A stretch of 50,191 bases of DNA from a virus. Under the pieces are notes generated by a model. The model was not told the DNA's origin. It worked only from the letters and a program-made list of their open reading frames with translations, and made no database searches. Position numbers and translations under genes: made by a program. This document shows, piece after piece, positions 1 to 50,191 of this stretch. Each line of letters starts with the position of its first letter. Position 1 is the first letter of the stretch. Location: the IMG/VR virus record IMGVR_UViG_3300035670_000312, positions 1-50,191 of that record; one strand, 5' to 3'.

Positions 1-22
1 AATAAACCCCCCTTTCGTTTAA

Positions 23-46
23 TACTCGCTGACGGTTAAGCGAGTA
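23..46. other. 8-bp hairpin in leader of a gene beyond the left edge
   Basis: Arms at 23-30 and 39-46 pair perfectly around an 8-nt loop. It lies downstream of the class 1 promoter at 97-124, so it probably sits in the 5' leader of a minus-strand gene that begins left of the window. No T-run follows it, so I do not call it a terminator. Positions 1-96 contain no start codon I can support. Confidence 0.35.
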
Positions 47-96
47 CCCAAAGTCACCGGCAGACAAGTTTATCTCCAGGCGCGGGTGACACAACT

Positions 97-124
97 AACA
101 TAGCGGGAAGGACTCGGAGTAAAC
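97..124 (-). promoter_or_regulatory. class 1 (early-like) promoter
   Basis: On the minus strand GTTTAC (119-124) is followed after 16 nt by TATGTT (97-102). It abuts the stop codon of the HNH gene at 125 and points to a gene left of the window. Confidence 0.55.
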
Positions 125-778
125 TCAGCCTCCCCTCCTCTTGCCATTCTGGGGCACAAACTCGGGTAGATACTTGGCAAACTGCATAACCAGATTGGCT
201 TTGCTTTTATCGTACCCGGTTTTGAGGACTCCTTGGAAGCCCTCCTCGCTGTAAACCTTATGGAGATTACGCAGGTTCTCTATCTTCGCTTGAAGTTTTT
301 GAGCCTTAATCTTCTTCTTTTGTTCCGTTTGAGATAGTCTTTCAAAATAGGCGTCAAAGTCGTAGACAGCTCCCTCCCTCCACCCTTCTGGTAGAACCTC
401 ATCAATGCTGATGCGTTTTGTCTTCCTCTCAGCCGGGTTGAAAATTAACCGGGTATTAAAGCAAGGGTTATTTTCACCTTTTACACTTTCCCTTTGTGCT
501 TCCGCAAAGCGGCGCCGAACCCAACCATAGTACTTGTTGGTGGGTCTACCAGTACACATCATGTGGGCGGCTCTTGCCAAGCCTTCATGCTTGGGGTAGA
601 GTTTCGTTAAAAGTTGGTGAGCTAAGTAGTGCTCTTCCGGTGTCAAGCAAACCAAGTTTTCAAGATCGTCAGATCCACCTAAACATCTTGGCACTATATG
701 GTGCTTCTCGGTGTAATCTAATATATTTCTTACTTTAGCTCGGCTGATTAAACTATCGTAGATTTTTTGATAGTCCAC
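125..778 (-). CDS. HNH homing endonuclease, free-standing
   Basis: This 217-aa protein starts with GTG. Its N-terminal third carries an HNH signature: EKHHIVPRCLGG (about residues 24-35), then an Asn (ENLVCL) and a distal EEHYLAH histidine. This layout is typical of phage HNH homing endonucleases. The rest is basic and rich in Lys/Arg, as expected for DNA contacts (inference). It stands alone directly downstream of a tRNA-Asn gene, with a class 2 box 22 nt before its start. A GTTAAATA direct repeat lies in the short leader. Its cleavage target is unknown; the tRNA neighbourhood is a candidate. The HNH assignment is solid. Confidence 0.85.
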   Translation of the reverse strand: MDYQKIYDSLISRAKVRNILDYTEKHHIVPRCLGGSDDLENLVCLTPEEHYLAHQLLTKLYPKHEGLARAAHMMCTGRPTNKYYGWVRRRFAEAQRESVKGENNPCFNTRLIFNPAERKTKRISIDEVLPEGWREGAVYDFDAYFERLSQTEQKKKIKAQKLQAKIENLRNLHKVYSEEGFQGVLKTGYDKSKANLVMQFAKYLPEFVPQNGKRRGG

Positions 779-798
779 TGTTAAATAAACTGTTAAAT

Positions 799-808
799 AG
801 TTTTACCC
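799..808 (-). promoter_or_regulatory. class 2 promoter-like box GGGTAAAACT
   Basis: The box lies about 22 nt upstream of the GTG start of the HNH gene at 778 and has no GTTTAC-like element 16 nt upstream. It shares spacing and sequence with the boxes in front of the tail genes. Confidence 0.45.
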
Positions 809-822
809 TTATTTAGTGGTGA

Positions 823-902
823 CTGGGATAGTAGGATTCGAACCTACATTGTCTTCCGACACTGGTTAACAGCCAGCTGCATTACCATTATGCTATATCC
901 CA
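823..902 (-). tRNA. tRNA-Asn (GTT) with enlarged variable loop
   Basis: The cloverleaf reads acceptor TGGGATA/TATCCCA, D-arm GCAT/ATGC, anticodon stem GCTGG/CCAGT with loop CTGTTAA (anticodon GTT), T-arm GTAGG/CCTAC with loop TTCGAAT, and discriminator G73. U1-A72 and G73 agree with bacterial tRNA-Asn. CCA is not encoded. The variable region is 13 nt instead of the usual 5; deleting CGGAAGAC would restore a normal GTAAT loop. The extra bases can form a GTC/GAC mini-stem. Confidence 0.85.
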
Positions 903-1051
903 TTGACGGCAGGAGGTGGGGAGCCGCATACGCATCACCCTACTCTTTCACATCATCAAGCCGTTTGGACCGACCTGCGAGAGGTGTCGCGTATCCTGCG
1001 ATTTTTAGTTTTCAAGGTGCGGGTGGCGAGGCTTCCCCCAACCACTCAATC

Positions 1052-1080
1052 AATATAGCACTCAGTGACACTCCTGTAAA
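1052..1080 (-). promoter_or_regulatory. sigma70-like promoter upstream of tRNA-Asn
   Basis: TTTACA (1075-1080), a 17-nt spacer and TATATT (1052-1057) read on the minus strand. It overlaps the 3' end of the 45-aa gene at 1062 and points at the tRNA about 150 nt downstream. I see nothing else in 903-1051, which is probably the tRNA precursor leader. Confidence 0.55.
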
Positions 1081-1199
1081 GTGCGGGAAACCGCCCATTG
1101 GCGGAACTGCTCCTTTACCTCTTCCCACGAGGCTTCGCAGGCGGGCAACCCCATCGCCTGTGCGGCACGGGGCACATTCCACCGGGCTGTGTATAACAT
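1062..1199 (-). CDS. small HTH-like protein
   Basis: A 45-aa protein starting at MLYTARWNVP. The segment ARWNVPRAAQAMGL resembles a short helix-turn-helix, and I have the impression of similar RWN-x-KAA motifs in other cyanophage proteins, which I cannot verify here. The frame is open to 1421, but that upstream part overlaps the 88-aa gene out of frame, so I start it at the ATG 10 nt after that gene's stop. GGAG lies about 12 nt before the ATG. It ends at the tRNA promoter. Function unknown; a small DNA-binding role is only a guess. Confidence 0.5.
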   Translation of the reverse strand: MLYTARWNVPRAAQAMGLPACEASWEEVKEQFRQWAVSRTLQECH

Positions 1200-1209
1200 C
1201 TCGAACGGA

Positions 1210-1476
1210 TCAGGCTCCTTCAAAATACTCCCACGTAGGCCATTTGTCCTCGACCCATAAGATCGTCTTGGTAATGTCTGCTCGTGCTTGTGCTTTTGTG
1301 GTGGCAATTCCATTGTGCATGTGTGTGCCCCACGGTCCTCCATCTTCCCAAACAAGAGACCAATGCCACTCTTGCTTGCCTTCACACCACCAGACTTGAG
1401 CGCTTGAGTTACGCTCGTCAATACGAACCGTCGTCATCGCCCAGCTGCCGGAACCTTTGATCAAATCAAAGCTCAT
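1210..1476 (-). CDS. hypothetical protein, 88 aa
   Basis: This soluble, Trp-rich protein (WWCEGKQEWHWSLVWEDG around residues 29-46) starts with an ATG that overlaps the preceding coding frame by 4 nt, the usual coupling in this operon. No transmembrane segment or known motif is visible. The central strand-rich part followed by a predicted helix (TTKAQARADITKTI) suggests a small alpha/beta fold. It belongs to the run of tiny genes from 2096 to 1062 driven by the promoter at 2119-2147. I do not recognise a family. Confidence 0.65.
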   Translation of the reverse strand: MSFDLIKGSGSWAMTTVRIDERNSSAQVWWCEGKQEWHWSLVWEDGGPWGTHMHNGIATTKAQARADITKTILWVEDKWPTWEYFEGA

Positions 1477-1568
1477 ACGTCGTATTCTGGATTGAACCTC
1501 TCTTGGAGAAGACGAATGTCTTCCTGTAGCTTTTTGATTTGCTCATGGAGGGCTTCCCTTTCCTTCAA
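1473..1568 (-). CDS. small coiled-coil peptide, start unresolved
   Basis: The reading frame ending at 1473 closes with a clear heptad-like helix (LKEREALHEQIKKLQEDIRL). It stays open back to 1757, but that upstream part lies out of frame under the AbrB-like gene 1573-1767 and looks less protein-like. A TTG at 1568, 5 nt after that gene's stop, gives a 31-aa peptide. Alternatives are a 94-aa protein from 1757 nested over the antitoxin-like gene, or expression by frameshift. Only the C-terminal helix looks convincing. Confidence 0.35.
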   Translation of the reverse strand: MKEREALHEQIKKLQEDIRLLQERFNPEYDV

Positions 1569-1572
1569 AACT

Positions 1573-1767
1573 TCATTCAGCCTCGTTAGAATCGGATCGT
1601 TCGACCTCTCGGACGACAAGCCGATCTCCGAGGATATCAAAGTCGAGAGTCGTTCCCTCAGACCATCCAAGCGCTTCAAGGAGTTCTTCAGGGAAGGGGA
1701 GAATAAGGTTTCCATCTTCGTCTTCTTCACAGGTTGTGATGAACTTGGGAAATTCATTTGAAAGCAT
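1573..1767 (-). CDS. AbrB/MazE-like DNA-binding protein
   Basis: This 64-aa protein has the swapped-hairpin AbrB/MazE pattern: NLILPFPEELLEALGWSEG followed by TTLDFDILGDRLVVRE, roughly residues 20-57. In that family a dimer of such hairpins binds DNA, often as an antitoxin or transition-state regulator. No MazF-like toxin gene is adjacent; the neighbours are tiny proteins of unknown role. The ATG overlaps the upstream gene's stop by 14 nt, so translation is probably coupled. The fold call is good; the antitoxin role is inference. Confidence 0.65.
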   Translation of the reverse strand: MLSNEFPKFITTCEEDEDGNLILPFPEELLEALGWSEGTTLDFDILGDRLVVREVERSDSNEAE

Positions 1768-1945
1768 TGTTTTCGCTTAGAATTAAGTTTCTAGTTGGGT
1801 CAAGCATGAGTAAATCGTTACGAATCTGATTGATTCGATCTCGATTTCCGGGAGAGGTTCTCAACTCCTCAATGAGAATTTTTTCTTCCCCAATAACCTC
1901 ATAAAGCTGTAAGACTCCAGCGGGAATGAACCTAGGCGGAATCAC
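1754..1945 (-). CDS. hypothetical protein, 63 aa
   Basis: It starts with GTG inside the end of the upstream 54-aa gene (14-nt overlap) and ends inside the AbrB-like gene start (14-nt overlap). The protein is helical, with the segment VIGEEKILIEELRTSPGN followed by RDRINQIRNDLLML. No motif is recognisable. The overlaps on both sides argue that it is a real, translationally coupled member of the operon. Confidence 0.55.
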   Translation of the reverse strand: MIPPRFIPAGVLQLYEVIGEEKILIEELRTSPGNRDRINQIRNDLLMLDPTRNLILSENNAFK

Positions 1946-2096
1946 GAGGCACCTCCATAATGAGAGTGCCTTCTAAATCTTCGCCCTCTTCATAAAGAGA
2001 TCGAGTCGCAGCACTTACCGACAGGAAAGGCTTGCCTTGTTGCGTCCATCCCCAGCCATCCCAAAATTGGCCTGACGGATTCACCACGAAGTACAT
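1932..2096 (-). CDS. small hypothetical protein, 54 aa
   Basis: The ATG at 2096 follows a GAGG ribosome site and the class 1 promoter at 2119-2147. The product begins MYFVVNPSGQFWDGWGW and contains an acidic helix. It reads as a compact soluble protein, with no transmembrane segment. It is the first gene of the 2096-to-1062 operon of six very small genes, a typical early cassette in which host-takeover proteins are often found (inference). Family not recognised. Confidence 0.6.
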   Translation of the reverse strand: MYFVVNPSGQFWDGWGWTQQGKPFLSVSAATRSLYEEGEDLEGTLIMEVPRDSA

Positions 2097-2118
2097 TGCC
2101 TCAGGAGTAACTGGGGGT

Positions 2119-2147
2119 AGTATAGCGGCCTCGTCAGGGTCGTAAAC
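2119..2147 (-). promoter_or_regulatory. class 1 promoter for the small-gene operon
   Basis: GTTTAC (2142-2147), a 17-nt spacer, then TATACT (2119-2124) on the minus strand, 23 nt before the ATG at 2096. It lies just past the Dps gene stop codon. Confidence 0.7.
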
Positions 2148-2152
2148 CGACG

Positions 2153-2587
2153 TCAGGCGAGGTAGCTTTGAATCAAATAGATGTCGGTGAGAACGACTGA
2201 CGACATTGACTGCATCTGGTTTCCGACAGCAACTAGGCGAGGATCTTGCTTATTCTTTTCGCAGAAGGAATAGTAAATGGCAATAGTGCTCGAAAGTGCC
2301 AACAGGTAGTCAAGAACCAGTTCGGCAGTGGAGTGGCAATCGTAAAACTCCATGCTGATTCCTGGACCCTTAAAGAGTTCAAAGTCAGGATTGAACCCAC
2401 AAGCGCGAAGTTGCTCCACGAGGGGATCCATCAGCCCAGTCAGATCGTCATAAACGCGATCAAACATCAGATGGGCTTCATAAAAATTTGCGCCTCGCAC
2501 GTTCCAATGCGCCAGGTGCGAAACGATTGTGGCATCATTCAGATACTTGACGATTTTGTTCGACAAGACTGCAAATTCCTCGTTCAT
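2153..2587 (-). CDS. dps: Dps-like ferritin (DNA-protecting, iron-oxidising)
   Basis: This 144-aa protein matches the Dps family. AHWNVRGANF (26-35) is almost the bacterial signature, and the ferroxidase ligands are all present: H27, H39, D43, D54 and E58, with exactly the spacing of E. coli H51, H63, D67, D78 and E82. Dps forms dodecamers that oxidise Fe(II) with peroxide and shield DNA. There is no Lys-rich N-terminal tail, so direct DNA binding through such a tail is not supported. It overlaps the preceding zinc-finger gene by ATGA and sits behind lysozyme. A class 2 box lies inside that upstream gene, 31 nt before the start. Confidence 0.8.
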   Translation of the reverse strand: MNEEFAVLSNKIVKYLNDATIVSHLAHWNVRGANFYEAHLMFDRVYDDLTGLMDPLVEQLRACGFNPDFELFKGPGISMEFYDCHSTAELVLDYLLALSSTIAIYYSFCEKNKQDPRLVAVGNQMQSMSSVVLTDIYLIQSYLA

Positions 2588-2754
2588 TCGTCTTCGCTGT
2601 CGTAACGTACTCTTCCAATTTTACCCCGAGAGGAGAGACGACACTCTGAAACATGCTCTTGAAATTGTTTTGAGTCGCAGTGGCCTTCGCCACAACCCAC
2701 AACTTTCCCGCAAATCGGACAATAGTGTAATGATTTTATGTAGTTGTCATCCAT
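2584..2754 (-). CDS. small zinc-finger protein, 56 aa
   Basis: The sequence begins MDDNYIKSLHYCPICGKVV and continues with further Cys and His residues (C-x2-C, then GHCD, HVSEC), a pattern fitting a single treble-clef or C2H2-like zinc site. The start lies inside the lysozyme gene end (19-nt overlap) and the stop overlaps the Dps start as ATGA, so it is tightly coupled on both sides. No enzymatic motif is visible. It may bind nucleic acid or protein. Confidence 0.6.
   Translation of the reverse strand: MDDNYIKSLHYCPICGKVVGCGEGHCDSKQFQEHVSECRLSSRGKIGRVRYDSEDE
2617..2626 (-). promoter_or_regulatory. class 2-like box upstream of dps
   Basis: GGGTAAAATT on the minus strand, 31 nt from the Dps start, inside the zinc-finger coding sequence. 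Less secure than the intergenic copies because it is in coding DNA. Confidence 0.3.
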
Positions 2755-3368
2755 AACTTTCCTTCAGCTTGCCGCCGACGGCGTAGTCCTGCCTCAAAGT
2801 TAGAGCCAGGGTTGACGTATAACATCAGTGCTGCTGGCACTTGCGAGAAGTTTTCTTTCTTGCTTAGTGCTTTGGTGATGGTATTGAAGTTGGGGCTACC
2901 GTAGAAGTGAGACCCCAGATTGTAGGCAAAGGAGACAATCGCAGCTTTTTGGTTCCCGTTCATCACTCCCCAAGTGGGGATTTTGCTGGAGAGAATGGGC
3001 ACGATGGCATTGTCAATGTGGTAGTTGAGCAGTTCCCGTGCTTTTGCCATACTAATTGAGGCGTCCCCGAAGTTCACCAGAGTTCCGTTGGGGTAGTAAG
3101 TTGTTCCGTAACCGATTGTCCACACACCTGCGGGACACTTGTACGGCTGTCCTCGGAAACCCTCGAACTCTGCAATAATGTCTGCTGCTTTGTCCAAATA
3201 GGAGGTATCGCCGGAGGCACCCCTAAACACTTTCACCCATTCTGCGTTGTCATTCATCACCTGAGCAGCGTGCTTCTGGAGAAGATCCACTGCCTTTTGG
3301 TGGTCAGGATTGGCAAAGTCGTAGTGAAAGAAGAAGTCTCGCAGTTTGGTTGGTTGCCAGTCAGTCAT
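2736..3368 (-). CDS. endolysin, T4-lysozyme-type muramidase (GH24)
   Basis: This 210-aa protein has a 60-residue N-terminal extension, then the GH24 core. The catalytic glutamate is in EFEGFRGQPY (E69), followed by PAGVWTIGYGTT (79-90) and a C-terminal GLRRRRQAEGKLW typical of RrrD-like lysozymes. It hydrolyses the MurNAc-GlcNAc bond of peptidoglycan to release progeny. There is no signal peptide or transmembrane anchor, so it needs a holin; the membrane protein at 15445-15621 is a candidate. The start overlaps the upstream 85-aa gene by ATGA. Confidence 0.85.
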   Translation of the reverse strand: MTDWQPTKLRDFFFHYDFANPDHQKAVDLLQKHAAQVMNDNAEWVKVFRGASGDTSYLDKAADIIAEFEGFRGQPYKCPAGVWTIGYGTTYYPNGTLVNFGDASISMAKARELLNYHIDNAIVPILSSKIPTWGVMNGNQKAAIVSFAYNLGSHFYGSPNFNTITKALSKKENFSQVPAALMLYVNPGSNFEAGLRRRRQAEGKLWMTTT

Positions 3369-3622
3369 TTTGCCTCGGCGTAGAGTTCGACGGAAACAGC
3401 GTCACCGTTTTGGTGAACAGCCAGAAATTCAGTGTCGGGATTATAGTTTGCGAGAGACTCTGTAAGTTTATCGGTGAAACCGTCGGTTGTTTCACGGGTT
3501 GGGAGAGCATCCACGAATTGAAAAACTTCTTTCCAATCAAGGAAGTTGCAATGCTCGTCATCGTAAAAATGAACCCCCCGTGACCCGATGTGCTCCTGAA
3601 ATGATTTAACCAGGTGCCTCAT
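3365..3622 (-). CDS. hypothetical protein, 85 aa
   Basis: A small acidic protein beginning MRHLVKSFQEHIGSRGVHFY. It contains a predicted strand (DTEFLAVHQNGDAVSVELY) near the C-terminus and no transmembrane segment. It is translationally coupled on both sides: TGATG-type overlap with the 55-aa gene before it and ATGA overlap with lysozyme after it. Its position in the lysis cluster is suggestive only. No family recognised. Confidence 0.6.
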   Translation of the reverse strand: MRHLVKSFQEHIGSRGVHFYDDEHCNFLDWKEVFQFVDALPTRETTDGFTDKLTESLANYNPDTEFLAVHQNGDAVSVELYAEAK

Positions 3623-3786
3623 TCTAACCTCCCTATCGGGACGAGTACCCCGTTAATTCGGCGCTTGATAACCGTGCGGGGCTCAGAGATTATACTGGAA
3701 TGCCGAAACGAGGCATCTTTACCGTTCAGCTCCGGGCTGCTCTCGCAGGCGTAAGTTGTCTCAAAGCTGCTTTCGGGGTTTTCCAT
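3619..3786 (-). CDS. hypothetical protein, 55 aa
   Basis: It starts at ATG 3786, overlapping the stop codon of the virion-like gene 3788-4468 within a few bases, and ends as an ATGA overlap with the 85-aa gene. The product begins MENPESSFETTYACESSPEL and ends with a basic strand RRINGVLVPIGRL. Start and stop are both coupled to neighbours, which is the main evidence that it is real. Function unknown. Confidence 0.5.
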   Translation of the reverse strand: MENPESSFETTYACESSPELNGKDASFRHSSIISEPRTVIKRRINGVLVPIGRLE

Positions 3787-3787
3787 G

Positions 3788-4468
3788 TTAGTACTTAATG
3801 CTCCATTTTCCGTTTTGCCCTTCTGTTATAGTGAAGGGATACTGTTTGGCTTGCTCGTTCGGGGGAGAGTCGTAGAAAATCCCAGAAAAAGTTTTACCGT
3901 CCGGAGCCATCAAGTAGTTGTTGGAGGAATTCGGGGGATTTCCTTGAGCGTCCGTTACCTCGGTCACACCGTCCATGTACACTGACGAGATGACTTTCTT
4001 GAAGAAAAGCTCCATCTTCTCACTCAACGGGTCCTGGGCAGGTTGACCCGGTTCAGCGACTTCCCCCTCGGGCTCGTCTGTTGCCATTCCTTCGGCGACA
4101 ATCTCATCGGCAAAGTCCATCACCTCAGAGTAGTCGATCGAAGGGTCAATCTCGTGCACTAAGTGTCCATACGGCACTTCCACGATGTCCTCAGGGTCGG
4201 GCCACTCATCATAGTCCACGGACATCAAGGCTTCACGGACCTCGCAGTAGTCCTCATATGTTGCGTCCGGACCCAGATTTACTCGGTCAATCAGCTCCAG
4301 CATCGACACGGTGCCGTCAGAGAATTCGTGACGCAGAGTTTCCATGTATGACTTTGGAAACGCAGTCACATCTCCCCCGGTGTTCTCCCACAGGAGGTCC
4401 AGAACTCGAATTGCGTTTTCTCGAAAGGACTGGTCCCTGCCAAAGGCGGGATTTCGGTCAAGTGCCAT
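3788..4468 (-). CDS. acidic protein, paralogue of the 35851-36510 gene
   Basis: This 226-aa protein aligns by eye with the product of 35851-36510 along its length. LDLLWENTGGD corresponds to ARLLWQASKGD, the DGTVSMLELI segment to DGDVSLVGLL, WPDPEDI to WPDIEDI, and both end with an F-x-G-x-F/M-YDS strand and a G-x-W-x-Y close. The two share an N-terminal helical domain and a C-terminal strand domain with a variable linker; here the linker is Glu/Pro rich. The second copy begins the tail operon, so a virion or assembly role is possible. Function not established. Confidence 0.65.
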   Translation of the reverse strand: MALDRNPAFGRDQSFRENAIRVLDLLWENTGGDVTAFPKSYMETLRHEFSDGTVSMLELIDRVNLGPDATYEDYCEVREALMSVDYDEWPDPEDIVEVPYGHLVHEIDPSIDYSEVMDFADEIVAEGMATDEPEGEVAEPGQPAQDPLSEKMELFFKKVISSVYMDGVTEVTDAQGNPPNSSNNYLMAPDGKTFSGIFYDSPPNEQAKQYPFTITEGQNGKWSIKY

Positions 4469-4491
4469 GGCTAAGAAGGGTTTCTATACCC

Positions 4492-4519
4492 ATTTTACCC
4501 GATTTGTGGAAAAGTAAAC
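4492..4519 (-). promoter_or_regulatory. class 1 promoter
   Basis: GTTTAC (4514-4519), a 16-nt spacer and TAAAAT (4492-4497) on the minus strand, 23 nt before the ATG at 4468. It carries the GGGTAAAA core of the class 2 box as well, so it could be a dual site. Confidence 0.6.
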
Positions 4520-4741
4520 TTAAAATTCCGGTTGCTGGAACTTTGGGTTGCGGGTGCCCCCTGAGTGCCAGATTTTCAGGATTTTGATGCCCCTGTCCCA
4601 GTAATAGTCGAATACTCGCACTGAGCTGTACTCACGAACGAGGTCAATCTCTCCGTTTGCTCGGCGAACAAATTTGCAGTCATTCGTCAGGTTTCTTGGG
4701 TTGAGCTCGGCAAGATCAACGTCTTCTTTTAGGATCAGCAT
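4520..4741 (-). CDS. hypothetical protein, 73 aa
   Basis: A small soluble protein beginning MLILKEDVDLAELNPRNLTN and ending in an aromatic, basic stretch (VFDYYWDRGIKILKIW). It stands alone between the virion structural gene 4791-6419 and the class 1 promoter at 4492. A class 2-like box lies 22 nt upstream of its start. I do not recognise a family. Confidence 0.6.
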   Translation of the reverse strand: MLILKEDVDLAELNPRNLTNDCKFVRRANGEIDLVREYSSVRVFDYYWDRGIKILKIWHSGGTRNPKFQQPEF

Positions 4742-4761
4742 GCGGTCGTTGCGGTGTAGTA

Positions 4762-4771
4762 ATTTTTACCT
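4762..4771 (-). promoter_or_regulatory. class 2-like box AGGTAAAAAT
   Basis: It lies 22 nt upstream of the ATG at 4741, the same spacing as the boxes in front of tail genes, although the first base and tail differ from the consensus. Confidence 0.35.
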
Positions 4772-4790
4772 GATTTTTGTTTTCTTAAGA

Positions 4791-6419
4791 TTAGGAAGTT
4801 ATCTCTTCCCAGTCGGCACTTGCGTAAATGACTTGAGAAGCGCCGGCTCCGGCAACCTCGATCGTAAGTTCGAGTGCTGTGCCAGACAGGCTATTTCGCT
4901 CAAGCTGATTGGCAAACAGGGAGCCCCTAAAAATGTCAATTACTGGGGAACCTTGATTGGATGCACTGGTGAACCCTGTGGCAACCGCATTACCACCTGA
5001 CACCGAAGTTGCGGTCAAGTTATACTCAACGGAGGAGTTGGCGGAAAGAGTATTCCAGGTTCCGCCGGTTGTTACAGCACGGGAAACTACACGCCAAGCG
5101 TAAGTTTCGTTGTTCCCGGCACCGAGTAGAGACAGACCGGTGAGAAGTGCGATTGCATCAAGTTTAGTGCTCTTGAGTCGCAAGGAGAGCACAGGGTAAT
5201 AGGTACCTGCCAGAGTCAGGGAGTAAGGGGTCTGAATGGGGGTGCCAACACTACGCTGCGCTCCGGAGAGGGTGTAGCCACCTTCCGAGATAACGGTCGA
5301 GCAAATTTGCTTGAGGGTTGCGCTTGTGGCAGACGAAATGTTTTCAATCTCGTATCGAAGGGGCAGGCAGGCGGTTGTGATGTAAGTAGATCCGAGAACG
5401 TTGGCGTGATCAAACTGGTGAGCCAAGATGAACTTGCCGTCCACCACGAAGCCGGCACGAACAGATCCCACTCCGAGCCACTCCAGGTCAAACCACAGGA
5501 TCTGCGATTTAGTGAAGTCCAGACTGATTCCCGAAGGGCCAGTGCCATTCATCGGGTCAACATTCCAGCTTGTTTGTGCTTCAGGAGTGCTTACAACTGA
5601 GCCGGATACTTTGCTGCGCTCAACAAACGAAACAGCGCCAGCAGCCCCACGCTCCAAATAGTAACCGTTTTCAGACCCGAAGTAACCAACTCGTTGACGG
5701 ATCCCTGCGGCTCCGGACAGAACAAAAGTATTGAGGACAAGCAGGGACTTGCCAGGTTGATACGAAAAAACTTTATAACTTTCTCGGACAACGGAGCTTC
5801 CGATTGTGTTTGTGACGGCGAGATCAACAAGACCTTGAGAAGCGTTGAAAGTCGAAGTGCCTCCGCTTGTCAGGCTTTCAGCCCAAGATCCATTGTCAGC
5901 GTAACGGTGGCTTGAGTCAAACAGGGTGAAAGGCTCGGAGGAACGCAGGCGACCAAATGCGTCAGTCGATGCCGAGGGAAACCCTGTAATCGACCCGGTT
6001 GTGGTTACGGTTCCTGTGACGGGGATCGGGTTGCCAGAGTCATTCTTAATTTCAATCTCATTGGCCACATTGACCGAGCCGGTGATGGCTTGAGTGGCAG
6101 GGAAATTAGTGACGGCCACGTTGCTGGTTGGACCAGTTGTGGTGCCAGGGGTTTCATTGAACAGGATAACCTGAAGGGTTTCCGAAGGGGCGGAATAACT
6201 CGTACCTGCGTCAAAGGTTATAGTTGTGTCCGCACCGTTATCGGTGACGGTGATTTTGCTTTCATAGTCACTGTAGTCATACAGGAAGATGTTACGATCA
6301 ACGTTGCGAATTTGAGCGAACTTCTCGATGGGGATGACAGTTCCCGGAATTACCAGGGTGCCGGCCCCTTCTGGGCCGGGGGTGAACACCCACGAAGGGC
6401 TACTTAGGAGAACGTACAT
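4791..6419 (-). CDS. virion structural protein, 542 aa
   Basis: A beta-rich, Ser/Thr/Gly-rich protein with no catalytic motif. The segment DAFGRLRSSEPFTLFDSSHRY (about 170-190) resembles one I recall from marine-phage virion proteins; that is from memory and not checked. N-terminal residues 100-160 are a repetitive low-complexity spacer (GTVTTTGSITG). The C-terminal half reads like a jelly-roll or carbohydrate-binding fold. It has its own class 2 box 23 nt upstream. A fibre, collar or decoration role is likely; the exact position in the particle is unknown. Confidence 0.7.
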   Translation of the reverse strand: MYVLLSSPSWVFTPGPEGAGTLVIPGTVIPIEKFAQIRNVDRNIFLYDYSDYESKITVTDNGADTTITFDAGTSYSAPSETLQVILFNETPGTTTGPTSNVAVTNFPATQAITGSVNVANEIEIKNDSGNPIPVTGTVTTTGSITGFPSASTDAFGRLRSSEPFTLFDSSHRYADNGSWAESLTSGGTSTFNASQGLVDLAVTNTIGSSVVRESYKVFSYQPGKSLLVLNTFVLSGAAGIRQRVGYFGSENGYYLERGAAGAVSFVERSKVSGSVVSTPEAQTSWNVDPMNGTGPSGISLDFTKSQILWFDLEWLGVGSVRAGFVVDGKFILAHQFDHANVLGSTYITTACLPLRYEIENISSATSATLKQICSTVISEGGYTLSGAQRSVGTPIQTPYSLTLAGTYYPVLSLRLKSTKLDAIALLTGLSLLGAGNNETYAWRVVSRAVTTGGTWNTLSANSSVEYNLTATSVSGGNAVATGFTSASNQGSPVIDIFRGSLFANQLERNSLSGTALELTIEVAGAGASQVIYASADWEEITS

Positions 6420-6440
6420 GGTAAAGTCGAGTCATGGGTT

Positions 6441-6450
6441 GGTTTTACCC
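6441..6450 (-). promoter_or_regulatory. class 2 promoter box GGGTAAAACC
   Basis: Exact 10-mer in the gap before the structural gene starting at 6419, with no GTTTAC element upstream. Confidence 0.55.
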
Positions 6451-7122
6451 GGCGTCAATGTAGTCTCTTTCGCAAAACATTTTACAATATTGTAAAAGTT
6501 TCTCATCCGTAAGGTCGGGTAGAGTTGGGTAGCTTTCTCGGAAACCTTTGTAGAAGTGAGCGGGGCTTAAGTCGCAGTATTTATAAACCCTTGCGTAGTA
6601 CACCAGAATGTGCTCAAGGGGCCAAAACCACATTACCTCATGCTCTATGTTTGTAGAGCACTGTTTAACGTCAATAAACAGTTTGGGCGGGTTGTTCCAA
6701 GGCTCAAATTCAAAATGGTCCAACAACAAGGTGTCACAAGACCCGGAGTAACCATTGGCATCCTCGTTTATTATTTCGGCATTTAAAAAAACGTCGGATT
6801 TTATTTTTTCGTGGTAGCTGATAACTTCGGGATTTTTTTCAATGACTGTCAATTTTGTGACTTTTTTGTTGTTGAGCAACCATTTTTCCCTCAACCCGAA
6901 ACCCAGTCCGGTGCAAATGCAGTGACCTTTAGCTTGGTCGTAGTGGGAGAAGAACTCAAACACCTCGTGGTAAGTTTCTAAGTTTAGGTACATCCACTGT
7001 GACCCCATAACCTTGAAGGATAGGCTCTTCTCGTCTGCCCAAGTAACCTCAACTCCCTCCCCGTTGTCCCAAGGACCTAGGGTAGGGGGGTGAAAATTTA
7101 GTTGTTTAAGGATGCTATTCAT
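6445..7122 (-). CDS. class I SAM methyltransferase-like protein
   Basis: The protein (225 aa from ATG 7122) has a Rossmann-like motif I, CTGLGFGLREKW, followed after a strand by TVIEKNPEV, where the acidic residue would bind the SAM ribose. A later LLLDHFEFEPWNNPPKL could be motif IV. It resembles spermidine-synthase-type class I methyltransferase folds, but the catalytic signature is not diagnostic and the substrate is unknown. The frame is open to 7227, but that part reads poorly and overlaps upstream small genes. No good Shine-Dalgarno precedes 7122, and a strong hairpin sits 9 nt upstream. Confidence 0.5.
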   Translation of the reverse strand: MNSILKQLNFHPPTLGPWDNGEGVEVTWADEKSLSFKVMGSQWMYLNLETYHEVFEFFSHYDQAKGHCICTGLGFGLREKWLLNNKKVTKLTVIEKNPEVISYHEKIKSDVFLNAEIINEDANGYSGSCDTLLLDHFEFEPWNNPPKLFIDVKQCSTNIEHEVMWFWPLEHILVYYARVYKYCDLSPAHFYKGFRESYPTLPDLTDEKLLQYCKMFCERDYIDAG

Positions 7123-7130
7123 AGTGAAAT

Positions 7131-7146
7131 GGGGGCCTAAGCCCCC
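7131..7146 (-). other. GGGGGC-TTAG-GCCCCC hairpin before a start codon
   Basis: Six perfect GC pairs with a 4-nt loop, 9 nt before the ATG at 7122. The following bases (ATTTCAC) are a poor T-run, so it may be a weak terminator or a translational control hairpin. Confidence 0.45.
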
Positions 7147-7153
7147 CGTAATG

Positions 7154-7252
7154 TTAGACGATGCCTTTGGGCAGGTTTGAGACATACTGCCTGTGGATGC
7201 GCTGGTCTGCTTTACGCTTGGCAGCAACGTAGACGAGAAATGCTGGGCTCAT
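7154..7252 (-). CDS. small basic protein, 32 aa
   Basis: It begins MSPAFLVYVAAKRKADQRIH and follows a clear AAGGAG ribosome site inside the end of the preceding gene; its ATGA overlaps that gene's stop. The short hydrophobic N-terminus followed by a basic tail could be a membrane-edge peptide. Too short for a family call. Confidence 0.45.
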   Translation of the reverse strand: MSPAFLVYVAAKRKADQRIHRQYVSNLPKGIV

Positions 7253-7401
7253 AGCTTGCACTCCTTGGCCCCACGGTACTGCTTACCACGATAGGTAAAC
7301 CAGCGAGTTGCATCGCAATGGATGCGATTCCACCAAGTTTTGAAACTGGCTTGGTGTGTCTCGGTGTCGTACTTGACACCCCGATAAGTAGCGATTGACA
7401 T
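7249..7401 (-). CDS. DUF4278-like small protein, 50 aa
   Basis: The protein has two copies of a YRG-x-KY motif, ATYRGVKYDTE near the N-terminus and FTYRGKQYRGAK near the C-terminus. This resembles the small cyanobacterial DUF4278 repeat (from memory, no search run). Its function is unknown in hosts as well. It is coupled by ATGA to the 32-aa gene downstream. A DUF4278-like repeat would suggest acquisition from a cyanobacterial host. Confidence 0.55.
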   Translation of the reverse strand: MSIATYRGVKYDTETHQASFKTWWNRIHCDATRWFTYRGKQYRGAKECKL

Positions 7402-7449
7402 GGGTCTTCGAAATGAATGAACATTCCGCGTTCCTTCAGTCGGCTTTTG

Positions 7450-7475
7450 CGTTCGCTATCCGCGAATAGCGAATG
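7450..7475. repeat. long perfect hairpin in intergenic DNA
   Basis: TTCGCTAT (7452-7459) pairs with ATAGCGAA (7466-7473), extended by a G-T and a C-G pair, with loop CCGCGA. A second inverted repeat GCCTGC/GCAGGC lies at 7507-7521. Neither has a T-run. The rest of 7402-7550 shows no gene I can support. Confidence 0.5.
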
Positions 7476-7550
7476 AACGGCCACGTTCCGAGTCGGCTTA
7501 CTTCCGGCCTGCTTAGCAGGCTGAACGGTAGTTATTGTTACCCTTTGCCG

Positions 7551-7625
7551 TCAGAGTAATACGATAAGTAAAGGAATGGCAAGGGTGCAGAGCCCGAGAA
7601 AGGTCCCAAGGAGGGACTCAATCAC
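7551..7625 (-). CDS. 24-aa single-span membrane peptide
   Basis: A GTG at 7625 overlaps the stop of the upstream membrane gene and reads an almost entirely hydrophobic peptide, MIESLLGTFLGLCTLAIPLL and then IVLL, ending in TGA. It could be a holin-like, photosystem-like or regulatory peptide; nothing in the sequence decides. The tight overlap and clean hydrophobic composition are the only support. Confidence 0.35.
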   Translation of the reverse strand: MIESLLGTFLGLCTLAIPLLIVLL

Positions 7626-7785
7626 GGGCCGAAGACTGGGAGGCTGCATTTTTGCGGAGGGTGAGTTCGCGCTTGGTGACGTTACCAAATGCGGTTTTTA
7701 GAACGACGACGACGCTGGCGAGGCCTGCAAGCCCGATGAGAGCGAGGCCGATGTCAGAGCCAGAGAAGACGGACCAGGTTTCCAT
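7618..7785 (-). CDS. small membrane protein, 55 aa
   Basis: METWSVFSGSDIGLALIGLA is followed by more hydrophobic residues (GLASVVVVL) to about residue 30, then a basic tail rich in Lys and Arg. This is one transmembrane helix with a probable cytoplasmic C-terminus. It follows a canonical promoter at 7807-7835. A lysis or membrane-stress role is possible. It ends overlapping the 24-aa peptide gene. Confidence 0.55.
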   Translation of the reverse strand: METWSVFSGSDIGLALIGLAGLASVVVVLKTAFGNVTKRELTLRKNAASQSSARD

Positions 7786-7806
7786 TTGTTTTTTGTAACT
7801 GTGGTT

Positions 7807-7835
7807 AGTATAGCACGGATGGGGGGAGGGGGCAA
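7807..7835 (-). promoter_or_regulatory. sigma70-type promoter TTGCCC-17-TATACT
   Basis: The -35 is at 7830-7835 and the -10 at 7807-7812 on the minus strand, 21 nt before the ATG at 7785. GCACGG/CCGTGC inverted repeats (7813-7818, 7850-7855) flank it. Confidence 0.6.
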
Positions 7836-7842
7836 GTGCGGT

Positions 7843-8259
7843 TTACCGACCGTGCTGTTTGAGGTAGGTAATGGCGTTTTCTAGGAGGGAGATATTGTCG
7901 AAGAACTGACCGATACCGATGTTGCAGTGCCCGCACAGGAGCCCACGAACTTTACCTGTTTCGTGACAGTGGTCTATGTGTGGTCTCTTACCACGGCTGT
8001 AAGAGAAATCCGTGGTTCCACAGATGGCACAGGAGCCTCTTTGAGCGGACAGCAGAGAATCATACTCTTCTGATGTGATACCAAACTTGGTCCTAATGGT
8101 CCTATCTCTGTGCTTTACAGGATCATATCGGAGTTTTTTGATTTCACATTCGCAGGAGCGACATCTAGACGCTTTACCTGGTTTCCCGTTTGAGCGTCTC
8201 TTGTTGTGAAATTCATCGAGGGGTTTAGTGTTTCCGCAGCGAGTACAAGTTTTATCCAT
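7843..8259 (-). CDS. endonuclease VII-like HNH nuclease beside psbA
   Basis: From ATG 8259 the protein is 138 aa. An N-terminal zinc motif (CTRCGNTKPLDEF, then CRSCECE) is followed by the endonuclease VII core: GSCAICGTT, PHIDHCHETGKVRGLLCGHC, GIGQFFDN. The DHCH and LLCxxCN residues bind zinc and metal. The family resolves branched DNA, but free-standing relatives next to cyanophage psbA act as homing endonucleases on psbA (F-CphI of phage S-PM2). The longer frame to 8286 enters the terminator hairpin, so the ATG after GGAGG is preferred. That ribosome site is the 3' arm of the psbA terminator. Confidence 0.8.
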   Translation of the reverse strand: MDKTCTRCGNTKPLDEFHNKRRSNGKPGKASRCRSCECEIKKLRYDPVKHRDRTIRTKFGITSEEYDSLLSAQRGSCAICGTTDFSYSRGKRPHIDHCHETGKVRGLLCGHCNIGIGQFFDNISLLENAITYLKQHGR

Positions 8260-8261
8260 AG

Positions 8262-8292
8262 AAAAACCTCCGTTACAATTTAGCAACGGAGG
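8262..8292 (-). terminator. psbA terminator that also hides a ribosome site
   Basis: CCTCCGTT pairs with AACGGAGG (8267-8274 with 8285-8292, 10-nt loop), followed on the minus strand by TTTTT. The 3' arm AACGGAGG is the Shine-Dalgarno of the endonuclease gene starting at 8259. Confidence 0.75.
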
Positions 8293-8309
8293 CGTAAAGT
8301 AAATCTAAA

Positions 8310-8841
8310 TCAACCGATGGTCGGGGCAGTCAGAGCAACCGGGGTTGCTTCAACAGAAGCCAGATCCAGAGGGAACTGGTGAGCATTCCGTTCGTGCATC
8401 GTTTCGAAGCCGAGGTTAGCACGGTTGAGAATATCAGCCCAGGTGTTGATTACATGCCCCTGGCTGTCAAGTAGGGACTGGTTGAAGTTGAAACCGTTGA
8501 GGTTGAACGCCATTGTTGAAACGCCCAAGGCAGCAAACCAGATACCGACAACAGGCCAAGCAGCAAGGAAAAAGTGTAGCGAACGAGAGTTGTTGAACGA
8601 AGCATACTGGAAAATCAGGCGACCGAAGTAACCGTGTGCAGCCACTATGTTATATGTTTCTTGTTCTTGACCAAACTTGTAACCATAGTTCTGAGACTCG
8701 TTTTCGGTAGTCTCACGGACAAGGCTGGAAGTAACCAGCGAACCGTGCATAGCACTGAACAGAGAACCACCGAACACACCTGCAACTCCCAGCATGTGGA
8801 AGGGATGCATCAGGATGTTGTGCTCAGCCTGGAAGACCAAC
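8310..8841 (-). other. psbA: psbA exon 3
   Basis: Exon 3 is 532 nt and starts with the G that completes Met183, followed by LVFQAEH. It carries the D1 C-terminus and stop codon. Confidence 0.9.
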
Positions 8842-11101
8842 CTATAGGGCTGAGCGGACTTGTGTTTCCACAAGGATTGGACTATATCATCACTCTTGCG
8901 AGTGTCGGGCGCTAATCCGGTAATTAAGAGGACTGAACCTCTCCGGTAGTCTCTGAACCTTTCCAGAGTGTACTCTGGACTTGGCTGCTGATTGCCTTAC
9001 CGAACTGAGTTTCAATGAACTCCCAGAACTGGGAGCTAGTGTTCCTGCCGTACCCGTATTTGTCATGGAACTGTTTGTGAAGTTCCCTGCTGATACAAAT
9101 ACCGTTGGAAGGATCGTATCTCTTTTCCTCACACCAATCCCAGCTATTCAAGTGATGAACGACTGTTCTGGCAGCCCCTGAGAAGGGACATTTCCATTTG
9201 AAGTGTTCTCGGACTTGTTTTCTCCACTGATAGTACATAAAGGAAAGGTTCTTGAAGTCTCGGCCCATCTTACCTTTGAAGGCTGGGTGGTCGGAACCAA
9301 ACTTTCCATTCAGTGTTCCTTTTCTTCCTTTAGCCTTGACTGAGAGTTTTTGACAGGTCTCGGGAGAGACTATCTTTCCACTATGGCGAAGGGAGATGGA
9401 GGTTTTCTTACAGTGGGGGCAGCCGGTTTTCTTGGAATTGAGGTAGGAGGCTACGGATGTGGTAAAGGGGTTACCACAGGTAAAACATTGAAACTGGACT
9501 TTACTCTTCACACCCCTGTATCCAGAGAAGTCTAGTACCTTGTGGTTCCGTGCTTCGCAGATTGGAGTTAGGTCGGCTTCTGTTAGCCGTCGGGACATAC
9601 ATTCAACATTATGCTGAATAAATTATACCCGTTAGGTGTAAAGGTAAACTAGTTCGGGTTAGGTTTCCAGCAATTCACCCGATTTATACTACACATTGGT
9701 CAGTTTATGTAGTTGAAGGTGCCGCTGATACCCAGGGGCATAGCGTCAGAGAAAGAACCCTGACCGAAGGGATACACCAGGAACACTGCAGAAGCAGCAG
9801 CCACGGGTGCGCTGTAAGCAACGCAGATCCAGGGGCGCATACCAAGCACAGTATGCGAATGTGGACTATATCATCACCATATCGTTGAACGATTTAGGTG
9901 TCGGGCGCTAATGTCGTATTACGTGAGAAGCGTCTCACACCGACTAGTCTCTGAACCTTCCGTCCTCGCTAGGACGGCTTGGCTGCTGATTGCACGGATT
10001 GTAATACTCTCTAGCGGTTCCTAGATTGACTTGATAGTCAATGAAGTCAGAAGAAAGACGGTGATAAGGGATTCGGACACCATCGATTCTGATGCCCCAC
10101 CTTTTCAGGTTTCCTTTTCGTTGAACTTTTGCCCGAGGGTCAAACATTCCGGTTTGAGTTTCCCTTTGCATTGAGGTGCAAGAGATTCCCCCGAGATGTC
10201 CAGCAAACGATCTTTGATCGTCAGTAAGCAAGGTATTCAACTCTAACATCCACTCTCTCTTCTCTTCGGAGGGTCTCTTTAAAGACTGCTCTCGTTGCCA
10301 ATCAGAGTTATGGAAGTTAGTTCCGTTTTCTTTGTGAGTTTCAGCAGTCTTACGACCACCTAGTTTCCCAGCGTAGACAGCCATCTCACGACGAGCGTCT
10401 TCGTCTCTCCAACCACACATTTTACGCCAGGCGTAACGATCTTTCTCAGTTCCTTTCGCAAGCCAGCGATAGTAGTGAGCAAGTTTGTGGTTATCGAAAG
10501 AGCATTTGACGACATTGTCCTTTAAGTACTCGCCACCTTCGTGCCCTGGAATAACACGATGGTTTTCGAAATAACCTCGAAGGGATGATTCCAAGGTTTT
10601 CAAGTATTCAATAAAGGCGTCGTAGATGTCCATGTTTCCAGCAATTCACCCGATGTTTATCTTGGGGTTTCCCCCAAGAGCCGCCTAGGGTTGACGGTAA
10701 GACAGTTCCCACTCACGACCCATGTAAGCGTAGACGCCAATGAGGAAGTGGAAAACAACCAGTTGGAAAGGGCCGCCATTATAGAGCCATTCATCGAGAC
10801 TAGCAGCTTCCCAGATGGGATAAAAGTGAAGACCGATTGCATTGGAAGAAGGCACAACTGCGCCAGAGATAATGTTGTTTCCATACATCAGAGATCCGGA
10901 AACCGGTTCCCGAATGCCATCAATGTCCACAGGGGGAGCACCGATGAATGCGATAATAAAGCAAGTGGTTGCAGCGAGCAGGCAAGGAATCATCAGGACT
11001 CCAAACCAACCAACATACAGCCGGTTATCAGTGGATGTTACCCATTGACAGAAAGACTCCCAAGGATTAGAACGGGAGCGAGTTAAAACAGACGAAGCCA
11101 T
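8310..11101 (-). CDS. psbA: psbA, photosystem II D1 protein (three exons, two group I introns)
   Basis: Joining 11101-10694, 9846-9707 and 8841-8310 gives 1080 nt, a complete 359-aa D1 with no frame defect. Exon 1 runs from MASSVLTR to WELSYR, exon 2 from [14 protein letters not shown] to GTFNY, and the third exon completes M then [15 protein letters not shown] to the C-terminus. The manganese-cluster ligands near the end are present (MHERNAH, DLA) with the usual cleavage at DLA/SVEA. D1 carries the reaction-centre cofactors and turns over fast in light; phage copies keep photosynthesis going during infection. A class 1 promoter lies 77 nt upstream and a strong terminator follows. Without splicing, exon 1 stops after YRQP. 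Confidence 0.95.
8924..9598 (-). CDS. intron-encoded HNH homing endonuclease (intron 2)
   Basis: This 224-aa protein starts [20 protein letters not shown]. It has a zinc ribbon (FQCFTCGNP and CPHCKK, about residues 35-65), then the HNH core [10 protein letters not shown], with [18 protein letters not shown] as the second half. It lies in the peripheral loop of the psbA intron 2 ribozyme. It has its own class 1 promoter inside the intron (9622-9649), so it can be made early without psbA splicing. Expected target: the intronless psbA exon 2/3 junction. Its final codons overlap the conserved ribozyme core. Confidence 0.85.
9622..9649 (-). promoter_or_regulatory. class 1 promoter inside psbA intron 2
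   Basis: GTTTAC (9644-9649), a 16-nt spacer and TATAAT (9622-9627), 24 nt before the HNH start at 9598. The match is close to the class 1 consensus. Confidence 0.7.
9707..9846 (-). other. psbA: psbA exon 2
   Basis: Exon 2 is 140 nt, D1 residues 137-182 plus the first two bases of Met183. It begins after an intron-final G and ends in ACTACAT, whose ACUACAU pairs fully with GUGUAGU in the next intron (U-G at the splice site). Confidence 0.88.
9847..10693 (-). ncRNA. group I intron 1 of psbA
   Basis: An 847-nt intron with P2-like hairpin CTTGGGG-GAAA-CCCCAAG near its 5' end, P element at 10634-10646, TTAGCGCCCGACAC near 9898-9911, GTTCAGAGAC near 9948-9957, and GATATAGTCC at 9863-9872. It ends in G before CTTGGT of exon 2. 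The HNH gene 9944-10633 fills the loop between core halves. Confidence 0.82.
9944..10633 (-). CDS. intron-encoded HNH homing endonuclease (intron 1)
   Basis: This 229-aa protein has HNH residues in [18 protein letters not shown] (about 23-40) and [15 protein letters not shown], the compact phage type without a zinc ribbon. It differs completely from the intron 2 enzyme. A basic middle ([15 protein letters not shown]) resembles NUMOD-like DNA contacts. The start follows the P element by a few bases and the C-terminus runs into the 3' ribozyme core. No separate promoter is visible, so it probably depends on the psbA transcript. The likely target is the intronless exon 1/2 junction. Confidence 0.82.
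   Translation of the reverse strand: MDIYDAFIEYLKTLESSLRGYFENHRVIPGHEGGEYLKDNVVKCSFDNHKLAHYYRWLAKGTEKDRYAWRKMCGWRDEDARREMAVYAGKLGGRKTAETHKENGTNFHNSDWQREQSLKRPSEEKREWMLELNTLLTDDQRSFAGHLGGISCTSMQRETQTGMFDPRAKVQRKGNLKRWGIRIDGVRIPYHRLSSDFIDYQVNLGTAREYYNPCNQQPSRPSEDGRFRD
10694..11101 (-). other. psbA: psbA exon 1
   Basis: Exon 1 is 408 nt, encoding D1 residues 1-136 and ending in the codon CGT. The last exon base is U, and CCGU can pair with GCGG inside the intron, placing the required U-G wobble at the splice site. Confidence 0.85.
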
Positions 11102-11177
11102 TAGTCATAGTAAGTACATGTGCGAAGAATGACTCAGCGACAGGGATCCTTGCACCAGGAACGTCGCCTACACTACT

Positions 11178-11205
11178 ATTTTACCTAATGTTAAGCCTTG
11201 TAAAG
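11178..11205 (-). promoter_or_regulatory. class 1 promoter of psbA
   Basis: CTTTAC (11200-11205), a 16-nt spacer and TAAAAT (11178-11183), leaving a 77-nt leader before the psbA ATG. The -35 differs from GTTTAC at one base. Confidence 0.55.
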
Positions 11206-11232
11206 CGTTTTCCCGTAGGTAGAAATGCTTAA

Positions 11233-11427
11233 TTATGTGCCGGGGCCACCGAGCTTGCGGTTGATTTTGTCAATCATGTCATCTTCTGCCTCCGGGCCGT
11301 CGTCGGACCCTCCCACGGATGCGGCTATACCGAACACCGTGTCCCAATAGGTGCTGTAGTCTTTTTCAGACAGTGCTGTTTTTGCTTTTTGAAGTTGCCG
11401 TTTGATTGAGGGTTTGTCAAAAGCCAT
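11233..11427 (-). CDS. hypothetical protein, 64 aa
   Basis: It starts MAFDKPSIKRQLQKAKTALS, a basic helix, and continues through SEKDYSTYWDTVFGIAASVG into an acidic, helical C-terminus. It follows the 463-aa HNH-like gene by 18 nt and precedes the psbA promoter. No catalytic motif or membrane segment. Family not recognised. Confidence 0.55.
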   Translation of the reverse strand: MAFDKPSIKRQLQKAKTALSEKDYSTYWDTVFGIAASVGGSDDGPEAEDDMIDKINRKLGGPGT

Positions 11428-11445
11428 GATGTTCTCTGCGTCGGA

Positions 11446-12837
11446 TTACCTGTTTTTCTTTAGTTTGGAGTCTAACCAGGAGTCCCAAGGCTTGGCCCCC
11501 CTGTTTGAGTTTGGCCCCTCTTCCGCGATAAGGAAATTTTTGTGGTTGTCTGCGATCCTGCGAACCTCCTGAGGTTCAAGTTTAGCTGCCCTGTTCGTAC
11601 TGATTGGCTGGAAATGGTCCACAGAGCTTCTCGCCTCGCCAACCTTGGGGGCAAGGCCCGGAATTGCAACCGGTTGCCCCGACACACCAGAGCGACCGCC
11701 CTGATCATGCCAGCGTTGAACCACTTCGCGCAGTCGAGCCTCTTTCTCCTTGGGATTTGCGTTGTACCACGCACGTAGCTTAACCCCCTCGTTGCCACTC
11801 GCGTCAAGACCATTAAAGACGATAGCGTTCTTTTCTGACTCCGACAGACCTTTGATGATTTCGCCAACCGTTTTAGGGAGTCCCGGACGTGGGGGTAGTT
11901 TTTGTGTGGGCCACTCTCCCCCAGTCTCTTTCTGATTACGGCGAAAGTCTGAGATGTTGGGTAAGTGCCGATCGGTATCTTTTGACGAAGCCCGGTTTTG
12001 CATCCAAACTCCTTCCCTCTTTTGTGAGGCTTTTTTCGGAGCACTATATACAAGACCATCTTCCGGGGAAATCCATTTCCTTTGACCTGTAAAGGTTGTG
12101 TCAGGAATCATGTTTTTGGGTGCCGGGAACCGAGAGTTATTTCGATCTTCAAGAGATTTTGGAGCCCCGTCCTTAACGATCGCGGTCCAACCGTTGGCTT
12201 GACTTGTTAGCGCCTTATCAATTTCTGCTTTGGTGTAGGGAGAGCCATCCCGGTGAGTGGGTACTCCACCCTTCATGCCAAGTTTCTCTGCTACTTGTTG
12301 ATTCCAGTATGCTTGCTGCTCTGGGGGGAGTTTGTTAATCGTACTCTGTAGTTTGTCGAGGGCGGCATCCAACTTCTCAGAGCGGCCTCTAAATTGGTTG
12401 GGGCCTTCTCCAGTTGGAGTTGGTGCTCCTTGTGGAGGTTGAGGTTGTTTAGGCTTAGCCAGTGCTTCCGCCGGGCTCAGGAGTCTACCGGTCTTCGGCT
12501 CATTGGACTTCTCTCTCGGCGGCTTCGCTGCTTTCTCCTCCCTCAGGATTCCCTTAGCCTGGGACTTCAGTGCTTGATCTTCGGGCGAAGGCCTCAAGCT
12601 GGCGGCGGTAGGTGCAGCAGGCGCAGGCATCTTGCCCTGCATCCTTTGCTGCAACATGTTGCGAACTTTTGTCGTTGCGACACCAGCAGACTCTGGCATC
12701 TCCACGAGGCAGTCCATGTTGGCTGCAACACATGCGGCAGAGCAGTTCTTACCTTTCTTACAGCGTTTCCGCCCACCACCTACGGCTCTACTTTTTGCTG
12801 TGCGAATTTCACCAACGGTTGGCGCATTAACTGCCAT
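11446..12837 (-). CDS. HNH-like protein with a Cys-rich N-terminal motif
   Basis: This 463-aa protein has three parts. Residues 22-46 hold C26, C32, C36 and C43 in a CKKGKNCSAACVAANMDCLV motif. Residues 60-150 are a Pro/Ala/Lys-rich disordered linker. The C-terminal 70 residues contain SSVDHFQPIST, ADNHKNFLIAEEGPNSNRG and PWDSWL, an HNH-type metal site. The build is that of a virion-delivered nuclease or polymorphic-toxin-like effector rather than a homing enzyme (inference). It follows a 108-aa gene by 3 nt, and GGAAA lies before its ATG. Confidence 0.6.
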   Translation of the reverse strand: MAVNAPTVGEIRTAKSRAVGGGRKRCKKGKNCSAACVAANMDCLVEMPESAGVATTKVRNMLQQRMQGKMPAPAAPTAASLRPSPEDQALKSQAKGILREEKAAKPPREKSNEPKTGRLLSPAEALAKPKQPQPPQGAPTPTGEGPNQFRGRSEKLDAALDKLQSTINKLPPEQQAYWNQQVAEKLGMKGGVPTHRDGSPYTKAEIDKALTSQANGWTAIVKDGAPKSLEDRNNSRFPAPKNMIPDTTFTGQRKWISPEDGLVYSAPKKASQKREGVWMQNRASSKDTDRHLPNISDFRRNQKETGGEWPTQKLPPRPGLPKTVGEIIKGLSESEKNAIVFNGLDASGNEGVKLRAWYNANPKEKEARLREVVQRWHDQGGRSGVSGQPVAIPGLAPKVGEARSSVDHFQPISTNRAAKLEPQEVRRIADNHKNFLIAEEGPNSNRGAKPWDSWLDSKLKKNR

Positions 12838-12840
12838 GGC

Positions 12841-13167
12841 TTATTTTCCTTTCTTGGACATCCATGAAGCTTTTTTCAACTCTTCCTTTGTCATCTCTCT
12901 ACCAGTCTTCTTCATGAAGGCTTTCTTCAACTTTGCCATGCGAGCGTTGGACGATGCCGCCTCTGTCTTCCCGGCCTTCAATTTAGCAGCCTCGGCATCA
13001 GAGATTTGCTTGCCTTTCTCACAAGTTTCGCCAGGTTCAATCCCGTAGATATCTCCGCTAGCCATCAAGCACTGAACAAAGTCATACTCTTCACCTTCGG
13101 CAAAGTCCATCCCTTCGGCACACATTGCCTGAAACTTTTCTAGTGCCTCCTCGGTGAAGTAGCTCAT
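12841..13167 (-). CDS. hypothetical protein, 108 aa, basic C-terminus
   Basis: The N-terminus is acidic (MSYFTEEALEKFQAMCAEGM) and the C-terminal 40 residues are Lys-rich, ending in EELKKASWMSKKGK. It is coupled to the HNH-like gene downstream. A cysteine-containing DIYGIEPGETCEKGKQI segment lies in the middle. A small nucleic-acid or virion protein is possible. No family recognised. Confidence 0.55.
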   Translation of the reverse strand: MSYFTEEALEKFQAMCAEGMDFAEGEEYDFVQCLMASGDIYGIEPGETCEKGKQISDAEAAKLKAGKTEAASSNARMAKLKKAFMKKTGREMTKEELKKASWMSKKGK

Positions 13168-13243
13168 TGGTGTATCGGGTTAGTGTTCGATTTATCGAAA
13201 GCTCATCAGACTGGAGATACGATAATACTCCAATAAGAAAGGG

Positions 13244-13282
13244 TGCGGGAGAAGTGTCTCGAACTCACCCCTTGATCCCGCA
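13244..13282 (-). other. structured intergenic inverted repeat
   Basis: TGCGGGA (13244-13250) pairs with TCCCGCA (13276-13282), with inner GTG/CAC pairs around a TTCGA-containing loop that recalls a T-arm but cannot be closed as a tRNA. It is part of the 198-nt gap 13168-13365, in which I find no convincing gene. Confidence 0.35.
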
Positions 13283-13356
13283 TTACTTCCTTTCGCTTGG
13301 GGACACCACCGACTTAACGGGCCAGACCTCGCGGCACCTGACTTGTCCATGCAGAG

Positions 13357-13366
13357 AGTTTTACCC
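13357..13366 (-). promoter_or_regulatory. class 2 box without an obvious gene start
   Basis: GGGTAAAACT overlaps the end of the 122-aa gene. The next good start is 190 nt away, so either a long leader or an unrecognised product lies downstream. Confidence 0.35.
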
Positions 13367-13734
13367 TACTCTGACCAGGGGGATTTGATCTCCATAGCCC
13401 CTCCGAGTAACTCCTGCGCCTTTGACCCATCGGGCGGATGCTCAATGAGCACAGCACCGGTTTGTTCATTGTGCGTGGTGACCTTGGCTTCAGGGTACTT
13501 CTCTTGAAACTTCTTTACGATAGCTTCATTCTCTTCCTCTTGCCACTGCTCTTTGATCTGTCCAACCTGGCGGTCAACATCGCTCAGAGTGACTTTGGTC
13601 TTCCACAGAACCCAGTCTGGGAAACAGTGGGCCATTGCCATCTGGGCAAGCTTGTTTGTTCTAAGAGAGGGCCAAATGTCGCAGAAACGCCAAAGGGTTT
13701 CGTAAATGAGTGCGTTCAGAATGTTGTAGTTCAT
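13366..13734 (-). CDS. hypothetical protein, 122 aa
   Basis: The N-terminus is hydrophobic and aromatic (MNYNILNALIYETLWRFCDI), followed by an acidic helix (QIKEQWQEEENEAIVKKF) and a strand-rich C-terminus. The ATG overlaps the L,D-transpeptidase stop by ATGA, so the two are co-expressed. It may be a partner or chaperone of that enzyme, but nothing in the sequence shows this. Confidence 0.55.
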   Translation of the reverse strand: MNYNILNALIYETLWRFCDIWPSLRTNKLAQMAMAHCFPDWVLWKTKVTLSDVDRQVGQIKEQWQEEENEAIVKKFQEKYPEAKVTTHNEQTGAVLIEHPPDGSKAQELLGGAMEIKSPWSE

Positions 13735-14243
13735 CCTTCCTGATACACAGAGACGTACACGGTTCCAGTTTGAGTCAAAGGAAACAACTTCTCACGAAGG
13801 TGCTGATTGTACATGCGGACACAACCGTGAGTGGCAAAAAGTTTTTGCATCGGTGCCCAAGCACCTGGCCAACCACAGGCAGAACCACCACCGTGAATCA
13901 TGATGCCTGCTCGACCGTACCGACGCTCTTGATTTTCAAGTTCCTCCAGGTCAAAACTGTACCACCCGTAAGACATTAAAGTTCTGTCAAAGTTAGGGCG
14001 AGCACCAACACGCTCATAGTCACGATAGATGGTACCAATCCGATAAAGTCCGGGTGGTGTGTCAGTATTCGTAAGTTTGTACTCAAAGTCCGAACCTTGA
14101 CCCCGAGCCAGACAGGGAACTTCCCACAAGAGTTTGCCCTCAAAAGAGTACGCCTTGGCTGTTTCCGAGATGTCGTTGACAATCAGGTGACTGTCTCCCT
14201 TCTTGAATCCGAAGTCCTGGGGTTTGCGAGTGGGTCCAATCAT
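13731..14243 (-). CDS. L,D-transpeptidase (YkuD-like)
   Basis: This 170-aa protein carries the YkuD signature: H117-G118 in GIMIHGGGSACGW and the catalytic cysteine in ATHGCVRMYN (H139, C141, R143). In that family the cysteine makes or exchanges 3-3 cross-links in peptidoglycan, or attaches amino acids. There is no signal peptide, so it would have to be released by lysis or carried in the virion. Just upstream in transcription lie the hsp20 gene and a terminator. The family call is strong, the phage role unknown. Confidence 0.78.
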   Translation of the reverse strand: MIGPTRKPQDFGFKKGDSHLIVNDISETAKAYSFEGKLLWEVPCLARGQGSDFEYKLTNTDTPPGLYRIGTIYRDYERVGARPNFDRTLMSYGWYSFDLEELENQERRYGRAGIMIHGGGSACGWPGAWAPMQKLFATHGCVRMYNQHLREKLFPLTQTGTVYVSVYQEG

Positions 14244-14254
14244 GGTGCTAAATA

Positions 14255-14280
14255 AAAGAAAGGGGAGCTTGCGCTCCCCC
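14255..14280 (-). terminator. intrinsic terminator after hsp20
   Basis: GGGGAGC-GCAA-GCTCCCC (14262-14279) followed by TTTCTTTT on the minus strand. The gap 14281-14346 shows nothing else. Confidence 0.8.
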
Positions 14281-14346
14281 TGTGAACATTTGGAAGAGAG
14301 AAGTAACCCTCGGGATTATTGCCGATGAGGCACCAGGGAATTTATC

Positions 14347-14712
14347 TCAAACTTCTTCAGAAACCTCAACCTCTACAACTCTAGCTTCCCGTTTCGGGAT
14401 GCGAATGCTGAGCAGACCGTGTTTCAGGTTTGCTGTCGTATGGTCGGCATCGATGCGCTGCCCGAGTGTGAAAAAAGCGTTTCCACGAGGCGTTTCCACA
14501 GCCAAACTGCGTCCCTCGATGCGAACTTTTACATCTTTGGGAGATACACCGGGAACTTCCACTTCCGCAACGGCAGCGTCGTCTTCGGAAGTAATGCGGT
14601 AGTTCAAGCCGGATCGTGCGTTGCTCGACTGTGCAAAAGGAGTTTGCATCAGAGTGTTGACAAGGGTGTCAAACTCAGAGTACAAAGGGCTACGAACAAG
14701 AGCGTTAGTCAT
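14347..14712 (-). CDS. hsp20: small heat-shock protein (Hsp20/alpha-crystallin)
   Basis: This 121-aa protein has the alpha-crystallin domain from about residue 38 (YRITSEDDAAVAEVEVPGVS), with PKDVKVRIEGRSLAV and the conserved close LKHGLLSIRIPKRE, then a short tail. Such proteins form oligomers that hold unfolded proteins; phage-borne copies are widespread in cyanomyoviruses. The class 1 promoter at 14765-14792 and a downstream terminator make it a single-gene unit. The N-terminal arm is short. Confidence 0.9.
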   Translation of the reverse strand: MTNALVRSPLYSEFDTLVNTLMQTPFAQSSNARSGLNYRITSEDDAAVAEVEVPGVSPKDVKVRIEGRSLAVETPRGNAFFTLGQRIDADHTTANLKHGLLSIRIPKREARVVEVEVSEEV

Positions 14713-14764
14713 GGTTCTCAGGACCTAAAAGGTAATGGGTGAGATGAGGCGTTGCCTCGCACCT

Positions 14765-14792
14765 ATCTTACCCCGCCGGTCCAGAAGTAAAC
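14765..14792 (-). promoter_or_regulatory. class 1 promoter of hsp20
   Basis: GTTTAC (14787-14792), a 16-nt spacer and TAAGAT (14765-14770), with a 53-nt leader before the ATG. It overlaps the stop of the preceding gene by one base. Confidence 0.65.
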
Positions 14793-15445
14793 TACACGGT
14801 GGTGGTTGGATTCGGAGTATTTCTTTGACCTTTACACTTGGCTCGTGTCTCTGCTGCTTTTTTAGCGGCTTCACTACGATTTCCACCCATTGTCTTCCCC
14901 TTCTGATTTCTAGACCTTTCTTGGTCAGCGGCTTCTTGTGCGGGTGTACGTGGTTTAGCAGCTTGCTCACGGAGTTTTTTCTGACCACATTTCCCGGCAT
15001 GGGGGTTGTTCTGGCCTTCAGCGAAACTCCCACCTGGGAGCTTCTGCTCATCTTCCGTATCTTTGTTGCGATTGCCTGCCAGGGGAAGTTCGGCGTCTTT
15101 TTGCCCTGTTTTGTAATTTGCTTTGTTCTCTGGTGCAGGAGCCTTGCCTGTTTCGAAGTTTTTCTTCCAATCCATTTCTTCGAAAGAAGACACGGAGGAA
15201 GACTTTTTACTTGCCTTTGCAAAACTTTCCGCAAACATTTCGGCAGCAGATTCCGCTGCCTCCTCGGAATATCCAAGGCTTTTGAGAACTTCTGAGTATC
15301 GGCTTCTTCCGCAGGCGCTGAGAGCAATGGCCTTCGCTTGAGTAGGGTCAGTCACGACTTTTCCGGACTTACCGGAGTGTAACTCACCTTTTTTGAAGCG
15401 GCCCATTTCTTCGCCAACGCACTCTGGCCCTTTACGTACAGGCAT
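14792..15445 (-). CDS. DUF6496-like protein, 217 aa
   Basis: The N-terminal 50 residues fit the small basic DUF6496 pattern: MGRFKKGELHSGKSGKVVTD and QAKAIALSACGRSRY. The rest is low-complexity, Lys/Ala/Gln-rich and probably disordered. The domain is common in phage and prophage proteins with unknown role. The start overlaps the holin-like gene by TGATG. I take it as a likely DNA- or capsid-associated basic protein (inference). Confidence 0.6.
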   Translation of the reverse strand: MPVRKGPECVGEEMGRFKKGELHSGKSGKVVTDPTQAKAIALSACGRSRYSEVLKSLGYSEEAAESAAEMFAESFAKASKKSSSVSSFEEMDWKKNFETGKAPAPENKANYKTGQKDAELPLAGNRNKDTEDEQKLPGGSFAEGQNNPHAGKCGQKKLREQAAKPRTPAQEAADQERSRNQKGKTMGGNRSEAAKKAAETRAKCKGQRNTPNPTTTV

Positions 15446-15621
15446 CAGGCCTCCTTCTTGTACTTGCCGAGGAATTTTTTGCCGATGTTAATAATTAGCT
15501 CAAGAGTGGAGTTGGACTTGAGCTTGTCATTCGCAGCTACAAACTGCTCGAACACAAGCCACAGAGCCAGAATCCAGGCACCATTTGCCTCGAGGAATGC
15601 GAGGAGGGCAGCAAGGGACAT
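15445..15621 (-). CDS. single-span membrane protein, holin-like, 58 aa
   Basis: It starts MSLAALLAFLEANGAWILAL, continues WLVFEQFVAAN, and ends in a basic amphipathic tail with LKSNSTLELIINIGKKF and KYKKEA. One transmembrane helix and a short charged tail fit a small holin, and the lysozyme at 2736 lacks an export signal and needs one. The start is 23 nt from a class 2 box, suggesting late expression. Holin identity is inferred from topology only. Confidence 0.5.
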   Translation of the reverse strand: MSLAALLAFLEANGAWILALWLVFEQFVAANDKLKSNSTLELIINIGKKFLGKYKKEA

Positions 15622-15642
15622 GATAGTTACCTATAACTATTT

Positions 15643-15652
15643 GCTTTTACCC
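15643..15652 (-). promoter_or_regulatory. class 2 box before the holin-like gene
   Basis: GGGTAAAAGC, overlapping the stop codon of the NblA-like gene and 23 nt from the ATG at 15621. Confidence 0.4.
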
Positions 15653-15859
15653 TTCACCATCCTCCAACTCAATAACTCGATCCCTCAACTGTGTAACCTG
15701 GTGCGCTAGTTTTGTCATGGTGGAGAGAGCTTCTGTGAGAAACTCTTCCAGTTCCTCTCGGGTCAGTTCGTGCAGGCGACGTCGGATGGACAAAACACGA
15801 AACTCCGTTTCCATTGGCAAAGGAGTTAGTTCAAATTTCTTCGGTGAGTCCATGAGCAA
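15647..15859 (-). CDS. NblA-like small protein
   Basis: This 70-aa protein contains TEFRVLSIRRRLHELTREEL and continues EEFLTEALSTM. That parallels NblA, the small alpha-helical protein that steers phycobilisomes to degradation (pattern: EQQF, then Q-V-x-x-SREDLEDLF-E). The helix-turn-helix length is right. A longer C-terminal coiled coil (HQVTQLRDRVIELE) is not typical. Freshwater cyanophages carry nblA. The assignment rests on pattern only. Confidence 0.4.
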   Translation of the reverse strand: MLMDSPKKFELTPLPMETEFRVLSIRRRLHELTREELEEFLTEALSTMTKLAHQVTQLRDRVIELEDGEG

Positions 15860-16508
15860 TAGCCTGTAATTCGTGGAATTTTTCGGCTGCCCACTCGCGT
15901 TCTTCCTCGCTGATGGGTGCGTCTTCGATGTACTGTAGAAGCATTTTCATCTCAGCATCGGATAATTTCCGAATTTGACTTATTAGTTCGGGAGATAGGA
16001 GAGTGGCTTTGTGCTCTTCGAACTCAAAAACAAACTCCGGTGTAACCCAGTCCTCTGGGGCACTGTCATAGGAGAGGTGATAGTTGTTGCTTGCCAACAA
16101 ACAGTAGGTTACTTTCTCCACGTCGATGCCCAGGATCTCAGCAATCTCAAAGTGGTTTTTTCCTTCGTCGATCAAGGTAAATACCTTGGTCTTATAGTTA
16201 GCTATCCACCTCGGTGTTCTCACCATCCTCGAGTAGTCACGCAAAGCATGCTGGATGTACCCTCGTGCTGTGTTCCAAGCATAGGTACTGTACTTTACGT
16301 TCATGTCTGTACGATATCTAGTGGCAGCCACGCAGAGGGCAAAGTTAGCAATAGACTCAAGATCGTCTCGAGTCAAGGAGCCTGTATGGCCCCCTGTTAG
16401 ACACTTTGCCCCATGTGCGAGTCTCCCTGCGATCCACTTATGTTCCTCGACCAGCGCTTGTTGCTCAGGGGTGAGCCCTGGGTATCGTTTGTAACGGCGG
16501 CGAGTCAT
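15831..16508 (-). CDS. sigma70-family factor (A)
   Basis: From ATG 16508 the protein is 225 aa. Region 2 is clear: TRDDLESIANFALCVAATRY, NVKYSTYAWNTARGYIQHAL and DYSRMVRTPRW (about 46-100), with the tyrosine/tryptophan cluster that melts the -10 box. A later segment (HFEIAEILGIDVEKV) is helix-turn-helix-like, in place of a normal region 4. The start follows the nrdA stop by 1 nt, so the two are coupled. It differs from the sigma factor at 22310. It probably directs host RNA polymerase to one of the two phage promoter classes. Confidence 0.75.
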   Translation of the reverse strand: MTRRRYKRYPGLTPEQQALVEEHKWIAGRLAHGAKCLTGGHTGSLTRDDLESIANFALCVAATRYRTDMNVKYSTYAWNTARGYIQHALRDYSRMVRTPRWIANYKTKVFTLIDEGKNHFEIAEILGIDVEKVTYCLLASNNYHLSYDSAPEDWVTPEFVFEFEEHKATLLSPELISQIRKLSDAEMKMLLQYIEDAPISEEEREWAAEKFHELQAIAHGLTEEI

Positions 16509-16509
16509 C

Positions 16510-18420
16510 TTAGGCTTCGCAGGAGAGACAGTCAGCATAGGCTTGTTCTGTAGGTTGGGAGTTGAGATTTACGTAGTCGGTGTAGCCACCAATGTGCTTT
16601 TTGTAGAGCCAAACTTGAGGAACTGTCTTCCAGTTGGGGTCCCAGTAACCTTTCTCCACCGCCTCAGCTTTAGTGATTTCCTTGTATTGAATGCCGTCGG
16701 CAGCGAGGGCTTGCTTCAATTTTTCACACCAGGGGCAATCATCTTTGGAAACAACCAAAGCGGGAACCACTTTTTTGTTTGTGAGGAGGGAGGATGACTT
16801 CAGGTAATACAGTGACTTGAGACCCATTTTCCACGCCGACAAATGCAGACGCATGATGTAGGCTGGGTCGGACTCCGGATCTACGAATAAGTTTAGCGAC
16901 TGACCCTGACAAATAAACTCCTGACGGTCGGCTGCCTGTTTCACCAATTCAAACTGATCGATTTCTCGAGCGGTTCTGAAAATTTCCTTCTCGGAATCCG
17001 ATAGGCAGTCAAGATCCTGGACGCTACCTTTGGCCTCTAGGATTTGCTCCCAGATGCCCTCTCCGATTCCCCGGTCACACAGAAGTTTCTCGAGAACAGG
17101 GTTTCGTCGAACGTAAGTTCCTTTGGCTTGCTTGGCCACGAAATAGTTAGAATCAATTGGCTCAATGCCCTGGCTGAACGCTCCAGAGATAACTGAATTA
17201 GTCCGAGTAGGAGCAACAGCAAGCAAATGAGTATGACGAAGGCCAGACCCAACGCACCACTCGGGCTCCCCAAACTTCGCTGCGAGTTCTCGTGAGGCAA
17301 TTTCTGACTGTTCTCGTACCCAACGATGTGCTTCGATGTTGAGTTCGCGAGCGCCAGGCGAGCTAAAAGGTAATCCACGTTTCTGATAAAGTGTGTGCAA
17401 TCCCATTGTCCCCAGGCCTAACGCCCGAGACTTTTCTGCAAATCGGACAGATCGACCGAGTCCAACTTTGTCTTTTGCTTTGCGAATGAACTCCGAAACG
17501 ACCGCGTCAAGGAGATGAATCGCGAGTTGGGGGACTGTACGTCCTGAAGTAGGAGATTTCCACCCACTAAAGTCGTCATACCGACTAAGATTGAGACTAC
17601 TGAGGACGCAGACGAACGAATGATGCTCATCGGTATGCAAGAAGATTTCTGAACAAAGATTTGAGGTCTTCACGGAGAGACCTCGCTCGGTGTAGCACTC
17701 GGGGTTCTGACGATTGGCGTTGTCGATGTAGACCAGATACGGTGACCCGGAGATCATCCTCGTCTTAAGCACCTCTCCGAACAACTCCTGCTTCTGGGGG
17801 TCGCCAGCAATCATCGACTCAATCCACTCATCCGTAACAGTGAGTGCCACATTCGAGTCAATGAACTTGCGAGGGTCTCCTTTTGAGTGATCCTTCGCAC
17901 GTAGGAGCTCAGGAACGTCGGGATGGTCGATGGGTAGATAGATGGCGAACGAACCGCGACGGACTCCCCCTTGGGAGACAACTCGGGCGGCGAGGTCATA
18001 CTGCTGTGCCCAAGGCACGATCCCTGTGGATTTTCCTCCTCCAGAGATAGGAGCACCAGCGGGACGAACGTCCCCCATGTAGATTCCGACTCCCCCGCCA
18101 TTTTTGCTCAGCTGTGCGACTTCTTTGAGGTGTGAATAGATTGAGGAGACCGAGTCACTCAGGTGAACGGAGTAGCAGGAGATCGGCAATGCCCTTGACG
18201 TGCCGAAGTTGGCGGCGACAGGGGAGGCAAGACCGATCCAACCATTCCAGAGACACTGGAAGAGGTCATCGTAGAGAGACTCATCTTGATTGATTGTTGC
18301 TGCTGCTTTCGCAACACGTTGAAACATCGCTCGGGGTGTCTCCCCTGGCAGGAGGTAACCTGCCGACAGTGTGTGCATGCCCTCTTCTGAGAGCCATTCG
18401 GGAGCGATTGGATCGGTCAT
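16510..18420 (-). CDS. nrdA: ribonucleotide reductase large subunit with built-in glutaredoxin
   Basis: This 636-aa NrdA lacks an ATP-cone. The NrdA core has Cys82 (ISCYSVHL), the active-site motif SNLCSEI (Asn, Cys, Glu) and the radical-transfer tyrosines in KSLYYLKSS (538-539). Residues about 550-615 then hold a complete glutaredoxin fold: PALVVSKDDCPWCEK (CPWC 562-565), TVPQVW with its cis-Pro, and GGYTD. The protein ends with the redox pair CLSC (631-634). So the reductant that normally arrives as a separate protein is inserted just before the C-terminal cysteines. It is preceded by a GIY-YIG gene and nrdB. Confidence 0.85.
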   Translation of the reverse strand: MTDPIAPEWLSEEGMHTLSAGYLLPGETPRAMFQRVAKAAATINQDESLYDDLFQCLWNGWIGLASPVAANFGTSRALPISCYSVHLSDSVSSIYSHLKEVAQLSKNGGGVGIYMGDVRPAGAPISGGGKSTGIVPWAQQYDLAARVVSQGGVRRGSFAIYLPIDHPDVPELLRAKDHSKGDPRKFIDSNVALTVTDEWIESMIAGDPQKQELFGEVLKTRMISGSPYLVYIDNANRQNPECYTERGLSVKTSNLCSEIFLHTDEHHSFVCVLSSLNLSRYDDFSGWKSPTSGRTVPQLAIHLLDAVVSEFIRKAKDKVGLGRSVRFAEKSRALGLGTMGLHTLYQKRGLPFSSPGARELNIEAHRWVREQSEIASRELAAKFGEPEWCVGSGLRHTHLLAVAPTRTNSVISGAFSQGIEPIDSNYFVAKQAKGTYVRRNPVLEKLLCDRGIGEGIWEQILEAKGSVQDLDCLSDSEKEIFRTAREIDQFELVKQAADRQEFICQGQSLNLFVDPESDPAYIMRLHLSAWKMGLKSLYYLKSSSLLTNKKVVPALVVSKDDCPWCEKLKQALAADGIQYKEITKAEAVEKGYWDPNWKTVPQVWLYKKHIGGYTDYVNLNSQPTEQAYADCLSCEA

Positions 18421-19049
18421 ACGAGAACAAGGTCGAGGGTTTTCAGATAAGTCCAGTGAAATCCGCCTGCCCTCCTGCCGGATTTACAAGCGGTGCCAAT
18501 ATTTCCAGCATTGATGCCGGTTTCTCTCATTGCTTCTTTGGCAGAAGAAAAAACTTCCCCGGTTTCTACGCAGATAACCGGCTTGGAGTGTTTCCGAGCA
18601 CTCGCTCGTCCAGCGTTTACTGCCCGTTCTCTAACCTTTTCAGGGTTTTCGTCTTTCCACTTCTGTAAATTTTGAGCAGCGTCTGGAAACTTTTCCTGAG
18701 ATTTCTCCCCCATTCTTTTTGCCAGATCTGGGTGTTTTTGGTGAGTTTCTTTTGCTATTTCTGCCCGTCGTTCTCGAGAAATGAAGGGCAAATCTGTGCT
18801 GGGAGAAACGTTGTAGCACCACATAGTACCGTGGTAGAAGTCCAGATAATACTGCTCTTCTTCCCGGTTTGCTGACCCGTCGTCTTCCGAGGAAATCCAG
18901 TAAAAGTTTTCCGGTTTTTTCCTCAGAGCATTTTGAAACGGTAAGTTATCAGCACTTTTGAGGTGGTCGCGAACCCTTTTATTAAAGTCAGAGGTGCTTC
19001 CTACATAAAATTTACGAGAAGCAAGGTCGATTGCTAAATAAGTTCTCAT
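18417..19049 (-). CDS. GIY-YIG homing endonuclease between nrdB and nrdA
   Basis: This 210-aa protein begins YLAIDLASRKFYVGSTSDFN (the GIY-YIG pair seen as FYVGST), with R in KRVRDHLKS and E in REEEQYYLDF. The C-terminal third is a NUMOD-like repeat: PVICVETGEVFSSAKEAM, then GINAGNIGTACKSGRRAGGF. It lies in the nrdB-nrdA junction and overlaps the nrdA start by ATGA. Its own class 1 promoter is embedded in the nrdB 3' end. The expected target is a neighbouring nrd gene of a related phage. Confidence 0.8.
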   Translation of the reverse strand: MRTYLAIDLASRKFYVGSTSDFNKRVRDHLKSADNLPFQNALRKKPENFYWISSEDDGSANREEEQYYLDFYHGTMWCYNVSPSTDLPFISRERRAEIAKETHQKHPDLAKRMGEKSQEKFPDAAQNLQKWKDENPEKVRERAVNAGRASARKHSKPVICVETGEVFSSAKEAMRETGINAGNIGTACKSGRRAGGFHWTYLKTLDLVLV

Positions 19050-19051
19050 GC

Positions 19052-20029
19052 TTACAGTATAACCAGGTTAAGGGTTCGTAAATTAACAGCAAGAAAGTCT
19101 TGAGTGGGTTTTGCTACATAATTTCCACCGTCTTTGGATTGTGCAAAGAAGTCGGTGCTGGTTGCTCCCGCCATTAACGGGTGGAACCAGGATTTGATGC
19201 GGTTAGCAGAAGCTTCGTCGTATTTGAAGACTTTCTGTACACCCAGACGCGCCAATCGGTCGTTAACCCGATAGAGAATGTATTCTCGAACGTCATCCTT
19301 GTTGATGGTGCTCAGGGTACGACCCTCAAAGATCTTGTCCAGGAACGCAAACTCGTTTGAGATTACGGACTCGAAACCCTCGATCACTCCTTGAATCTCC
19401 TCTTGACCCAACGCATCCTCTTCGGTCAGTCGTCGGAAGAGTTCGATTCCGGTGTCGGAGTGTTGTTGTTCGTCAAGCGCAGACCAAGAAATGATTTGAG
19501 CGATTCCCTTGAATCGTCCGGTGAGGTTGAGAGAGAGCAGAACGGCGAAAGAGCTAAATAGAGAAACACCTTCACCAGCACCGCTGAACACTGCAAGAGA
19601 CTCTTTAACGCCTCGGTGTTGTAGGAAGTTGTCGATCTTTTGTTGGGCGACGGGGTCGCCGAGGAAGGCTTCGAATTCATCAAGACCGAGAGTATCAGAG
19701 AGAAGGTTGTATGCCTCCGCATGAACAATCTCCGAGAGAGAAAAAGCACGGGCAACCGCAGCGATCTCATGCTTCGGGAACCAGTCTGGAATCTGTGCCC
19801 AGTAGTCGCTCACATGGCACTCAAGCTGAGTGAATCCACGAAGGATTCCAGCGATGATTTCTCTCTCGTCGTTGCTGGCATTTTGCCAGTCACGAATGTC
19901 GCTTTCGAAGGAAACTTCTTGGGGCCTCCACTGAGAGGACTGTGCTTTGTGGTAAGCTTCAAAAAACTCAGGGAATTCAAACTCCCCGTTAATTTTGTAC
20001 GGTTGTCTATACTTTCGAATGCTTTTCAT
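19052..20029 (-). CDS. nrdB: ribonucleotide reductase small subunit
   Basis: From ATG 20029 the protein is 325 aa. All iron-site elements are present: QLECHVSDYW, SLSEIVHAEAY (E-x2-H-x3-Y, the radical tyrosine), GEGVSLFSSF and DEQQHSDTG (E-x2-H). It supplies the tyrosyl radical to NrdA. The longer frame to 20206 overlaps the previous gene and lacks NrdB residues. The C-terminus ends LAVNLRTLNLVIL instead of an acidic, NrdA-binding tail; the last residues are coded by the GIY-YIG promoter region. Confidence 0.85.
   Translation of the reverse strand: MKSIRKYRQPYKINGEFEFPEFFEAYHKAQSSQWRPQEVSFESDIRDWQNASNDEREIIAGILRGFTQLECHVSDYWAQIPDWFPKHEIAAVARAFSLSEIVHAEAYNLLSDTLGLDEFEAFLGDPVAQQKIDNFLQHRGVKESLAVFSGAGEGVSLFSSFAVLLSLNLTGRFKGIAQIISWSALDEQQHSDTGIELFRRLTEEDALGQEEIQGVIEGFESVISNEFAFLDKIFEGRTLSTINKDDVREYILYRVNDRLARLGVQKVFKYDEASANRIKSWFHPLMAGATSTDFFAQSKDGGNYVAKPTQDFLAVNLRTLNLVIL
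19056..19083 (-). promoter_or_regulatory. class 1 promoter of the GIY-YIG gene inside nrdB
   Basis: ATTTAC (19078-19083), a 16-nt spacer and TATACT (19056-19061). It lies in the last codons of nrdB and replaces its normal end. Confidence 0.6.
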
Positions 20030-20534
20030 TACTCCACCATGGGGGTGTATCGCTGTGGTTCCAAGCTGCGTAATGCTTGGTATGCATGTAACGTCGATAC
20101 GCTTCGACGCTGTTAATCGTTTGGTCCGCCTTAAACTCTTCGGGCATTGCTCGCACAAACGGCGAATGTTGCTGGTACATTTGGAGGGATCCACCCTGCG
20201 CTTCAAAAAGTTTCTTAGCGTCTAAATGTGCTTGAAGGCAACTATGGATCTTGTTGTATCGACGGTGGTACTCAGCGCAAATGGCAAGCCCGTGGACAAT
20301 CATCCACGCGACATTCTCCTGACACTCTCTGCCCCACTTGGTACACGGATGGTTTTTGTGTGTGGCTTTGTAGAAGCCTCCATCTTTTTTACGTAGCCCC
20401 CCATACGACAAAAACTCGTCGCTAAAGTTAGCCGCGAGCATCTGTGCGTTCTCGAGGGCCATTTTAACTACGAGTTTGTCTGGGAGGTTGTAAGCAGACT
20501 GATACGGGCAGTCGTCAGTGACGAACAGGTTCAT
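20007..20534 (-). CDS. conserved phage protein, 175 aa (dimer-glycosylase-like?)
   Basis: The N-terminus runs MNLFVTDDCPYQSAYNLPDK and continues with VVKMALENAQML. Then comes THKNHPCTKWGRECQENVAW. This resembles a phage family seen near replication genes and sometimes annotated with the pyrimidine-dimer DNA glycosylase superfamily (from memory, unchecked). A DNA-repair role is plausible, but the catalytic residue is not identified here. It has its own promoter and overlaps nrdB by 23 nt. Confidence 0.5.
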   Translation of the reverse strand: MNLFVTDDCPYQSAYNLPDKLVVKMALENAQMLAANFSDEFLSYGGLRKKDGGFYKATHKNHPCTKWGRECQENVAWMIVHGLAICAEYHRRYNKIHSCLQAHLDAKKLFEAQGGSLQMYQQHSPFVRAMPEEFKADQTINSVEAYRRYMHTKHYAAWNHSDTPPWWSNEKHSKV

Positions 20535-20556
20535 GGTGGTTTTGAACGGTAACTTT

Positions 20557-20583
20557 AGTATAGCAGAAAAAAGAAGGGTAAAT
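20557..20583 (-). promoter_or_regulatory. class 1 promoter overlapping a terminator
   Basis: ATTTAC (20578-20583), a 15-nt spacer and TATACT (20557-20562). The -35 is inside the 3' arm of a hairpin (20582-20598) and the spacer contains a TTTTTT run. Confidence 0.6.
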
Positions 20584-20598
20584 CGGAGGAAATCCGAT
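20563..20598 (-). terminator. compact terminator (20582-20598 stem) shared with promoter
   Basis: ATCGGA pairs with TCCGAT around a 5-nt loop, then TTACCC and CTTTTTT. It ends transcription from the 20598-20798 gene. Confidence 0.45.
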
Positions 20599-20798
20599 CA
20601 ACCTTCCATCTTTGCGTAGTTTTCCAGACGGGTTCTTTCCCGCTGGGCCATCTCCAGATACCCTTGCTGGAGTTTTTGCAGTTCCTTAAGTTGTTTTTTC
20701 TCAGCTCGTTGTGCCATTAGACCAATGACCCAGAAGACGCTGATGTTTCCAATGAAGCTCCCGATCAAGCATCCGAGAGTAACGGCCAAAAAACTCAT
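20598..20798 (-). CDS. membrane protein with coiled coil, 66 aa
   Basis: Residues 2-29 form one hydrophobic span (LAVTLGCLIGSFIGNISVFW); the rest is a basic coiled coil (RAEKKQLKELQKLQQGYLEM). This is a spanin- or anchor-like topology. It precedes a terminator and follows the 112-aa gene by 24 nt. Function unknown; a lysis or membrane-remodelling role is only a guess. Confidence 0.55.
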   Translation of the reverse strand: MSFLAVTLGCLIGSFIGNISVFWVIGLMAQRAEKKQLKELQKLQQGYLEMAQRERTRLENYAKMEG

Positions 20799-20822
20799 TT
20801 GCCCTGCCCCCGATACTTTTTT

Positions 20823-21161
20823 TTACGATCTCGGTTCGGAGTCGCTGCCAGATTCGTGTTCCGGCTGCAACCCTGTGCCGACATCTTGGGTTTGGACTGA
20901 ATCAGAGTTTTTCCCGTCAGGGAGGTCTTCATTTTGGCCATTTTGGGTCAGGATTTCGTTTGCGTAGTTGCGGAGGACGGCAGTGAACTCCTCCTCAAAG
21001 ATTTTGTGATGTGCCTCGTCTTGGCTCCAGAACGCCAACCACTCACCGCATTCGGTGTCGTCGGGAGCAGAGAGGTCGAAACCGTGCTCTGCATCCTCAA
21101 CGGTCAGGTCTTCAAAAGCCTCGGGTGAAGGCCACCACATTTCAGGAAGGGTCTCGGTCAT
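20823..21161 (-). CDS. hypothetical acidic protein, 112 aa
   Basis: It starts MTETLPEMWWPSPEAFEDLT and is strongly acidic with an aromatic, Trp-rich N-terminus and a disordered tail (residues 75-112, rich in Asp, Gln and Ser). Its start overlaps the 35-aa gene by 20 nt. No fold recognised. Confidence 0.55.
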   Translation of the reverse strand: MTETLPEMWWPSPEAFEDLTVEDAEHGFDLSAPDDTECGEWLAFWSQDEAHHKIFEEEFTAVLRNYANEILTQNGQNEDLPDGKNSDSVQTQDVGTGLQPEHESGSDSEPRS

Positions 21162-21249
21162 CGTAGGTTAGAACCCAGTAGATAATGTAGGCAGTACCCG
21201 CCAACAGTAAAGCGATCATGATCAAGATGCTGTGGACGGGATCTGTCAT
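21142..21249 (-). CDS. small membrane peptide, 35 aa
   Basis: MTDPVHSILIMIALLLAGTA and YIIYWVLTY are one hydrophobic span, followed by an acidic tail. It starts just after the hli stop, so the two are coupled. It resembles the tiny membrane peptides that accompany HLIPs and photosystem subunits, but no direct identity is visible. Confidence 0.45.
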   Translation of the reverse strand: MTDPVHSILIMIALLLAGTAYIIYWVLTYDDRDPS

Positions 21250-21250
21250 G

Positions 21251-21448
21251 TCACCAAACTCCGGGGATGATTTGGCCAGTTACGGCATAGGCACCGAGGG
21301 CAGCCATAACACCGAGCATTGCTGCCCGACCGTTCAGCTTCTCTGCCTTCTCGTTGTGTGTCACGGAGAAATCCTTATCGGGATCGACGTACATCTTGGG
21401 CTCTTTGGCCCACATGTTCTGTTGTCCGTGCTCGTTTGAGGTAATCAT
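21251..21448 (-). CDS. hli: high-light-inducible protein (HLIP)
   Basis: This 65-aa protein has a single chlorophyll-binding span with the signature EKLNGRAAMLGVMAALGAYA (residues 36-55), the ExxNGRxAMxG motif. It binds chlorophyll and carotenoid and protects photosystem II under stress; phage copies support psbA-driven photosynthesis. It lies in the speD operon, 20 nt after a 52-aa gene, with no clear Shine-Dalgarno before its ATG. Confidence 0.9.
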   Translation of the reverse strand: MITSNEHGQQNMWAKEPKMYVDPDKDFSVTHNEKAEKLNGRAAMLGVMAALGAYAVTGQIIPGVW

Positions 21449-21468
21449 AGTATAGTGTAAGCTCGTTG

Positions 21469-21627
21469 TTAGGATAGATGTTCGTCACAATTCGTAAACT
21501 GCTCTGTCTTTTCTCGGTCTTTGCGTTCTTTGCGGGATTTTAGCCAGAGACGAAAGTATTCGAGTTCAGCAGGTGAAAAAAGTTCGGGGTGTTTGAGAGC
21601 GTTTTTAGCCAGCTTGTGTTTCTTCAT
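21469..21627 (-). CDS. small basic protein, 52 aa
   Basis: It starts MKKHKLAKNALKHPELFSPA and continues with a helix (ELEYFRLWLKSRKERKDREK). The start overlaps the SpeD stop by 4 nt. The HPELFSPAELEYFRLWL pattern looks like a small conserved cyanophage protein (from memory). Likely a small nucleic-acid- or protein-binding peptide. Function unknown. Confidence 0.55.
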   Translation of the reverse strand: MKKHKLAKNALKHPELFSPAELEYFRLWLKSRKERKDREKTEQFTNCDEHLS

Positions 21628-21950
21628 CGGTTGATCTCCTGCATGGATACTTCAATGGGGTTGAAATAGTCGATGAGGACTTGCATACCTTGCCGAGTGT
21701 TCATGTCACCGCAAGTATAAACATCGATGGCACAACATCCGTTCTCCGGAAATGTGTGGATGCTTATGTGACTTTCCGCCAAGGCGTACACAACTGTGAC
21801 ACCTTGAGGGTGGAACTGATGAGAGAAACGATTGAGAACAGTCGCACCGCACGCATCGACCGCTTGTTCGAAGGCGGCACGTATGCCGTCGAGATCATCC
21901 AGCAGATGGAATGTGATGCCATACAGGCTAACTAAAATGTGGTGTCCCAA
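21624..21950 (-). CDS. speD: S-adenosylmethionine decarboxylase proenzyme
   Basis: This 108-aa protein has the bacterial SpeD core: ALAESHISIHTFPE, where Ser60 becomes the pyruvoyl group after autocleavage between Glu59 and Ser60. CGDMN follows. The short class Ib form gives decarboxylated SAM for spermidine synthesis. Other cyanophages carry it, presumably to supply polyamines for DNA packing. It follows the thioredoxin-like gene by 15 nt. Confidence 0.92.
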   Translation of the reverse strand: MGHHILVSLYGITFHLLDDLDGIRAAFEQAVDACGATVLNRFSHQFHPQGVTVVYALAESHISIHTFPENGCCAIDVYTCGDMNTRQGMQVLIDYFNPIEVSMQEINR

Positions 21951-21965
21951 TCATGTGTCCCCCGA

Positions 21966-22313
21966 TTATTCAGGTGTGTCTTCAAGGCATTCCTTGATTT
22001 TCTCCCTCAGCTCCACGATTGTGGCTGCCCCCTGCTGGTGACCTACGTACTTCCCTTGTTTGTCCATGATTAAATAGACAGGGAGGTCGATCTCGTAAGT
22101 CGGAGAGAGGCAGTGCCGTTCCAGGAGTTGATAGATGCGTAACTTTGTGAGATTGTTCTCATGGTTGATTATGTCATCCAGCAAAACTTCCTGGTAGGCA
22201 ATCTCTGAGAAGTCTTCAAAAGTGATGCGATCATGTTTGCTCATGTGTTTGCAAACGTCGCAGTCTTTGTCGAAGACTTTTGTGGCAATGACAGTTTTAC
22301 CCTCTTCCATCAC
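21966..22313 (-). CDS. thioredoxin-like protein
   Basis: The 115-aa product has a CDVC motif (about residues 18-21) after KVFDKD, then MSKHDRITFEDFSEI, and later TYEIDLPVYLIMDKQGKYVG, which contains the cis-Pro strand of the thioredoxin fold. Its place next to nrdAB and a sigma factor suggests reductant supply. Since NrdA already contains a glutaredoxin, this one may serve another target. It overlaps the sigma factor gene by 4 nt. Confidence 0.65.
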   Translation of the reverse strand: MMEEGKTVIATKVFDKDCDVCKHMSKHDRITFEDFSEIAYQEVLLDDIINHENNLTKLRIYQLLERHCLSPTYEIDLPVYLIMDKQGKYVGHQQGAATIVELREKIKECLEDTPE

Positions 22314-22900
22314 TTAATAAATGCCTCCAGCTCAGGGTGCTTCTCACGGATGATTTTGGAAAAACGAGCAATGTGAGAATTGATTGCTTGCTTCGTCATA
22401 CCATACTTTTTGGCGACCTCACCTTGACGAAGGGGCTTGCGACCGAGAAGGCCGTAACGATCACAAACAATTTGTGCACGCTTGCTATCTACCGATCCGC
22501 AACCGGCGATGATGATGTCGTGTACAAAATTGGCCTTAAACTCGTCACGAACCTCAAACTGGACGGTGTCCTCAAGGTTGCCACCCCAGTCACTTTGCTC
22601 AAGAGACAGGGGATACTTGGGCATGCGGTTGTCCTTGCGAGCGACACCCTGAACCGCACCTCGCACCTGGGGATACACCCAAGTCATAAACCGAGTGCCA
22701 CGGGCAAGGTCAAAGGTTTCAATGGCTTTGACCACTCCGAGCAAACCCTCCTGAACTAGATCCTCACGGGAGTGGGTAGGAGACATCCACGCATACTTAT
22801 TTACGATCTTGTGGACCAGTGGAGTGTACTGCTCAACGATCGCGGTGATGGAACGGGAGTCGCCTTTGATGGCGTTGTGTAGGGTGTCGAAATTGGACAT
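22310..22900 (-). CDS. sigma70-family factor (B), gp55-like
   Basis: From ATG 22900 the protein is 196 aa. Region 2 is TPLVHKIVNKYAWMSPTHSR, EDLVQEGLLGVVKAI and TRFMTWVYPQVRGA (about 26-82). A C-terminal helix-turn-helix (RQGEVAKKYGMTKQAINSHI) is region 4-like. This matches the small late sigma factors of T4-like cyanophages (gp55). The frame extends to 22951, but the ATG at 22900 leaves room for the promoter at 22923-22951. With factor A it forms a pair. Confidence 0.75.
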   Translation of the reverse strand: MSNFDTLHNAIKGDSRSITAIVEQYTPLVHKIVNKYAWMSPTHSREDLVQEGLLGVVKAIETFDLARGTRFMTWVYPQVRGAVQGVARKDNRMPKYPLSLEQSDWGGNLEDTVQFEVRDEFKANFVHDIIIAGCGSVDSKRAQIVCDRYGLLGRKPLRQGEVAKKYGMTKQAINSHIARFSKIIREKHPELEAFIK

Positions 22901-22922
22901 GCTTGCCTTTGAAACTCCTATT

Positions 22923-22951
22923 AATATACAGCGTATGGGCCAAAAACGCAA
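22923..22951 (-). promoter_or_regulatory. sigma70-type promoter of sigma factor B
   Basis: TTGCGT (22946-22951), a 17-nt spacer and TATATT (22923-22928). The -35 overlaps the terminator stem at 22947-22972. Confidence 0.6.
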
Positions 22952-22972
22952 GGACGGGTAACCGCCCTAGCG
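22941..22972 (-). terminator. terminator after the 76-aa zinc protein
   Basis: CGCTAGGGCGG pairs with CCGTCCTTGCG (one T-T mismatch) around loop TTAC and is followed by TTTTTGG. The U-run lies in the promoter spacer of sigma factor B. Confidence 0.7.
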
Positions 22973-22987
22973 TTACGGTAAACCGAA

Positions 22988-23218
22988 CTAAAGATCAAGT
23001 TTATTTAGTGCCGCCTCAGTCATTGCTATTCTTTCTTCCCAACCTGTGCCGCCGTCTTGGCCTTTGCACGGATTTACGCATCCCTTAGCCTTTTCGGAAG
23101 AAAGTCTTCGGCAGACGAGGGCGTTAAGGTCGATGTCTTTTCCGGGTTTTCCGGTGGACCAGTAAAGTTGTCCGTCGACCCAATGGGCTCCACAGACGGG
23201 GCAGTTTCTGTTGGACAC
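22988..23218 (-). CDS. zinc-ribbon-like protein, 76 aa
   Basis: It starts MSNRNCPVCGAHWVDGQLYW and ends in a helical tail (EERIAMTEAALNKLDL). C6 and C9 and the later CRRL and CVNPC cysteines form a plausible zinc site. The STGKPGKDIDLNALVC segment looks conserved in cyanophages (memory). The coding region overlaps the deaminase 3' end by 145 nt in another frame. Function unknown. Confidence 0.6.
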   Translation of the reverse strand: MSNRNCPVCGAHWVDGQLYWSTGKPGKDIDLNALVCRRLSSEKAKGCVNPCKGQDGGTGWEERIAMTEAALNKLDL

Positions 23219-23673
23219 AGATCAATCTCCGAGTAGTAGAAAAGTTTCACACCGGCTTCATATAACATGTCATTCGCCAGCTTGAAACTTGCTCTCCACC
23301 TCTCAGGAGCAGTTGCTGGATCAGGGCATACCACCGTTCCTACACCCGCTTGAATCAAAGAAGCAGCGCATTGGCTGCAAGGGTGGAAAGTGACGTATGC
23401 GGTGCAGGACTGTGTTTTAGCACCATTTTTAGCAGCGTTCATGATGGCGTTGGCCTCGGCATGAACTGTAACTGCCAGTTTGTAGTTGCGGTCTTCATAG
23501 AGTTCTAAAGAGTCAGAAAGACTGCTCGGGAAACCATTGTAACCCGTAGCAATCATTCTGCGATCTTGAACGAGAACGCAACCAACTTTCGTCCCTGGGT
23601 CTTTGCTCCAGGTTCGAATCTCTTCAGCTATGCGAAGAAATCTCCTGTCCCAGTGACTCAGGAATTTGTTCAC
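23074..23673 (-). CDS. dCMP deaminase-like protein with extended tail
   Basis: From GTG 23673 (199 aa), residues 1-155 are a dCMP/cytidine deaminase: HAEANAIMNA (H71-A-E73) and HPCSQC (P98, C99, C102) bind zinc and activate water. The last 45 residues are a Pro/Ser/Thr tail not expected in the family, read over the 76-aa gene in another frame. The enzyme makes dUMP for ThyX. An ATG at 23703 is an alternative start; the longest frame to 23790 overlaps the previous gene deeply. It overlaps the 92-aa gene by 50 nt. Confidence 0.8.
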   Translation of the reverse strand: MNKFLSHWDRRFLRIAEEIRTWSKDPGTKVGCVLVQDRRMIATGYNGFPSSLSDSLELYEDRNYKLAVTVHAEANAIMNAAKNGAKTQSCTAYVTFHPCSQCAASLIQAGVGTVVCPDPATAPERWRASFKLANDMLYEAGVKLFYYSEIDLCPTETAPSVEPIGSTDNFTGPPENPEKTSTLTPSSAEDFLPKRLRDA

Positions 23674-23902
23674 CGAGGTACTCAAGGTAGTCACCGAGTG
23701 CATTTGCAAACTCTTGGTAGATTTCTTTTCGATTTTTGAAAGTTTGTTCGTAGTGGTCCGAGGTGTGCACAAATCCGTCCCAACAAGCATGAAGTTCGGA
23801 TATACCGTACTCTACCTGCAGGTAGCTGGAAGGAACCGCCAGCGAAGGGTTGTTTCGGGCTGCCCGACGCATTTGCTCAAAAGTGACTGCGGACGCTTTC
23901 AT
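23624..23902 (-). CDS. hypothetical protein, 92 aa
   Basis: The protein starts MKASAVTFEQMRRAARNNPS and continues through LAVPSSYLQVEYGISELHAC into an acidic helix (EIYQEFANALGDYLEYLGEQ). It overlaps MazG by ATGA and the deaminase by 50 nt. No family recognised. Confidence 0.55.
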   Translation of the reverse strand: MKASAVTFEQMRRAARNNPSLAVPSSYLQVEYGISELHACWDGFVHTSDHYEQTFKNRKEIYQEFANALGDYLEYLGEQIPESLGQEISSHS

Positions 23903-24234
23903 CGGTTGTCACCTGAGCCAGAGAGAACACCGCGCTGCTGACGGGATGCCAGTTTATCGAGGTTCATTTGCATGATTTCCTCCAGAGTGTAGTCTAGCTC
24001 GTAGGCAAGAACTGCCACATACCAACAAACATCTGAGAGTTCGAAGGCCATCTTCTCCCTGGTTTCGGGTGTGAGATTACCGTCCCCGTCTCGGATAATT
24101 TTCTTGGCCTTCTCCGCTACTTCACCAGCTTCACCAACCAACCCAAGTGTCGGATAGATGAAGTTGTTGGACATGTTCGGGTAGATTGCCGTCTGTAGGG
24201 CGCCAGTCTGGTAGTCGTTTGCGGAAAGTGTCAT
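23899..24234 (-). CDS. mazG: MazG-like nucleotide pyrophosphohydrolase
   Basis: This 111-aa all-helical protein has the MazG metal-binding pair: GLVGEAGEVAEKAKK (E35, E38) and FELSDVCWYVAVLAYEL (E65, D68). It hydrolyses NTPs or dNTPs, possibly lowering ppGpp-like signals to keep host metabolism open. MazG is a common cyanophage auxiliary gene. It has its own class 1 promoter. Confidence 0.88.
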   Translation of the reverse strand: MTLSANDYQTGALQTAIYPNMSNNFIYPTLGLVGEAGEVAEKAKKIIRDGDGNLTPETREKMAFELSDVCWYVAVLAYELDYTLEEIMQMNLDKLASRQQRGVLSGSGDNR

Positions 24235-24254
24235 TTAGTTTGTAAACTCGAATT

Positions 24255-24282
24255 AGTGTAGCACGGGGGTCAGCCCGTAAAC
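24255..24282 (-). promoter_or_regulatory. class 1 promoter of mazG
   Basis: GTTTAC (24277-24282), a 16-nt spacer and TACACT (24255-24260), 21 nt before the ATG. The spacer contains an ACGGG/CCCGT inverted repeat. Confidence 0.65.
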
Positions 24283-24795
24283 TCAGAACCCGATGTCCAC
24301 CTCACGGGCGCACCCGTGCTCAACCAAGTCATCCCACTCCATCGAAACGGATCCGAGAGTGAAACGAATGGATGAGGCGGTTTTACCCGCAAAGGAGGAC
24401 ACCTCTCGCAGCAAATGCTGAAAAAAAGTAACTTCTGTTACGAACTCATCAACCACGAGTGTGGGAATGAAAACCATTGCCGACATTTCATTTCCTTCGA
24501 CAATGAAGTAAACGGTGTTTGGCTCACGTCCCCGAATAAATGAAATCGGAAATACAACTTCATCCTCTTCTCGTCGAGTTTCAACGAGTAGTGCGTTCCA
24601 GTCGTTTGCTTCGTGTGTGAAAATGTTTTTAATGTCTCTCTCAATGTGGTCGAGGGAGACCTCGTAATCGTAATTCTCTGTGGCAGAAGCGGCCACGTTA
24701 ACGCCAGTCAGATAGACACCATAGCGATCTGATTTGCCTTTCTTGGTGACTAGACTGGTGAGGAAGGTGTTTGGGTCAGATAGTTTCGGTGCCAT
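24283..24795 (-). CDS. hypothetical protein, 170 aa (possibly thymidylate-synthase-like)
   Basis: From ATG 24795 the product begins MAPKLSDPNTFLTSLVTKKG. The C-terminal half (FFQHLLREVSSFAGKTASSI, then TLGSVSMEWDDLVEHG) recalls the strand-helix-strand end of ThyA and dNMP-transferase folds, but a catalytic cysteine or arginine is not evident. It sits in the helicase operon. The longer frame to 24939 reads against the neighbouring gene. A weak fold suggestion only. Confidence 0.4.
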   Translation of the reverse strand: MAPKLSDPNTFLTSLVTKKGKSDRYGVYLTGVNVAASATENYDYEVSLDHIERDIKNIFTHEANDWNALLVETRREEDEVVFPISFIRGREPNTVYFIVEGNEMSAMVFIPTLVVDEFVTEVTFFQHLLREVSSFAGKTASSIRFTLGSVSMEWDDLVEHGCAREVDIGF

Positions 24796-24796
24796 T

Positions 24797-25195
24797 TTAG
24801 TACTTGGTTTGAGAGGCTTTTGGAAGGTTTTGTCGAACAAGGTGCCCCCCATTCTCCACGGTTTTTGTTTCGTCGTTGGGCAAAACTTCACGAGTGTTAT
24901 TTTGCACTCTGTTAAGATTGACGGACCCCCGTTTGTCAAACATTGGGTGTTTCTTTAGGAGGTCTTGAACATTTCGTTTTGCCTCAATACTGAAGTGCCC
25001 GTAATAACGTTTGATTGAGTCATCCTCCCCAAACGCAGGTTGGTCAGAGTCCTTTCTGGACTTGACTTTTCGTCCGGGATACTTGGTCTCAAGGTCAAAG
25101 TCGCCAGCAGCATTACTGTTAGGTTGTGTCGGTGTGCTCGCACTGGTGAGGGGAGTTGCCGTGTCCGGTGTATTGCTGCTGAGGAACTCTTTCAT
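24797..25195 (-). CDS. hypothetical protein, 132 aa
   Basis: The N-terminal 30 residues are a Thr/Pro/Ser-rich disordered tail. The middle (GEDDSIKRYYGHFSIEAKRN and VQDLLKKHPMF) is helical. Its stop precedes the next gene's start by one base. No known motif. It may be a small partner of the helicase (position only). Confidence 0.5.
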   Translation of the reverse strand: MKEFLSSNTPDTATPLTSASTPTQPNSNAAGDFDLETKYPGRKVKSRKDSDQPAFGEDDSIKRYYGHFSIEAKRNVQDLLKKHPMFDKRGSVNLNRVQNNTREVLPNDETKTVENGGHLVRQNLPKASQTKY

Positions 25196-25196
25196 T

Positions 25197-25574
25197 TTAG
25201 GTCAACGGTAAACGAAGACTAGGCACAAACGCATTCTCTCCCACACGGCGAATACCAACCACATATTTTGCAGTGAAGTACTCTCCCGGCTGGGGGATTA
25301 CATAGTTAAATTTAATAATTTGCCACAGGGGGCACAGATAGAACGAATGTTCCAGATGCTCAGTGCCTTTGGCGTAGAGTTTGCAGAGTAGTCGTGGTGT
25401 GTAGAGTTGGCAGAGAGTCTCAATTTCTTGAACGGTTCCAATCTTGTCGTAGAGACCCGCAGGGTCGTCAATGCAAGTGAATCCCTCGGATTCGAGTTGT
25501 TCTTTGAGACGCGCCTGCTTCTGACACTCGTAAGAGAATGCGTCCACAGTTTCGTCGGGTATAGTAGTCGGCAT
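25197..25574 (-). CDS. hypothetical protein, 125 aa
   Basis: It begins MPTTIPDETVDAFSYECQKQ and contains an aromatic, strand-rich half (YLCPLWQIIKFNYVIPQPGE). It overlaps the helicase gene by 1 nt, so it belongs to the replication operon. No motif recognised. Confidence 0.5.
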   Translation of the reverse strand: MPTTIPDETVDAFSYECQKQARLKEQLESEGFTCIDDPAGLYDKIGTVQEIETLCQLYTPRLLCKLYAKGTEHLEHSFYLCPLWQIIKFNYVIPQPGEYFTAKYVVGIRRVGENAFVPSLRLPLT

Positions 25575-27544
25575 TAGTTTTTACCCCCTTCAACTGCGTA
25601 CAGCTTTTCACGGGCTGCCGCACGGAATTTCTCCGCACGGTCCGGACTGTAATGTTTGTTCTCGATCCACTTGTCCACGCAGCGGGCGCTGACATTCAAC
25701 AACCTTTCTTTGTCTTCCTCTTCACAACTCTCGAGCAACTGCTTACCCTCAACGAGCAACTCCTCACTTGCGTGCCTCATGTTCTCCCAGTTTTCGATGA
25801 CGTAGTTGGCAGATCCACCAATCTTGAAACCATCTCGCATCACGAGTTTTTCCATGATGTCTTTGATGACTTCCGCAGTGGTGTTACTGCCGGGGTTACG
25901 GCCGAACTGTTCGAAATAAGTTACGGCTTTTTTGATCGACTCCCAACGAATTTCCCTGAAACCCTGGTAGTAGTGGGTCGATGGCCTTCCAGCAATCTCC
26001 CACGCTCGTTTCATTCGACTCATTAAGTGGAGCCCAGAGGGGTCTACACCCAGGAAATAAAAGTGATCTAGGCACTCCTGGAGGATTTCCGGCGTGAGTT
26101 CAGGGACTTCCGAATCTCCTGTCCGGAGCATCCACGCAAATGCCATTCCATTGACGAGTGCCTGAGTAACATCCGCCTTGAAGCGAATCCTCTGCCGAGT
26201 CGTCCAGTACCGGACCTCGACCTGGAGGCGGTTAATTGATGGGTCACGAACGTCGTTAATAACTGCCCAGAATCGATCAGTTGCCAGTCGCAAGCACCAC
26301 AGATAAAGAGCCTCTTGGCTGACCCCGAGTTTGTTCGCAAGGTACGGGATATGTGCCCGTGGGCGGAGATCCGGTGAGCCCTCCGAAATGGTTCCCTCAA
26401 GGTTCTCCCGATTCTTTGCAACCTCGTATTCACGGTAGGTCGAAATGATTTTGATTCGGTCAATAATGCCAGGGTCGAGGTCATAAGCGAACTTGCTGTT
26501 CCAGTCGTTGGAGTTAACCAAGATAACAGATTTTGGCCATATCTGCTCAGCGTTCTGGAACTTCTCCTCAACTTGAAAGAGTCCATTGGTAATTAGGATT
26601 TTGGTTTCTTCGGCTGCGAGGAACTTTTTGAGGCTCGCGAGGCTCGTGTCGTCTTTGTACGCGATGTCACTGAGGGCTGCGGCTTTGAGTCCGAAACGGT
26701 CTTCGGTTGACTTGAAAGTGTGAGTGACGAATCCACATCGCTGGAGGGCTGCGGTGAGCCCGTTGAATAGGGTTGATTTGCCCAAGCCTGCATCTTTGCC
26801 GACGATGACTCCAGCCATACGGGCAGTATGGTCAACGGGTTCAGAGCGTCCAGGGGGAAGGTGATTTGCTCGACCGACTCCGACCCGTCCGAGAATGAGA
26901 CGGAGCATTTCCTGCTCGGCTTCGGGGAAGATAGTGAAAATATCGCTAAACTCAACCTTACGAAGCGCAGGGTCAAACCAATCCCGGTCAGGAACCCAGA
27001 TGCGAGGGTTAAGAACAACCTCGCCACCCCAGCGCCCAACTGGATCAAACGTGTGTCCATAGTCAAGTGTTTGGTGAATGTTTTTTGTTTGATTCACCCG
27101 CTTCATTTTAAGCAGGCGTTCGGTGAAGCTTTGGAGATCATTATCTCCTGCTTTCGGTCGGAACAACGGTGTCCAGAACTCTCGTACTGCTTCATCGCAG
27201 AGGTCCGGATGGAATGCTGCCTCAATCGACTCGAAATCAAGATCGGTCGAGATGTCTTGCAGAGGCATGAAAGTGTGCGGATATTTGATGCCCTTGATCA
27301 TCGGAGGGGGAGCGGGCTTCAGAATCCTGTGATTGATGTGGTCACCACCCTCTTGTAGCTCAACGGTGAATCCACGAGATTTCAACAGGGCAATGCCTGC
27401 GTTGTAAAGTTCGCTAACACGAACCGGTGCTTTGGTTTCTTCTTTCTTCTTGCCTGAACCGAAGGACCTTGCCTTCTTGCGGTCGTTTGCTTTTCCAAGA
27501 ATGTCTACTTCTTGTTTTGTAGTTGTCTTGAAGGGATCCGACAT
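25574..27544 (-). CDS. SF3/AAA+-like helicase
   Basis: From ATG 27544 the protein is 656 aa. A Walker A GKDAGLGKST (about 249-258) is followed by an acidic YKDDTS segment and a sensor-like SVILVNSNDWN, the layout of SF3-type AAA+ helicases that follow a DUF5906- or primase-like N-terminal region. The N-terminal 240 residues contain no clear primase catalytic site. It would be the replicative helicase, replacing the DnaB-like gp41 of T4-like cyanophages. It follows the LDF-tailed protein and has a class 1 promoter. Confidence 0.6.
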   Translation of the reverse strand: MSDPFKTTTKQEVDILGKANDRKKARSFGSGKKKEETKAPVRVSELYNAGIALLKSRGFTVELQEGGDHINHRILKPAPPPMIKGIKYPHTFMPLQDISTDLDFESIEAAFHPDLCDEAVREFWTPLFRPKAGDNDLQSFTERLLKMKRVNQTKNIHQTLDYGHTFDPVGRWGGEVVLNPRIWVPDRDWFDPALRKVEFSDIFTIFPEAEQEMLRLILGRVGVGRANHLPPGRSEPVDHTARMAGVIVGKDAGLGKSTLFNGLTAALQRCGFVTHTFKSTEDRFGLKAAALSDIAYKDDTSLASLKKFLAAEETKILITNGLFQVEEKFQNAEQIWPKSVILVNSNDWNSKFAYDLDPGIIDRIKIISTYREYEVAKNRENLEGTISEGSPDLRPRAHIPYLANKLGVSQEALYLWCLRLATDRFWAVINDVRDPSINRLQVEVRYWTTRQRIRFKADVTQALVNGMAFAWMLRTGDSEVPELTPEILQECLDHFYFLGVDPSGLHLMSRMKRAWEIAGRPSTHYYQGFREIRWESIKKAVTYFEQFGRNPGSNTTAEVIKDIMEKLVMRDGFKIGGSANYVIENWENMRHASEELLVEGKQLLESCEEEDKERLLNVSARCVDKWIENKHYSPDRAEKFRAAAREKLYAVEGGKN

Positions 27545-27573
27545 ACGGTCGTTTGGATAGTTGTTTCCGATGG

Positions 27574-27602
27574 AGTATAGCAAAAAGGGCCGAGGCGTAA
27601 AC
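27574..27602 (-). promoter_or_regulatory. class 1 promoter of the helicase operon
   Basis: GTTTAC (27597-27602), a 17-nt spacer and TATACT (27574-27579). The -35 lies in the loop of a terminator hairpin. Confidence 0.7.
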
Positions 27603-27610
27603 CCCGACCC
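27582..27610 (-). terminator. terminator whose loop carries the -35 box
   Basis: GGGTCGGGG pairs with CCTCGGCCC (27602-27610 with 27587-27595) around TTTACG, followed by TTTTT. The loop is the -35 of the next promoter. Confidence 0.7.
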
Positions 27611-27632
27611 GTAGTGCCGACTAAGTTTGAGA

Positions 27633-28607
27633 TCAGAAGTCTAGTGTGAATGCCTCCGGATCTTCAGCAAAGGCGGTGCACTTGAGTGCGACCTTGGCAG
27701 TCGGGAATCCATTGTACTCACCGTGCTCGATCACTCGCAGAGTGGCCGGATTTTCCCGGTCAATCATAGGATCAGCAGCCAGGGTTTTCTTGAGGGAGTT
27801 GTTAGGCTTGACGATTGCCCAGTCCTGAACCTCAGTGTCAACATCAACCCACTCACCATCAACCTGCGTGCGCACAGGAGCAGTGAAAGGCTCGTCGATC
27901 TTGACTTGAAGGAAGTAATCAGTACCGTACTGACCACCTTCTTTCACTCGGTAAGTGGTAACCACATACTCGCCAATCGGGAGGTGGGCCACTTTAACGA
28001 AGGGACCTTGCATCCGTTCGCCAGAACCGGAAGATTCGCCACGCTTGGAAAGGTCAGAGGCCACTTGCACTTTTTCGGCAATGGCTTCAGGGTTCTCATC
28101 CAGGAGCACGTCGAGAAGGTCAGCAGAGACCTTGTCTTCGTAGTCAGCCGAGCGAATGGGGATCGGCAGAGTGTAAAGGGTGCCTTCGGAGCTTACTGAG
28201 ACAGACAGAACGGGCTCAGTGTATTTACCGATAGTTTCTTCTTTGAAAGCGAACTTGGTGCCTTTGGGAGCACCTGCCACGGTGATTTTACCGGGGCTCA
28301 GCTGGAGGGGAATGTCACGATCACCCCAGCGAATAACCAGACCTTGCTCTTCGGTAGAGAACACGGTAGGTGCATACAGGCGCTTGAACACTCCGTTTGC
28401 ATCAGCACGAACGGTGAAGGTGGAACCTTCTCCCGAGAAGTCTTCGCCGGTCAGGGCAGAGAAGATAGCACCGAGACCTTTCTGATAGGTTTCGGGCAGT
28501 GCTCGGTTGGGAATGTCAGTGTAAGCGCGAGTGTAGTTTTTGCTCTCGAGACGGGCACGATTGCGGTCGTCCAGTGCGGGAGAGATCTTGTACGTTGCTA
28601 CAGCCAT
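27633..28607 (-). CDS. OB-fold-like, LDF-tailed protein (candidate ssDNA-binding)
   Basis: From ATG 28607 the protein is 324 aa. It is strand-rich, with segments such as PIGEYVVTTYRVKEGGQYGT and YFLQVKIDEPF that suggest one or two OB folds. The C-terminus is acidic and ends AEDPEAFTLDF, as do two other nucleic-acid enzymes here. Acidic tails ending in hydrophobic residues bind partners in ssDNA-binding proteins. It has an excellent class 1 promoter and stands before the helicase. The ssDNA-binding role is inferred from fold and position. The longer frame to 28661 is only 18 extra residues. Confidence 0.5.
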   Translation of the reverse strand: MAVATYKISPALDDRNRARLESKNYTRAYTDIPNRALPETYQKGLGAIFSALTGEDFSGEGSTFTVRADANGVFKRLYAPTVFSTEEQGLVIRWGDRDIPLQLSPGKITVAGAPKGTKFAFKEETIGKYTEPVLSVSVSSEGTLYTLPIPIRSADYEDKVSADLLDVLLDENPEAIAEKVQVASDLSKRGESSGSGERMQGPFVKVAHLPIGEYVVTTYRVKEGGQYGTDYFLQVKIDEPFTAPVRTQVDGEWVDVDTEVQDWAIVKPNNSLKKTLAADPMIDRENPATLRVIEHGEYNGFPTAKVALKCTAFAEDPEAFTLDF

Positions 28608-28640
28608 GATAATTAGAGCTTTGGAAAGTTGAGCTCGACT

Positions 28641-28658
28641 CCTCGGTCTATTCCGAGG
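28641..28658 (-). other. leader hairpin CCTCGG/CCGAGG
   Basis: Six pairs and a 6-nt loop in the 5' leader of the 28607 gene, 33 nt before its start, with no clear Shine-Dalgarno. A possible translation control. Confidence 0.35.
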
Positions 28659-28672
28659 CACTCAACACAGGT

Positions 28673-28700
28673 ATTATACCCCCTCAGCTCCCCGGTAAAC
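28673..28700 (-). promoter_or_regulatory. class 1 promoter (best consensus)
   Basis: GTTTAC (28695-28700), a 16-nt spacer and a perfect TATAAT (28673-28678), partly inside the hub gene's last codons. Confidence 0.75.
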
Positions 28701-30048
28701 CCCAGGCATACGAGTCCCATGCGTCCAACGTCGCACCCTCACCCACCAACTTCTTCTCTTTGGCAAAGTCGAGAAACTTCTTCGTCATCTTTTCGTTCAT
28801 CGTTTCTTTAACACCAAAGGTGCGAGTTGCCTTGACACTGATGCTAACGTTGCCGTTATTCTGCGAATAATCAACGTTTTGGACAATCCAGTCCTCTATA
28901 AAATCTCCCCTCAGGCTGGGAATAAACACAATGTCATTTGGCTTTAGTCCAACCAGTGCTGGGCACATGAAGGTGTCGAATGACAGATCCTGGGACTTCT
29001 CGTTGTTCGAGGCTATTTGACGATCCGGGCCGTCAGGGTTTTCTTTGTTTTGTACACCGGGATTCGGTCGTGCGAGCGTTGTGCCCAAGGGTGCCGAGGT
29101 TTTCTTTGCTGCCTCTCGTCTCGCTGCTTCCTGGTATGTGATAAACTGTCCTGTTCTCTCGTCTCGAGGACGCTCGGTTTTTGACTGAGTGGATGGACCG
29201 CTAGAGCTGTCTTGCTGGGGCGGCTTCCAGTTAAACGTGCGAGTGGTGCTGTTTATCATCGAGGGACCCAGCAAATACCCATATCGTACTTTGGGGTCAG
29301 GTGCAGATCCGGCAGCGATGTCTGTTACACCGTTTTTGATCTCTTCTTGTTCTCCTTTCCCTTTCCAGCTGTACGGAGCAAAGGTTACCAAGCCGGAGTT
29401 TCCGATGTTGTTGGCGGTCGTTTGAAGCCCTGCTTGCTTGGTAAGGTTTGACACTGCTGTTCCGTAAGTTTGGTCGTTGCCATACACTGTCAAGAGTTTG
29501 ACGTCTTTCATCAACTTCTCAGAGTACTGGTTATATGTTAAAATGTTTTCGTTCTTTTCCAAGCCAAACTGCTGCGTGGTCTTGTCCAAAACATCTGTCA
29601 GAGGGGCGCCTTTCTTTTCATCGTATGCTTGGGCCGTGTTACGCAGATTTGCATTCACTAGACCAGCAAGCTCTGACTGAAGCTTCACGGTCACGGACAT
29701 GTCGTTGCCGTAGTTGATCGTCTGTCCCGACCACTTGTAGAACATTACGATCTTTTTGCCACGAGCATAAAAAAACTCGATGGAAATTCTCTCTTGAAGA
29801 TACTTCTCCTGCGACAGAAACCACTCGTAGGCGGCGAAACCTGGCCCGGTTGGGTCCCACTTGAACTCTGCTGTGGGTCCTTCGCTTTCCGCTGCGAGGG
29901 AAGTTCGAACGTCATAGATGATGGGTCCGCCTTTTTCTTTCTCGTTTGTGAAAACTTCCGGAGCACCACCACCACCGGTGTAAGCGGTTAAATTTATATC
30001 TCCCCAGAGAACTCGAACACGGGGCAGTTTGAGAAATCCTCCTGACAT
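28684..30048 (-). CDS. baseplate hub / late-control-D-like tail protein
   Basis: This 454-aa protein follows the tape measure gene by 19 nt. The N-terminal region begins MSGGFLKLPRVRVLWGDINL and is strand-rich. The middle (280-350) is a Ser/Thr/Pro-rich linker. The C-terminal part contains CPALVGLKPNDIVFIPSLRG and DFIEDWIVQNVDYSQNN, an OB-like layout resembling gpD/gp27-type hub proteins. Position and strand content support the hub; the assignment is by analogy. Confidence 0.55.
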   Translation of the reverse strand: MSGGFLKLPRVRVLWGDINLTAYTGGGGAPEVFTNEKEKGGPIIYDVRTSLAAESEGPTAEFKWDPTGPGFAAYEWFLSQEKYLQERISIEFFYARGKKIVMFYKWSGQTINYGNDMSVTVKLQSELAGLVNANLRNTAQAYDEKKGAPLTDVLDKTTQQFGLEKNENILTYNQYSEKLMKDVKLLTVYGNDQTYGTAVSNLTKQAGLQTTANNIGNSGLVTFAPYSWKGKGEQEEIKNGVTDIAAGSAPDPKVRYGYLLGPSMINSTTRTFNWKPPQQDSSSGPSTQSKTERPRDERTGQFITYQEAARREAAKKTSAPLGTTLARPNPGVQNKENPDGPDRQIASNNEKSQDLSFDTFMCPALVGLKPNDIVFIPSLRGDFIEDWIVQNVDYSQNNGNVSISVKATRTFGVKETMNEKMTKKFLDFAKEKKLVGEGATLDAWDSYAWGLPGS

Positions 30049-30066
30049 TGTTTATTCTCCCTTAGG

Positions 30067-33000
30067 TTAGGTAAGCATGGATCGGCGGACGTCGGAAACC
30101 TCTTCCCAAATCCTTTGTGCGACATAGTTTGCCAGTTGCTCTCGGTCATTCATGCCGCTGCCATCTATGGTAACATTTATGCCCCCGTTGATGGTTGTAC
30201 CCCCTCCGAAACCTTCGGCAGAGTTGCCGGTGATTGAGGATACTTTGACGGAACCGGGCACCATGGATTTTTCCCACTGGTGAGCCCCTCCGGGGCCACG
30301 CAACTGAGTGAACATTCTGCCACTCTCATAGCCTTCGGCAAATGCAACATGGACGTGGTTATAGTGACTGCCCTGTGCGATGGGTGGTATCCTCTGTCCG
30401 TTCTTGATGCTGAACCCGAGAGGAGTATAGATGAGTTCTGCCATTCGGGAACCGTATTGCGCAGCCATTGACTGGGCAAATCGGAGCATTTGCGGGGTGG
30501 GTCCCGTGCTGTTGGAGAAGTCCATTGCCCGACCCACGTTATGATACGAGGCGTTGGCTGGGCCGCTTCTCTTGTATGAAGTCATTGTGAGACCCATACT
30601 CTTTGCCAGAGCATATGCCAATCCGAGACTTCCGGTTGCCCCACCCAAAGGACCACCCGGAGACATCAGCTGTCCAGCCATGTTGGCAAGGCCTTGAAGA
30701 GGCCCCACGAACTTCATCAGGGCGTCACCCATTGATCCCAGGGGGGAGTATCCCCCTGAAGCAGGAATCACTGTTTCGGAACTGTTTGCAATAAGGAGAT
30801 GAGATCCTTTTGGTTTGTTCTTCATCTCTGTGGCAATTGCGTCACCAAGTCCCATCTTGCGTCCGGGGGTCCCCCCGTAAACAGGCGCTGCCATGCCTCC
30901 GGGAGATGTGGCTGCTGCTCTTCCTGGTCGAGCCTGACTGGTTGAGGTCGGGTCAATGCCGCCTGGGGTGGTGCTTCCTACTCCTTTGATCTTGGCTGCG
31001 GCCTGACTGATCGCCGTGGCTAATCCTCCAGCAGCAGTAAGCAGCTTTGTTTGAGCACCTGTGGAGGTCGTCTCCCAGGCTTTTTTCATTTTGGTCTCAA
31101 GAGCAATCTGTTCTTTGGCCGCTTTGTCAGCTAGCTCCCTTAACTGCTTTTTATTATTCGTATTTGCATTCTCGGCTGCTGTGGCTCTGTTTTCGGCAGT
31201 GAGTCTTGCCTGAGTGGCATTGTTGAGTTGAGTTTGATACCCTGCCAGAATCTTCGCTTGCTGTAACTCCTCTGGAGAGAGGCCCATGGCTTTAACTTTT
31301 GCGGGATCTTGAAGTGCCTTAAACAATCCAGCACCACCACCGAAATACTGGCTAATAGCTTCCGTTCCACCGAGTGCTCCAGACTCTTGCAAATACTTTG
31401 CATTGGCTGCGTCGGTTGCCCGATTCATAGCGGCGGCGGCATCCGCTTGAGCCTTGGCAGCGGCTTCCTGGGCATTTTTTGGACCTGCGAATGCATTAAA
31501 TACCCTGTCACCGATGATTCCACCAGCGATGCCGCCAACTGCGGCACCCACCCCAGGGATCGGTATCAGTGCCTGACCGAGAATGCCACCCAGAGTGGAT
31601 CCGATGACGGAAGCTGCGGCGCCACCGAGTGCTCTTCCAGCATCCTCACCCTGCGCCACTCTCAACCCCGCATCAACGGCACCGAGGGCCAATGCCCCTC
31701 CGGGAACGAACCTGCCTGCACCTTTTGCCATCCCTCCTACGCTTTGTGCGAACTTGCCGGCTCCGGTGGCTTTGCCCATTTTGTAGGTCGATGCCCGGAG
31801 TTGACGCTGCCAACGAGGGGGTTTCTTCGTTCCGGATGCCATGTATGGACTACCGGAGACAATCCCAGTGCTCGGGTCTCGGACCCCCCGTGGCATCGGA
31901 CCGATTGGTGATGTGTACTGTGTTTTTCCTCTTTGCTTAAGGGCTTTGGGGACGAAAGCCCCCCCAAACCCTGTAACGGTATCGAGACCTTTACCTTTTG
32001 CCACACCGAAGATGGCATCCGCAAACTTATGGGCAATGGCCATCGTGAGCGTTTGAATGGCCACCGGCAAGGTGAGCATCAATGCCCCGATGAGATATGC
32101 CTCCAGAGGAATAATCTTGGCAATCTCCACGAAAGCATTGAACATTATTGTGAAAACATCTTTGAAGATGTTTCGGAAAGCTTTCGCACCCCCGGCATCA
32201 TTGAACCCTTGGCCCAGTCCAGTGAAGAACTGAGCGGATTTTTTCACACGGCCAGACAGGAACCCTGTAACCTTTGCCACTTCGGAAATGACGGTGCCAA
32301 TTATCTGTCCAATCGTCTTTCCAATTTCCTTGGCAACCTTGGAGTTCAGGAAACTGTCCAGAAGCTCGCCGAGGATTTTTCCGACATTCAAGTTCTTCTC
32401 GCCAAGTTGAGCGGAGATCTTCTCAAACTGCCCTTTTCCAAGACCGCCGAACTGGTCGAGGATGTTCGTGATTGCCATCAGAGTGGCACGAATGTCAAGG
32501 CTGTCTTTGATGAATCCTTTCCCTGGCATCTTGGCGAGATTCTTCAAACCTTCTCGATACATGTTGAAGGTTCTGTTGAACTCAGCGGCATAGTGACGTG
32601 CTTCAAGTAGAATCTTTGTAACCCCCTTCAAGGGATCAAAAATTTCCGGCAAAATCTCAACGATTGGCATCAAGACCTGGCCAACATTCGAGAGAATATC
32701 TGCAATAATTTCGAAAATACTGAGATCTTCCTTCGCCGCCATGGACATGTGAGCCACTGCCTCTCCAGCCTCATTCACATACTGACCATAGGAGTTCAAT
32801 CGTTTTCCTATGCCTTTCATCTGGCGCCCGAGACCGAAGATTCCAGTGTCAGGGTCCATAAAGGCTGACTTGAATCCCTGATAAATACCATCGACACTCA
32901 CACGGAGTTTTTCGATCATCTCCGGTGTGACGATCTCATCCAAAACCTTGTCGAGCATTTTTGCACGCTCAACGGAATTTTTGGCAGTTGCGTTAATTTT

Positions 33001-34218
33001 GTCTACATTCCGTTGCAAAGCATCTGCGATTGCTGGGTCAGAAAACACTGACGCATATCGTTGGAATTTCGCAACGGAGACCTCTTCCTCCGAAACCAGT
33101 CTCTCGACAATTCCGGGCAGACCGTACGCACCGGAAATTCCCCCAGCACCCGAACGGTTTCCAATGCCACCCAACGTGGCTTTTTTCGTCAAGTTTCCGA
33201 GAATAGTTTCAATAACTTTTTGCTGCTGCTTCGCACCAGTTGCTGCTGTCAGCTCTTCTGCAGACCCATAGTATTTTCCTCCCTCTTTTTCCCGAATCTC
33301 CTTGGCATACTGCAATGCTCCCTGAAAGTCCTGAGTAACAATGCGGGCAGCCGTGTCACTCAGACGCTTTCCGACTTGCACATAGTCATTGGTTACACCC
33401 GGAAGATCCTTTGCCAGATTTGCAAAGGTTCTGTTTGTGTCTTGCTGGAACTGAATTGCCTCATCAATGTCCTTCAGGAAGGGGTTCTTGGCTCGTTTCG
33501 AGATCGAATACAAAGCACCCGCGGCTTTCAAGTCAGACAGTTGGTCTTGAACTCGTTCTCCAAATGCATCCGCAAAATACTCAAATGGCTTGGTCATCAA
33601 GCCGACGCCAATCTGGAATCCGGATACAATGGCGCTCTCAATGGGAGCCGAAAGTGCCTGGCTCAGTCCGAATGCCAGAGTGAACTGGGCCATCGGAAAG
33701 GCATCCCCGCCTCCTCCTCCACCACCCCCTCGTGAGGAACCCGAAGGGGGACGGCGATATCCCCCTCCACCACCACCACCATAGGCAGGAGCTGATCCAG
33801 GAGACATTAATTGAGGTGCCCGGCGACCACGGGTCGAGTTGGCTACCCTTTGATAGTTCTGAGCGCTCCTGGTTGCTTGGTTCCAGAATTGTGTTTCGTT
33901 TCTTGCTGCTTGTTGGGTGGCTCGGGCAATTGCAAAGTGAGCACGAGCAACTCCACCGATTTCTTTCTTGTATTGTCGAAGAACGGGTATTGACTCACTG
34001 ACTGCCGTTTTCACGTCTCTGACAGCAGTTGCCAAATTTTTCTGCGCAGACACCAAGGATCCCATTGCCTTGGTGATCTCTCCGTATCCGCCTCTGCGTG
34101 TTGAAAGTCCTGCTAAAGTAGTTCTTACCTTGGCAATGGAGTTATTGATGGATTCCAGAGATGGCGTAATGCCATCCTTAAACTCACCTATGAGTGTAAA
34201 TGTTCTCTGGTCAGCCAT
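30067..34218 (-). CDS. tape measure protein with peptidase-like C-terminus
   Basis: This 1383-aa protein shows the tape-measure build. A helical, Ala/Lys/Gln-rich N-terminus is followed by a Gly-rich low-complexity stretch near residues 140-170 and hydrophobic segments in the middle (GGALALGAVDAGLRVAQGED and LIGALMLTLPVAIQTLTMAI). Near the C-terminus, SYHNVGRAMDFS and SHYNHVHVAF give the His/Asp residues of an M15-like D,D-peptidase or endolysin-type domain. It sets tail length and helps DNA entry. A class 2 box lies 25 nt before its start. It is the longest gene here. Confidence 0.85.
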   Translation of the reverse strand: MADQRTFTLIGEFKDGITPSLESINNSIAKVRTTLAGLSTRRGGYGEITKAMGSLVSAQKNLATAVRDVKTAVSESIPVLRQYKKEIGGVARAHFAIARATQQAARNETQFWNQATRSAQNYQRVANSTRGRRAPQLMSPGSAPAYGGGGGGGYRRPPSGSSRGGGGGGGGDAFPMAQFTLAFGLSQALSAPIESAIVSGFQIGVGLMTKPFEYFADAFGERVQDQLSDLKAAGALYSISKRAKNPFLKDIDEAIQFQQDTNRTFANLAKDLPGVTNDYVQVGKRLSDTAARIVTQDFQGALQYAKEIREKEGGKYYGSAEELTAATGAKQQQKVIETILGNLTKKATLGGIGNRSGAGGISGAYGLPGIVERLVSEEEVSVAKFQRYASVFSDPAIADALQRNVDKINATAKNSVERAKMLDKVLDEIVTPEMIEKLRVSVDGIYQGFKSAFMDPDTGIFGLGRQMKGIGKRLNSYGQYVNEAGEAVAHMSMAAKEDLSIFEIIADILSNVGQVLMPIVEILPEIFDPLKGVTKILLEARHYAAEFNRTFNMYREGLKNLAKMPGKGFIKDSLDIRATLMAITNILDQFGGLGKGQFEKISAQLGEKNLNVGKILGELLDSFLNSKVAKEIGKTIGQIIGTVISEVAKVTGFLSGRVKKSAQFFTGLGQGFNDAGGAKAFRNIFKDVFTIMFNAFVEIAKIIPLEAYLIGALMLTLPVAIQTLTMAIAHKFADAIFGVAKGKGLDTVTGFGGAFVPKALKQRGKTQYTSPIGPMPRGVRDPSTGIVSGSPYMASGTKKPPRWQRQLRASTYKMGKATGAGKFAQSVGGMAKGAGRFVPGGALALGAVDAGLRVAQGEDAGRALGGAAASVIGSTLGGILGQALIPIPGVGAAVGGIAGGIIGDRVFNAFAGPKNAQEAAAKAQADAAAAMNRATDAANAKYLQESGALGGTEAISQYFGGGAGLFKALQDPAKVKAMGLSPEELQQAKILAGYQTQLNNATQARLTAENRATAAENANTNNKKQLRELADKAAKEQIALETKMKKAWETTSTGAQTKLLTAAGGLATAISQAAAKIKGVGSTTPGGIDPTSTSQARPGRAAATSPGGMAAPVYGGTPGRKMGLGDAIATEMKNKPKGSHLLIANSSETVIPASGGYSPLGSMGDALMKFVGPLQGLANMAGQLMSPGGPLGGATGSLGLAYALAKSMGLTMTSYKRSGPANASYHNVGRAMDFSNSTGPTPQMLRFAQSMAAQYGSRMAELIYTPLGFSIKNGQRIPPIAQGSHYNHVHVAFAEGYESGRMFTQLRGPGGAHQWEKSMVPGSVKVSSITGNSAEGFGGGTTINGGINVTIDGSGMNDREQLANYVAQRIWEEVSDVRRSMLT

Positions 34219-34241
34219 CCGGTGTCTTCATCCCCGTCATA

Positions 34242-34251
34242 GGTTTTACCC
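34242..34251 (-). promoter_or_regulatory. class 2 promoter box of the tape measure gene
   Basis: Exact GGGTAAAACC in the 38-nt gap between the gpU-like and tape measure genes. Confidence 0.55.
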
Positions 34252-34256
34252 TGTCC

Positions 34257-35123
34257 CTAGAACTGCTGGACTTTCACCCTTTCACCCAGTTTTGCTGGCG
34301 GCGGAGGTGGTTTTGTCGTAGTCGCCGCAGGTTTCGGGGCGGTCGATCCCGCCGCAGGTTTCGTGCCAGGTGCCCCAGGTTTGGACCCAGCCCCTGCAGC
34401 AGCGGGGCCAGTTCCGGCAACATTCCCGTTGGCTTGAGACTGTACTGATTGCTGAAGAGCGGATCCTCCTCGGGTAACTTCCCCTGCTTGGTCTCTGCCA
34501 GAGTTTACCTGATACGCTGGAACCTGCATCAAGGAGATATCTACGTATGCTCGAGTGGCATTTCCCTGGAGATCCCTCATCGACTCCTTGACTCTGACAT
34601 CTTTAATGATGAAGTATGCCTGAGATCCACCGTAACTTTTGGAGTTTGCCCACACTTGATACACAGGGACGGAAACAAAACCGTCCGTCGTGTTTAGGGA
34701 GTATTCTGTCAACTTCTCCAGTGCGGCGATTTTTGCTTCGACCGTGACTTTCCTTACGAAACCTTCCACCAGAGCGTTGCCGAGTGTCAAGTCCCTCATC
34801 CCTTTTGTGCCAGCAACCACGGGTGGATTGTTCGATCCGAAAATGTCAATGCGATTGGCATCATTGGCAATGTTCCACGAAACATCCTCAGGGGCACAGA
34901 TGAATGTCCATCCACCACCACTGCCACCACCGGCCAGAGCACCCGTGCCAGATAGATCATCAGCAACGCTGTTGAAATCTCCGGTCACGTCTGTGCCAAA
35001 CTTCAAATCGGGGTTTAGATAATCAGCAGCAGGGTTCGATGAGAATTTCTCCGAAAAAGATGGAGAGATACTGCCACCCCCTAAATAACTCGCGGCGCTT
35101 TGCCCAAAGTTCGGTCCAGCCAT
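34257..35123 (-). CDS. gpU-like tail/baseplate protein
   Basis: This 288-aa protein starts MAGPNFGQSAASYLGGGSIS, then has a core of strands: FICAPEDVSWNIANDANRID, NALVEGFVRKVTVEAKIAAL and FIIKDVRVKESMRDLQGNAT. The pattern resembles gpU/LysM-associated tail-baseplate proteins of cyanophages (from memory). The last 90 residues are a Pro/Ala-rich linker (PAAAGAGSKPGAPGTKPAAG). The start abuts the end of the upstream gene. Confidence 0.55.
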   Translation of the reverse strand: MAGPNFGQSAASYLGGGSISPSFSEKFSSNPAADYLNPDLKFGTDVTGDFNSVADDLSGTGALAGGGSGGGWTFICAPEDVSWNIANDANRIDIFGSNNPPVVAGTKGMRDLTLGNALVEGFVRKVTVEAKIAALEKLTEYSLNTTDGFVSVPVYQVWANSKSYGGSQAYFIIKDVRVKESMRDLQGNATRAYVDISLMQVPAYQVNSGRDQAGEVTRGGSALQQSVQSQANGNVAGTGPAAAGAGSKPGAPGTKPAAGSTAPKPAATTTKPPPPPAKLGERVKVQQF

Positions 35124-35851
35124 TATGCTATGCTCCCGCTGGGGGGACTAGGGTTGACGTCCATTATTACACCTTTTGTATAGTCTAGAGCAGGAGGGGA
35201 GCCCACTCCGAAAACGTCTCCGTTAAGGGTACCCCAAGGGAGGGTTGTCTGAGACAGTGGTACCCCGTACGACAAATCTCCAAAAGCCTGAGGACCCTGG
35301 TTAGCGGGTTGAAGGGAAAACGTAACATCACCCAAAGTGTAAGCCGAACCACCGTAGTCCGCTGCGGGTTCACCTCCACCTCCGGGGAACATTTTATAGT
35401 TTGTCGCTGTACTAGTAGCGCCAAAAATTGCGTCTGTTAGACCCTGTGTCGCCTGACTGACGAGACTGGTACCAACATTTGAAAGCAGAGGGCCAAACGG
35501 CCCGGCACTTTGTAAAGTCTGTTGTATCTGCTGGTTGATTCCTGCCGCAACTTGGCTGGTTACTTGCGGAGTTACCAAACTGGCCAAAACGTTTGCGCCG
35601 GAGTCTAACCTTAATCCCTGTGGGCCGACTGCCTGTGCCCCTAAAGCTGAGTTTAGTGCAACATTGACAACAGAGGCTGAGAGGTTCCCTGTGAGCGCTT
35701 GGCCGGCCTTACCAAAGAATGATTGACCGGAACCCTTCCAAACTTGACCCACAATGCCAGGCACGGTTCCCGATGTTGCTGAAGTGCCCAAGTTCACTAA
35801 AACAGAGGGATCAAGTCCTACCTCTGCGATTGGTCCACCCTGGAATGCCAT
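35123..35851 (-). CDS. tail structural protein, 242 aa
   Basis: It starts at ATG 35851 (MAFQGGPIAEVGLDPSVLVN); TAATG overlaps the previous stop. Residues 40-150 are Ala/Val/Gln/Ser-rich helices without catalytic motif, and the C-terminal part is a Gly/Pro-rich strand region. It is a tail-module member by position, possibly a tube, initiator or baseplate wedge protein. The family is not recognised. Confidence 0.5.
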   Translation of the reverse strand: MAFQGGPIAEVGLDPSVLVNLGTSATSGTVPGIVGQVWKGSGQSFFGKAGQALTGNLSASVVNVALNSALGAQAVGPQGLRLDSGANVLASLVTPQVTSQVAAGINQQIQQTLQSAGPFGPLLSNVGTSLVSQATQGLTDAIFGATSTATNYKMFPGGGGEPAADYGGSAYTLGDVTFSLQPANQGPQAFGDLSYGVPLSQTTLPWGTLNGDVFGVGSPPALDYTKGVIMDVNPSPPSGSIA

Positions 35852-36510
35852 TATTTCCACCCCCGATGGCGAACACGTCGAGTGTAGTCGGTTTCACTTT
35901 GGTCGTCTGACTGGGAGACCGGTGGAAGTTTGTCAGCCGAGTCCCAGTGCATTCTGTATGTGCAGATCCACCCGTCTTCCGCTGGAGCAATCTCGAAGAT
36001 GAACTTGTTGCTGTCGTACATGAAAGTACCGGCAAAGGTTCCGTCATCCTCTTGAAGGAACTTGTTTTTCGGGTTTCCGTAATATCCTTTCTCGCTTCGA
36101 ATGGTTGACACCTTGTCTCCGAACACGGAGGAGATGACTTCAATCAAAACCTTTTCAACTTTTTCAGAAGTGCCCAGGTTGTCTTCCACAAACTCAAACT
36201 CTGTAGCATCTTCGTCATACACACGAAGGAGTTCCTCTGCGGAGATTCCTTCGATGTCTTCGATGTCGGGCCAGTCTCCGGGACTCACTTTCCCGAGCAT
36301 CTCGATAGCTTCTTCAATCTCGGTTTCTTCCAATTCGGAATACTCCTCAACAAGAGGGAGCAGTCCAACCAGGGAAACATCCCCGTCAACATAGGTGTGG
36401 TTTAAGTGCTCAGCGTAGTTCTGAGGGATCCGGGAAGGATCCCCCTTACTCGCTTGCCACAGCAGTCGAGCCATCCCCAGATATTTTGCCTGATAGGCTG
36501 CATCAGCCAT
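35851..36510 (-). CDS. acidic protein, paralogue of the 3788-4468 gene
   Basis: This 219-aa protein shares domain order with 3788-4468: ARLLWQASKGD, VDGDVSLVGLLPLVEEYSEL, WPDIEDI, a coiled middle, FAGTFMYDSNKF and the GWICTYRMHW close. Here the C-terminus is longer and basic (ETDYTRRVRHRGWK). It starts the tail operon under a class 2 box. A structural or assembly role is suggested by position; function unknown. Confidence 0.6.
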   Translation of the reverse strand: MADAAYQAKYLGMARLLWQASKGDPSRIPQNYAEHLNHTYVDGDVSLVGLLPLVEEYSELEETEIEEAIEMLGKVSPGDWPDIEDIEGISAEELLRVYDEDATEFEFVEDNLGTSEKVEKVLIEVISSVFGDKVSTIRSEKGYYGNPKNKFLQEDDGTFAGTFMYDSNKFIFEIAPAEDGWICTYRMHWDSADKLPPVSQSDDQSETDYTRRVRHRGWK

Positions 36511-36530
36511 GTTCCCTTTTCAATCTATCT

Positions 36531-36540
36531 GGTTTTACCC
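36531..36540 (-). promoter_or_regulatory. class 2 promoter box of the tail operon
   Basis: Exact GGGTAAAACC, 22 nt from the ATG at 36510, in the only gap between the exonuclease and tail genes. Confidence 0.55.
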
Positions 36541-36546
36541 GCTGAG

Positions 36547-37512
36547 CTACACCTTGTAAGGTGCTTCAAGGCAAATCTTTGCGAATTGCCGTAGAGTTTG
36601 CTCCAAGTGGTCGGGTCTGTCGTTTGCTCTGGGGTCTTCGCAACACTCCTTCAACTCGGAAAACACAGGCAACTTGTCAATGTTGAATTCGGGATGTGGT
36701 TCGCATAAGTCAAACAACTCAATGGGAGTGCCTTTCGGAAGATTGTCTCCGAGGTCCGATGCTAAACTTTTCTTCGCCGCCAACTCCGACGGGTGAGAGA
36801 TTTCATACCCAAGTTTATGCTGTGTATGGAAAATCACACCCGCATTGCCAACAAGTCGTTCTTGAATTTTTTCATTCGGGAACGGATAGCGAGTGTTTGC
36901 GAAATAGATTTTGTGCGCCTCATCAACGCACTGACTCCAGTCGCGATCGAGGGTGGCGAGGAAGATTTGTCGTCTGCGGACCACCGAGTCGGTGGCGGAG
37001 TCTCGACTAAGCCTGTAAACTGCTCCAGCGAAGTCATCAGCTTCGTACCCTTCCGCTTCAAAGAATGGGAAATACTCCGTAGCATAGTTACGGCAGATGT
37101 TGTAGACGAACCAAAACTCATCTGATTTTTCGCCACGGGTTCCTTTGTAATCTTTCTTGAGTGTGTCGTAGTCAACTCCCTCCCGTTCGGCGTGGTCGAT
37201 CCACGCTTGTTTCACGATCGGACAGGTTTGCATCACATTGTTTCGCCAGTAGTTGTGACTGTCGGCAAAACGTTTGTCCGCAACAAAAAGCATTCGGTAA
37301 GTGTGCCGAGGGAGCATGTCAGGCCCCCTGTTAATGTGAAGGGCAAAAGCGCCCTTCACCAACTTTTCCTCAACCTCTTTCTTGAACGATCCAGAGATTT
37401 TCTGGTACCAGTTCAGAACGTGGAAGACTGCGACGTTGAAATCCCAGACAACCAGCGGAACTGGGTTTCTCTCTAGGACGATAGTTTGTTCAAGTTTCGG
37501 TCGGTCGGTCAT
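36547..37512 (-). CDS. FEN-like 5'-3' exonuclease
   Basis: This 321-aa protein has the FEN/PIN signature: VVWDFN with Asp24 (metal), KDYKGTR with basic residues, EAEGYEADDFAGAV (E157, D159, D160) and FLATLDRDWSQCV (D189, D191). It would remove RNA primers or flaps. It differs from bacterial Pol I exonucleases but fits T4 RNase H-type enzymes. It is coupled to the 73-aa gene by ATGA. Confidence 0.7.
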   Translation of the reverse strand: MTDRPKLEQTIVLERNPVPLVVWDFNVAVFHVLNWYQKISGSFKKEVEEKLVKGAFALHINRGPDMLPRHTYRMLFVADKRFADSHNYWRNNVMQTCPIVKQAWIDHAEREGVDYDTLKKDYKGTRGEKSDEFWFVYNICRNYATEYFPFFEAEGYEADDFAGAVYRLSRDSATDSVVRRRQIFLATLDRDWSQCVDEAHKIYFANTRYPFPNEKIQERLVGNAGVIFHTQHKLGYEISHPSELAAKKSLASDLGDNLPKGTPIELFDLCEPHPEFNIDKLPVFSELKECCEDPRANDRPDHLEQTLRQFAKICLEAPYKV

Positions 37513-37730
37513 TTAGGCATTTGAATGTCTAACCAGTATTCTGGTTCGCCGTCAGGAGTATAGCCAAAGAGAGGTTCCCAGGTGCCTTTAGCAAAGGACC
37601 AGATGTCGGGATCTCCAAGGTCCCCATCCTCTGTGCGGAACACAACCATGTAATCACCGTCACGAGAAGGGTAATCAGCCATGATCTTCCAGTGACCAGT
37701 GGCGGCTTGCTTGTTCATCAGGGTGGTCAT
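37509..37730 (-). CDS. small DUF551-like protein, 73 aa
   Basis: MTTLMNKQAATGHWKIMADY, then a W-x-P-type strand and GEPEYWLDIQMPK at the end. The Trp-rich layout with a closing YW-D-I is like DUF551 (pattern only). The start abuts the ThyX stop; the stop overlaps the exonuclease start. Confidence 0.5.
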   Translation of the reverse strand: MTTLMNKQAATGHWKIMADYPSRDGDYMVVFRTEDGDLGDPDIWSFAKGTWEPLFGYTPDGEPEYWLDIQMPK

Positions 37731-38516
37731 TTACAGTCGGTTCCTCAGGGTTGCTTTCAGTACTTCGATTTCAGCTTTGAGCTCTTGGTTTTCTACTTCC
37801 AATGGAGTTGGAACAACATCGAACACTGCTTTGCTTACGGTTGGGAAGGTGTTTGCAAAGACGGACTTGACGGCTCGGGCGAGATCGCAGTGCTCGTATT
37901 GAGCAACACCGATGTCATCACGCACCCCAATGTAATGGATAAAGCTGCGAGCAGAACCTGTAACGTACAGACGGCTAAAAACACCTTGAGGGAGAACGAA
38001 ACGTGCGATTTCTTTCGCGACTCCACGGGTAAGGAGATCATTGTAGCATTGAAGGGCAACAGTGTAGGCAGTGGACATTGTGTTCCACATTGCGTCAGTT
38101 AGACCAGGGTCAGACGCCGGGAGAGAATTCTGGCGGTTTTTTGGATCTTGCTCCCGTGCCTCTTCAGGCATGTAAAACAAATTACCAAAGGAACTTAAGT
38201 CAGCAGTGTGCTTGAGCATTTCCTGCTGATCTTCGTACCGACCAGAGAATTGCTGAAATGTAAAACTGCGATGACGGAGCAACTGGACGGCAATGGCCAA
38301 AGGTGTGACAACCTCAACCGTCATTGTGGCTTGTTCAAACACCGACCAGTGTGAGTTCTTGGCACAATACTTTAGCAGACCTTCGACCTTGGGGTTGCTT
38401 TGATCCTTGGAAGTAACTCGGGCAATGTATCCCATCATTGCCTCGGGGTCGGGTGTGTGCGACACCAATCGCACTTTGCTTGACCCTTCGATATACCAGG
38501 GGTTTGTGTTTTCCAT
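37731..38516 (-). CDS. thyX: flavin-dependent thymidylate synthase ThyX
   Basis: From ATG 38516 the protein is 261 aa. The ThyX motif RHRSFTFQQFSGRYE (81-95) is present, with Thr at the first Ser position. HWSVFEQATMTVEV and the SFIHYIGVRDD segment are also ThyX-typical. It methylates dUMP with FADH2, linking the deaminase product to dTMP. C-terminal LKAEIEVLKATLRNRL is a coiled coil. The frame to 38600 overlaps the upstream gene. Confidence 0.9.
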   Translation of the reverse strand: MENTNPWYIEGSSKVRLVSHTPDPEAMMGYIARVTSKDQSNPKVEGLLKYCAKNSHWSVFEQATMTVEVVTPLAIAVQLLRHRSFTFQQFSGRYEDQQEMLKHTADLSSFGNLFYMPEEAREQDPKNRQNSLPASDPGLTDAMWNTMSTAYTVALQCYNDLLTRGVAKEIARFVLPQGVFSRLYVTGSARSFIHYIGVRDDIGVAQYEHCDLARAVKSVFANTFPTVSKAVFDVVPTPLEVENQELKAEIEVLKATLRNRL

Positions 38517-38893
38517 CAACCGAAAGAGATAGTGTCTGTACCTTGGCCCCCGTAGATCACGGTGTCTCCAAACGCTCCGGATATGCCAGAAGGCGGGCAA
38601 CTAGCGTACTGCCCAAACGGTACAAAGTCAACTCCTTGAGAACCCGACATGGTGATCTGTCCGAGTCCGGCCTCATACGGTGAAGTCCGAGTCGTCACAG
38701 TCTCCGAGACCACAGCCAACTCCCCATCCACAATGTACCCACATGCTCGCAGGAAACAGGTGAAGAAGGAAGTTATGTTCTCCAGACTCGCCTCACCGGA
38801 GATAGTCATCTCAACAGTGTGGTCTAGAACGTCGTCAAAGGTGCCAGCAGTTGGAGGCTCATAAGCAAGGCGGAACCGCCCAAAGTCAGTCAT
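38516..38893 (-). CDS. hypothetical protein, 125 aa
   Basis: It starts MTDFGRFRLAYEPPTAGTFD, followed by EMTISGEASLENITSFFTCF and LRACGYIVDGELAVV, a small alpha/beta fold. The last 40 residues are Gly/Ser-rich. I recall similar ACGY-V-DG strands in cyanophage proteins, unverified. It is first in the thyX operon under a class 1 promoter and overlaps thyX by one base. Confidence 0.55.
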   Translation of the reverse strand: MTDFGRFRLAYEPPTAGTFDDVLDHTVEMTISGEASLENITSFFTCFLRACGYIVDGELAVVSETVTTRTSPYEAGLGQITMSGSQGVDFVPFGQYASCPPSGISGAFGDTVIYGGQGTDTISFG

Positions 38894-38916
38894 TGTTAGT
38901 AGTATGGTTGCGGTTT

Positions 38917-38944
38917 AGTATAGGTTGACAGGGGTGCCGTAAAT
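38917..38944 (-). promoter_or_regulatory. class 1 promoter of the thyX operon
   Basis: ATTTAC (38939-38944), a 16-nt spacer and TATACT (38917-38922), 24 nt before the ATG at 38893; it touches the stop of the exonuclease gene. Confidence 0.65.
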
Positions 38945-39564
38945 CAAAAGTCCAGGTCGAGGTCCTCGGCAGTGAGTTTGTCCTCGTTGAACAACCCGGC
39001 CATCTTTTGCATTGCTTTCAGTGTGTTTCGGCAATCGACTTGGGCATCGTGGGCTTCTTCACCGAGGAAGTTGGGGAGACGTTGCCACTTGAATCCGTCT
39101 TTCTTCGAGTTCCACTCACCGGACCACTCACTGTATTTGTCCATGGCACAAGACAAACCGGCTGTCTTGGGTTTGTCAATCTCATACTTAGCAAACATGT
39201 GAACCAGCAACCTCCAGTCAAAGTCCATGTTCCATGAGATGACATGCTTGTCCTTGAGGACAAACGAAATCATTCGAGCAACTTGCGGGAACATCGGTTG
39301 ATTGACCACCTGCTCATTTGAGATTTTGTGAATGCCGATCACCGTGTCATTCATCGGCTGCGAGGGTTTCAGCAGCATGCTGAAGAGGGGCCGGCCCTGG
39401 ATGTCCAGAATGCAAATCTGGGCAATCTCAGTCTCGGGGTCCTCTCGAAGAAGACCAGTGGACTCAAGATCCAAAATCACCGTGTTTTGGTCTGCCAGTC
39501 GCTCGGTTGCCCATTGCTTGGCATTGTCCTTGAAAGTTGCCAGCTGGTCAATTGTCGGTTTCAT
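38944..39564 (-). CDS. DEDDh 3'-5' exonuclease, LDF-tailed
   Basis: This 206-aa protein has the DnaQ/RNase T motifs: ILDLESTGL (Asp32, Glu34), ISWNMDFDWR and HDAQVDC, the DEDDh arrangement. It would degrade single strands or proofread. It ends AEDLDLDF, sharing its LDF end with 27633-28607 and 40202-40954. It overlaps the 78-aa gene by 17 nt. Confidence 0.8.
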   Translation of the reverse strand: MKPTIDQLATFKDNAKQWATERLADQNTVILDLESTGLLREDPETEIAQICILDIQGRPLFSMLLKPSQPMNDTVIGIHKISNEQVVNQPMFPQVARMISFVLKDKHVISWNMDFDWRLLVHMFAKYEIDKPKTAGLSCAMDKYSEWSGEWNSKKDGFKWQRLPNFLGEEAHDAQVDCRNTLKAMQKMAGLFNEDKLTAEDLDLDF

Positions 39565-39784
39565 TGTTTGAGAGAAAGTTTTTCAATGTGTCGAGATCTT
39601 CAAGGACCTCTTTGGCATAGTCGGCAGCGATACGTTCACGCCACTCGATGATTTTAGAGAAGGCGACGATCAAGTCAGAGGCGAATCCCCGAACCTCCTC
39701 AATTCCGTCCGGTCCGTCCAACAACCTCCACTCGAAATATTCCTTGCCGTCGGCAGTAAATTTATTTACAATCGTGACTTTCAT
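39548..39784 (-). CDS. hypothetical protein, 78 aa
   Basis: MKVTIVNKFTADGKEYFEWR, then an acidic coiled helix (EVLEDLDTLKNFLSNNETDN). It is a small alpha/beta protein overlapping both neighbours. No family recognised. Confidence 0.5.
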   Translation of the reverse strand: MKVTIVNKFTADGKEYFEWRLLDGPDGIEEVRGFASDLIVAFSKIIEWRERIAADYAKEVLEDLDTLKNFLSNNETDN

Positions 39785-40190
39785 AACTCACAGGTAAGAG
39801 TCCGAAATCGGTGGTGTTGTACAAACCTCTGTCGTGAGACTTACCGCCAAGTCGGCGGTAGCTGTAGACAGTAGCCGTAAAGTTGATTCGTTCATTAAGT
39901 TCAGGGACTCGGCCGATCTTTTTAAATTGACGTTTGAGAATGAAAATGTGAGACAGGTAGATCGTTTCGCCGAGGGGTATGGGAGTGACAAACACGTTAA
40001 CGAGGCAAAAAGAATGGAGATCCCGTCTCGTTGCGTGCTTTCGCAACTCTTTTACTCTGGCGGACACCTTGACTTCGGTCCCCTCCAAAAGACGCAGATC
40101 GTCTCTGCGCCTGATCACGCTACTCACATTGCTCGCTCCGTGGCCGCAGGTAGCATAGCCGTGGGTGAGACGGGTAAATTCTCTTAGCAC
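39762..40190 (-). CDS. OB-fold-like protein, 142 aa
   Basis: It starts with GTG at 40190. The core LEGTEVKVSARVKELRKHAT, VFVTPIPLGETIYLSHIFI and NERINFTATVYSYRRLGG has the strand rhythm of an OB fold, as in small ssDNA- or RNA-binding proteins. The N-terminal 30 residues are poor and another GTG about 60 nt downstream may be the real start. It diverges from the plus-strand gene after only 11 nt. Confidence 0.5.
   Translation of the reverse strand: MLREFTRLTHGYATCGHGASNVSSVIRRRDDLRLLEGTEVKVSARVKELRKHATRRDLHSFCLVNVFVTPIPLGETIYLSHIFILKRQFKKIGRVPELNERINFTATVYSYRRLGGKSHDRGLYNTTDFGLLPVSYESHDCK
40172..40181 (+). promoter_or_regulatory. class 2-like box on the plus strand
   Basis: GGGTAAATTC, 20 nt before the ATG at 40202 and the only such box on the plus strand in front of a gene. 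It lies inside the first codons of the divergent gene. Confidence 0.4.
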
Positions 40191-40201
40191 AAACCAAAAC
40201 C

Positions 40202-40954
40202 ATGGGCATAGGCAAGGACACGTTCGGACTCAATAAGGGAGAGTTCAGTCAGAAGATCGGGAGAATAATTAAAAACTTTCGTGCAAACTCGAAACTGATT
40301 TCAGAACCGAGGGACTTTGTGTTGCGTTGCTGCAAGCTGACCGAACAGTGGAGCAAACTTGCCAATGACCCCGAGGTGCTGGTTTATCTGAGGAACATCG
40401 AGATTGCCGGTGGCCGCAAAGTCAAAGTGATCAGCCTTGAGAGAGGAGCCACTCGACAACCGGTTCCAAAAGCAAAATTGCTCGATGCGTTGTATCCCCC
40501 AAAGAAGACTGCCACAACGGCAACACCTGAGGAAAAACATTTCAATGCTGTAAAAGCATCAATGAGAGGTGGCATAAGTTATCAACTCAAGGCATTTCGG
40601 GATTCTTGTTCCATCCCTTGTGTATGTTACTTAAGTGGCAAAAAAATCCGTCCCGGTGATAGGACGGACGTGGATCACGTCGGAACACCTTTTTCCGAAA
40701 TCTGTGACGAGTTCGTTCGAGAAAAATGTTTAAACTATTCTCGCATAACTTTGAAGGGACCACCGACGAAAAAAGTTTTTGCGGACACCGTGCTCTGGGC
40801 AGAGTGGCTGGAGTTTCACGAAGGCAGAGCAAAGTACGCACTCACTCTGGCATCTGCCAACAGGTCAAAAGGTGCGGATGGCTATGAAACTTCGCAAGAA
40901 CTTATAGGATCTTTTGCGAAAGAAGATCCCGAGGATTTGTCGTTGGACTTTTGA
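40202..40954 (+). CDS. HNH/DUF3223-like protein, LDF-tailed
   Basis: The only clear plus-strand protein gene. The 250-aa product has a basic helical N-terminus, then CVCYLSGKKIRPGDRTDVDH, VGTPFSEICDEFV, and EWLEFHEGRAKYALTLASAN with RSKGADGY at the end of the domain, an HNH-type pattern as in DUF3223. It ends PEDLSLDF. It lacks the NUMOD domains of homing enzymes. It runs head-on into the fibre gene: stops at 40954 and 40955 abut with no terminator. A DNA-repair or recombination role is plausible. Confidence 0.65.
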   Translation: MGIGKDTFGLNKGEFSQKIGRIIKNFRANSKLISEPRDFVLRCCKLTEQWSKLANDPEVLVYLRNIEIAGGRKVKVISLERGATRQPVPKAKLLDALYPPKKTATTATPEEKHFNAVKASMRGGISYQLKAFRDSCSIPCVCYLSGKKIRPGDRTDVDHVGTPFSEICDEFVREKCLNYSRITLKGPPTKKVFADTVLWAEWLEFHEGRAKYALTLASANRSKGADGYETSQELIGSFAKEDPEDLSLDF

Positions 40955-42016
40955 TTATGCCTTCGTGGCAGTCACTCCAATGAAACTTGACCCAGTACTG
41001 GGTGCCTCGGTGAAGGAGATTGTAGATCCGACCACACTGAACGCTACGTTGGGAACCTGGGGAACACCACCAACGAAGATCAAAAGATTGGGGCCGGGGG
41101 TGACTGAAGCCCCCGAAACTGTCAAGGGGAAGTCGGTTTGAGTTCCGTTGAAACTTCCGGAAATGTCATCGAGGTACGCCAAAATCGGTGTGACTTTCAC
41201 ACCCACGTCCAAATACACCCAACTCGTACCAGTCGAAAGCAACCAGTCACCTTGGACCACACTGACCGGGGTAGTCTCTCCCGTAGGGGTGAAAGTGCCT
41301 TCTTCTGTACAAATTGCGAAATAATTTACGTTTGCGGTAGTAGGACTCGGCAAAGGGTCGTTGAGAACGAAACCAACTGCGGCTCCCTCTGTTGTCACAA
41401 ACGTCAAAGTTCCCGCACCGTTCAACCTGCCACCGAGAGTCAGGTTGGGGGATACGACAAGGGCATCGATTTGATTTTGCAGACTCAAGCCTTGCTTGGC
41501 AGAAAGAGCTATACTGGCAGAGTTTGTTGAAGTGTTGTCGGCAATTGTTGTTACACCCAGGCTACTAATTCCCCCTAGAACACCAACCGTTGAGTCAACA
41601 GAAATGACTGGAAACTGAGGATTTGTGAGATCAACTTTAATGGGTGGATTTGCTGTGACAGTCTGAGTTGACGCCTTTGCCGCATCGTAAGCAAGCTTAA
41701 CCGATCCCGCAGTTGCGGCGACTGTGCTTGAGGAAGACGTAACCGTGTCGTTTAACTGAACAAGACCGATCTGAGACGTACTACCAATCTGAATGGGGAC
41801 GTTTTGGGAAAAGGTTAGCTTACCGGTGTTGGTTACAGTAAATTGAGCAACCTCCAGAGGATTACCATACGTTCCAGCAGCCACACCTGTGGCAAAACTA
41901 ATTAACGACCACGTCTGTTCCGTAGAACTCCACTGATAGACATTTGTACCAGGCGGAGGGTTGACAGGGTATAACTGGCCGTTTACCGGACTTGTTGGAA
42001 ATGTAAGAAGCGCCAT
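40955..42016 (-). CDS. tail fibre-like protein, 353 aa
   Basis: The protein begins MALLTFPTSPVNGQLYPVNP, and its middle contains the repeat QIGLVQLNDTVT plus TVAATAGSVKLAYDAAKAS, a tail-fibre helical repeat of the Phage_fiber_2 type. The C-terminal 80 residues are strand-rich (GSFNGTQTDFPLTVSGASVT). It has a class 2 box and upstream terminator. It shares the LVQL/KLA repeat with the 48694 gene. Probably a tail-fibre or collar attachment protein. Confidence 0.7.
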   Translation of the reverse strand: MALLTFPTSPVNGQLYPVNPPPGTNVYQWSSTEQTWSLISFATGVAAGTYGNPLEVAQFTVTNTGKLTFSQNVPIQIGSTSQIGLVQLNDTVTSSSSTVAATAGSVKLAYDAAKASTQTVTANPPIKVDLTNPQFPVISVDSTVGVLGGISSLGVTTIADNTSTNSASIALSAKQGLSLQNQIDALVVSPNLTLGGRLNGAGTLTFVTTEGAAVGFVLNDPLPSPTTANVNYFAICTEEGTFTPTGETTPVSVVQGDWLLSTGTSWVYLDVGVKVTPILAYLDDISGSFNGTQTDFPLTVSGASVTPGPNLLIFVGGVPQVPNVAFSVVGSTISFTEAPSTGSSFIGVTATKA

Positions 42017-42046
42017 GCCACCCGCTAACAGGTTTTTCTGATAAGT

Positions 42047-42056
42047 GGTTTTACCC
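42047..42056 (-). promoter_or_regulatory. class 2 promoter box
   Basis: Exact GGGTAAAACC, 31 nt before the ATG at 42016 and just downstream of a terminator. Confidence 0.55.
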
Positions 42057-42060
42057 GGTT

Positions 42061-42087
42061 ACAAAAATCCCCCGATTGCTCGGGGGA
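42061..42087 (-). terminator. terminator after the collar fibre
   Basis: TCCCCCGA-GCAA-TCGGGGGA (42068-42087) followed by TTTTTGT on the minus strand. Confidence 0.85.
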
Positions 42088-42113
42088 GTGTCACTAAAAT
42101 GGAATCGATCTCT

Positions 42114-42830
42114 TTAGACGACTATTTCACCGTGAAAAATGCACGGGAGCAACGCTACGTTGACGGGTCGGGTCTCGCTGAGACCTGTCACATTAGTTTC
42201 GTAACCATTTCCAAAAGTTGTCGCCTGGTTAATCGAAGTTGTTGTTGTAGTTTCTGTGCCAGAGACTCCGTCTGCAGGGAGTTCGTGTGAGTGGGACTCT
42301 AGGGCGTGAGATTGACTGGATCCAAACAAGCGGCCAGGGTCGATGCCACCGGGGCTACCTCCGGCCTCATCCCATCCACGGAGGAATTGACCACGGAGGT
42401 CGGGCACGGCAAAGGTAGTTGTGCCATCTCCGCCATACAAACCACCCAACAAACCGCCGAGTGAAGGGTAATCGGTAAATTGGTGGACACTTCCGTCACA
42501 GACCAGGTACCCGTCAGGGGCAATGTCCATTGCAAAGTAAGAAACTTTGCCCACAAGACACGTCAGCAGAGCCTTAGAAAGTCGATCTGAGTAAGAAATG
42601 GTTTCTGCCAGATCGTTTGTGGGGGCGTATATTTGGAAGTATTCGTCCCGATCTTGAGAAATTCCGGCCTTAATCCAGCCTTGAGGTACGTTCTGATTTT
42701 GAAAACCGTCAAAATAGGGCAAAAAACCCGCATTTCTTAGATTTTCAGTGGTTGGAGGCAACCCGAACTGGGCGGAAAAATCTCCCGTGCTAATAAATTC
42801 TTCTAGGTCAGAGTTGTAGTAAATAGTCAT
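42114..42830 (-). CDS. phage tail collar-domain protein (short fibre)
   Basis: Residues 95-150 hold a tail collar domain: SYFAMDIAPDGYLVCDGSVH, then PSLGGLLGGLYGGDGTTTFA and VPDLRGQFLRGWDEAGGSPG. The rest is strand-rich and ends TRPVNVALLPCIFHGEIVV, as in many collar-fibre proteins. It is the adhesin partner next to the giant fibre. It precedes a clear terminator. Confidence 0.85.
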   Translation of the reverse strand: MTIYYNSDLEEFISTGDFSAQFGLPPTTENLRNAGFLPYFDGFQNQNVPQGWIKAGISQDRDEYFQIYAPTNDLAETISYSDRLSKALLTCLVGKVSYFAMDIAPDGYLVCDGSVHQFTDYPSLGGLLGGLYGGDGTTTFAVPDLRGQFLRGWDEAGGSPGGIDPGRLFGSSQSHALESHSHELPADGVSGTETTTTTSINQATTFGNGYETNVTGLSETRPVNVALLPCIFHGEIVV

Positions 42831-42834
42831 GGCG

Positions 42835-45800
42835 TTACGAGATTCGGAAACTCTTCAGTGTGTTGTTTACGGAGTCAATGAACGACCCGTTAATGTAAAT
42901 GTCGATGCCAGGGTTGACGTACACGGTCGATGTAACTTGTCCATTTGTGACCAGGTTGCTACGGGCTGAGGCGCCGCCTCCACCACCACCACCACCGTCG
43001 CCACCAAACCCACGGCCACCACCACCACCACCAGGCCAACCGCCGCCACCACCACCACCGGCGCCGTCGTCATTGCCCGAGCCGCTGCCGGCTTGGGCGC
43101 CTGCAGGGTAGATCGAAGAGTTTCTCACTCCACCTCCACCACCACCACCACCGTTGGGGCCACCCCCCGAATTTCCGGGGGATCCGTTCTGGTCATTATA
43201 TCCACCACCACCACCACCAGAACCGGATCCTCGACTTCCACTACCACCACCAGCTCCGACTCCCTGGACTAGAACGTCCCAGAAACTGTCTAGAGTTCCG
43301 GTACTAAATCCGGCAGGAATGGCCACACCATCGCCGTTTCCGATGGGTCCCGTGAAAGTCAGAATGTCGTTAACGGCATATCCGCTCCCCGGTACTCCAA
43401 TGCCTGTGCAAATTGTCCTGCCGTTGCCGTCTCTGCTCAGGGTCAGTTTACAACCCGTTCCACCACCTCCGGTTACAGGGCCTGGGTTGGTAGTGTAATA
43501 GTCGTTCAGGCCATAAGCTATGTTAACTGCTTCCACCTGGGAGACCGAACCCCCTCCCCCAAGCTGTGTGACTCTAAACTTAGCCGGCTGCCTTAGTTGA
43601 AGGTAGACTGCTCCCCGTGGCTTACCACCGTCAGTTCCACAATCTCCGTAAGTGCCGTTGCACCCTTTGGGTCCAAAGTTTAGAACACCGTTAGTGGTTG
43701 AGGTATTGTCGATTCCCACGATGTAGAGACCAGGTCGAGGAAATACGAAAAATTCTCCAGAGTCATAGTTATTTCCTAGCCAGGTTTTCAGAATATATCT
43801 CAGGTTCTTTAAGGTCCCCGTTGCGGTCTTGACGATCGAAGAGTACGGGGAGAAAGTCCCCAAACTGGACTTGTATCGGAACCTCACATAGTAGGGGCTG
43901 TTACCACCCACACTACCCGGAACTTGAATATTTTGTGTGGTGCTGGCCGTTGTAAACGTGAAGGTTGTCGGAGAGGAAAACGCAAGATCCGTGGACAGTT
44001 GCCACTCACTTTGAGAGAATGTACCTGCGCTTACCCCGTTGAATGAAGTTATGGTGAAAGAGGCAACACCAGCAGTAACGGGTTGTGTTTGAACCGTCAG
44101 GGGCACAGCGGTCCCACCTCCCAGTCCAGATAGGTTTAAAGTTACCTGCTCACCGTTAATATATCCAGTTCCGCCGGAATCGACATATGCCAAGCTAACA
44201 TTGCCCGCACTGTCAGTTGTAACGGTGACGGTCAGGCCGTTGCCACTTCCCCCCGTGGCAGACAAGGCCAGTGCCTCTGAGTCGGGTGTTAAACCCGAGA
44301 CCGGGTTTACAAGGGAGACAGCTCCAACGACACTCGAAGTGTCAAACAAAGGTTCCACGGGTGCAATGTAGGTTACCCCGTCTGTACCTGCCACGTTTGT
44401 GATGCTGGGCTGAGCAATTCCAGAAGAAGCCGTTTTTACGGTCCAGGTAGTATTTTCGGTTGTGACTGAGCTGCCGAGTCTAACTGCCAGAGTGTAGTCA
44501 GTTAACACGGATCCGCCCGTACCTCCACGCACCCGGAAAGAAGCATCTGGATTCACAAGGGCAGTTGTACCGGTGGTAGGGATGGACGCCCAGGTTACTC
44601 CCCCGTCTTGACTGTACTGGGGGGAGGAAAGTGTCGTAGTTCCTCCGTCGTAAGTTAGGTAGGAGGGAGCCGTTGTTCCTGACAAGGTAATTGTGTCTGA
44701 AACCACCGTGGACAACAAGGGGGCGTCTGTAGCAATGTCCGTAAAAGAGTAAGGGTCAGGAAGGCGATCAATTACTAAAGAGTCAGAGTTGAGGAAAGTC
44801 CCGTTGGTGAGAGTGCCTGTGATGGTACCGGATGAAAGAGCACCGCAGGAAGGGGTGTTCTTCCAACGCAGGTAAACGGTGTTACCGTCAGCAACCGCAG
44901 TAGAAGAACTTGTAAACGTCGTTCCGTTTAGGGAGAGCTCAATGCAACCAACGGTGCTAATGTTTGTAGATCCGTCTGCCCAAGTGAAACTCGTGACCTC
45001 TGGGATGAAAGTGGGGAAAGTTACAAAAGTGTTCGGGAAAACACCTCCCGAAGTGCTTGCCGAGAAGGTCCCGGTTTGAACATTTGCCCCTTCACCGATG
45101 GCAATTACGGCATCGTAAGTTGAAGATGCCGAAGCACCAACCGTGAAACGAATGGACAGGGTTTGACCTGGACTGATCGGCAGACTTGTGCCGCTTGCTG
45201 GAACATTTGTGTAAGATCCACCACCCACGCTGGCTTGAACACTTGTGCCAGTTGTGGAAACAAGCGTAATGTATCCGGGGGCATTAATCTCAGTCAAGCT
45301 AATGGTCGAAGAAGTTGCCACGGCGTTCGGAGCAACGTTCGTCCCAGGGCCAAAGCTAAACGGACCCGGCTTACGGTCGACCGTTAAGTTGGAGACAGAA
45401 GAGTACGTACCGTTTGTGATGGAACCAGTGATCCCAGTGTTGTGAGGTGCCGAACCGCACTGACCGGCAGGACCCGACGTCCAACGGGTTCCAACGGTAT
45501 CCCCGGGAACAACGGCCTTTCCACTTTGGCTGAATGCTCCCCCGTTTACGTTAAACTCGATACAACCGGTAGAAGTCAAGGTCGTACCAGTTCCGTCCCA
45601 TGTAAAAGAGCTGGAGCTCAATGTGTCCGTGGGGAAGGTTGGCGTCGTGGGGTTGGGGAATGGGGGAGGATTAACGGGACCGACGGCGGCGGTCGTACCG
45701 GTCACACTTTGACCGGAGCTGTCCGAGGCTGTTAATGTGACGGAAATGGTTTTGTTAATTTCACCCGTAGTCACCAAGTATGAGGGTGTGTTAGTGGCGA

Positions 45801-46716
45801 GAGTGGTGCCGTCGCTATTTTTCCAAACCCAAGAGTAGGTGATTGGAGCTGCCCCGCCGGTGGCGGTACCAGTGTTATAGTTAATGGTAGATCCAACCGC
45901 AGCCGAACCCGTGATGGAACCAGGGGAAGCCAGGATGACGGGGTCTACAGTATTTACCGTTCCATTAATATAGACCGACTGGTACCCGACTTTTAGGGCA
46001 AGGTTGTAAGCCGTGCCGGAAGTAGATGTGGGAACGTCATTAAAAATGACTTGGAAGATCAGATTTCCGGAGGCATTCGAATAGTAGTTCGTAAACTGGA
46101 AACGCCCACCGTTTGTAGCTGCGTTCAGATCAACAATCGGAACATACTGGAACGGTGCCAATCCCGTAATAGTAATTACGTTAGGCAAGGCAAAGGATGC
46201 CCCGGTGCCAGCAGAGACGGCGGACAGGGTGTAAGGATTCGCAGAAGTACCCGCACCACCGGTGAAGGCAGGAGTGGAAGAAGAGTTCGCAGGGGTAACC
46301 TCAAGGCCCGCCTCGAACACACTGGTCCAGCCACCTGGAGACACACAGTTTTGATAAACCTTAAGCTCACCGACATTACAGTCGAACCAGAGTTCGCCTT
46401 CGTCGCGAGGTGTGGGTTCAATGGGAGACACCGTAACCACGGCGAATCCGGAAGCATCAGCCCACTTGAGGATGCCTGCTCCGTCAGTTTGAAGAAACTG
46501 ATCGGCGGTTCCGTCAGCTGCTGGCCAGGTGTAGGCATTGTAGGCTGAACCATTGTTCAGCTTCATCAGACCTACGACCGTGGAGGCATCCACGGAGATC
46601 TGACCATTGGCAGCGATTGAAATGCCGGTACCTTGGGTAACGCCTTGCACCTGACCTGCAAGAACGGTTCCCTGGGCCTGGTTTCCGGCTAGAAGTTGCG
46701 CACGAGTTAAAGCCAC
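42835..46716 (-). CDS. giant tail fibre adhesin with polyglycine C-terminus
   Basis: This 1293-aa protein starts MALTRAQLLAGNQAQGTVLA. Residues 250-350 contain an Ig/PKD-like repeat (GSITGSAAVGSTINYNTGTA then SVTLTASDSSGQSVTGT). The centre is beta-rich and repetitive. The last 130 residues are almost entirely Gly with Ser/Asn/Asp, like the polyglycine-sandwich tips of S16/T4-type adhesins. It likely recognises the host surface. The N-terminus shares LNN-x-AYNAY-W-P with the 48694 gene. A class 2 box lies 26 nt upstream. Confidence 0.8.
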   Translation of the reverse strand: MALTRAQLLAGNQAQGTVLAGQVQGVTQGTGISIAANGQISVDASTVVGLMKLNNGSAYNAYTWPAADGTADQFLQTDGAGILKWADASGFAVVTVSPIEPTPRDEGELWFDCNVGELKVYQNCVSPGGWTSVFEAGLEVTPANSSSTPAFTGGAGTSANPYTLSAVSAGTGASFALPNVITITGLAPFQYVPIVDLNAATNGGRFQFTNYYSNASGNLIFQVIFNDVPTSTSGTAYNLALKVGYQSVYINGTVNTVDPVILASPGSITGSAAVGSTINYNTGTATGGAAPITYSWVWKNSDGTTLATNTPSYLVTTGEINKTISVTLTASDSSGQSVTGTTAAVGPVNPPPFPNPTTPTFPTDTLSSSSFTWDGTGTTLTSTGCIEFNVNGGAFSQSGKAVVPGDTVGTRWTSGPAGQCGSAPHNTGITGSITNGTYSSVSNLTVDRKPGPFSFGPGTNVAPNAVATSSTISLTEINAPGYITLVSTTGTSVQASVGGGSYTNVPASGTSLPISPGQTLSIRFTVGASASSTYDAVIAIGEGANVQTGTFSASTSGGVFPNTFVTFPTFIPEVTSFTWADGSTNISTVGCIELSLNGTTFTSSSTAVADGNTVYLRWKNTPSCGALSSGTITGTLTNGTFLNSDSLVIDRLPDPYSFTDIATDAPLLSTVVSDTITLSGTTAPSYLTYDGGTTTLSSPQYSQDGGVTWASIPTTGTTALVNPDASFRVRGGTGGSVLTDYTLAVRLGSSVTTENTTWTVKTASSGIAQPSITNVAGTDGVTYIAPVEPLFDTSSVVGAVSLVNPVSGLTPDSEALALSATGGSGNGLTVTVTTDSAGNVSLAYVDSGGTGYINGEQVTLNLSGLGGGTAVPLTVQTQPVTAGVASFTITSFNGVSAGTFSQSEWQLSTDLAFSSPTTFTFTTASTTQNIQVPGSVGGNSPYYVRFRYKSSLGTFSPYSSIVKTATGTLKNLRYILKTWLGNNYDSGEFFVFPRPGLYIVGIDNTSTTNGVLNFGPKGCNGTYGDCGTDGGKPRGAVYLQLRQPAKFRVTQLGGGGSVSQVEAVNIAYGLNDYYTTNPGPVTGGGGTGCKLTLSRDGNGRTICTGIGVPGSGYAVNDILTFTGPIGNGDGVAIPAGFSTGTLDSFWDVLVQGVGAGGGSGSRGSGSGGGGGGYNDQNGSPGNSGGGPNGGGGGGGGVRNSSIYPAGAQAGSGSGNDDGAGGGGGGGWPGGGGGGRGFGGDGGGGGGGGASARSNLVTNGQVTSTVYVNPGIDIYINGSFIDSVNNTLKSFRIS

Positions 46717-46740
46717 AAGCTATAAACGTCAACGATACCA

Positions 46741-46750
46741 GGTTTTACCC
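46741..46750 (-). promoter_or_regulatory. class 2 promoter box of the giant fibre gene
   Basis: Exact GGGTAAAACC, 25 nt before the start at 46716, directly after a terminator. Confidence 0.55.
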
Positions 46751-46755
46751 TACCA

Positions 46756-46782
46756 TGAAAAAGAGGGAGCCGAAGCTCCCCC
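46756..46782 (-). terminator. terminator after the glycosyltransferase
   Basis: GGGAGC-TTCG-GCTCCC (46765-46780) followed by TCTTTTTC on the minus strand. Confidence 0.8.
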
Positions 46783-46785
46783 CGA

Positions 46786-47721
46786 TCAACCGAACCCTTT
46801 GCTTGGTTCGTTTGTCTGTGCCTCAAGCGAAGCGATGATCTGGTCAATATTATACAGATCCTTCAAGTCGTCGTCTTCGTATGGCATTTCTTGAGGGTTC
46901 TGATCAAATTGAAACTTGAAGAGGTACGCCGAAGGGTTTTCCTTTGCTGGTTTTTCCTTTGCCTGAATGTTGTCGTGAAGGTTATGACCGAAAATAGCGG
47001 GTGAAGTAGCATTCCAGAGGACGGTTGATTTCAATCCGAGGCAGGCGGCTCCATGCTGAAGGGAGCTGTCTATGAGTAGACGTTTGTCGGTCAACTCGAG
47101 AAGTCCGATTAACTCGGTATTCGACAACTGCTCGTTGCGCACAAAAACCCCGTCAACTTCGATTTTCGGGGCCGAAGGTCGGCACACTTGCATAATGAAG
47201 TGTGTGTTCTTAAAGTGTTGGGCAACCTTAGTTGCTACCTCGATGGGCATATCTCGTGCCCACGAGTAAGGGTTTTCGTTCGTAAATAACCCGCCCGCAG
47301 TGTGAAGGAGCAGAAAAGGCTTACCTTCAAATTTCGGCTCGTAGAAGTTACGGATCGCTTTTTTCTGCTCGGCATTGATCTTTATGTAGGGTTTCTCTCC
47401 GTTATACTTCAGGCCGTACACCTTAGCCCACGTCTCAATCAATGGAGACCTTTGCATAACATGGTCAGTGTGGAAATAGACTTCTTGGGCAAAAATAAGT
47501 GGGTCCTTACCTTCGATGTAAGTGTCGTAAAAATACTGTGTTCCTCCAAGAGGATACACACGCTTTACGCCCGGCAGGTTAGCAAACAGCTCCGGCCAAG
47601 CTACTACGCAGATTACATCGCGATCCGGGTAGTTATTCTTTAGGACCTGAACTGCCGCAGTCAAATAAAGGTGCTTCCCTAAGCCCCCTTGAATTTGTAG
47701 AATGCAAGTTTCGTTAGCCAT
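46786..47721 (-). CDS. GT9-like glycosyltransferase
   Basis: This 311-aa protein starts LQIQGGLGKHLYLTAAVQVL, a GT-B N-terminal glycine motif as in ADP-heptose transferases (GT9). Later RLLIDSSLQHGAACLGLKST and VLWNATSPAIFGHN match the donor-binding half. It could modify host surface sugars or phage DNA or proteins. It has its own class 1 promoter, hence early expression, and a terminator. The sugar donor and acceptor are unknown. Confidence 0.65.
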   Translation of the reverse strand: MANETCILQIQGGLGKHLYLTAAVQVLKNNYPDRDVICVVAWPELFANLPGVKRVYPLGGTQYFYDTYIEGKDPLIFAQEVYFHTDHVMQRSPLIETWAKVYGLKYNGEKPYIKINAEQKKAIRNFYEPKFEGKPFLLLHTAGGLFTNENPYSWARDMPIEVATKVAQHFKNTHFIMQVCRPSAPKIEVDGVFVRNEQLSNTELIGLLELTDKRLLIDSSLQHGAACLGLKSTVLWNATSPAIFGHNLHDNIQAKEKPAKENPSAYLFKFQFDQNPQEMPYEDDDLKDLYNIDQIIASLEAQTNEPSKGFG

Positions 47722-47742
47722 GTTGTGAGAGTGGATAAAAGT

Positions 47743-47770
47743 ATTTTAGGTTAAAAGAGCGTTCGTAAAC
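47743..47770 (-). promoter_or_regulatory. class 1 promoter of the glycosyltransferase
   Basis: GTTTAC (47765-47770), a 16-nt spacer and TAAAAT (47743-47748), 22 nt before the ATG; it touches the stop of the homing endonuclease gene. Confidence 0.65.
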
Positions 47771-48594
47771 TATTGGATTCGGACGCGATTTGAAGTATCA
47801 ATTCCTCTGGCTTTTTGATACTTTGTTAGTGGCCCTGGTGCAGATATGTGGCCGGTAACCGTGCAACGAAACTTTCTCTTTCGGTGATCGTCAGTTATCC
47901 CCCTAACCCACTCAGGGCCTGGTTGCTCAAAGGAGCGTTTGTTCTCCTGACCGTTGGTCCACCAAGGTGCGCTCAAATAGGGAGCAGGTCTACCCTCCAC
48001 CCAGTTTTCCCCCGGAGGGGAAACGGTGTGCCTAGTCTCCTGAGTTTCCGGATCATAGAACCATTTGCGCTTTCTTTTGTCTTGAGTTAGGCGAGCCAGC
48101 ACATCAGGATTGTTTCTGAAAAACTCTTGGGTATTTCTTATTTGTCTATCCCGTTGTTCGGGAGTTAAAACTCTCCCTCTGTTTCTAGCGGCCACCTTAT
48201 CGCAGTACTCAGGGCTTCTTCTTTTGCCTTTGTTTCCTTCTCCTATTTTTCTCTTGTGGTCATCACTCTTTGATCGCCCTTTCATCTTAAGTCCTCCTCG
48301 TTGAGAGGCTTCTCGAGATACCCTGGCGCCGCAACCTTCGTTAAGACAAAGAGAGTTGTTAAGGTCAGGACGTATGAGGCGGTCTTCCACAAGGTTGGCT
48401 TCCTTCCACCCATCGTCCGTATGGGGGAAAAGCTCCAAAATCTGAATCTTCGGAGTGTAAAACTCCCACATCCACTTGTGGGTAACGGGAGAACCCAAGT
48501 ACCCGTCATTGTATTTTTTCTCTTTATGAACTCCCCAATACCAGTGGGGGATTTCTTCGAACGTAACCTTGTACGTGTAAATACGTGGTTGCAT
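47770..48594 (-). CDS. GIY-YIG/NUMOD homing endonuclease
   Basis: This 274-aa protein has IYTYKVTFEEIPHWYWGVHK at the start (a GIY-YIG variant), DGYLGSPVTHKW, then E in EANLVEDRLIRPDLNN. The middle is NUMOD3-like (MKGRSKSDDHKRKIGEGNKG), the rest basic. This architecture is common in cyanophage homing endonucleases. It sits between the fibre genes with its own early promoter. A GGCGACT/AGTCGCC leader hairpin (48604-48637) precedes it. Confidence 0.75.
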   Translation of the reverse strand: MQPRIYTYKVTFEEIPHWYWGVHKEKKYNDGYLGSPVTHKWMWEFYTPKIQILELFPHTDDGWKEANLVEDRLIRPDLNNSLCLNEGCGARVSREASQRGGLKMKGRSKSDDHKRKIGEGNKGKRRSPEYCDKVAARNRGRVLTPEQRDRQIRNTQEFFRNNPDVLARLTQDKRKRKWFYDPETQETRHTVSPPGENWVEGRPAPYLSAPWWTNGQENKRSFEQPGPEWVRGITDDHRKRKFRCTVTGHISAPGPLTKYQKARGIDTSNRVRIQ

Positions 48595-48603
48595 AATACT
48601 GTT

Positions 48604-48637
48604 GGCGACTTTTGGGAGGCGTTCGGGTAGAGTCGCC
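48604..48637 (-). other. leader hairpin before the homing endonuclease
   Basis: GGCGACT pairs with AGTCGCC (48604-48610 with 48631-48637), a 7-bp stem about 10 nt before the ATG at 48594, with no visible Shine-Dalgarno. It could control translation. Confidence 0.4.
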
Positions 48638-48665
48638 AGAAACTACCGTACTAACCTCAAACTAA

Positions 48666-48693
48666 ATTATACCTCTCCTTCCCGGTCGTAAAC
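48666..48693 (-). promoter_or_regulatory. class 1 promoter of the homing endonuclease
   Basis: GTTTAC (48688-48693), a 16-nt spacer and perfect TATAAT (48666-48671), directly after the fibre gene stop. Confidence 0.75.
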
Positions 48694-50191
48694 TTATCCA
48701 AGGTTGGAAACGACGTTCGTAACGACAATTTCGTTGCCAGCAACCACAACAAACTCCAACAGATCGCGAGAAGCGAGTGCGGGGTTTCCGGAATAGGAGG
48801 TACCGTTGGCAAACTTCCACGCAGCACCCCAAGTAAAGGTGCGAGCCACCAGGGGATCTTGAGTGATGAGCAGGGAACCACGTTGCCCCGACTGAGCATT
48901 GACGGGGTTGTTGATGACGGTGTTTCCAGTCAGAGTAATCAACCAGTTTGTGCTGTTGGTGGTAAAGTCGAGATCGACCGAAGGAGCCGTGGTTGCCACA
49001 TTGGAGAATGGATCAAACACACTTGCGACACCTGCCGATGTGATTTGGCCGTAAGCATTCACAGCCACCGTCGGAATCAAGCCGGTGCCACCGTAGGTTC
49101 CAGCAACCACAGAGGGAACAGTGGCCAGAGAGACGGTGGCAACGTTGTTTGCGGTCGAGACAGCAATACCGGTGCCAGCAGAAACTTGGTTGAGCATTCC
49201 GGCATTTGTCCAGCCGAGTTGCGCTGTAACGTTGTCGATAATTGTCAGAACTTGGCCAGTGGTGCCGGGGCAAGGCAGTGCCGGGGCAGCCAAAGGAATC
49301 GGCCAGATGTATTGATTGAAAGCGTATTGGTCATTCAGCTGAAGGAAGGCACCGTCAGTGACACGAATCGTACCGTCGATGGCAATGTCAATGTTTGCGC
49401 CTTTCTTGACACCACCCAGTTGAGCACCGTCGAAGGTGGGTGGCAGAAGCTTGATTGTACCGGTGGTTGTGATTGAGTTGCCCGTGGACGGAGCACCAAG
49501 GCCGGGACCAGTCACAACACTGGTTACAGTGCCGTTGTTGACCGTGGTGAGCAGGCCAGCGCCGTCAACGGATAGGCCAGCACCGACTCGAACCACACCG
49601 GCTGTGAGTGCCGTGGCAACCGGGAAGGCAACGCCAGGGAAAGTTTGTCCAGCAGCAAAAGTAACGACACCAGTCAGAGTGCCACCGGCCAGAGGCAGAG
49701 CAGCATCAGCGGTTGCTTGCGCAGCGGCAGCAGCGTCGTTAGCGAGCTTGACGGCTTTGCTTGTGGCAGCCAGAGTGCTGTCGTCTGTGGCAACACTGTC
49801 AGAAAGTTGAACGATGCCAGGTTGCGATGTAGAAGCAACTTTTGCTGCGAGAGTTGCGGGAGTGACTGCTTTGTCGGCAACGGTGCCAGCAATAACTTCT
49901 GCGGCAGTGGCAAGCTGGATTCCACCGACAGCAACGTCGCTCGCAAGAACCAGCGAAATAACACCGCCGACAACATTGATGCCGGAGCCGATGATGACAC
50001 CACCCAGTTGAGTGGCTGATGCGGTCTGCAAACCGATTGGGACGCTGGGTCCAGCCCCTCCACCCGTGATGCCAGCCCCAACTGCGATGTTGGTGACGGT
50101 GCCAGTGCCAGGGGGCAGTGCGTTCAGAGTGCCGTCGGGTGCGACCGACAGATAGTTACCAACCTTGATGCCACCCAGAGTTCCAGTGGTG
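48694..50191 (-). CDS. tail fibre protein, 5' part beyond the window
   Basis: The frame is open through the right edge; the apparent start at 50031 is a TTG and the frame continues in coding style (TTGTLGGIKVGNYLSVAPDG). At least 499 residues are visible. The middle has GIVQLSDSVATDDSTLAATS, KAVKLANDAAAAAQATADAA and LPLAGGTLTG, classic tail-fibre repeats. The C-terminal half (AFNQYIWPIPLAAPALPCPG and GYGG/TGLIP strands) shares features with the giant fibre. The protein is probably a long tail fibre. Confidence 0.8.
   Translation of the reverse strand, partial: TTGTLGGIKVGNYLSVAPDGTLNALPPGTGTVTNIAVGAGITGGGAGPSVPIGLQTASATQLGGVIIGSGINVVGGVISLVLASDVAVGGIQLATAAEVIAGTVADKAVTPATLAAKVASTSQPGIVQLSDSVATDDSTLAATSKAVKLANDAAAAAQATADAALPLAGGTLTGVVTFAAGQTFPGVAFPVATALTAGVVRVGAGLSVDGAGLLTTVNNGTVTSVVTGPGLGAPSTGNSITTTGTIKLLPPTFDGAQLGGVKKGANIDIAIDGTIRVTDGAFLQLNDQYAFNQYIWPIPLAAPALPCPGTTGQVLTIIDNVTAQLGWTNAGMLNQVSAGTGIAVSTANNVATVSLATVPSVVAGTYGGTGLIPTVAVNAYGQITSAGVASVFDPFSNVATTAPSVDLDFTTNSTNWLITLTGNTVINNPVNAQSGQRGSLLITQDPLVARTFTWGAAWKFANGTSYSGNPALASRDLLEFVVVAGNEIVVTNVVSNLG

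Follow-up and report, generated by a model that had tools for sequence, protein, structure and literature searches.

A glutaredoxin domain between the tyrosine pair and the terminal CxxC motif of a phage class I ribonucleotide reductase

Introduction

Re-reduction of the C-terminal tail of class I ribonucleotide reductases (RNRs) is hard to study, because the contact between redoxin and tail is only brief. A virus record of 50,191 bases, here called the window, raises the question of whether such an enzyme might carry its own redoxin, since the sequence of its nrdA gene had led to the prediction that a full glutaredoxin (Grx) lies between the tyrosine pair of NrdA and a terminal CLSC motif. 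Below we describe this protein, the spread and probable origins of the layout in phages, and the role that the inserted domain would most likely have.

Class and catalytic residues of the window NrdA

The nrdA gene is a single uninterrupted open reading frame encoding 636 amino acids (Table 1). Its product matches the Pfam families Ribonuc_red_lgN (PF00317; residues 10-76, E 3e-9) and Ribonuc_red_lgC (PF02867; E 9e-98), and no ATP-cone was seen in it. Residues C82, N254, C256, E258, and C271 are all invariant in the 27-row alignment from which the invariance of NrdA residues was taken (A1). Cys82 and Cys271 are the active-site counterparts of E. coli C225 and C462, and Cys256 is the thiyl-radical cysteine corresponding to E. 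coli C439. The chain ends with CLSC followed by EA. The Tyr-Tyr pair upstream of it is diagnostic of class I alpha subunits, according to passages of PMC6370689.

The closest alpha subunits in the PDB found by phmmer are 6dqw (E 4e-132) and 6dqx (E 8e-127), and the nearest chains to the window NrdB are 6cwo, 8dq4, 6sf4, and 5olk; all six are subclass Id enzymes. The RNR of cyanophage S-TIM5, sister of the window protein, is likewise assigned to subclass Id in the part of PMC6370689 that deals with it. Since the nearest characterised relatives of both subunits belong to subclass Id, the window enzyme is, as judged from sequence, a class I RNR of subclass Id-like type. The listed nrdB frame (19052-20206) opens with a distant upstream TTG. 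Translation more likely starts from the ATG at 20029 (MKSIRKYRQ), as the resulting 325 amino acids are close to the lengths of the S-TIM5 and S-CBWM1 NrdB proteins.

Table 1. Coordinates of nrdB, nrdA, and the intervening gene in the window, with the functional elements of NrdA
Feature	Position	Strand	Evidence
nrdB, radical-generating subunit	19052..20029 (listed ORF to 20206)	-	PF00268 E 1e-49
Homing endonuclease of GIY-YIG type in the nrdB-nrdA interval	18417..19049	-	PF01541 E 4e-8; PHROG homing endonuclease
nrdA, catalytic subunit of the class I RNR, carrying the glutaredoxin insertion (636 aa)	16510..18420	-	
Active-site Cys82	18175..18177	-	invariant in A1
Cys256 of the N-x-C-x-E motif	17653..17655	-	invariant in A1, likewise N254 and E258
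Active-site Cys271	17608..17610	-	invariant in A1
Tyr538-Tyr539, inter-subunit radical-transfer pair	16804..16809	-	invariant in A1
Linker from Tyr pair to glutaredoxin, residues 540-551	16768..16803	-	544-550 pLDDT < 50 (AF2)
Glutaredoxin domain, residues ~552-621	16558..16767	-	PF00462; AF2 fold; Foldseek and VIA matches
CPWC, dithiol active site of Grx, residues 562-565	16726..16737	-	C, P, C invariant in A3
TVP, cis-proline motif, residues 599-601	16618..16626	-	T, V, P, Q invariant in A3
GG, glutathione-binding loop, residues 611-612	16585..16590	-	invariant in A3
CLSC, C-terminal redox-active motif, residues 631-634	16519..16530	-	C631 and C634 invariant in A1; disordered in AF2

Fold and boundaries of the inserted domain

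Several comparisons converge on the stretch downstream of the tyrosine pair. The Pfam Glutaredoxin family (PF00462) matches residues 556-610 (E 1e-8, above the curated cut-off), glutaredoxin 3-like models of NCBIfam match the same stretch below their whole-protein cut-offs, and a phmmer search of the PDB aligned E. coli glutaredoxin 3 with residues 556-621 (E 6e-6). Structure prediction, which had been proposed as a check, placed a Grx fold here: in the AlphaFold2 (AF2) model of the whole chain, residues 554-621 adopt the b-a-b-a-b-b-a arrangement with pLDDT of about 81-89, and the preceding linker (544-550) and the tail (623-636) stay below 50. The Grx fragment modelled alone takes the same fold, with 4tr1, 4tr0, 3grx, and 1fov as best Foldseek matches (probability 1.00) and 1nm3 as top match of VIA-align (Z 10.0, rmsd 3.9, 80 aligned residues).

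By sequence and predicted fold the insertion is thus a complete dithiol glutaredoxin, and its position between Tyr538-Tyr539 and CLSC (631-634) of a class I NrdA is confirmed. The original prediction of this arrangement is borne out by sequence, fold, and comparative evidence, and the motifs that it had named are present as YY (538-539), CPWC (562-565), TVP (599-601), GGYTD (611-615), and CLSC (631-634); it had also set the domain at residues 550-615, of which the location stands and the bounds have moved to about 552-621.

Recurrence of the layout in phages

The S-TIM5 NrdA aligns with residues 7-635 of the window protein as a single tblastn segment, at 66% identity, and among cultured cyanophages tblastn detected the complete arrangement in S-TIM5, S-TIM54, S-TIM61, S-TIM66, and S-CBWM1. 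A second, different query revealed it in Phage C48C1, Delftia phage PhiW-14, and the Acinetobacter phages nACB2 and SH-Ab 15599. For the whole protein, IMG/VR yielded 513 relatives, some of them without the Grx; a relative of the Grx-tail query is encoded by at least 475 pattern matches there, among the 600 listed. The layout is therefore common among phages, including marine viral contigs.

Conservation of the tail was assessed in 140 Grx-bearing tails, 99 of them distinct and 97 complete. CPxC, [T/S]VPQ, GG, and the terminal CxxC are present in every complete distinct tail (97/97), with 22-42 residues between the tyrosine pair and CPxC; in Grx-free relatives the CxxC mostly follows the pair within about 14-30 residues. 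Among all distinct Grx-bearing tails, 97 of 99 end in CxxC, and in the remaining two the contig stops within the tail. This indicates that the Grx was an addition to the tail shuttle and no swap; replacement of the CxxC tail by the Grx is ruled out by its retention in all complete tails. Purifying selection acts on the Grx domain (median pN/pS 0.34, against 0.19 for the NrdA core, with synonymous sites near saturation), and the constraint on it is weaker than on the core.

No clear bacterial case emerged from the genomes covered. When 84,980 species genomes were scanned with the tail alignment, on the basis of one short pattern, there was a single full match, on contig JAAXIF010000028.1 of a Sphingobacteriales metagenome-assembled genome (MAG). 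This contig (L088) is 142 kb long and carries an NrdA-Grx of group B (see below) amid a dense phage-like gene order; it is probably phage DNA that was binned into the bacterial MAG. No further match at E <= 1e-18 was found in 395 + 398 genomes of two phyla. In these scans the layout thus appears to be almost confined to phages, and rare bacterial cases with other flanks may escape the short pattern. Its description as unusual holds against cellular RNRs, where we found no clear bacterial case, and fails among phages, where the IMG/VR matches make it common.

Origins of the fused state

In the maximum-likelihood tree of the NrdA core, built with the Grx columns excluded, the Grx-bearing proteins occupy three places with Grx-free relatives between them. 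The window, S-TIM5, and S-CBWM1 make up group A; C48C1 together with the abundant marine type, group B; and PhiW-14 together with the Acinetobacter phages, group C. A single clade of Grx-bearing proteins was rejected on this tree (delta lnL 244.5, AU p 6e-5), so that the fused state appears to have been gained at least twice, or else a tail cassette was transferred; groups B and C as one clade were not rejected (AU p 0.10). The tree of the Grx domains themselves, which are short and give few supported branches, did not discriminate between one and several Grx sources (AU p 0.083). The linkers, compared as sequences, argue for separate insertions, since groups A and B each have the linker length of their own kin: it is long in group B, as in its Grx-free relatives (RTEAKQRAENVSEKVERVAL in group B versus CRSEAIKRAELVSQKIERTIIP in L064), and shorter in group A, resembling the relatives of that group.

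A possible source of the domain is suggested by the free glutaredoxins. The fused domain is the sole PF00462 match in the window contig and in six complete genomes of isolates that bear the fusion (S-TIM5, S-CBWM1, C48C1, PhiW-14, nACB2, and SH-Ab 15599), and a free Grx match occurs in 7 of the 13 comparison phages with Grx-free NrdA, one of the seven below the curated cut-off. The free gene adjoins the nrd genes in Atu_ph07, Phosso, RcXuper, and Mwe-JY26. Since fusion genomes show no free Grx and others have grx beside nrd genes, the pattern in this small sample of genomes fits a neighbouring grx gene having turned into a domain. Atu_ph07, Phosso, and RcXuper were themselves rejected as fusion candidates, since in each of them the short NrdA tail is intact and grx is a gene of its own in the vicinity.

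The nrdB gene of PhiW-14 (L086, 4325-5365) is annotated as 'bifunctional glutaredoxin/ribonucleoside-diphosphate reductase subunit beta'. Pfam's sole glutaredoxin match there falls within NrdA, however, and the annotation seems to be inherited from Francisella.

Proposed role of the tethered glutaredoxin

We consider it likely, from sequence, the structural model, and analogy with known fusions, that the dithiol Grx in the flexible class I alpha tail acts as a tethered reductant of the adjacent CxxC; that it is held beside the cysteines to be reduced is our best inference from the sequence. NrdB would initiate the radical via Y538-Y539, ribonucleotide reduction would leave C82/C271 oxidised, and the mobile tail dithiol C631/C634 would re-reduce them. 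The oxidised tail would then be reduced by the CPWC site of the same chain or of the partner protomer, in a geometry that we presume, and the Grx would be recharged by host glutathione, the putative donor, with glutathione reductase and NADPH, so that the phage RNR would need no free redoxin. This route from glutathione through CPWC and CxxC to the active-site disulfide would be the most likely one because the residues for both its halves are all kept, and a working tethered Grx is plausible given that the Grx::NrdB fusion of Facklamia ignava (see below) reduces its own RNR. The Grx and tail cysteines are not in contact in the AF2 model, as both linkers are predicted to be disordered.

The hosts also possess redoxins, and S-TIM5 additionally encodes a thioredoxin-like protein; the tethering may for this reason only add to host reduction. 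The proposed role is favoured by the retention of every catalytic residue and of both redox pairs, by the purifying selection on the Grx, and by the lack of a free Grx in the six fusion genomes, a small sample; the weaker constraint on the Grx than on the core speaks against it. On the fullest reading we are evenly divided: an almost phage-only, self-reducing RNR of at least two origins, in which a swinging Grx-CxxC arm would pass electrons within the chain and free dNTP synthesis from host redoxins.

Other roles would be compatible with part of these data. We think it unlikely that the Grx is instead a platform or regulator, keeping the tail in a reduced or deglutathionylated state during oxidative or high-light stress, or tuning alpha-beta assembly, with host thioredoxin or Grx driving most turnover. 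The window phage and its relatives infect phototrophs or resemble phages that do, a High-light-inducible (Hli)-like ORF lies near the window nrdA, and the thioredoxin-like gene of S-TIM5 would agree with such a role; however, the dithiol CPxC is strictly retained, and the layout is also found in phages of heterotrophs (Delftia and Acinetobacter). Less probable again is direct reduction of the active-site disulfide by the Grx, or its reduction by glutathionylation, with a redundant terminal CxxC. The Grx does occupy the flexible arm that normally bears the shuttle cysteines, but a redundant CxxC would be expected to decay, whereas it is kept in all complete distinct tails, including those of the mutually distant S-TIM5, C48C1, and PhiW-14. 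Finally, a neutral passenger or a sequencing or assembly artefact is very unlikely: apart from the lower constraint on the Grx nothing favours it, independent isolates and many contigs carry the insertion with conserved catalytic residues, and the frameshift that the original prediction had named as its possible undoing is excluded by the single open frame and by the identical layout in cultured S-TIM5 and S-CBWM1.

Relation to known glutaredoxin fusions

Grx-RNR fusions as such are already known. PMC6187632 describes the Grx::ATP-cone::NrdB protein of Facklamia ignava (subclass Id, CPWC), whose Grx was shown biochemically to reduce its own RNR efficiently. As in the window, the RNR is of subclass Id type and carries a dithiol CPWC Grx in covalent linkage; in F. 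ignava this Grx is N-terminal on the beta subunit, together with an ATP-cone, whereas in the window it is internal to the C-terminal tail of alpha and phage-encoded. Grx::NrdB fusions in Francisella and viruses are mentioned in parts of PMC6187632 and PMC3019208, and the Francisella one also joins Grx to a class I RNR, but at the N-terminus of NrdB. In the hybrid-Prx5 of Haemophilus influenzae (peroxiredoxin-Grx, 1nm3) the Grx is similarly attached to the enzyme that it serves; that enzyme is a different one, and its Grx is a C-terminal add-on rather than a domain ahead of a terminal shuttle motif.

Viral grx::nrdA fusions were reported in 2018 (PMC6187632), in a main text that names neither the viruses nor the position of the Grx. 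Both these and the window protein have Grx on a viral NrdA and are probably of the same kind, an identical layout being a guess; the S-TIM5 and PhiW-14 sequences were already public at the time. The S-TIM5 NrdA shares family and layout with the window protein, including the Grx and the CxxC tail, and differs in belonging to another lineage and in having an HNH rather than a GIY-YIG ORF between nrdB and nrdA.

A Grx in the alpha subunit found no mention in the sections covered of the cyanophage RNR paper PMC6370689, including for S-TIM5, or in those of a phage RNR survey, a 2022 phylogeny, and a 2026 preprint. What we rate as new is that the Grx lies between the tyrosine pair and CxxC, that this placement occurs in unrelated phages, and that it apparently arose more than once. 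In passages of a 2022 survey of RNR insertions and extensions (PMC9669993), the C-terminus of class I enzymes is a disordered tail bearing a pair of cysteines, and the folded C-terminal domains newly reported there belong to class II; the layout thus looks like an overlooked type of class I tail. A natural redoxin and tail in one chain also offer a tractable construct for structural work and rapid kinetics, and the frequency of the layout in marine viral contigs suggests that the supply of reductant to RNR is important when phages make their DNA.

Gene neighbourhood

The GIY-YIG ORF between nrdB and nrdA is genomic context and no part of the RNR enzyme. The HNH ORF of S-TIM5 occupies the same junction (L002, 2563-2925), an intein lies within nrdA of S-CBWM1 (L003, 3763-4788), and some IMG/VR NrdA frames (L029, L035, and L030) of 817-1001 amino acids may contain inteins; nrdA looks like a homing hot spot.

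In both the window and S-CBWM1, nrdB and nrdA are followed by a sigma-factor gene and then by one for a small heat-shock protein. The sigma-70-like factor gene that follows nrdA in the window (15831-16538) likewise has a sigma-factor counterpart after nrdA in S-CBWM1; an ATG one base past the nrdA stop is its likelier start than the listed, overlapping one. The window also encodes an HSP20 protein (14347-14712), a pyrimidine-dimer DNA glycosylase family protein (20007-20534), and the small Hli-like ORF (21251-21448, recognised by eye), all three of which are consistent with a cyanophage.

Follow-up and report, generated by a model that had tools for sequence, protein, structure and literature searches.

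Does the short sequence GGGTAAAACC, which recurs upstream of genes in this viral DNA, represent a promoter and, if so, which sigma factor might read it? The question stems from an earlier note on this DNA, in which the box had been proposed as a new promoter class preceding late-type genes. The window, i.e., the whole stretch of DNA that was analysed, is a 50,191-base IMG/VR virus contig in which nearly all the genes are located on the minus strand; it shares genes and gene order with the Synechococcus phage S-CBWM1 (Aokuangvirus, 139,069 b).

Distribution of the box in the window

Six exact copies of GGGTAAAACC are present in the window, every one of them on the minus (gene) strand. Exact copies located upstream of genes are found at 6441-6450, 21 nt before a virion structural gene (4791-6419) matching phrog_1645 (E=4e-123); at 34242-34251, 23 nt before a tape-measure/tail-lysin-like gene (30067-34218); at 36531-36540, 20 nt before a gene of unknown function (35851-36510); at 42047-42056, 30 nt before a tail-fibre-like gene (40955-42016); and at 46741-46750, 24 nt before a gene encoding 1293 aa (42835-46716). 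Other forms of the box, also on the minus strand, are GGGTAAAACT at 799-808, between tRNA-Asn and an HNH endonuclease gene (125-778), an order also found in S-CBWM1 (20008-20777); the variant AGGTAAAAAT at 4762-4771, 20 nt before gene 4520-4741; and the variant GGGTAAAAGC at 15643-15652, 21 nt before gene 15445-15621. On the plus strand, the variant GGGTAAATTC (40172-40181) precedes the gene 40202-40954, which is on the same strand, by 20 nt.

All these sites, those before the genes starting at 6419, 34218, 36510, 42016 and 46716 (exact) and at 778, 4741 and 15621 (variants), as well as the one on the plus strand, had been named in the earlier note and are real; the nearly constant distance from the start codon that it described holds as well, the gap from the 10-mer being 20-30 nt for all eight minus-strand genes named. 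The list was nonetheless incomplete, as further boxes of the minus strand are located at 4491-4500 (GGGTAAAATG, 22 nt before gene 3788-4468) and at 2617-2626 (GGGTAAAATT, 29 nt before gene 2153-2587). The former is a composite site, with a GTTTAC -35 element starting from 4519 and a 16-nt spacer.

One exact copy had been reported to lie in coding DNA, and this is indeed the case: at 24379-24388 (minus strand), the box encodes Gly-Lys-Thr in frame, within the stretch FAGKTASS, conserved as FAGKTTTS in a relative (G007). Since this copy is in frame and embedded in a conserved protein stretch, it is judged to be accounted for by the protein sequence, and not to be a promoter.

Allowing up to one mismatch, GGGTAAAACC occurs at 13 sites of the window versus 3.75 expected, a number that was reached in none of 100 shuffles. 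The conserved core is not the full GGGTAAAACC, but [A/G]GGTAAAA followed by pyrimidines, the position-specific matrix being [A/G]GGTAAAA[C/T][C/T]. A terminator-like hairpin immediately precedes the boxes at 42047-42056 and 46741-46750, the two clear cases in the window; as a general rule, this arrangement was rejected (3/113 overall vs 1.2% at random).

Enrichment, architecture and target genes in related phages

When all the 8-mers upstream of the annotated S-CBWM1 genes were ranked, no motif being supplied, the first one was GGGTAAAA, with 22 occurrences observed versus 0.77 expected (p about 1.5e-24); its copies in this genome number 34, of which 33 fall on the main gene strand, and the 8-mer most often lies 22-31 nt from the start codon. 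The same method applied to the T4-like S-RIM8 as a control yielded ATAAATA, a known late motif, and is therefore able to detect real late promoters. With ab-initio genes, GGGTAAAA ranked first in the window (9/13 copies upstream of genes, 0.4 expected, p about 8e-10), in S-CBWM1 and in five relatives (G007, G009, G005, G019 and G020), second in G010, and third in G004, where 4/8 copies are located upstream of genes. Two GC-rich (65%) relatives keep the strand bias of the box (11:0 and 5:0 at score 12). Contigs of the SigA type (see below) carry GGGTAAAA on the gene strand, whereas contigs related through their virion genes do not. The box is also conserved at orthologous positions: orthologues of boxed S-CBWM1 genes are themselves boxed in 15/34 cases, versus 20/191 for the unboxed genes (p about 1e-5). 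The earlier note had named a lack of enrichment upstream of genes across the genome as the outcome that would speak against its proposal; enrichment was found, and the claim stands.

The alignment of 33+89 (122) box sites did not reveal any conserved -35 element, in agreement with the earlier statement that the boxes lack a GTTTAC -35, which does not hold for every box, as the composite site at 4491-4500 shows. In the same alignment, a weak downstream signal is visible at box position 14, consisting of a purine, mostly A, which is a plausible transcription start site. The boxes follow the orientation of genes located on the minority strand (40202 in the window and 84477 in S-CBWM1). A repeat around TGTGAAAGATT...CACTGTCCCA was observed just upstream of several S-CBWM1 boxes (near 26662, 65887, 126638 and 135703).

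The gene strand also carries promoters of a second class, GTTTAC-N16/17-TANNNT, for example the two-element sites of the window at 4519, 9649, 28700 and 48693 (minus strand). A TANNNT at 16-17 nt accompanies GTTTAC in 71/237 cases on the gene strand versus 3/132 antisense (p about 2e-12), and GGG often precedes the -10 of this class. Some GTTTAC promoters are composites bearing GGGTAAAAT/GGGTATAAT at the -10 (4519 in the window, 5884 in G007 and 2315 in S-CBWM1). Since these sequences stand at the GTTTAC spacing, they fix the register of the box, with TAAAA(T) as the -10 hexamer and GGG as its upstream extension.

Concerning the target genes, a box stands directly upstream of 11/22 virion/lysis genes of S-CBWM1 versus 2/19 nucleotide/replication genes (p=0.009, with the gene lists of the two classes hand-picked from product names). 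The earlier idea that the targets are mostly structural or lysis genes thus agrees with this bias, but it is too narrow, as boxes also stand before an HNH endonuclease gene, small ORFs and genes without a known function. Among the core structural genes, those for the terminase and the neck and two tail genes are not immediately preceded by a box, and their expression would depend on read-through transcription. The GTTTAC promoters of S-CBWM1 precede psbA, hli, a heat-shock gene and a dNMP kinase gene; because these lie behind the GTTTAC class and the boxes favour virion/lysis genes, the boxed genes are likely to be expressed late.

Candidate readers of the box and alternative explanations

Two phage sigma factors are encoded on the minus strand of the window, SigA (15831-16538) and SigB (22310-22951), orthologues of S-CBWM1 gp045 and gp055, respectively. 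No named phage other than S-CBWM1 has a close relative of SigA, and a distant one is gp108 of S-TIM5. SigA aligns with the cyanobacterial (Synechocystis) and Thermus SigA over regions 2-3; Pfam recognised region 2 and, weakly, region 3, and did not detect a C-terminal region 4. The AlphaFold model of SigA (pLDDT 68, a modest confidence) has a sigma70-family fold according to Foldseek, which aligns its C-terminus to full sigma factors, so that SigA may retain a degenerate region 4. For SigB, the Pfam matches are to region 2 and, weakly, to region 4, region 3 being absent.

On this basis, the box is probably a late promoter of S-CBWM1-like cyanophages (Aokuangvirus and relatives), read by the phage SigA on the host RNA polymerase. 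It would be the single DNA element of a promoter of the 'extended -10 only' kind, without a -35, with TAAAA[C/T] acting as the -10 hexamer and the [A/G]GG before it as the extended -10. The host core RNA polymerase carrying SigA would recognise it through sigma region 2, reading TAAAAY, and the region 2.4-3.0 linker, reading GG; region 4 would not be needed, because the box promoters are without a -35. Late in infection, transcripts would begin about 6-8 nt downstream of the box and carry leaders some 14-25 nt long, at many virion and lysis genes and at some others. We infer the recognition by SigA, the late timing and the start position from computed data, namely enrichment, strand, spacing, conservation, absence of the -35, register and domain content of SigA.

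Sister phages provide a natural comparison. S-TIM5 and G011 possess a SigA relative with a differing recognition helix (FSTWVNRCLQFHMLNYL vs YSTYAWNTARGYIQHAL) and carry their own -35-less box, GTTTAAAG (p about 9e-25 and 2e-12, respectively), which in S-TIM5-like phages stands about 20-40 nt before many genes. On the other hand, the SigA of G017 is 49% identical, with the recognition helix unchanged, yet no box was found upstream of the genes of this relative, which harbours abundant host-like TTGACA-N16/17-TANNNT promoters. The rule that every phage with SigA has the box is, hence, contradicted by G017 and, for this reason, the assignment of the box to SigA is likely, not proven.

The strongest competitor is a host sigma factor, either the group 1 SigA or a SigF-type one (TAGGC-GGTAA), which might read the box as an extended -10, leaving the phage sigma uninvolved. 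TAAAAT is, in fact, just one base away from TATAAT, some cyanobacterial promoters consist of a -10 or an extended -10 and nothing else, and the SigF promoter TAGGC-N-GGTAA has its GGTAA in the -12 region (PMC2758279). A two-part promoter of the SigF type can be rejected, though, as the -32 TAGGC (about 15 nt upstream of GGTAA) was found at 0/44 strong boxes; moreover, the invariant GG before the hexamer differs from the TGn of the host extended -10, and GGGTAAAA is rare in T4-like relatives. Lastly, the phages with a diverged SigA switch to GTTTAAAG, yet S-TIM5 too infects marine Synechococcus. A host reader appears, overall, unlikely.

Still less probable is that SigB reads the box and SigA something else. 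SigB is present alongside SigA in all the larger contigs of the S-CBWM1-like lineage, a co-occurrence compatible with this assignment, and the GGG shared with the -10 of the GTTTAC class points the same way. Nevertheless, a factor that keeps region 4 and is without region 3 suits a -35/-10 promoter, and the GTTTAC class is the one that tracks SigB: it occurs where SigB shares 46% identity or more with that of the window and was not detected at an identity of 45% or lower. In addition, the single-element box of S-TIM5 and G011 occurs without any SigB hit in these phages, and ACG-2014f has a SigB-like factor with no enrichment of GGGTAAAA. SigB is, thus, more likely the reader of the GTTTAC class. 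One might go further and tentatively propose a two-sigma split, in which SigA (regions 2+3) would read the -35-less [A/G]GGTAAAA and SigB (regions 2+4) GTTTAC-N16/17-TATAAT, the sigma-promoter pairs having diverged together in sister lineages, as the contrasts between GGGTAAAA and GTTTAAAG and between presence and absence of the GTTTAC class might suggest; we regard this wider scheme as possible, with the balance somewhat against it.

The boxes could also act in the RNA, as a translation enhancer or as a leader site for protein binding or cleavage, and the fairly narrow distance from the start codon would fit such a role. It is, however, very improbable: the distance does vary, the box does not resemble a Shine-Dalgarno sequence, its place is that of the -10 in the GTTTAC promoters, and no Rfam family was found at the boxes. 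Furthermore, boxes precede tRNA or pseudo-tRNA genes in S-CBWM1 (17881, 19612 and 24773), and tRNA genes need no translation. Chance or a coding artefact, e.g., Gly-stop (GGG TAA) codons at gene ends of a compact genome, has a negligible probability and is refuted for the box set as a whole, even though the TAA is an annotated stop codon at 8/42 S-CBWM1 sites and single copies, like the Gly-Lys-Thr one, can be due to chance, since 24/42 sites are intergenic in a genome that is 89% coding and the enrichment (p about 1e-24) is repeated across genomes.

The promoter reading of the box is, therefore, well supported by the sequence evidence, and the original proposal of a promoter class before late-type genes is supported by enrichment, strand-following, boxes before tRNA genes, target bias, conservation in orthologues and -10 register.

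Relationship to known promoter systems and phage lineages

The T4 late promoter is a short -35-less element preceding virion genes, read by gp55, a small phage sigma without region 4 (PMC2988020). The system described here resembles it in having a short -35-less box before virion genes and a candidate small phage sigma without a detected region 4. The sequences differ: the T4 late box is TATAAATA, predicted also in T4-like cyanophages, while the top upstream word here is GGGTAAAA, and ATAAATA came first in the S-RIM8 control alone. SigA was considered as a gp55 and rejected, as the box sequence differs and the proteins belong to distinct families: gp55 of ACG-2014f matches phrog_234 (3e-69), whereas SigA and SigB of S-CBWM1 and gp108 of S-TIM5 match phrog_351, not phrog_234 (E<=0.01). 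By tblastn with ACG-2014f proteins (E<=0.01), no homologue of the gp45 clamp or of the gp44/gp62 clamp loader was found, and the same search yielded no gp55 homologue. Ma-LMM01 is likewise a cyanophage without gp55; its late promoters, which have both a -35 and a -10, are similar to those of the host SigA (PMC5780444).

A parallel in kind is phiEco32, where a phage sigma70-family factor reads a single-element promoter of about 9 bp at middle/late genes (PMC4331800). Both phiEco32 (promoter TAATGTATA) and phage 7-11 combine a phage sigma with a single element, and the features found here are of the same sort, i.e., a repeated short element in a near-fixed place, no -35, and a phage-encoded sigma70-family factor. 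phiEco32 differs in host, sequence and sigma, and its promoters were mapped experimentally, whereas the box promoters are predicted from sequence. Within cyanophages, the S-TIM5-like box GTTTAAAG occupies the same place, has no -35 and is accompanied by a SigA-related sigma gene; it has GTT for GGG and G for A after TAAA, and the corresponding sigma is only about 25% identical to SigA, the recognition helix differing. No description of the boxes was found in the open literature, a search outside of which fell the original S-CBWM1 and S-TIM5 genome papers. The novelty claimed for the promoter class, thus, applies to the sequence of the box; its kind, a short single element with a phage sigma, is already known from T4 and phiEco32.

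The window phage is not a standard T4-like cyanophage, given its kinship with S-CBWM1, whose portal and large terminase have the S-TIM5-like phages (Aurunvirus) as nearest named relatives; the virion protein encoded at 4791-6419 has relatives in T4-like cyanophages and in HMO-2011. For two cyanophage lineages without a recognisable T4 late apparatus, the S-CBWM1-like and the S-TIM5-like ones, a testable late-promoter code and a candidate reader would become available, and the genes of uncultured relatives could be sorted into promoter classes on the basis of sequence only. The two naturally occurring boxes, paired with recognition helices that have diverged, might also serve as a set for learning how sigma 2.4-3.0 chooses among extended -10 sequences.

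Other elements were observed on the minus strand of the window. A glutamine riboswitch aptamer (Rfam RF01739, 42.6 bits) is located at 7425-7529, and two group I introns (RF00028) that seem to interrupt psbA at 8858-9743 and 9844-10703, each of them containing a homing-endonuclease-like ORF. A homing endonuclease gene (18417-19049) also lies between two ribonucleotide reductase subunit genes.
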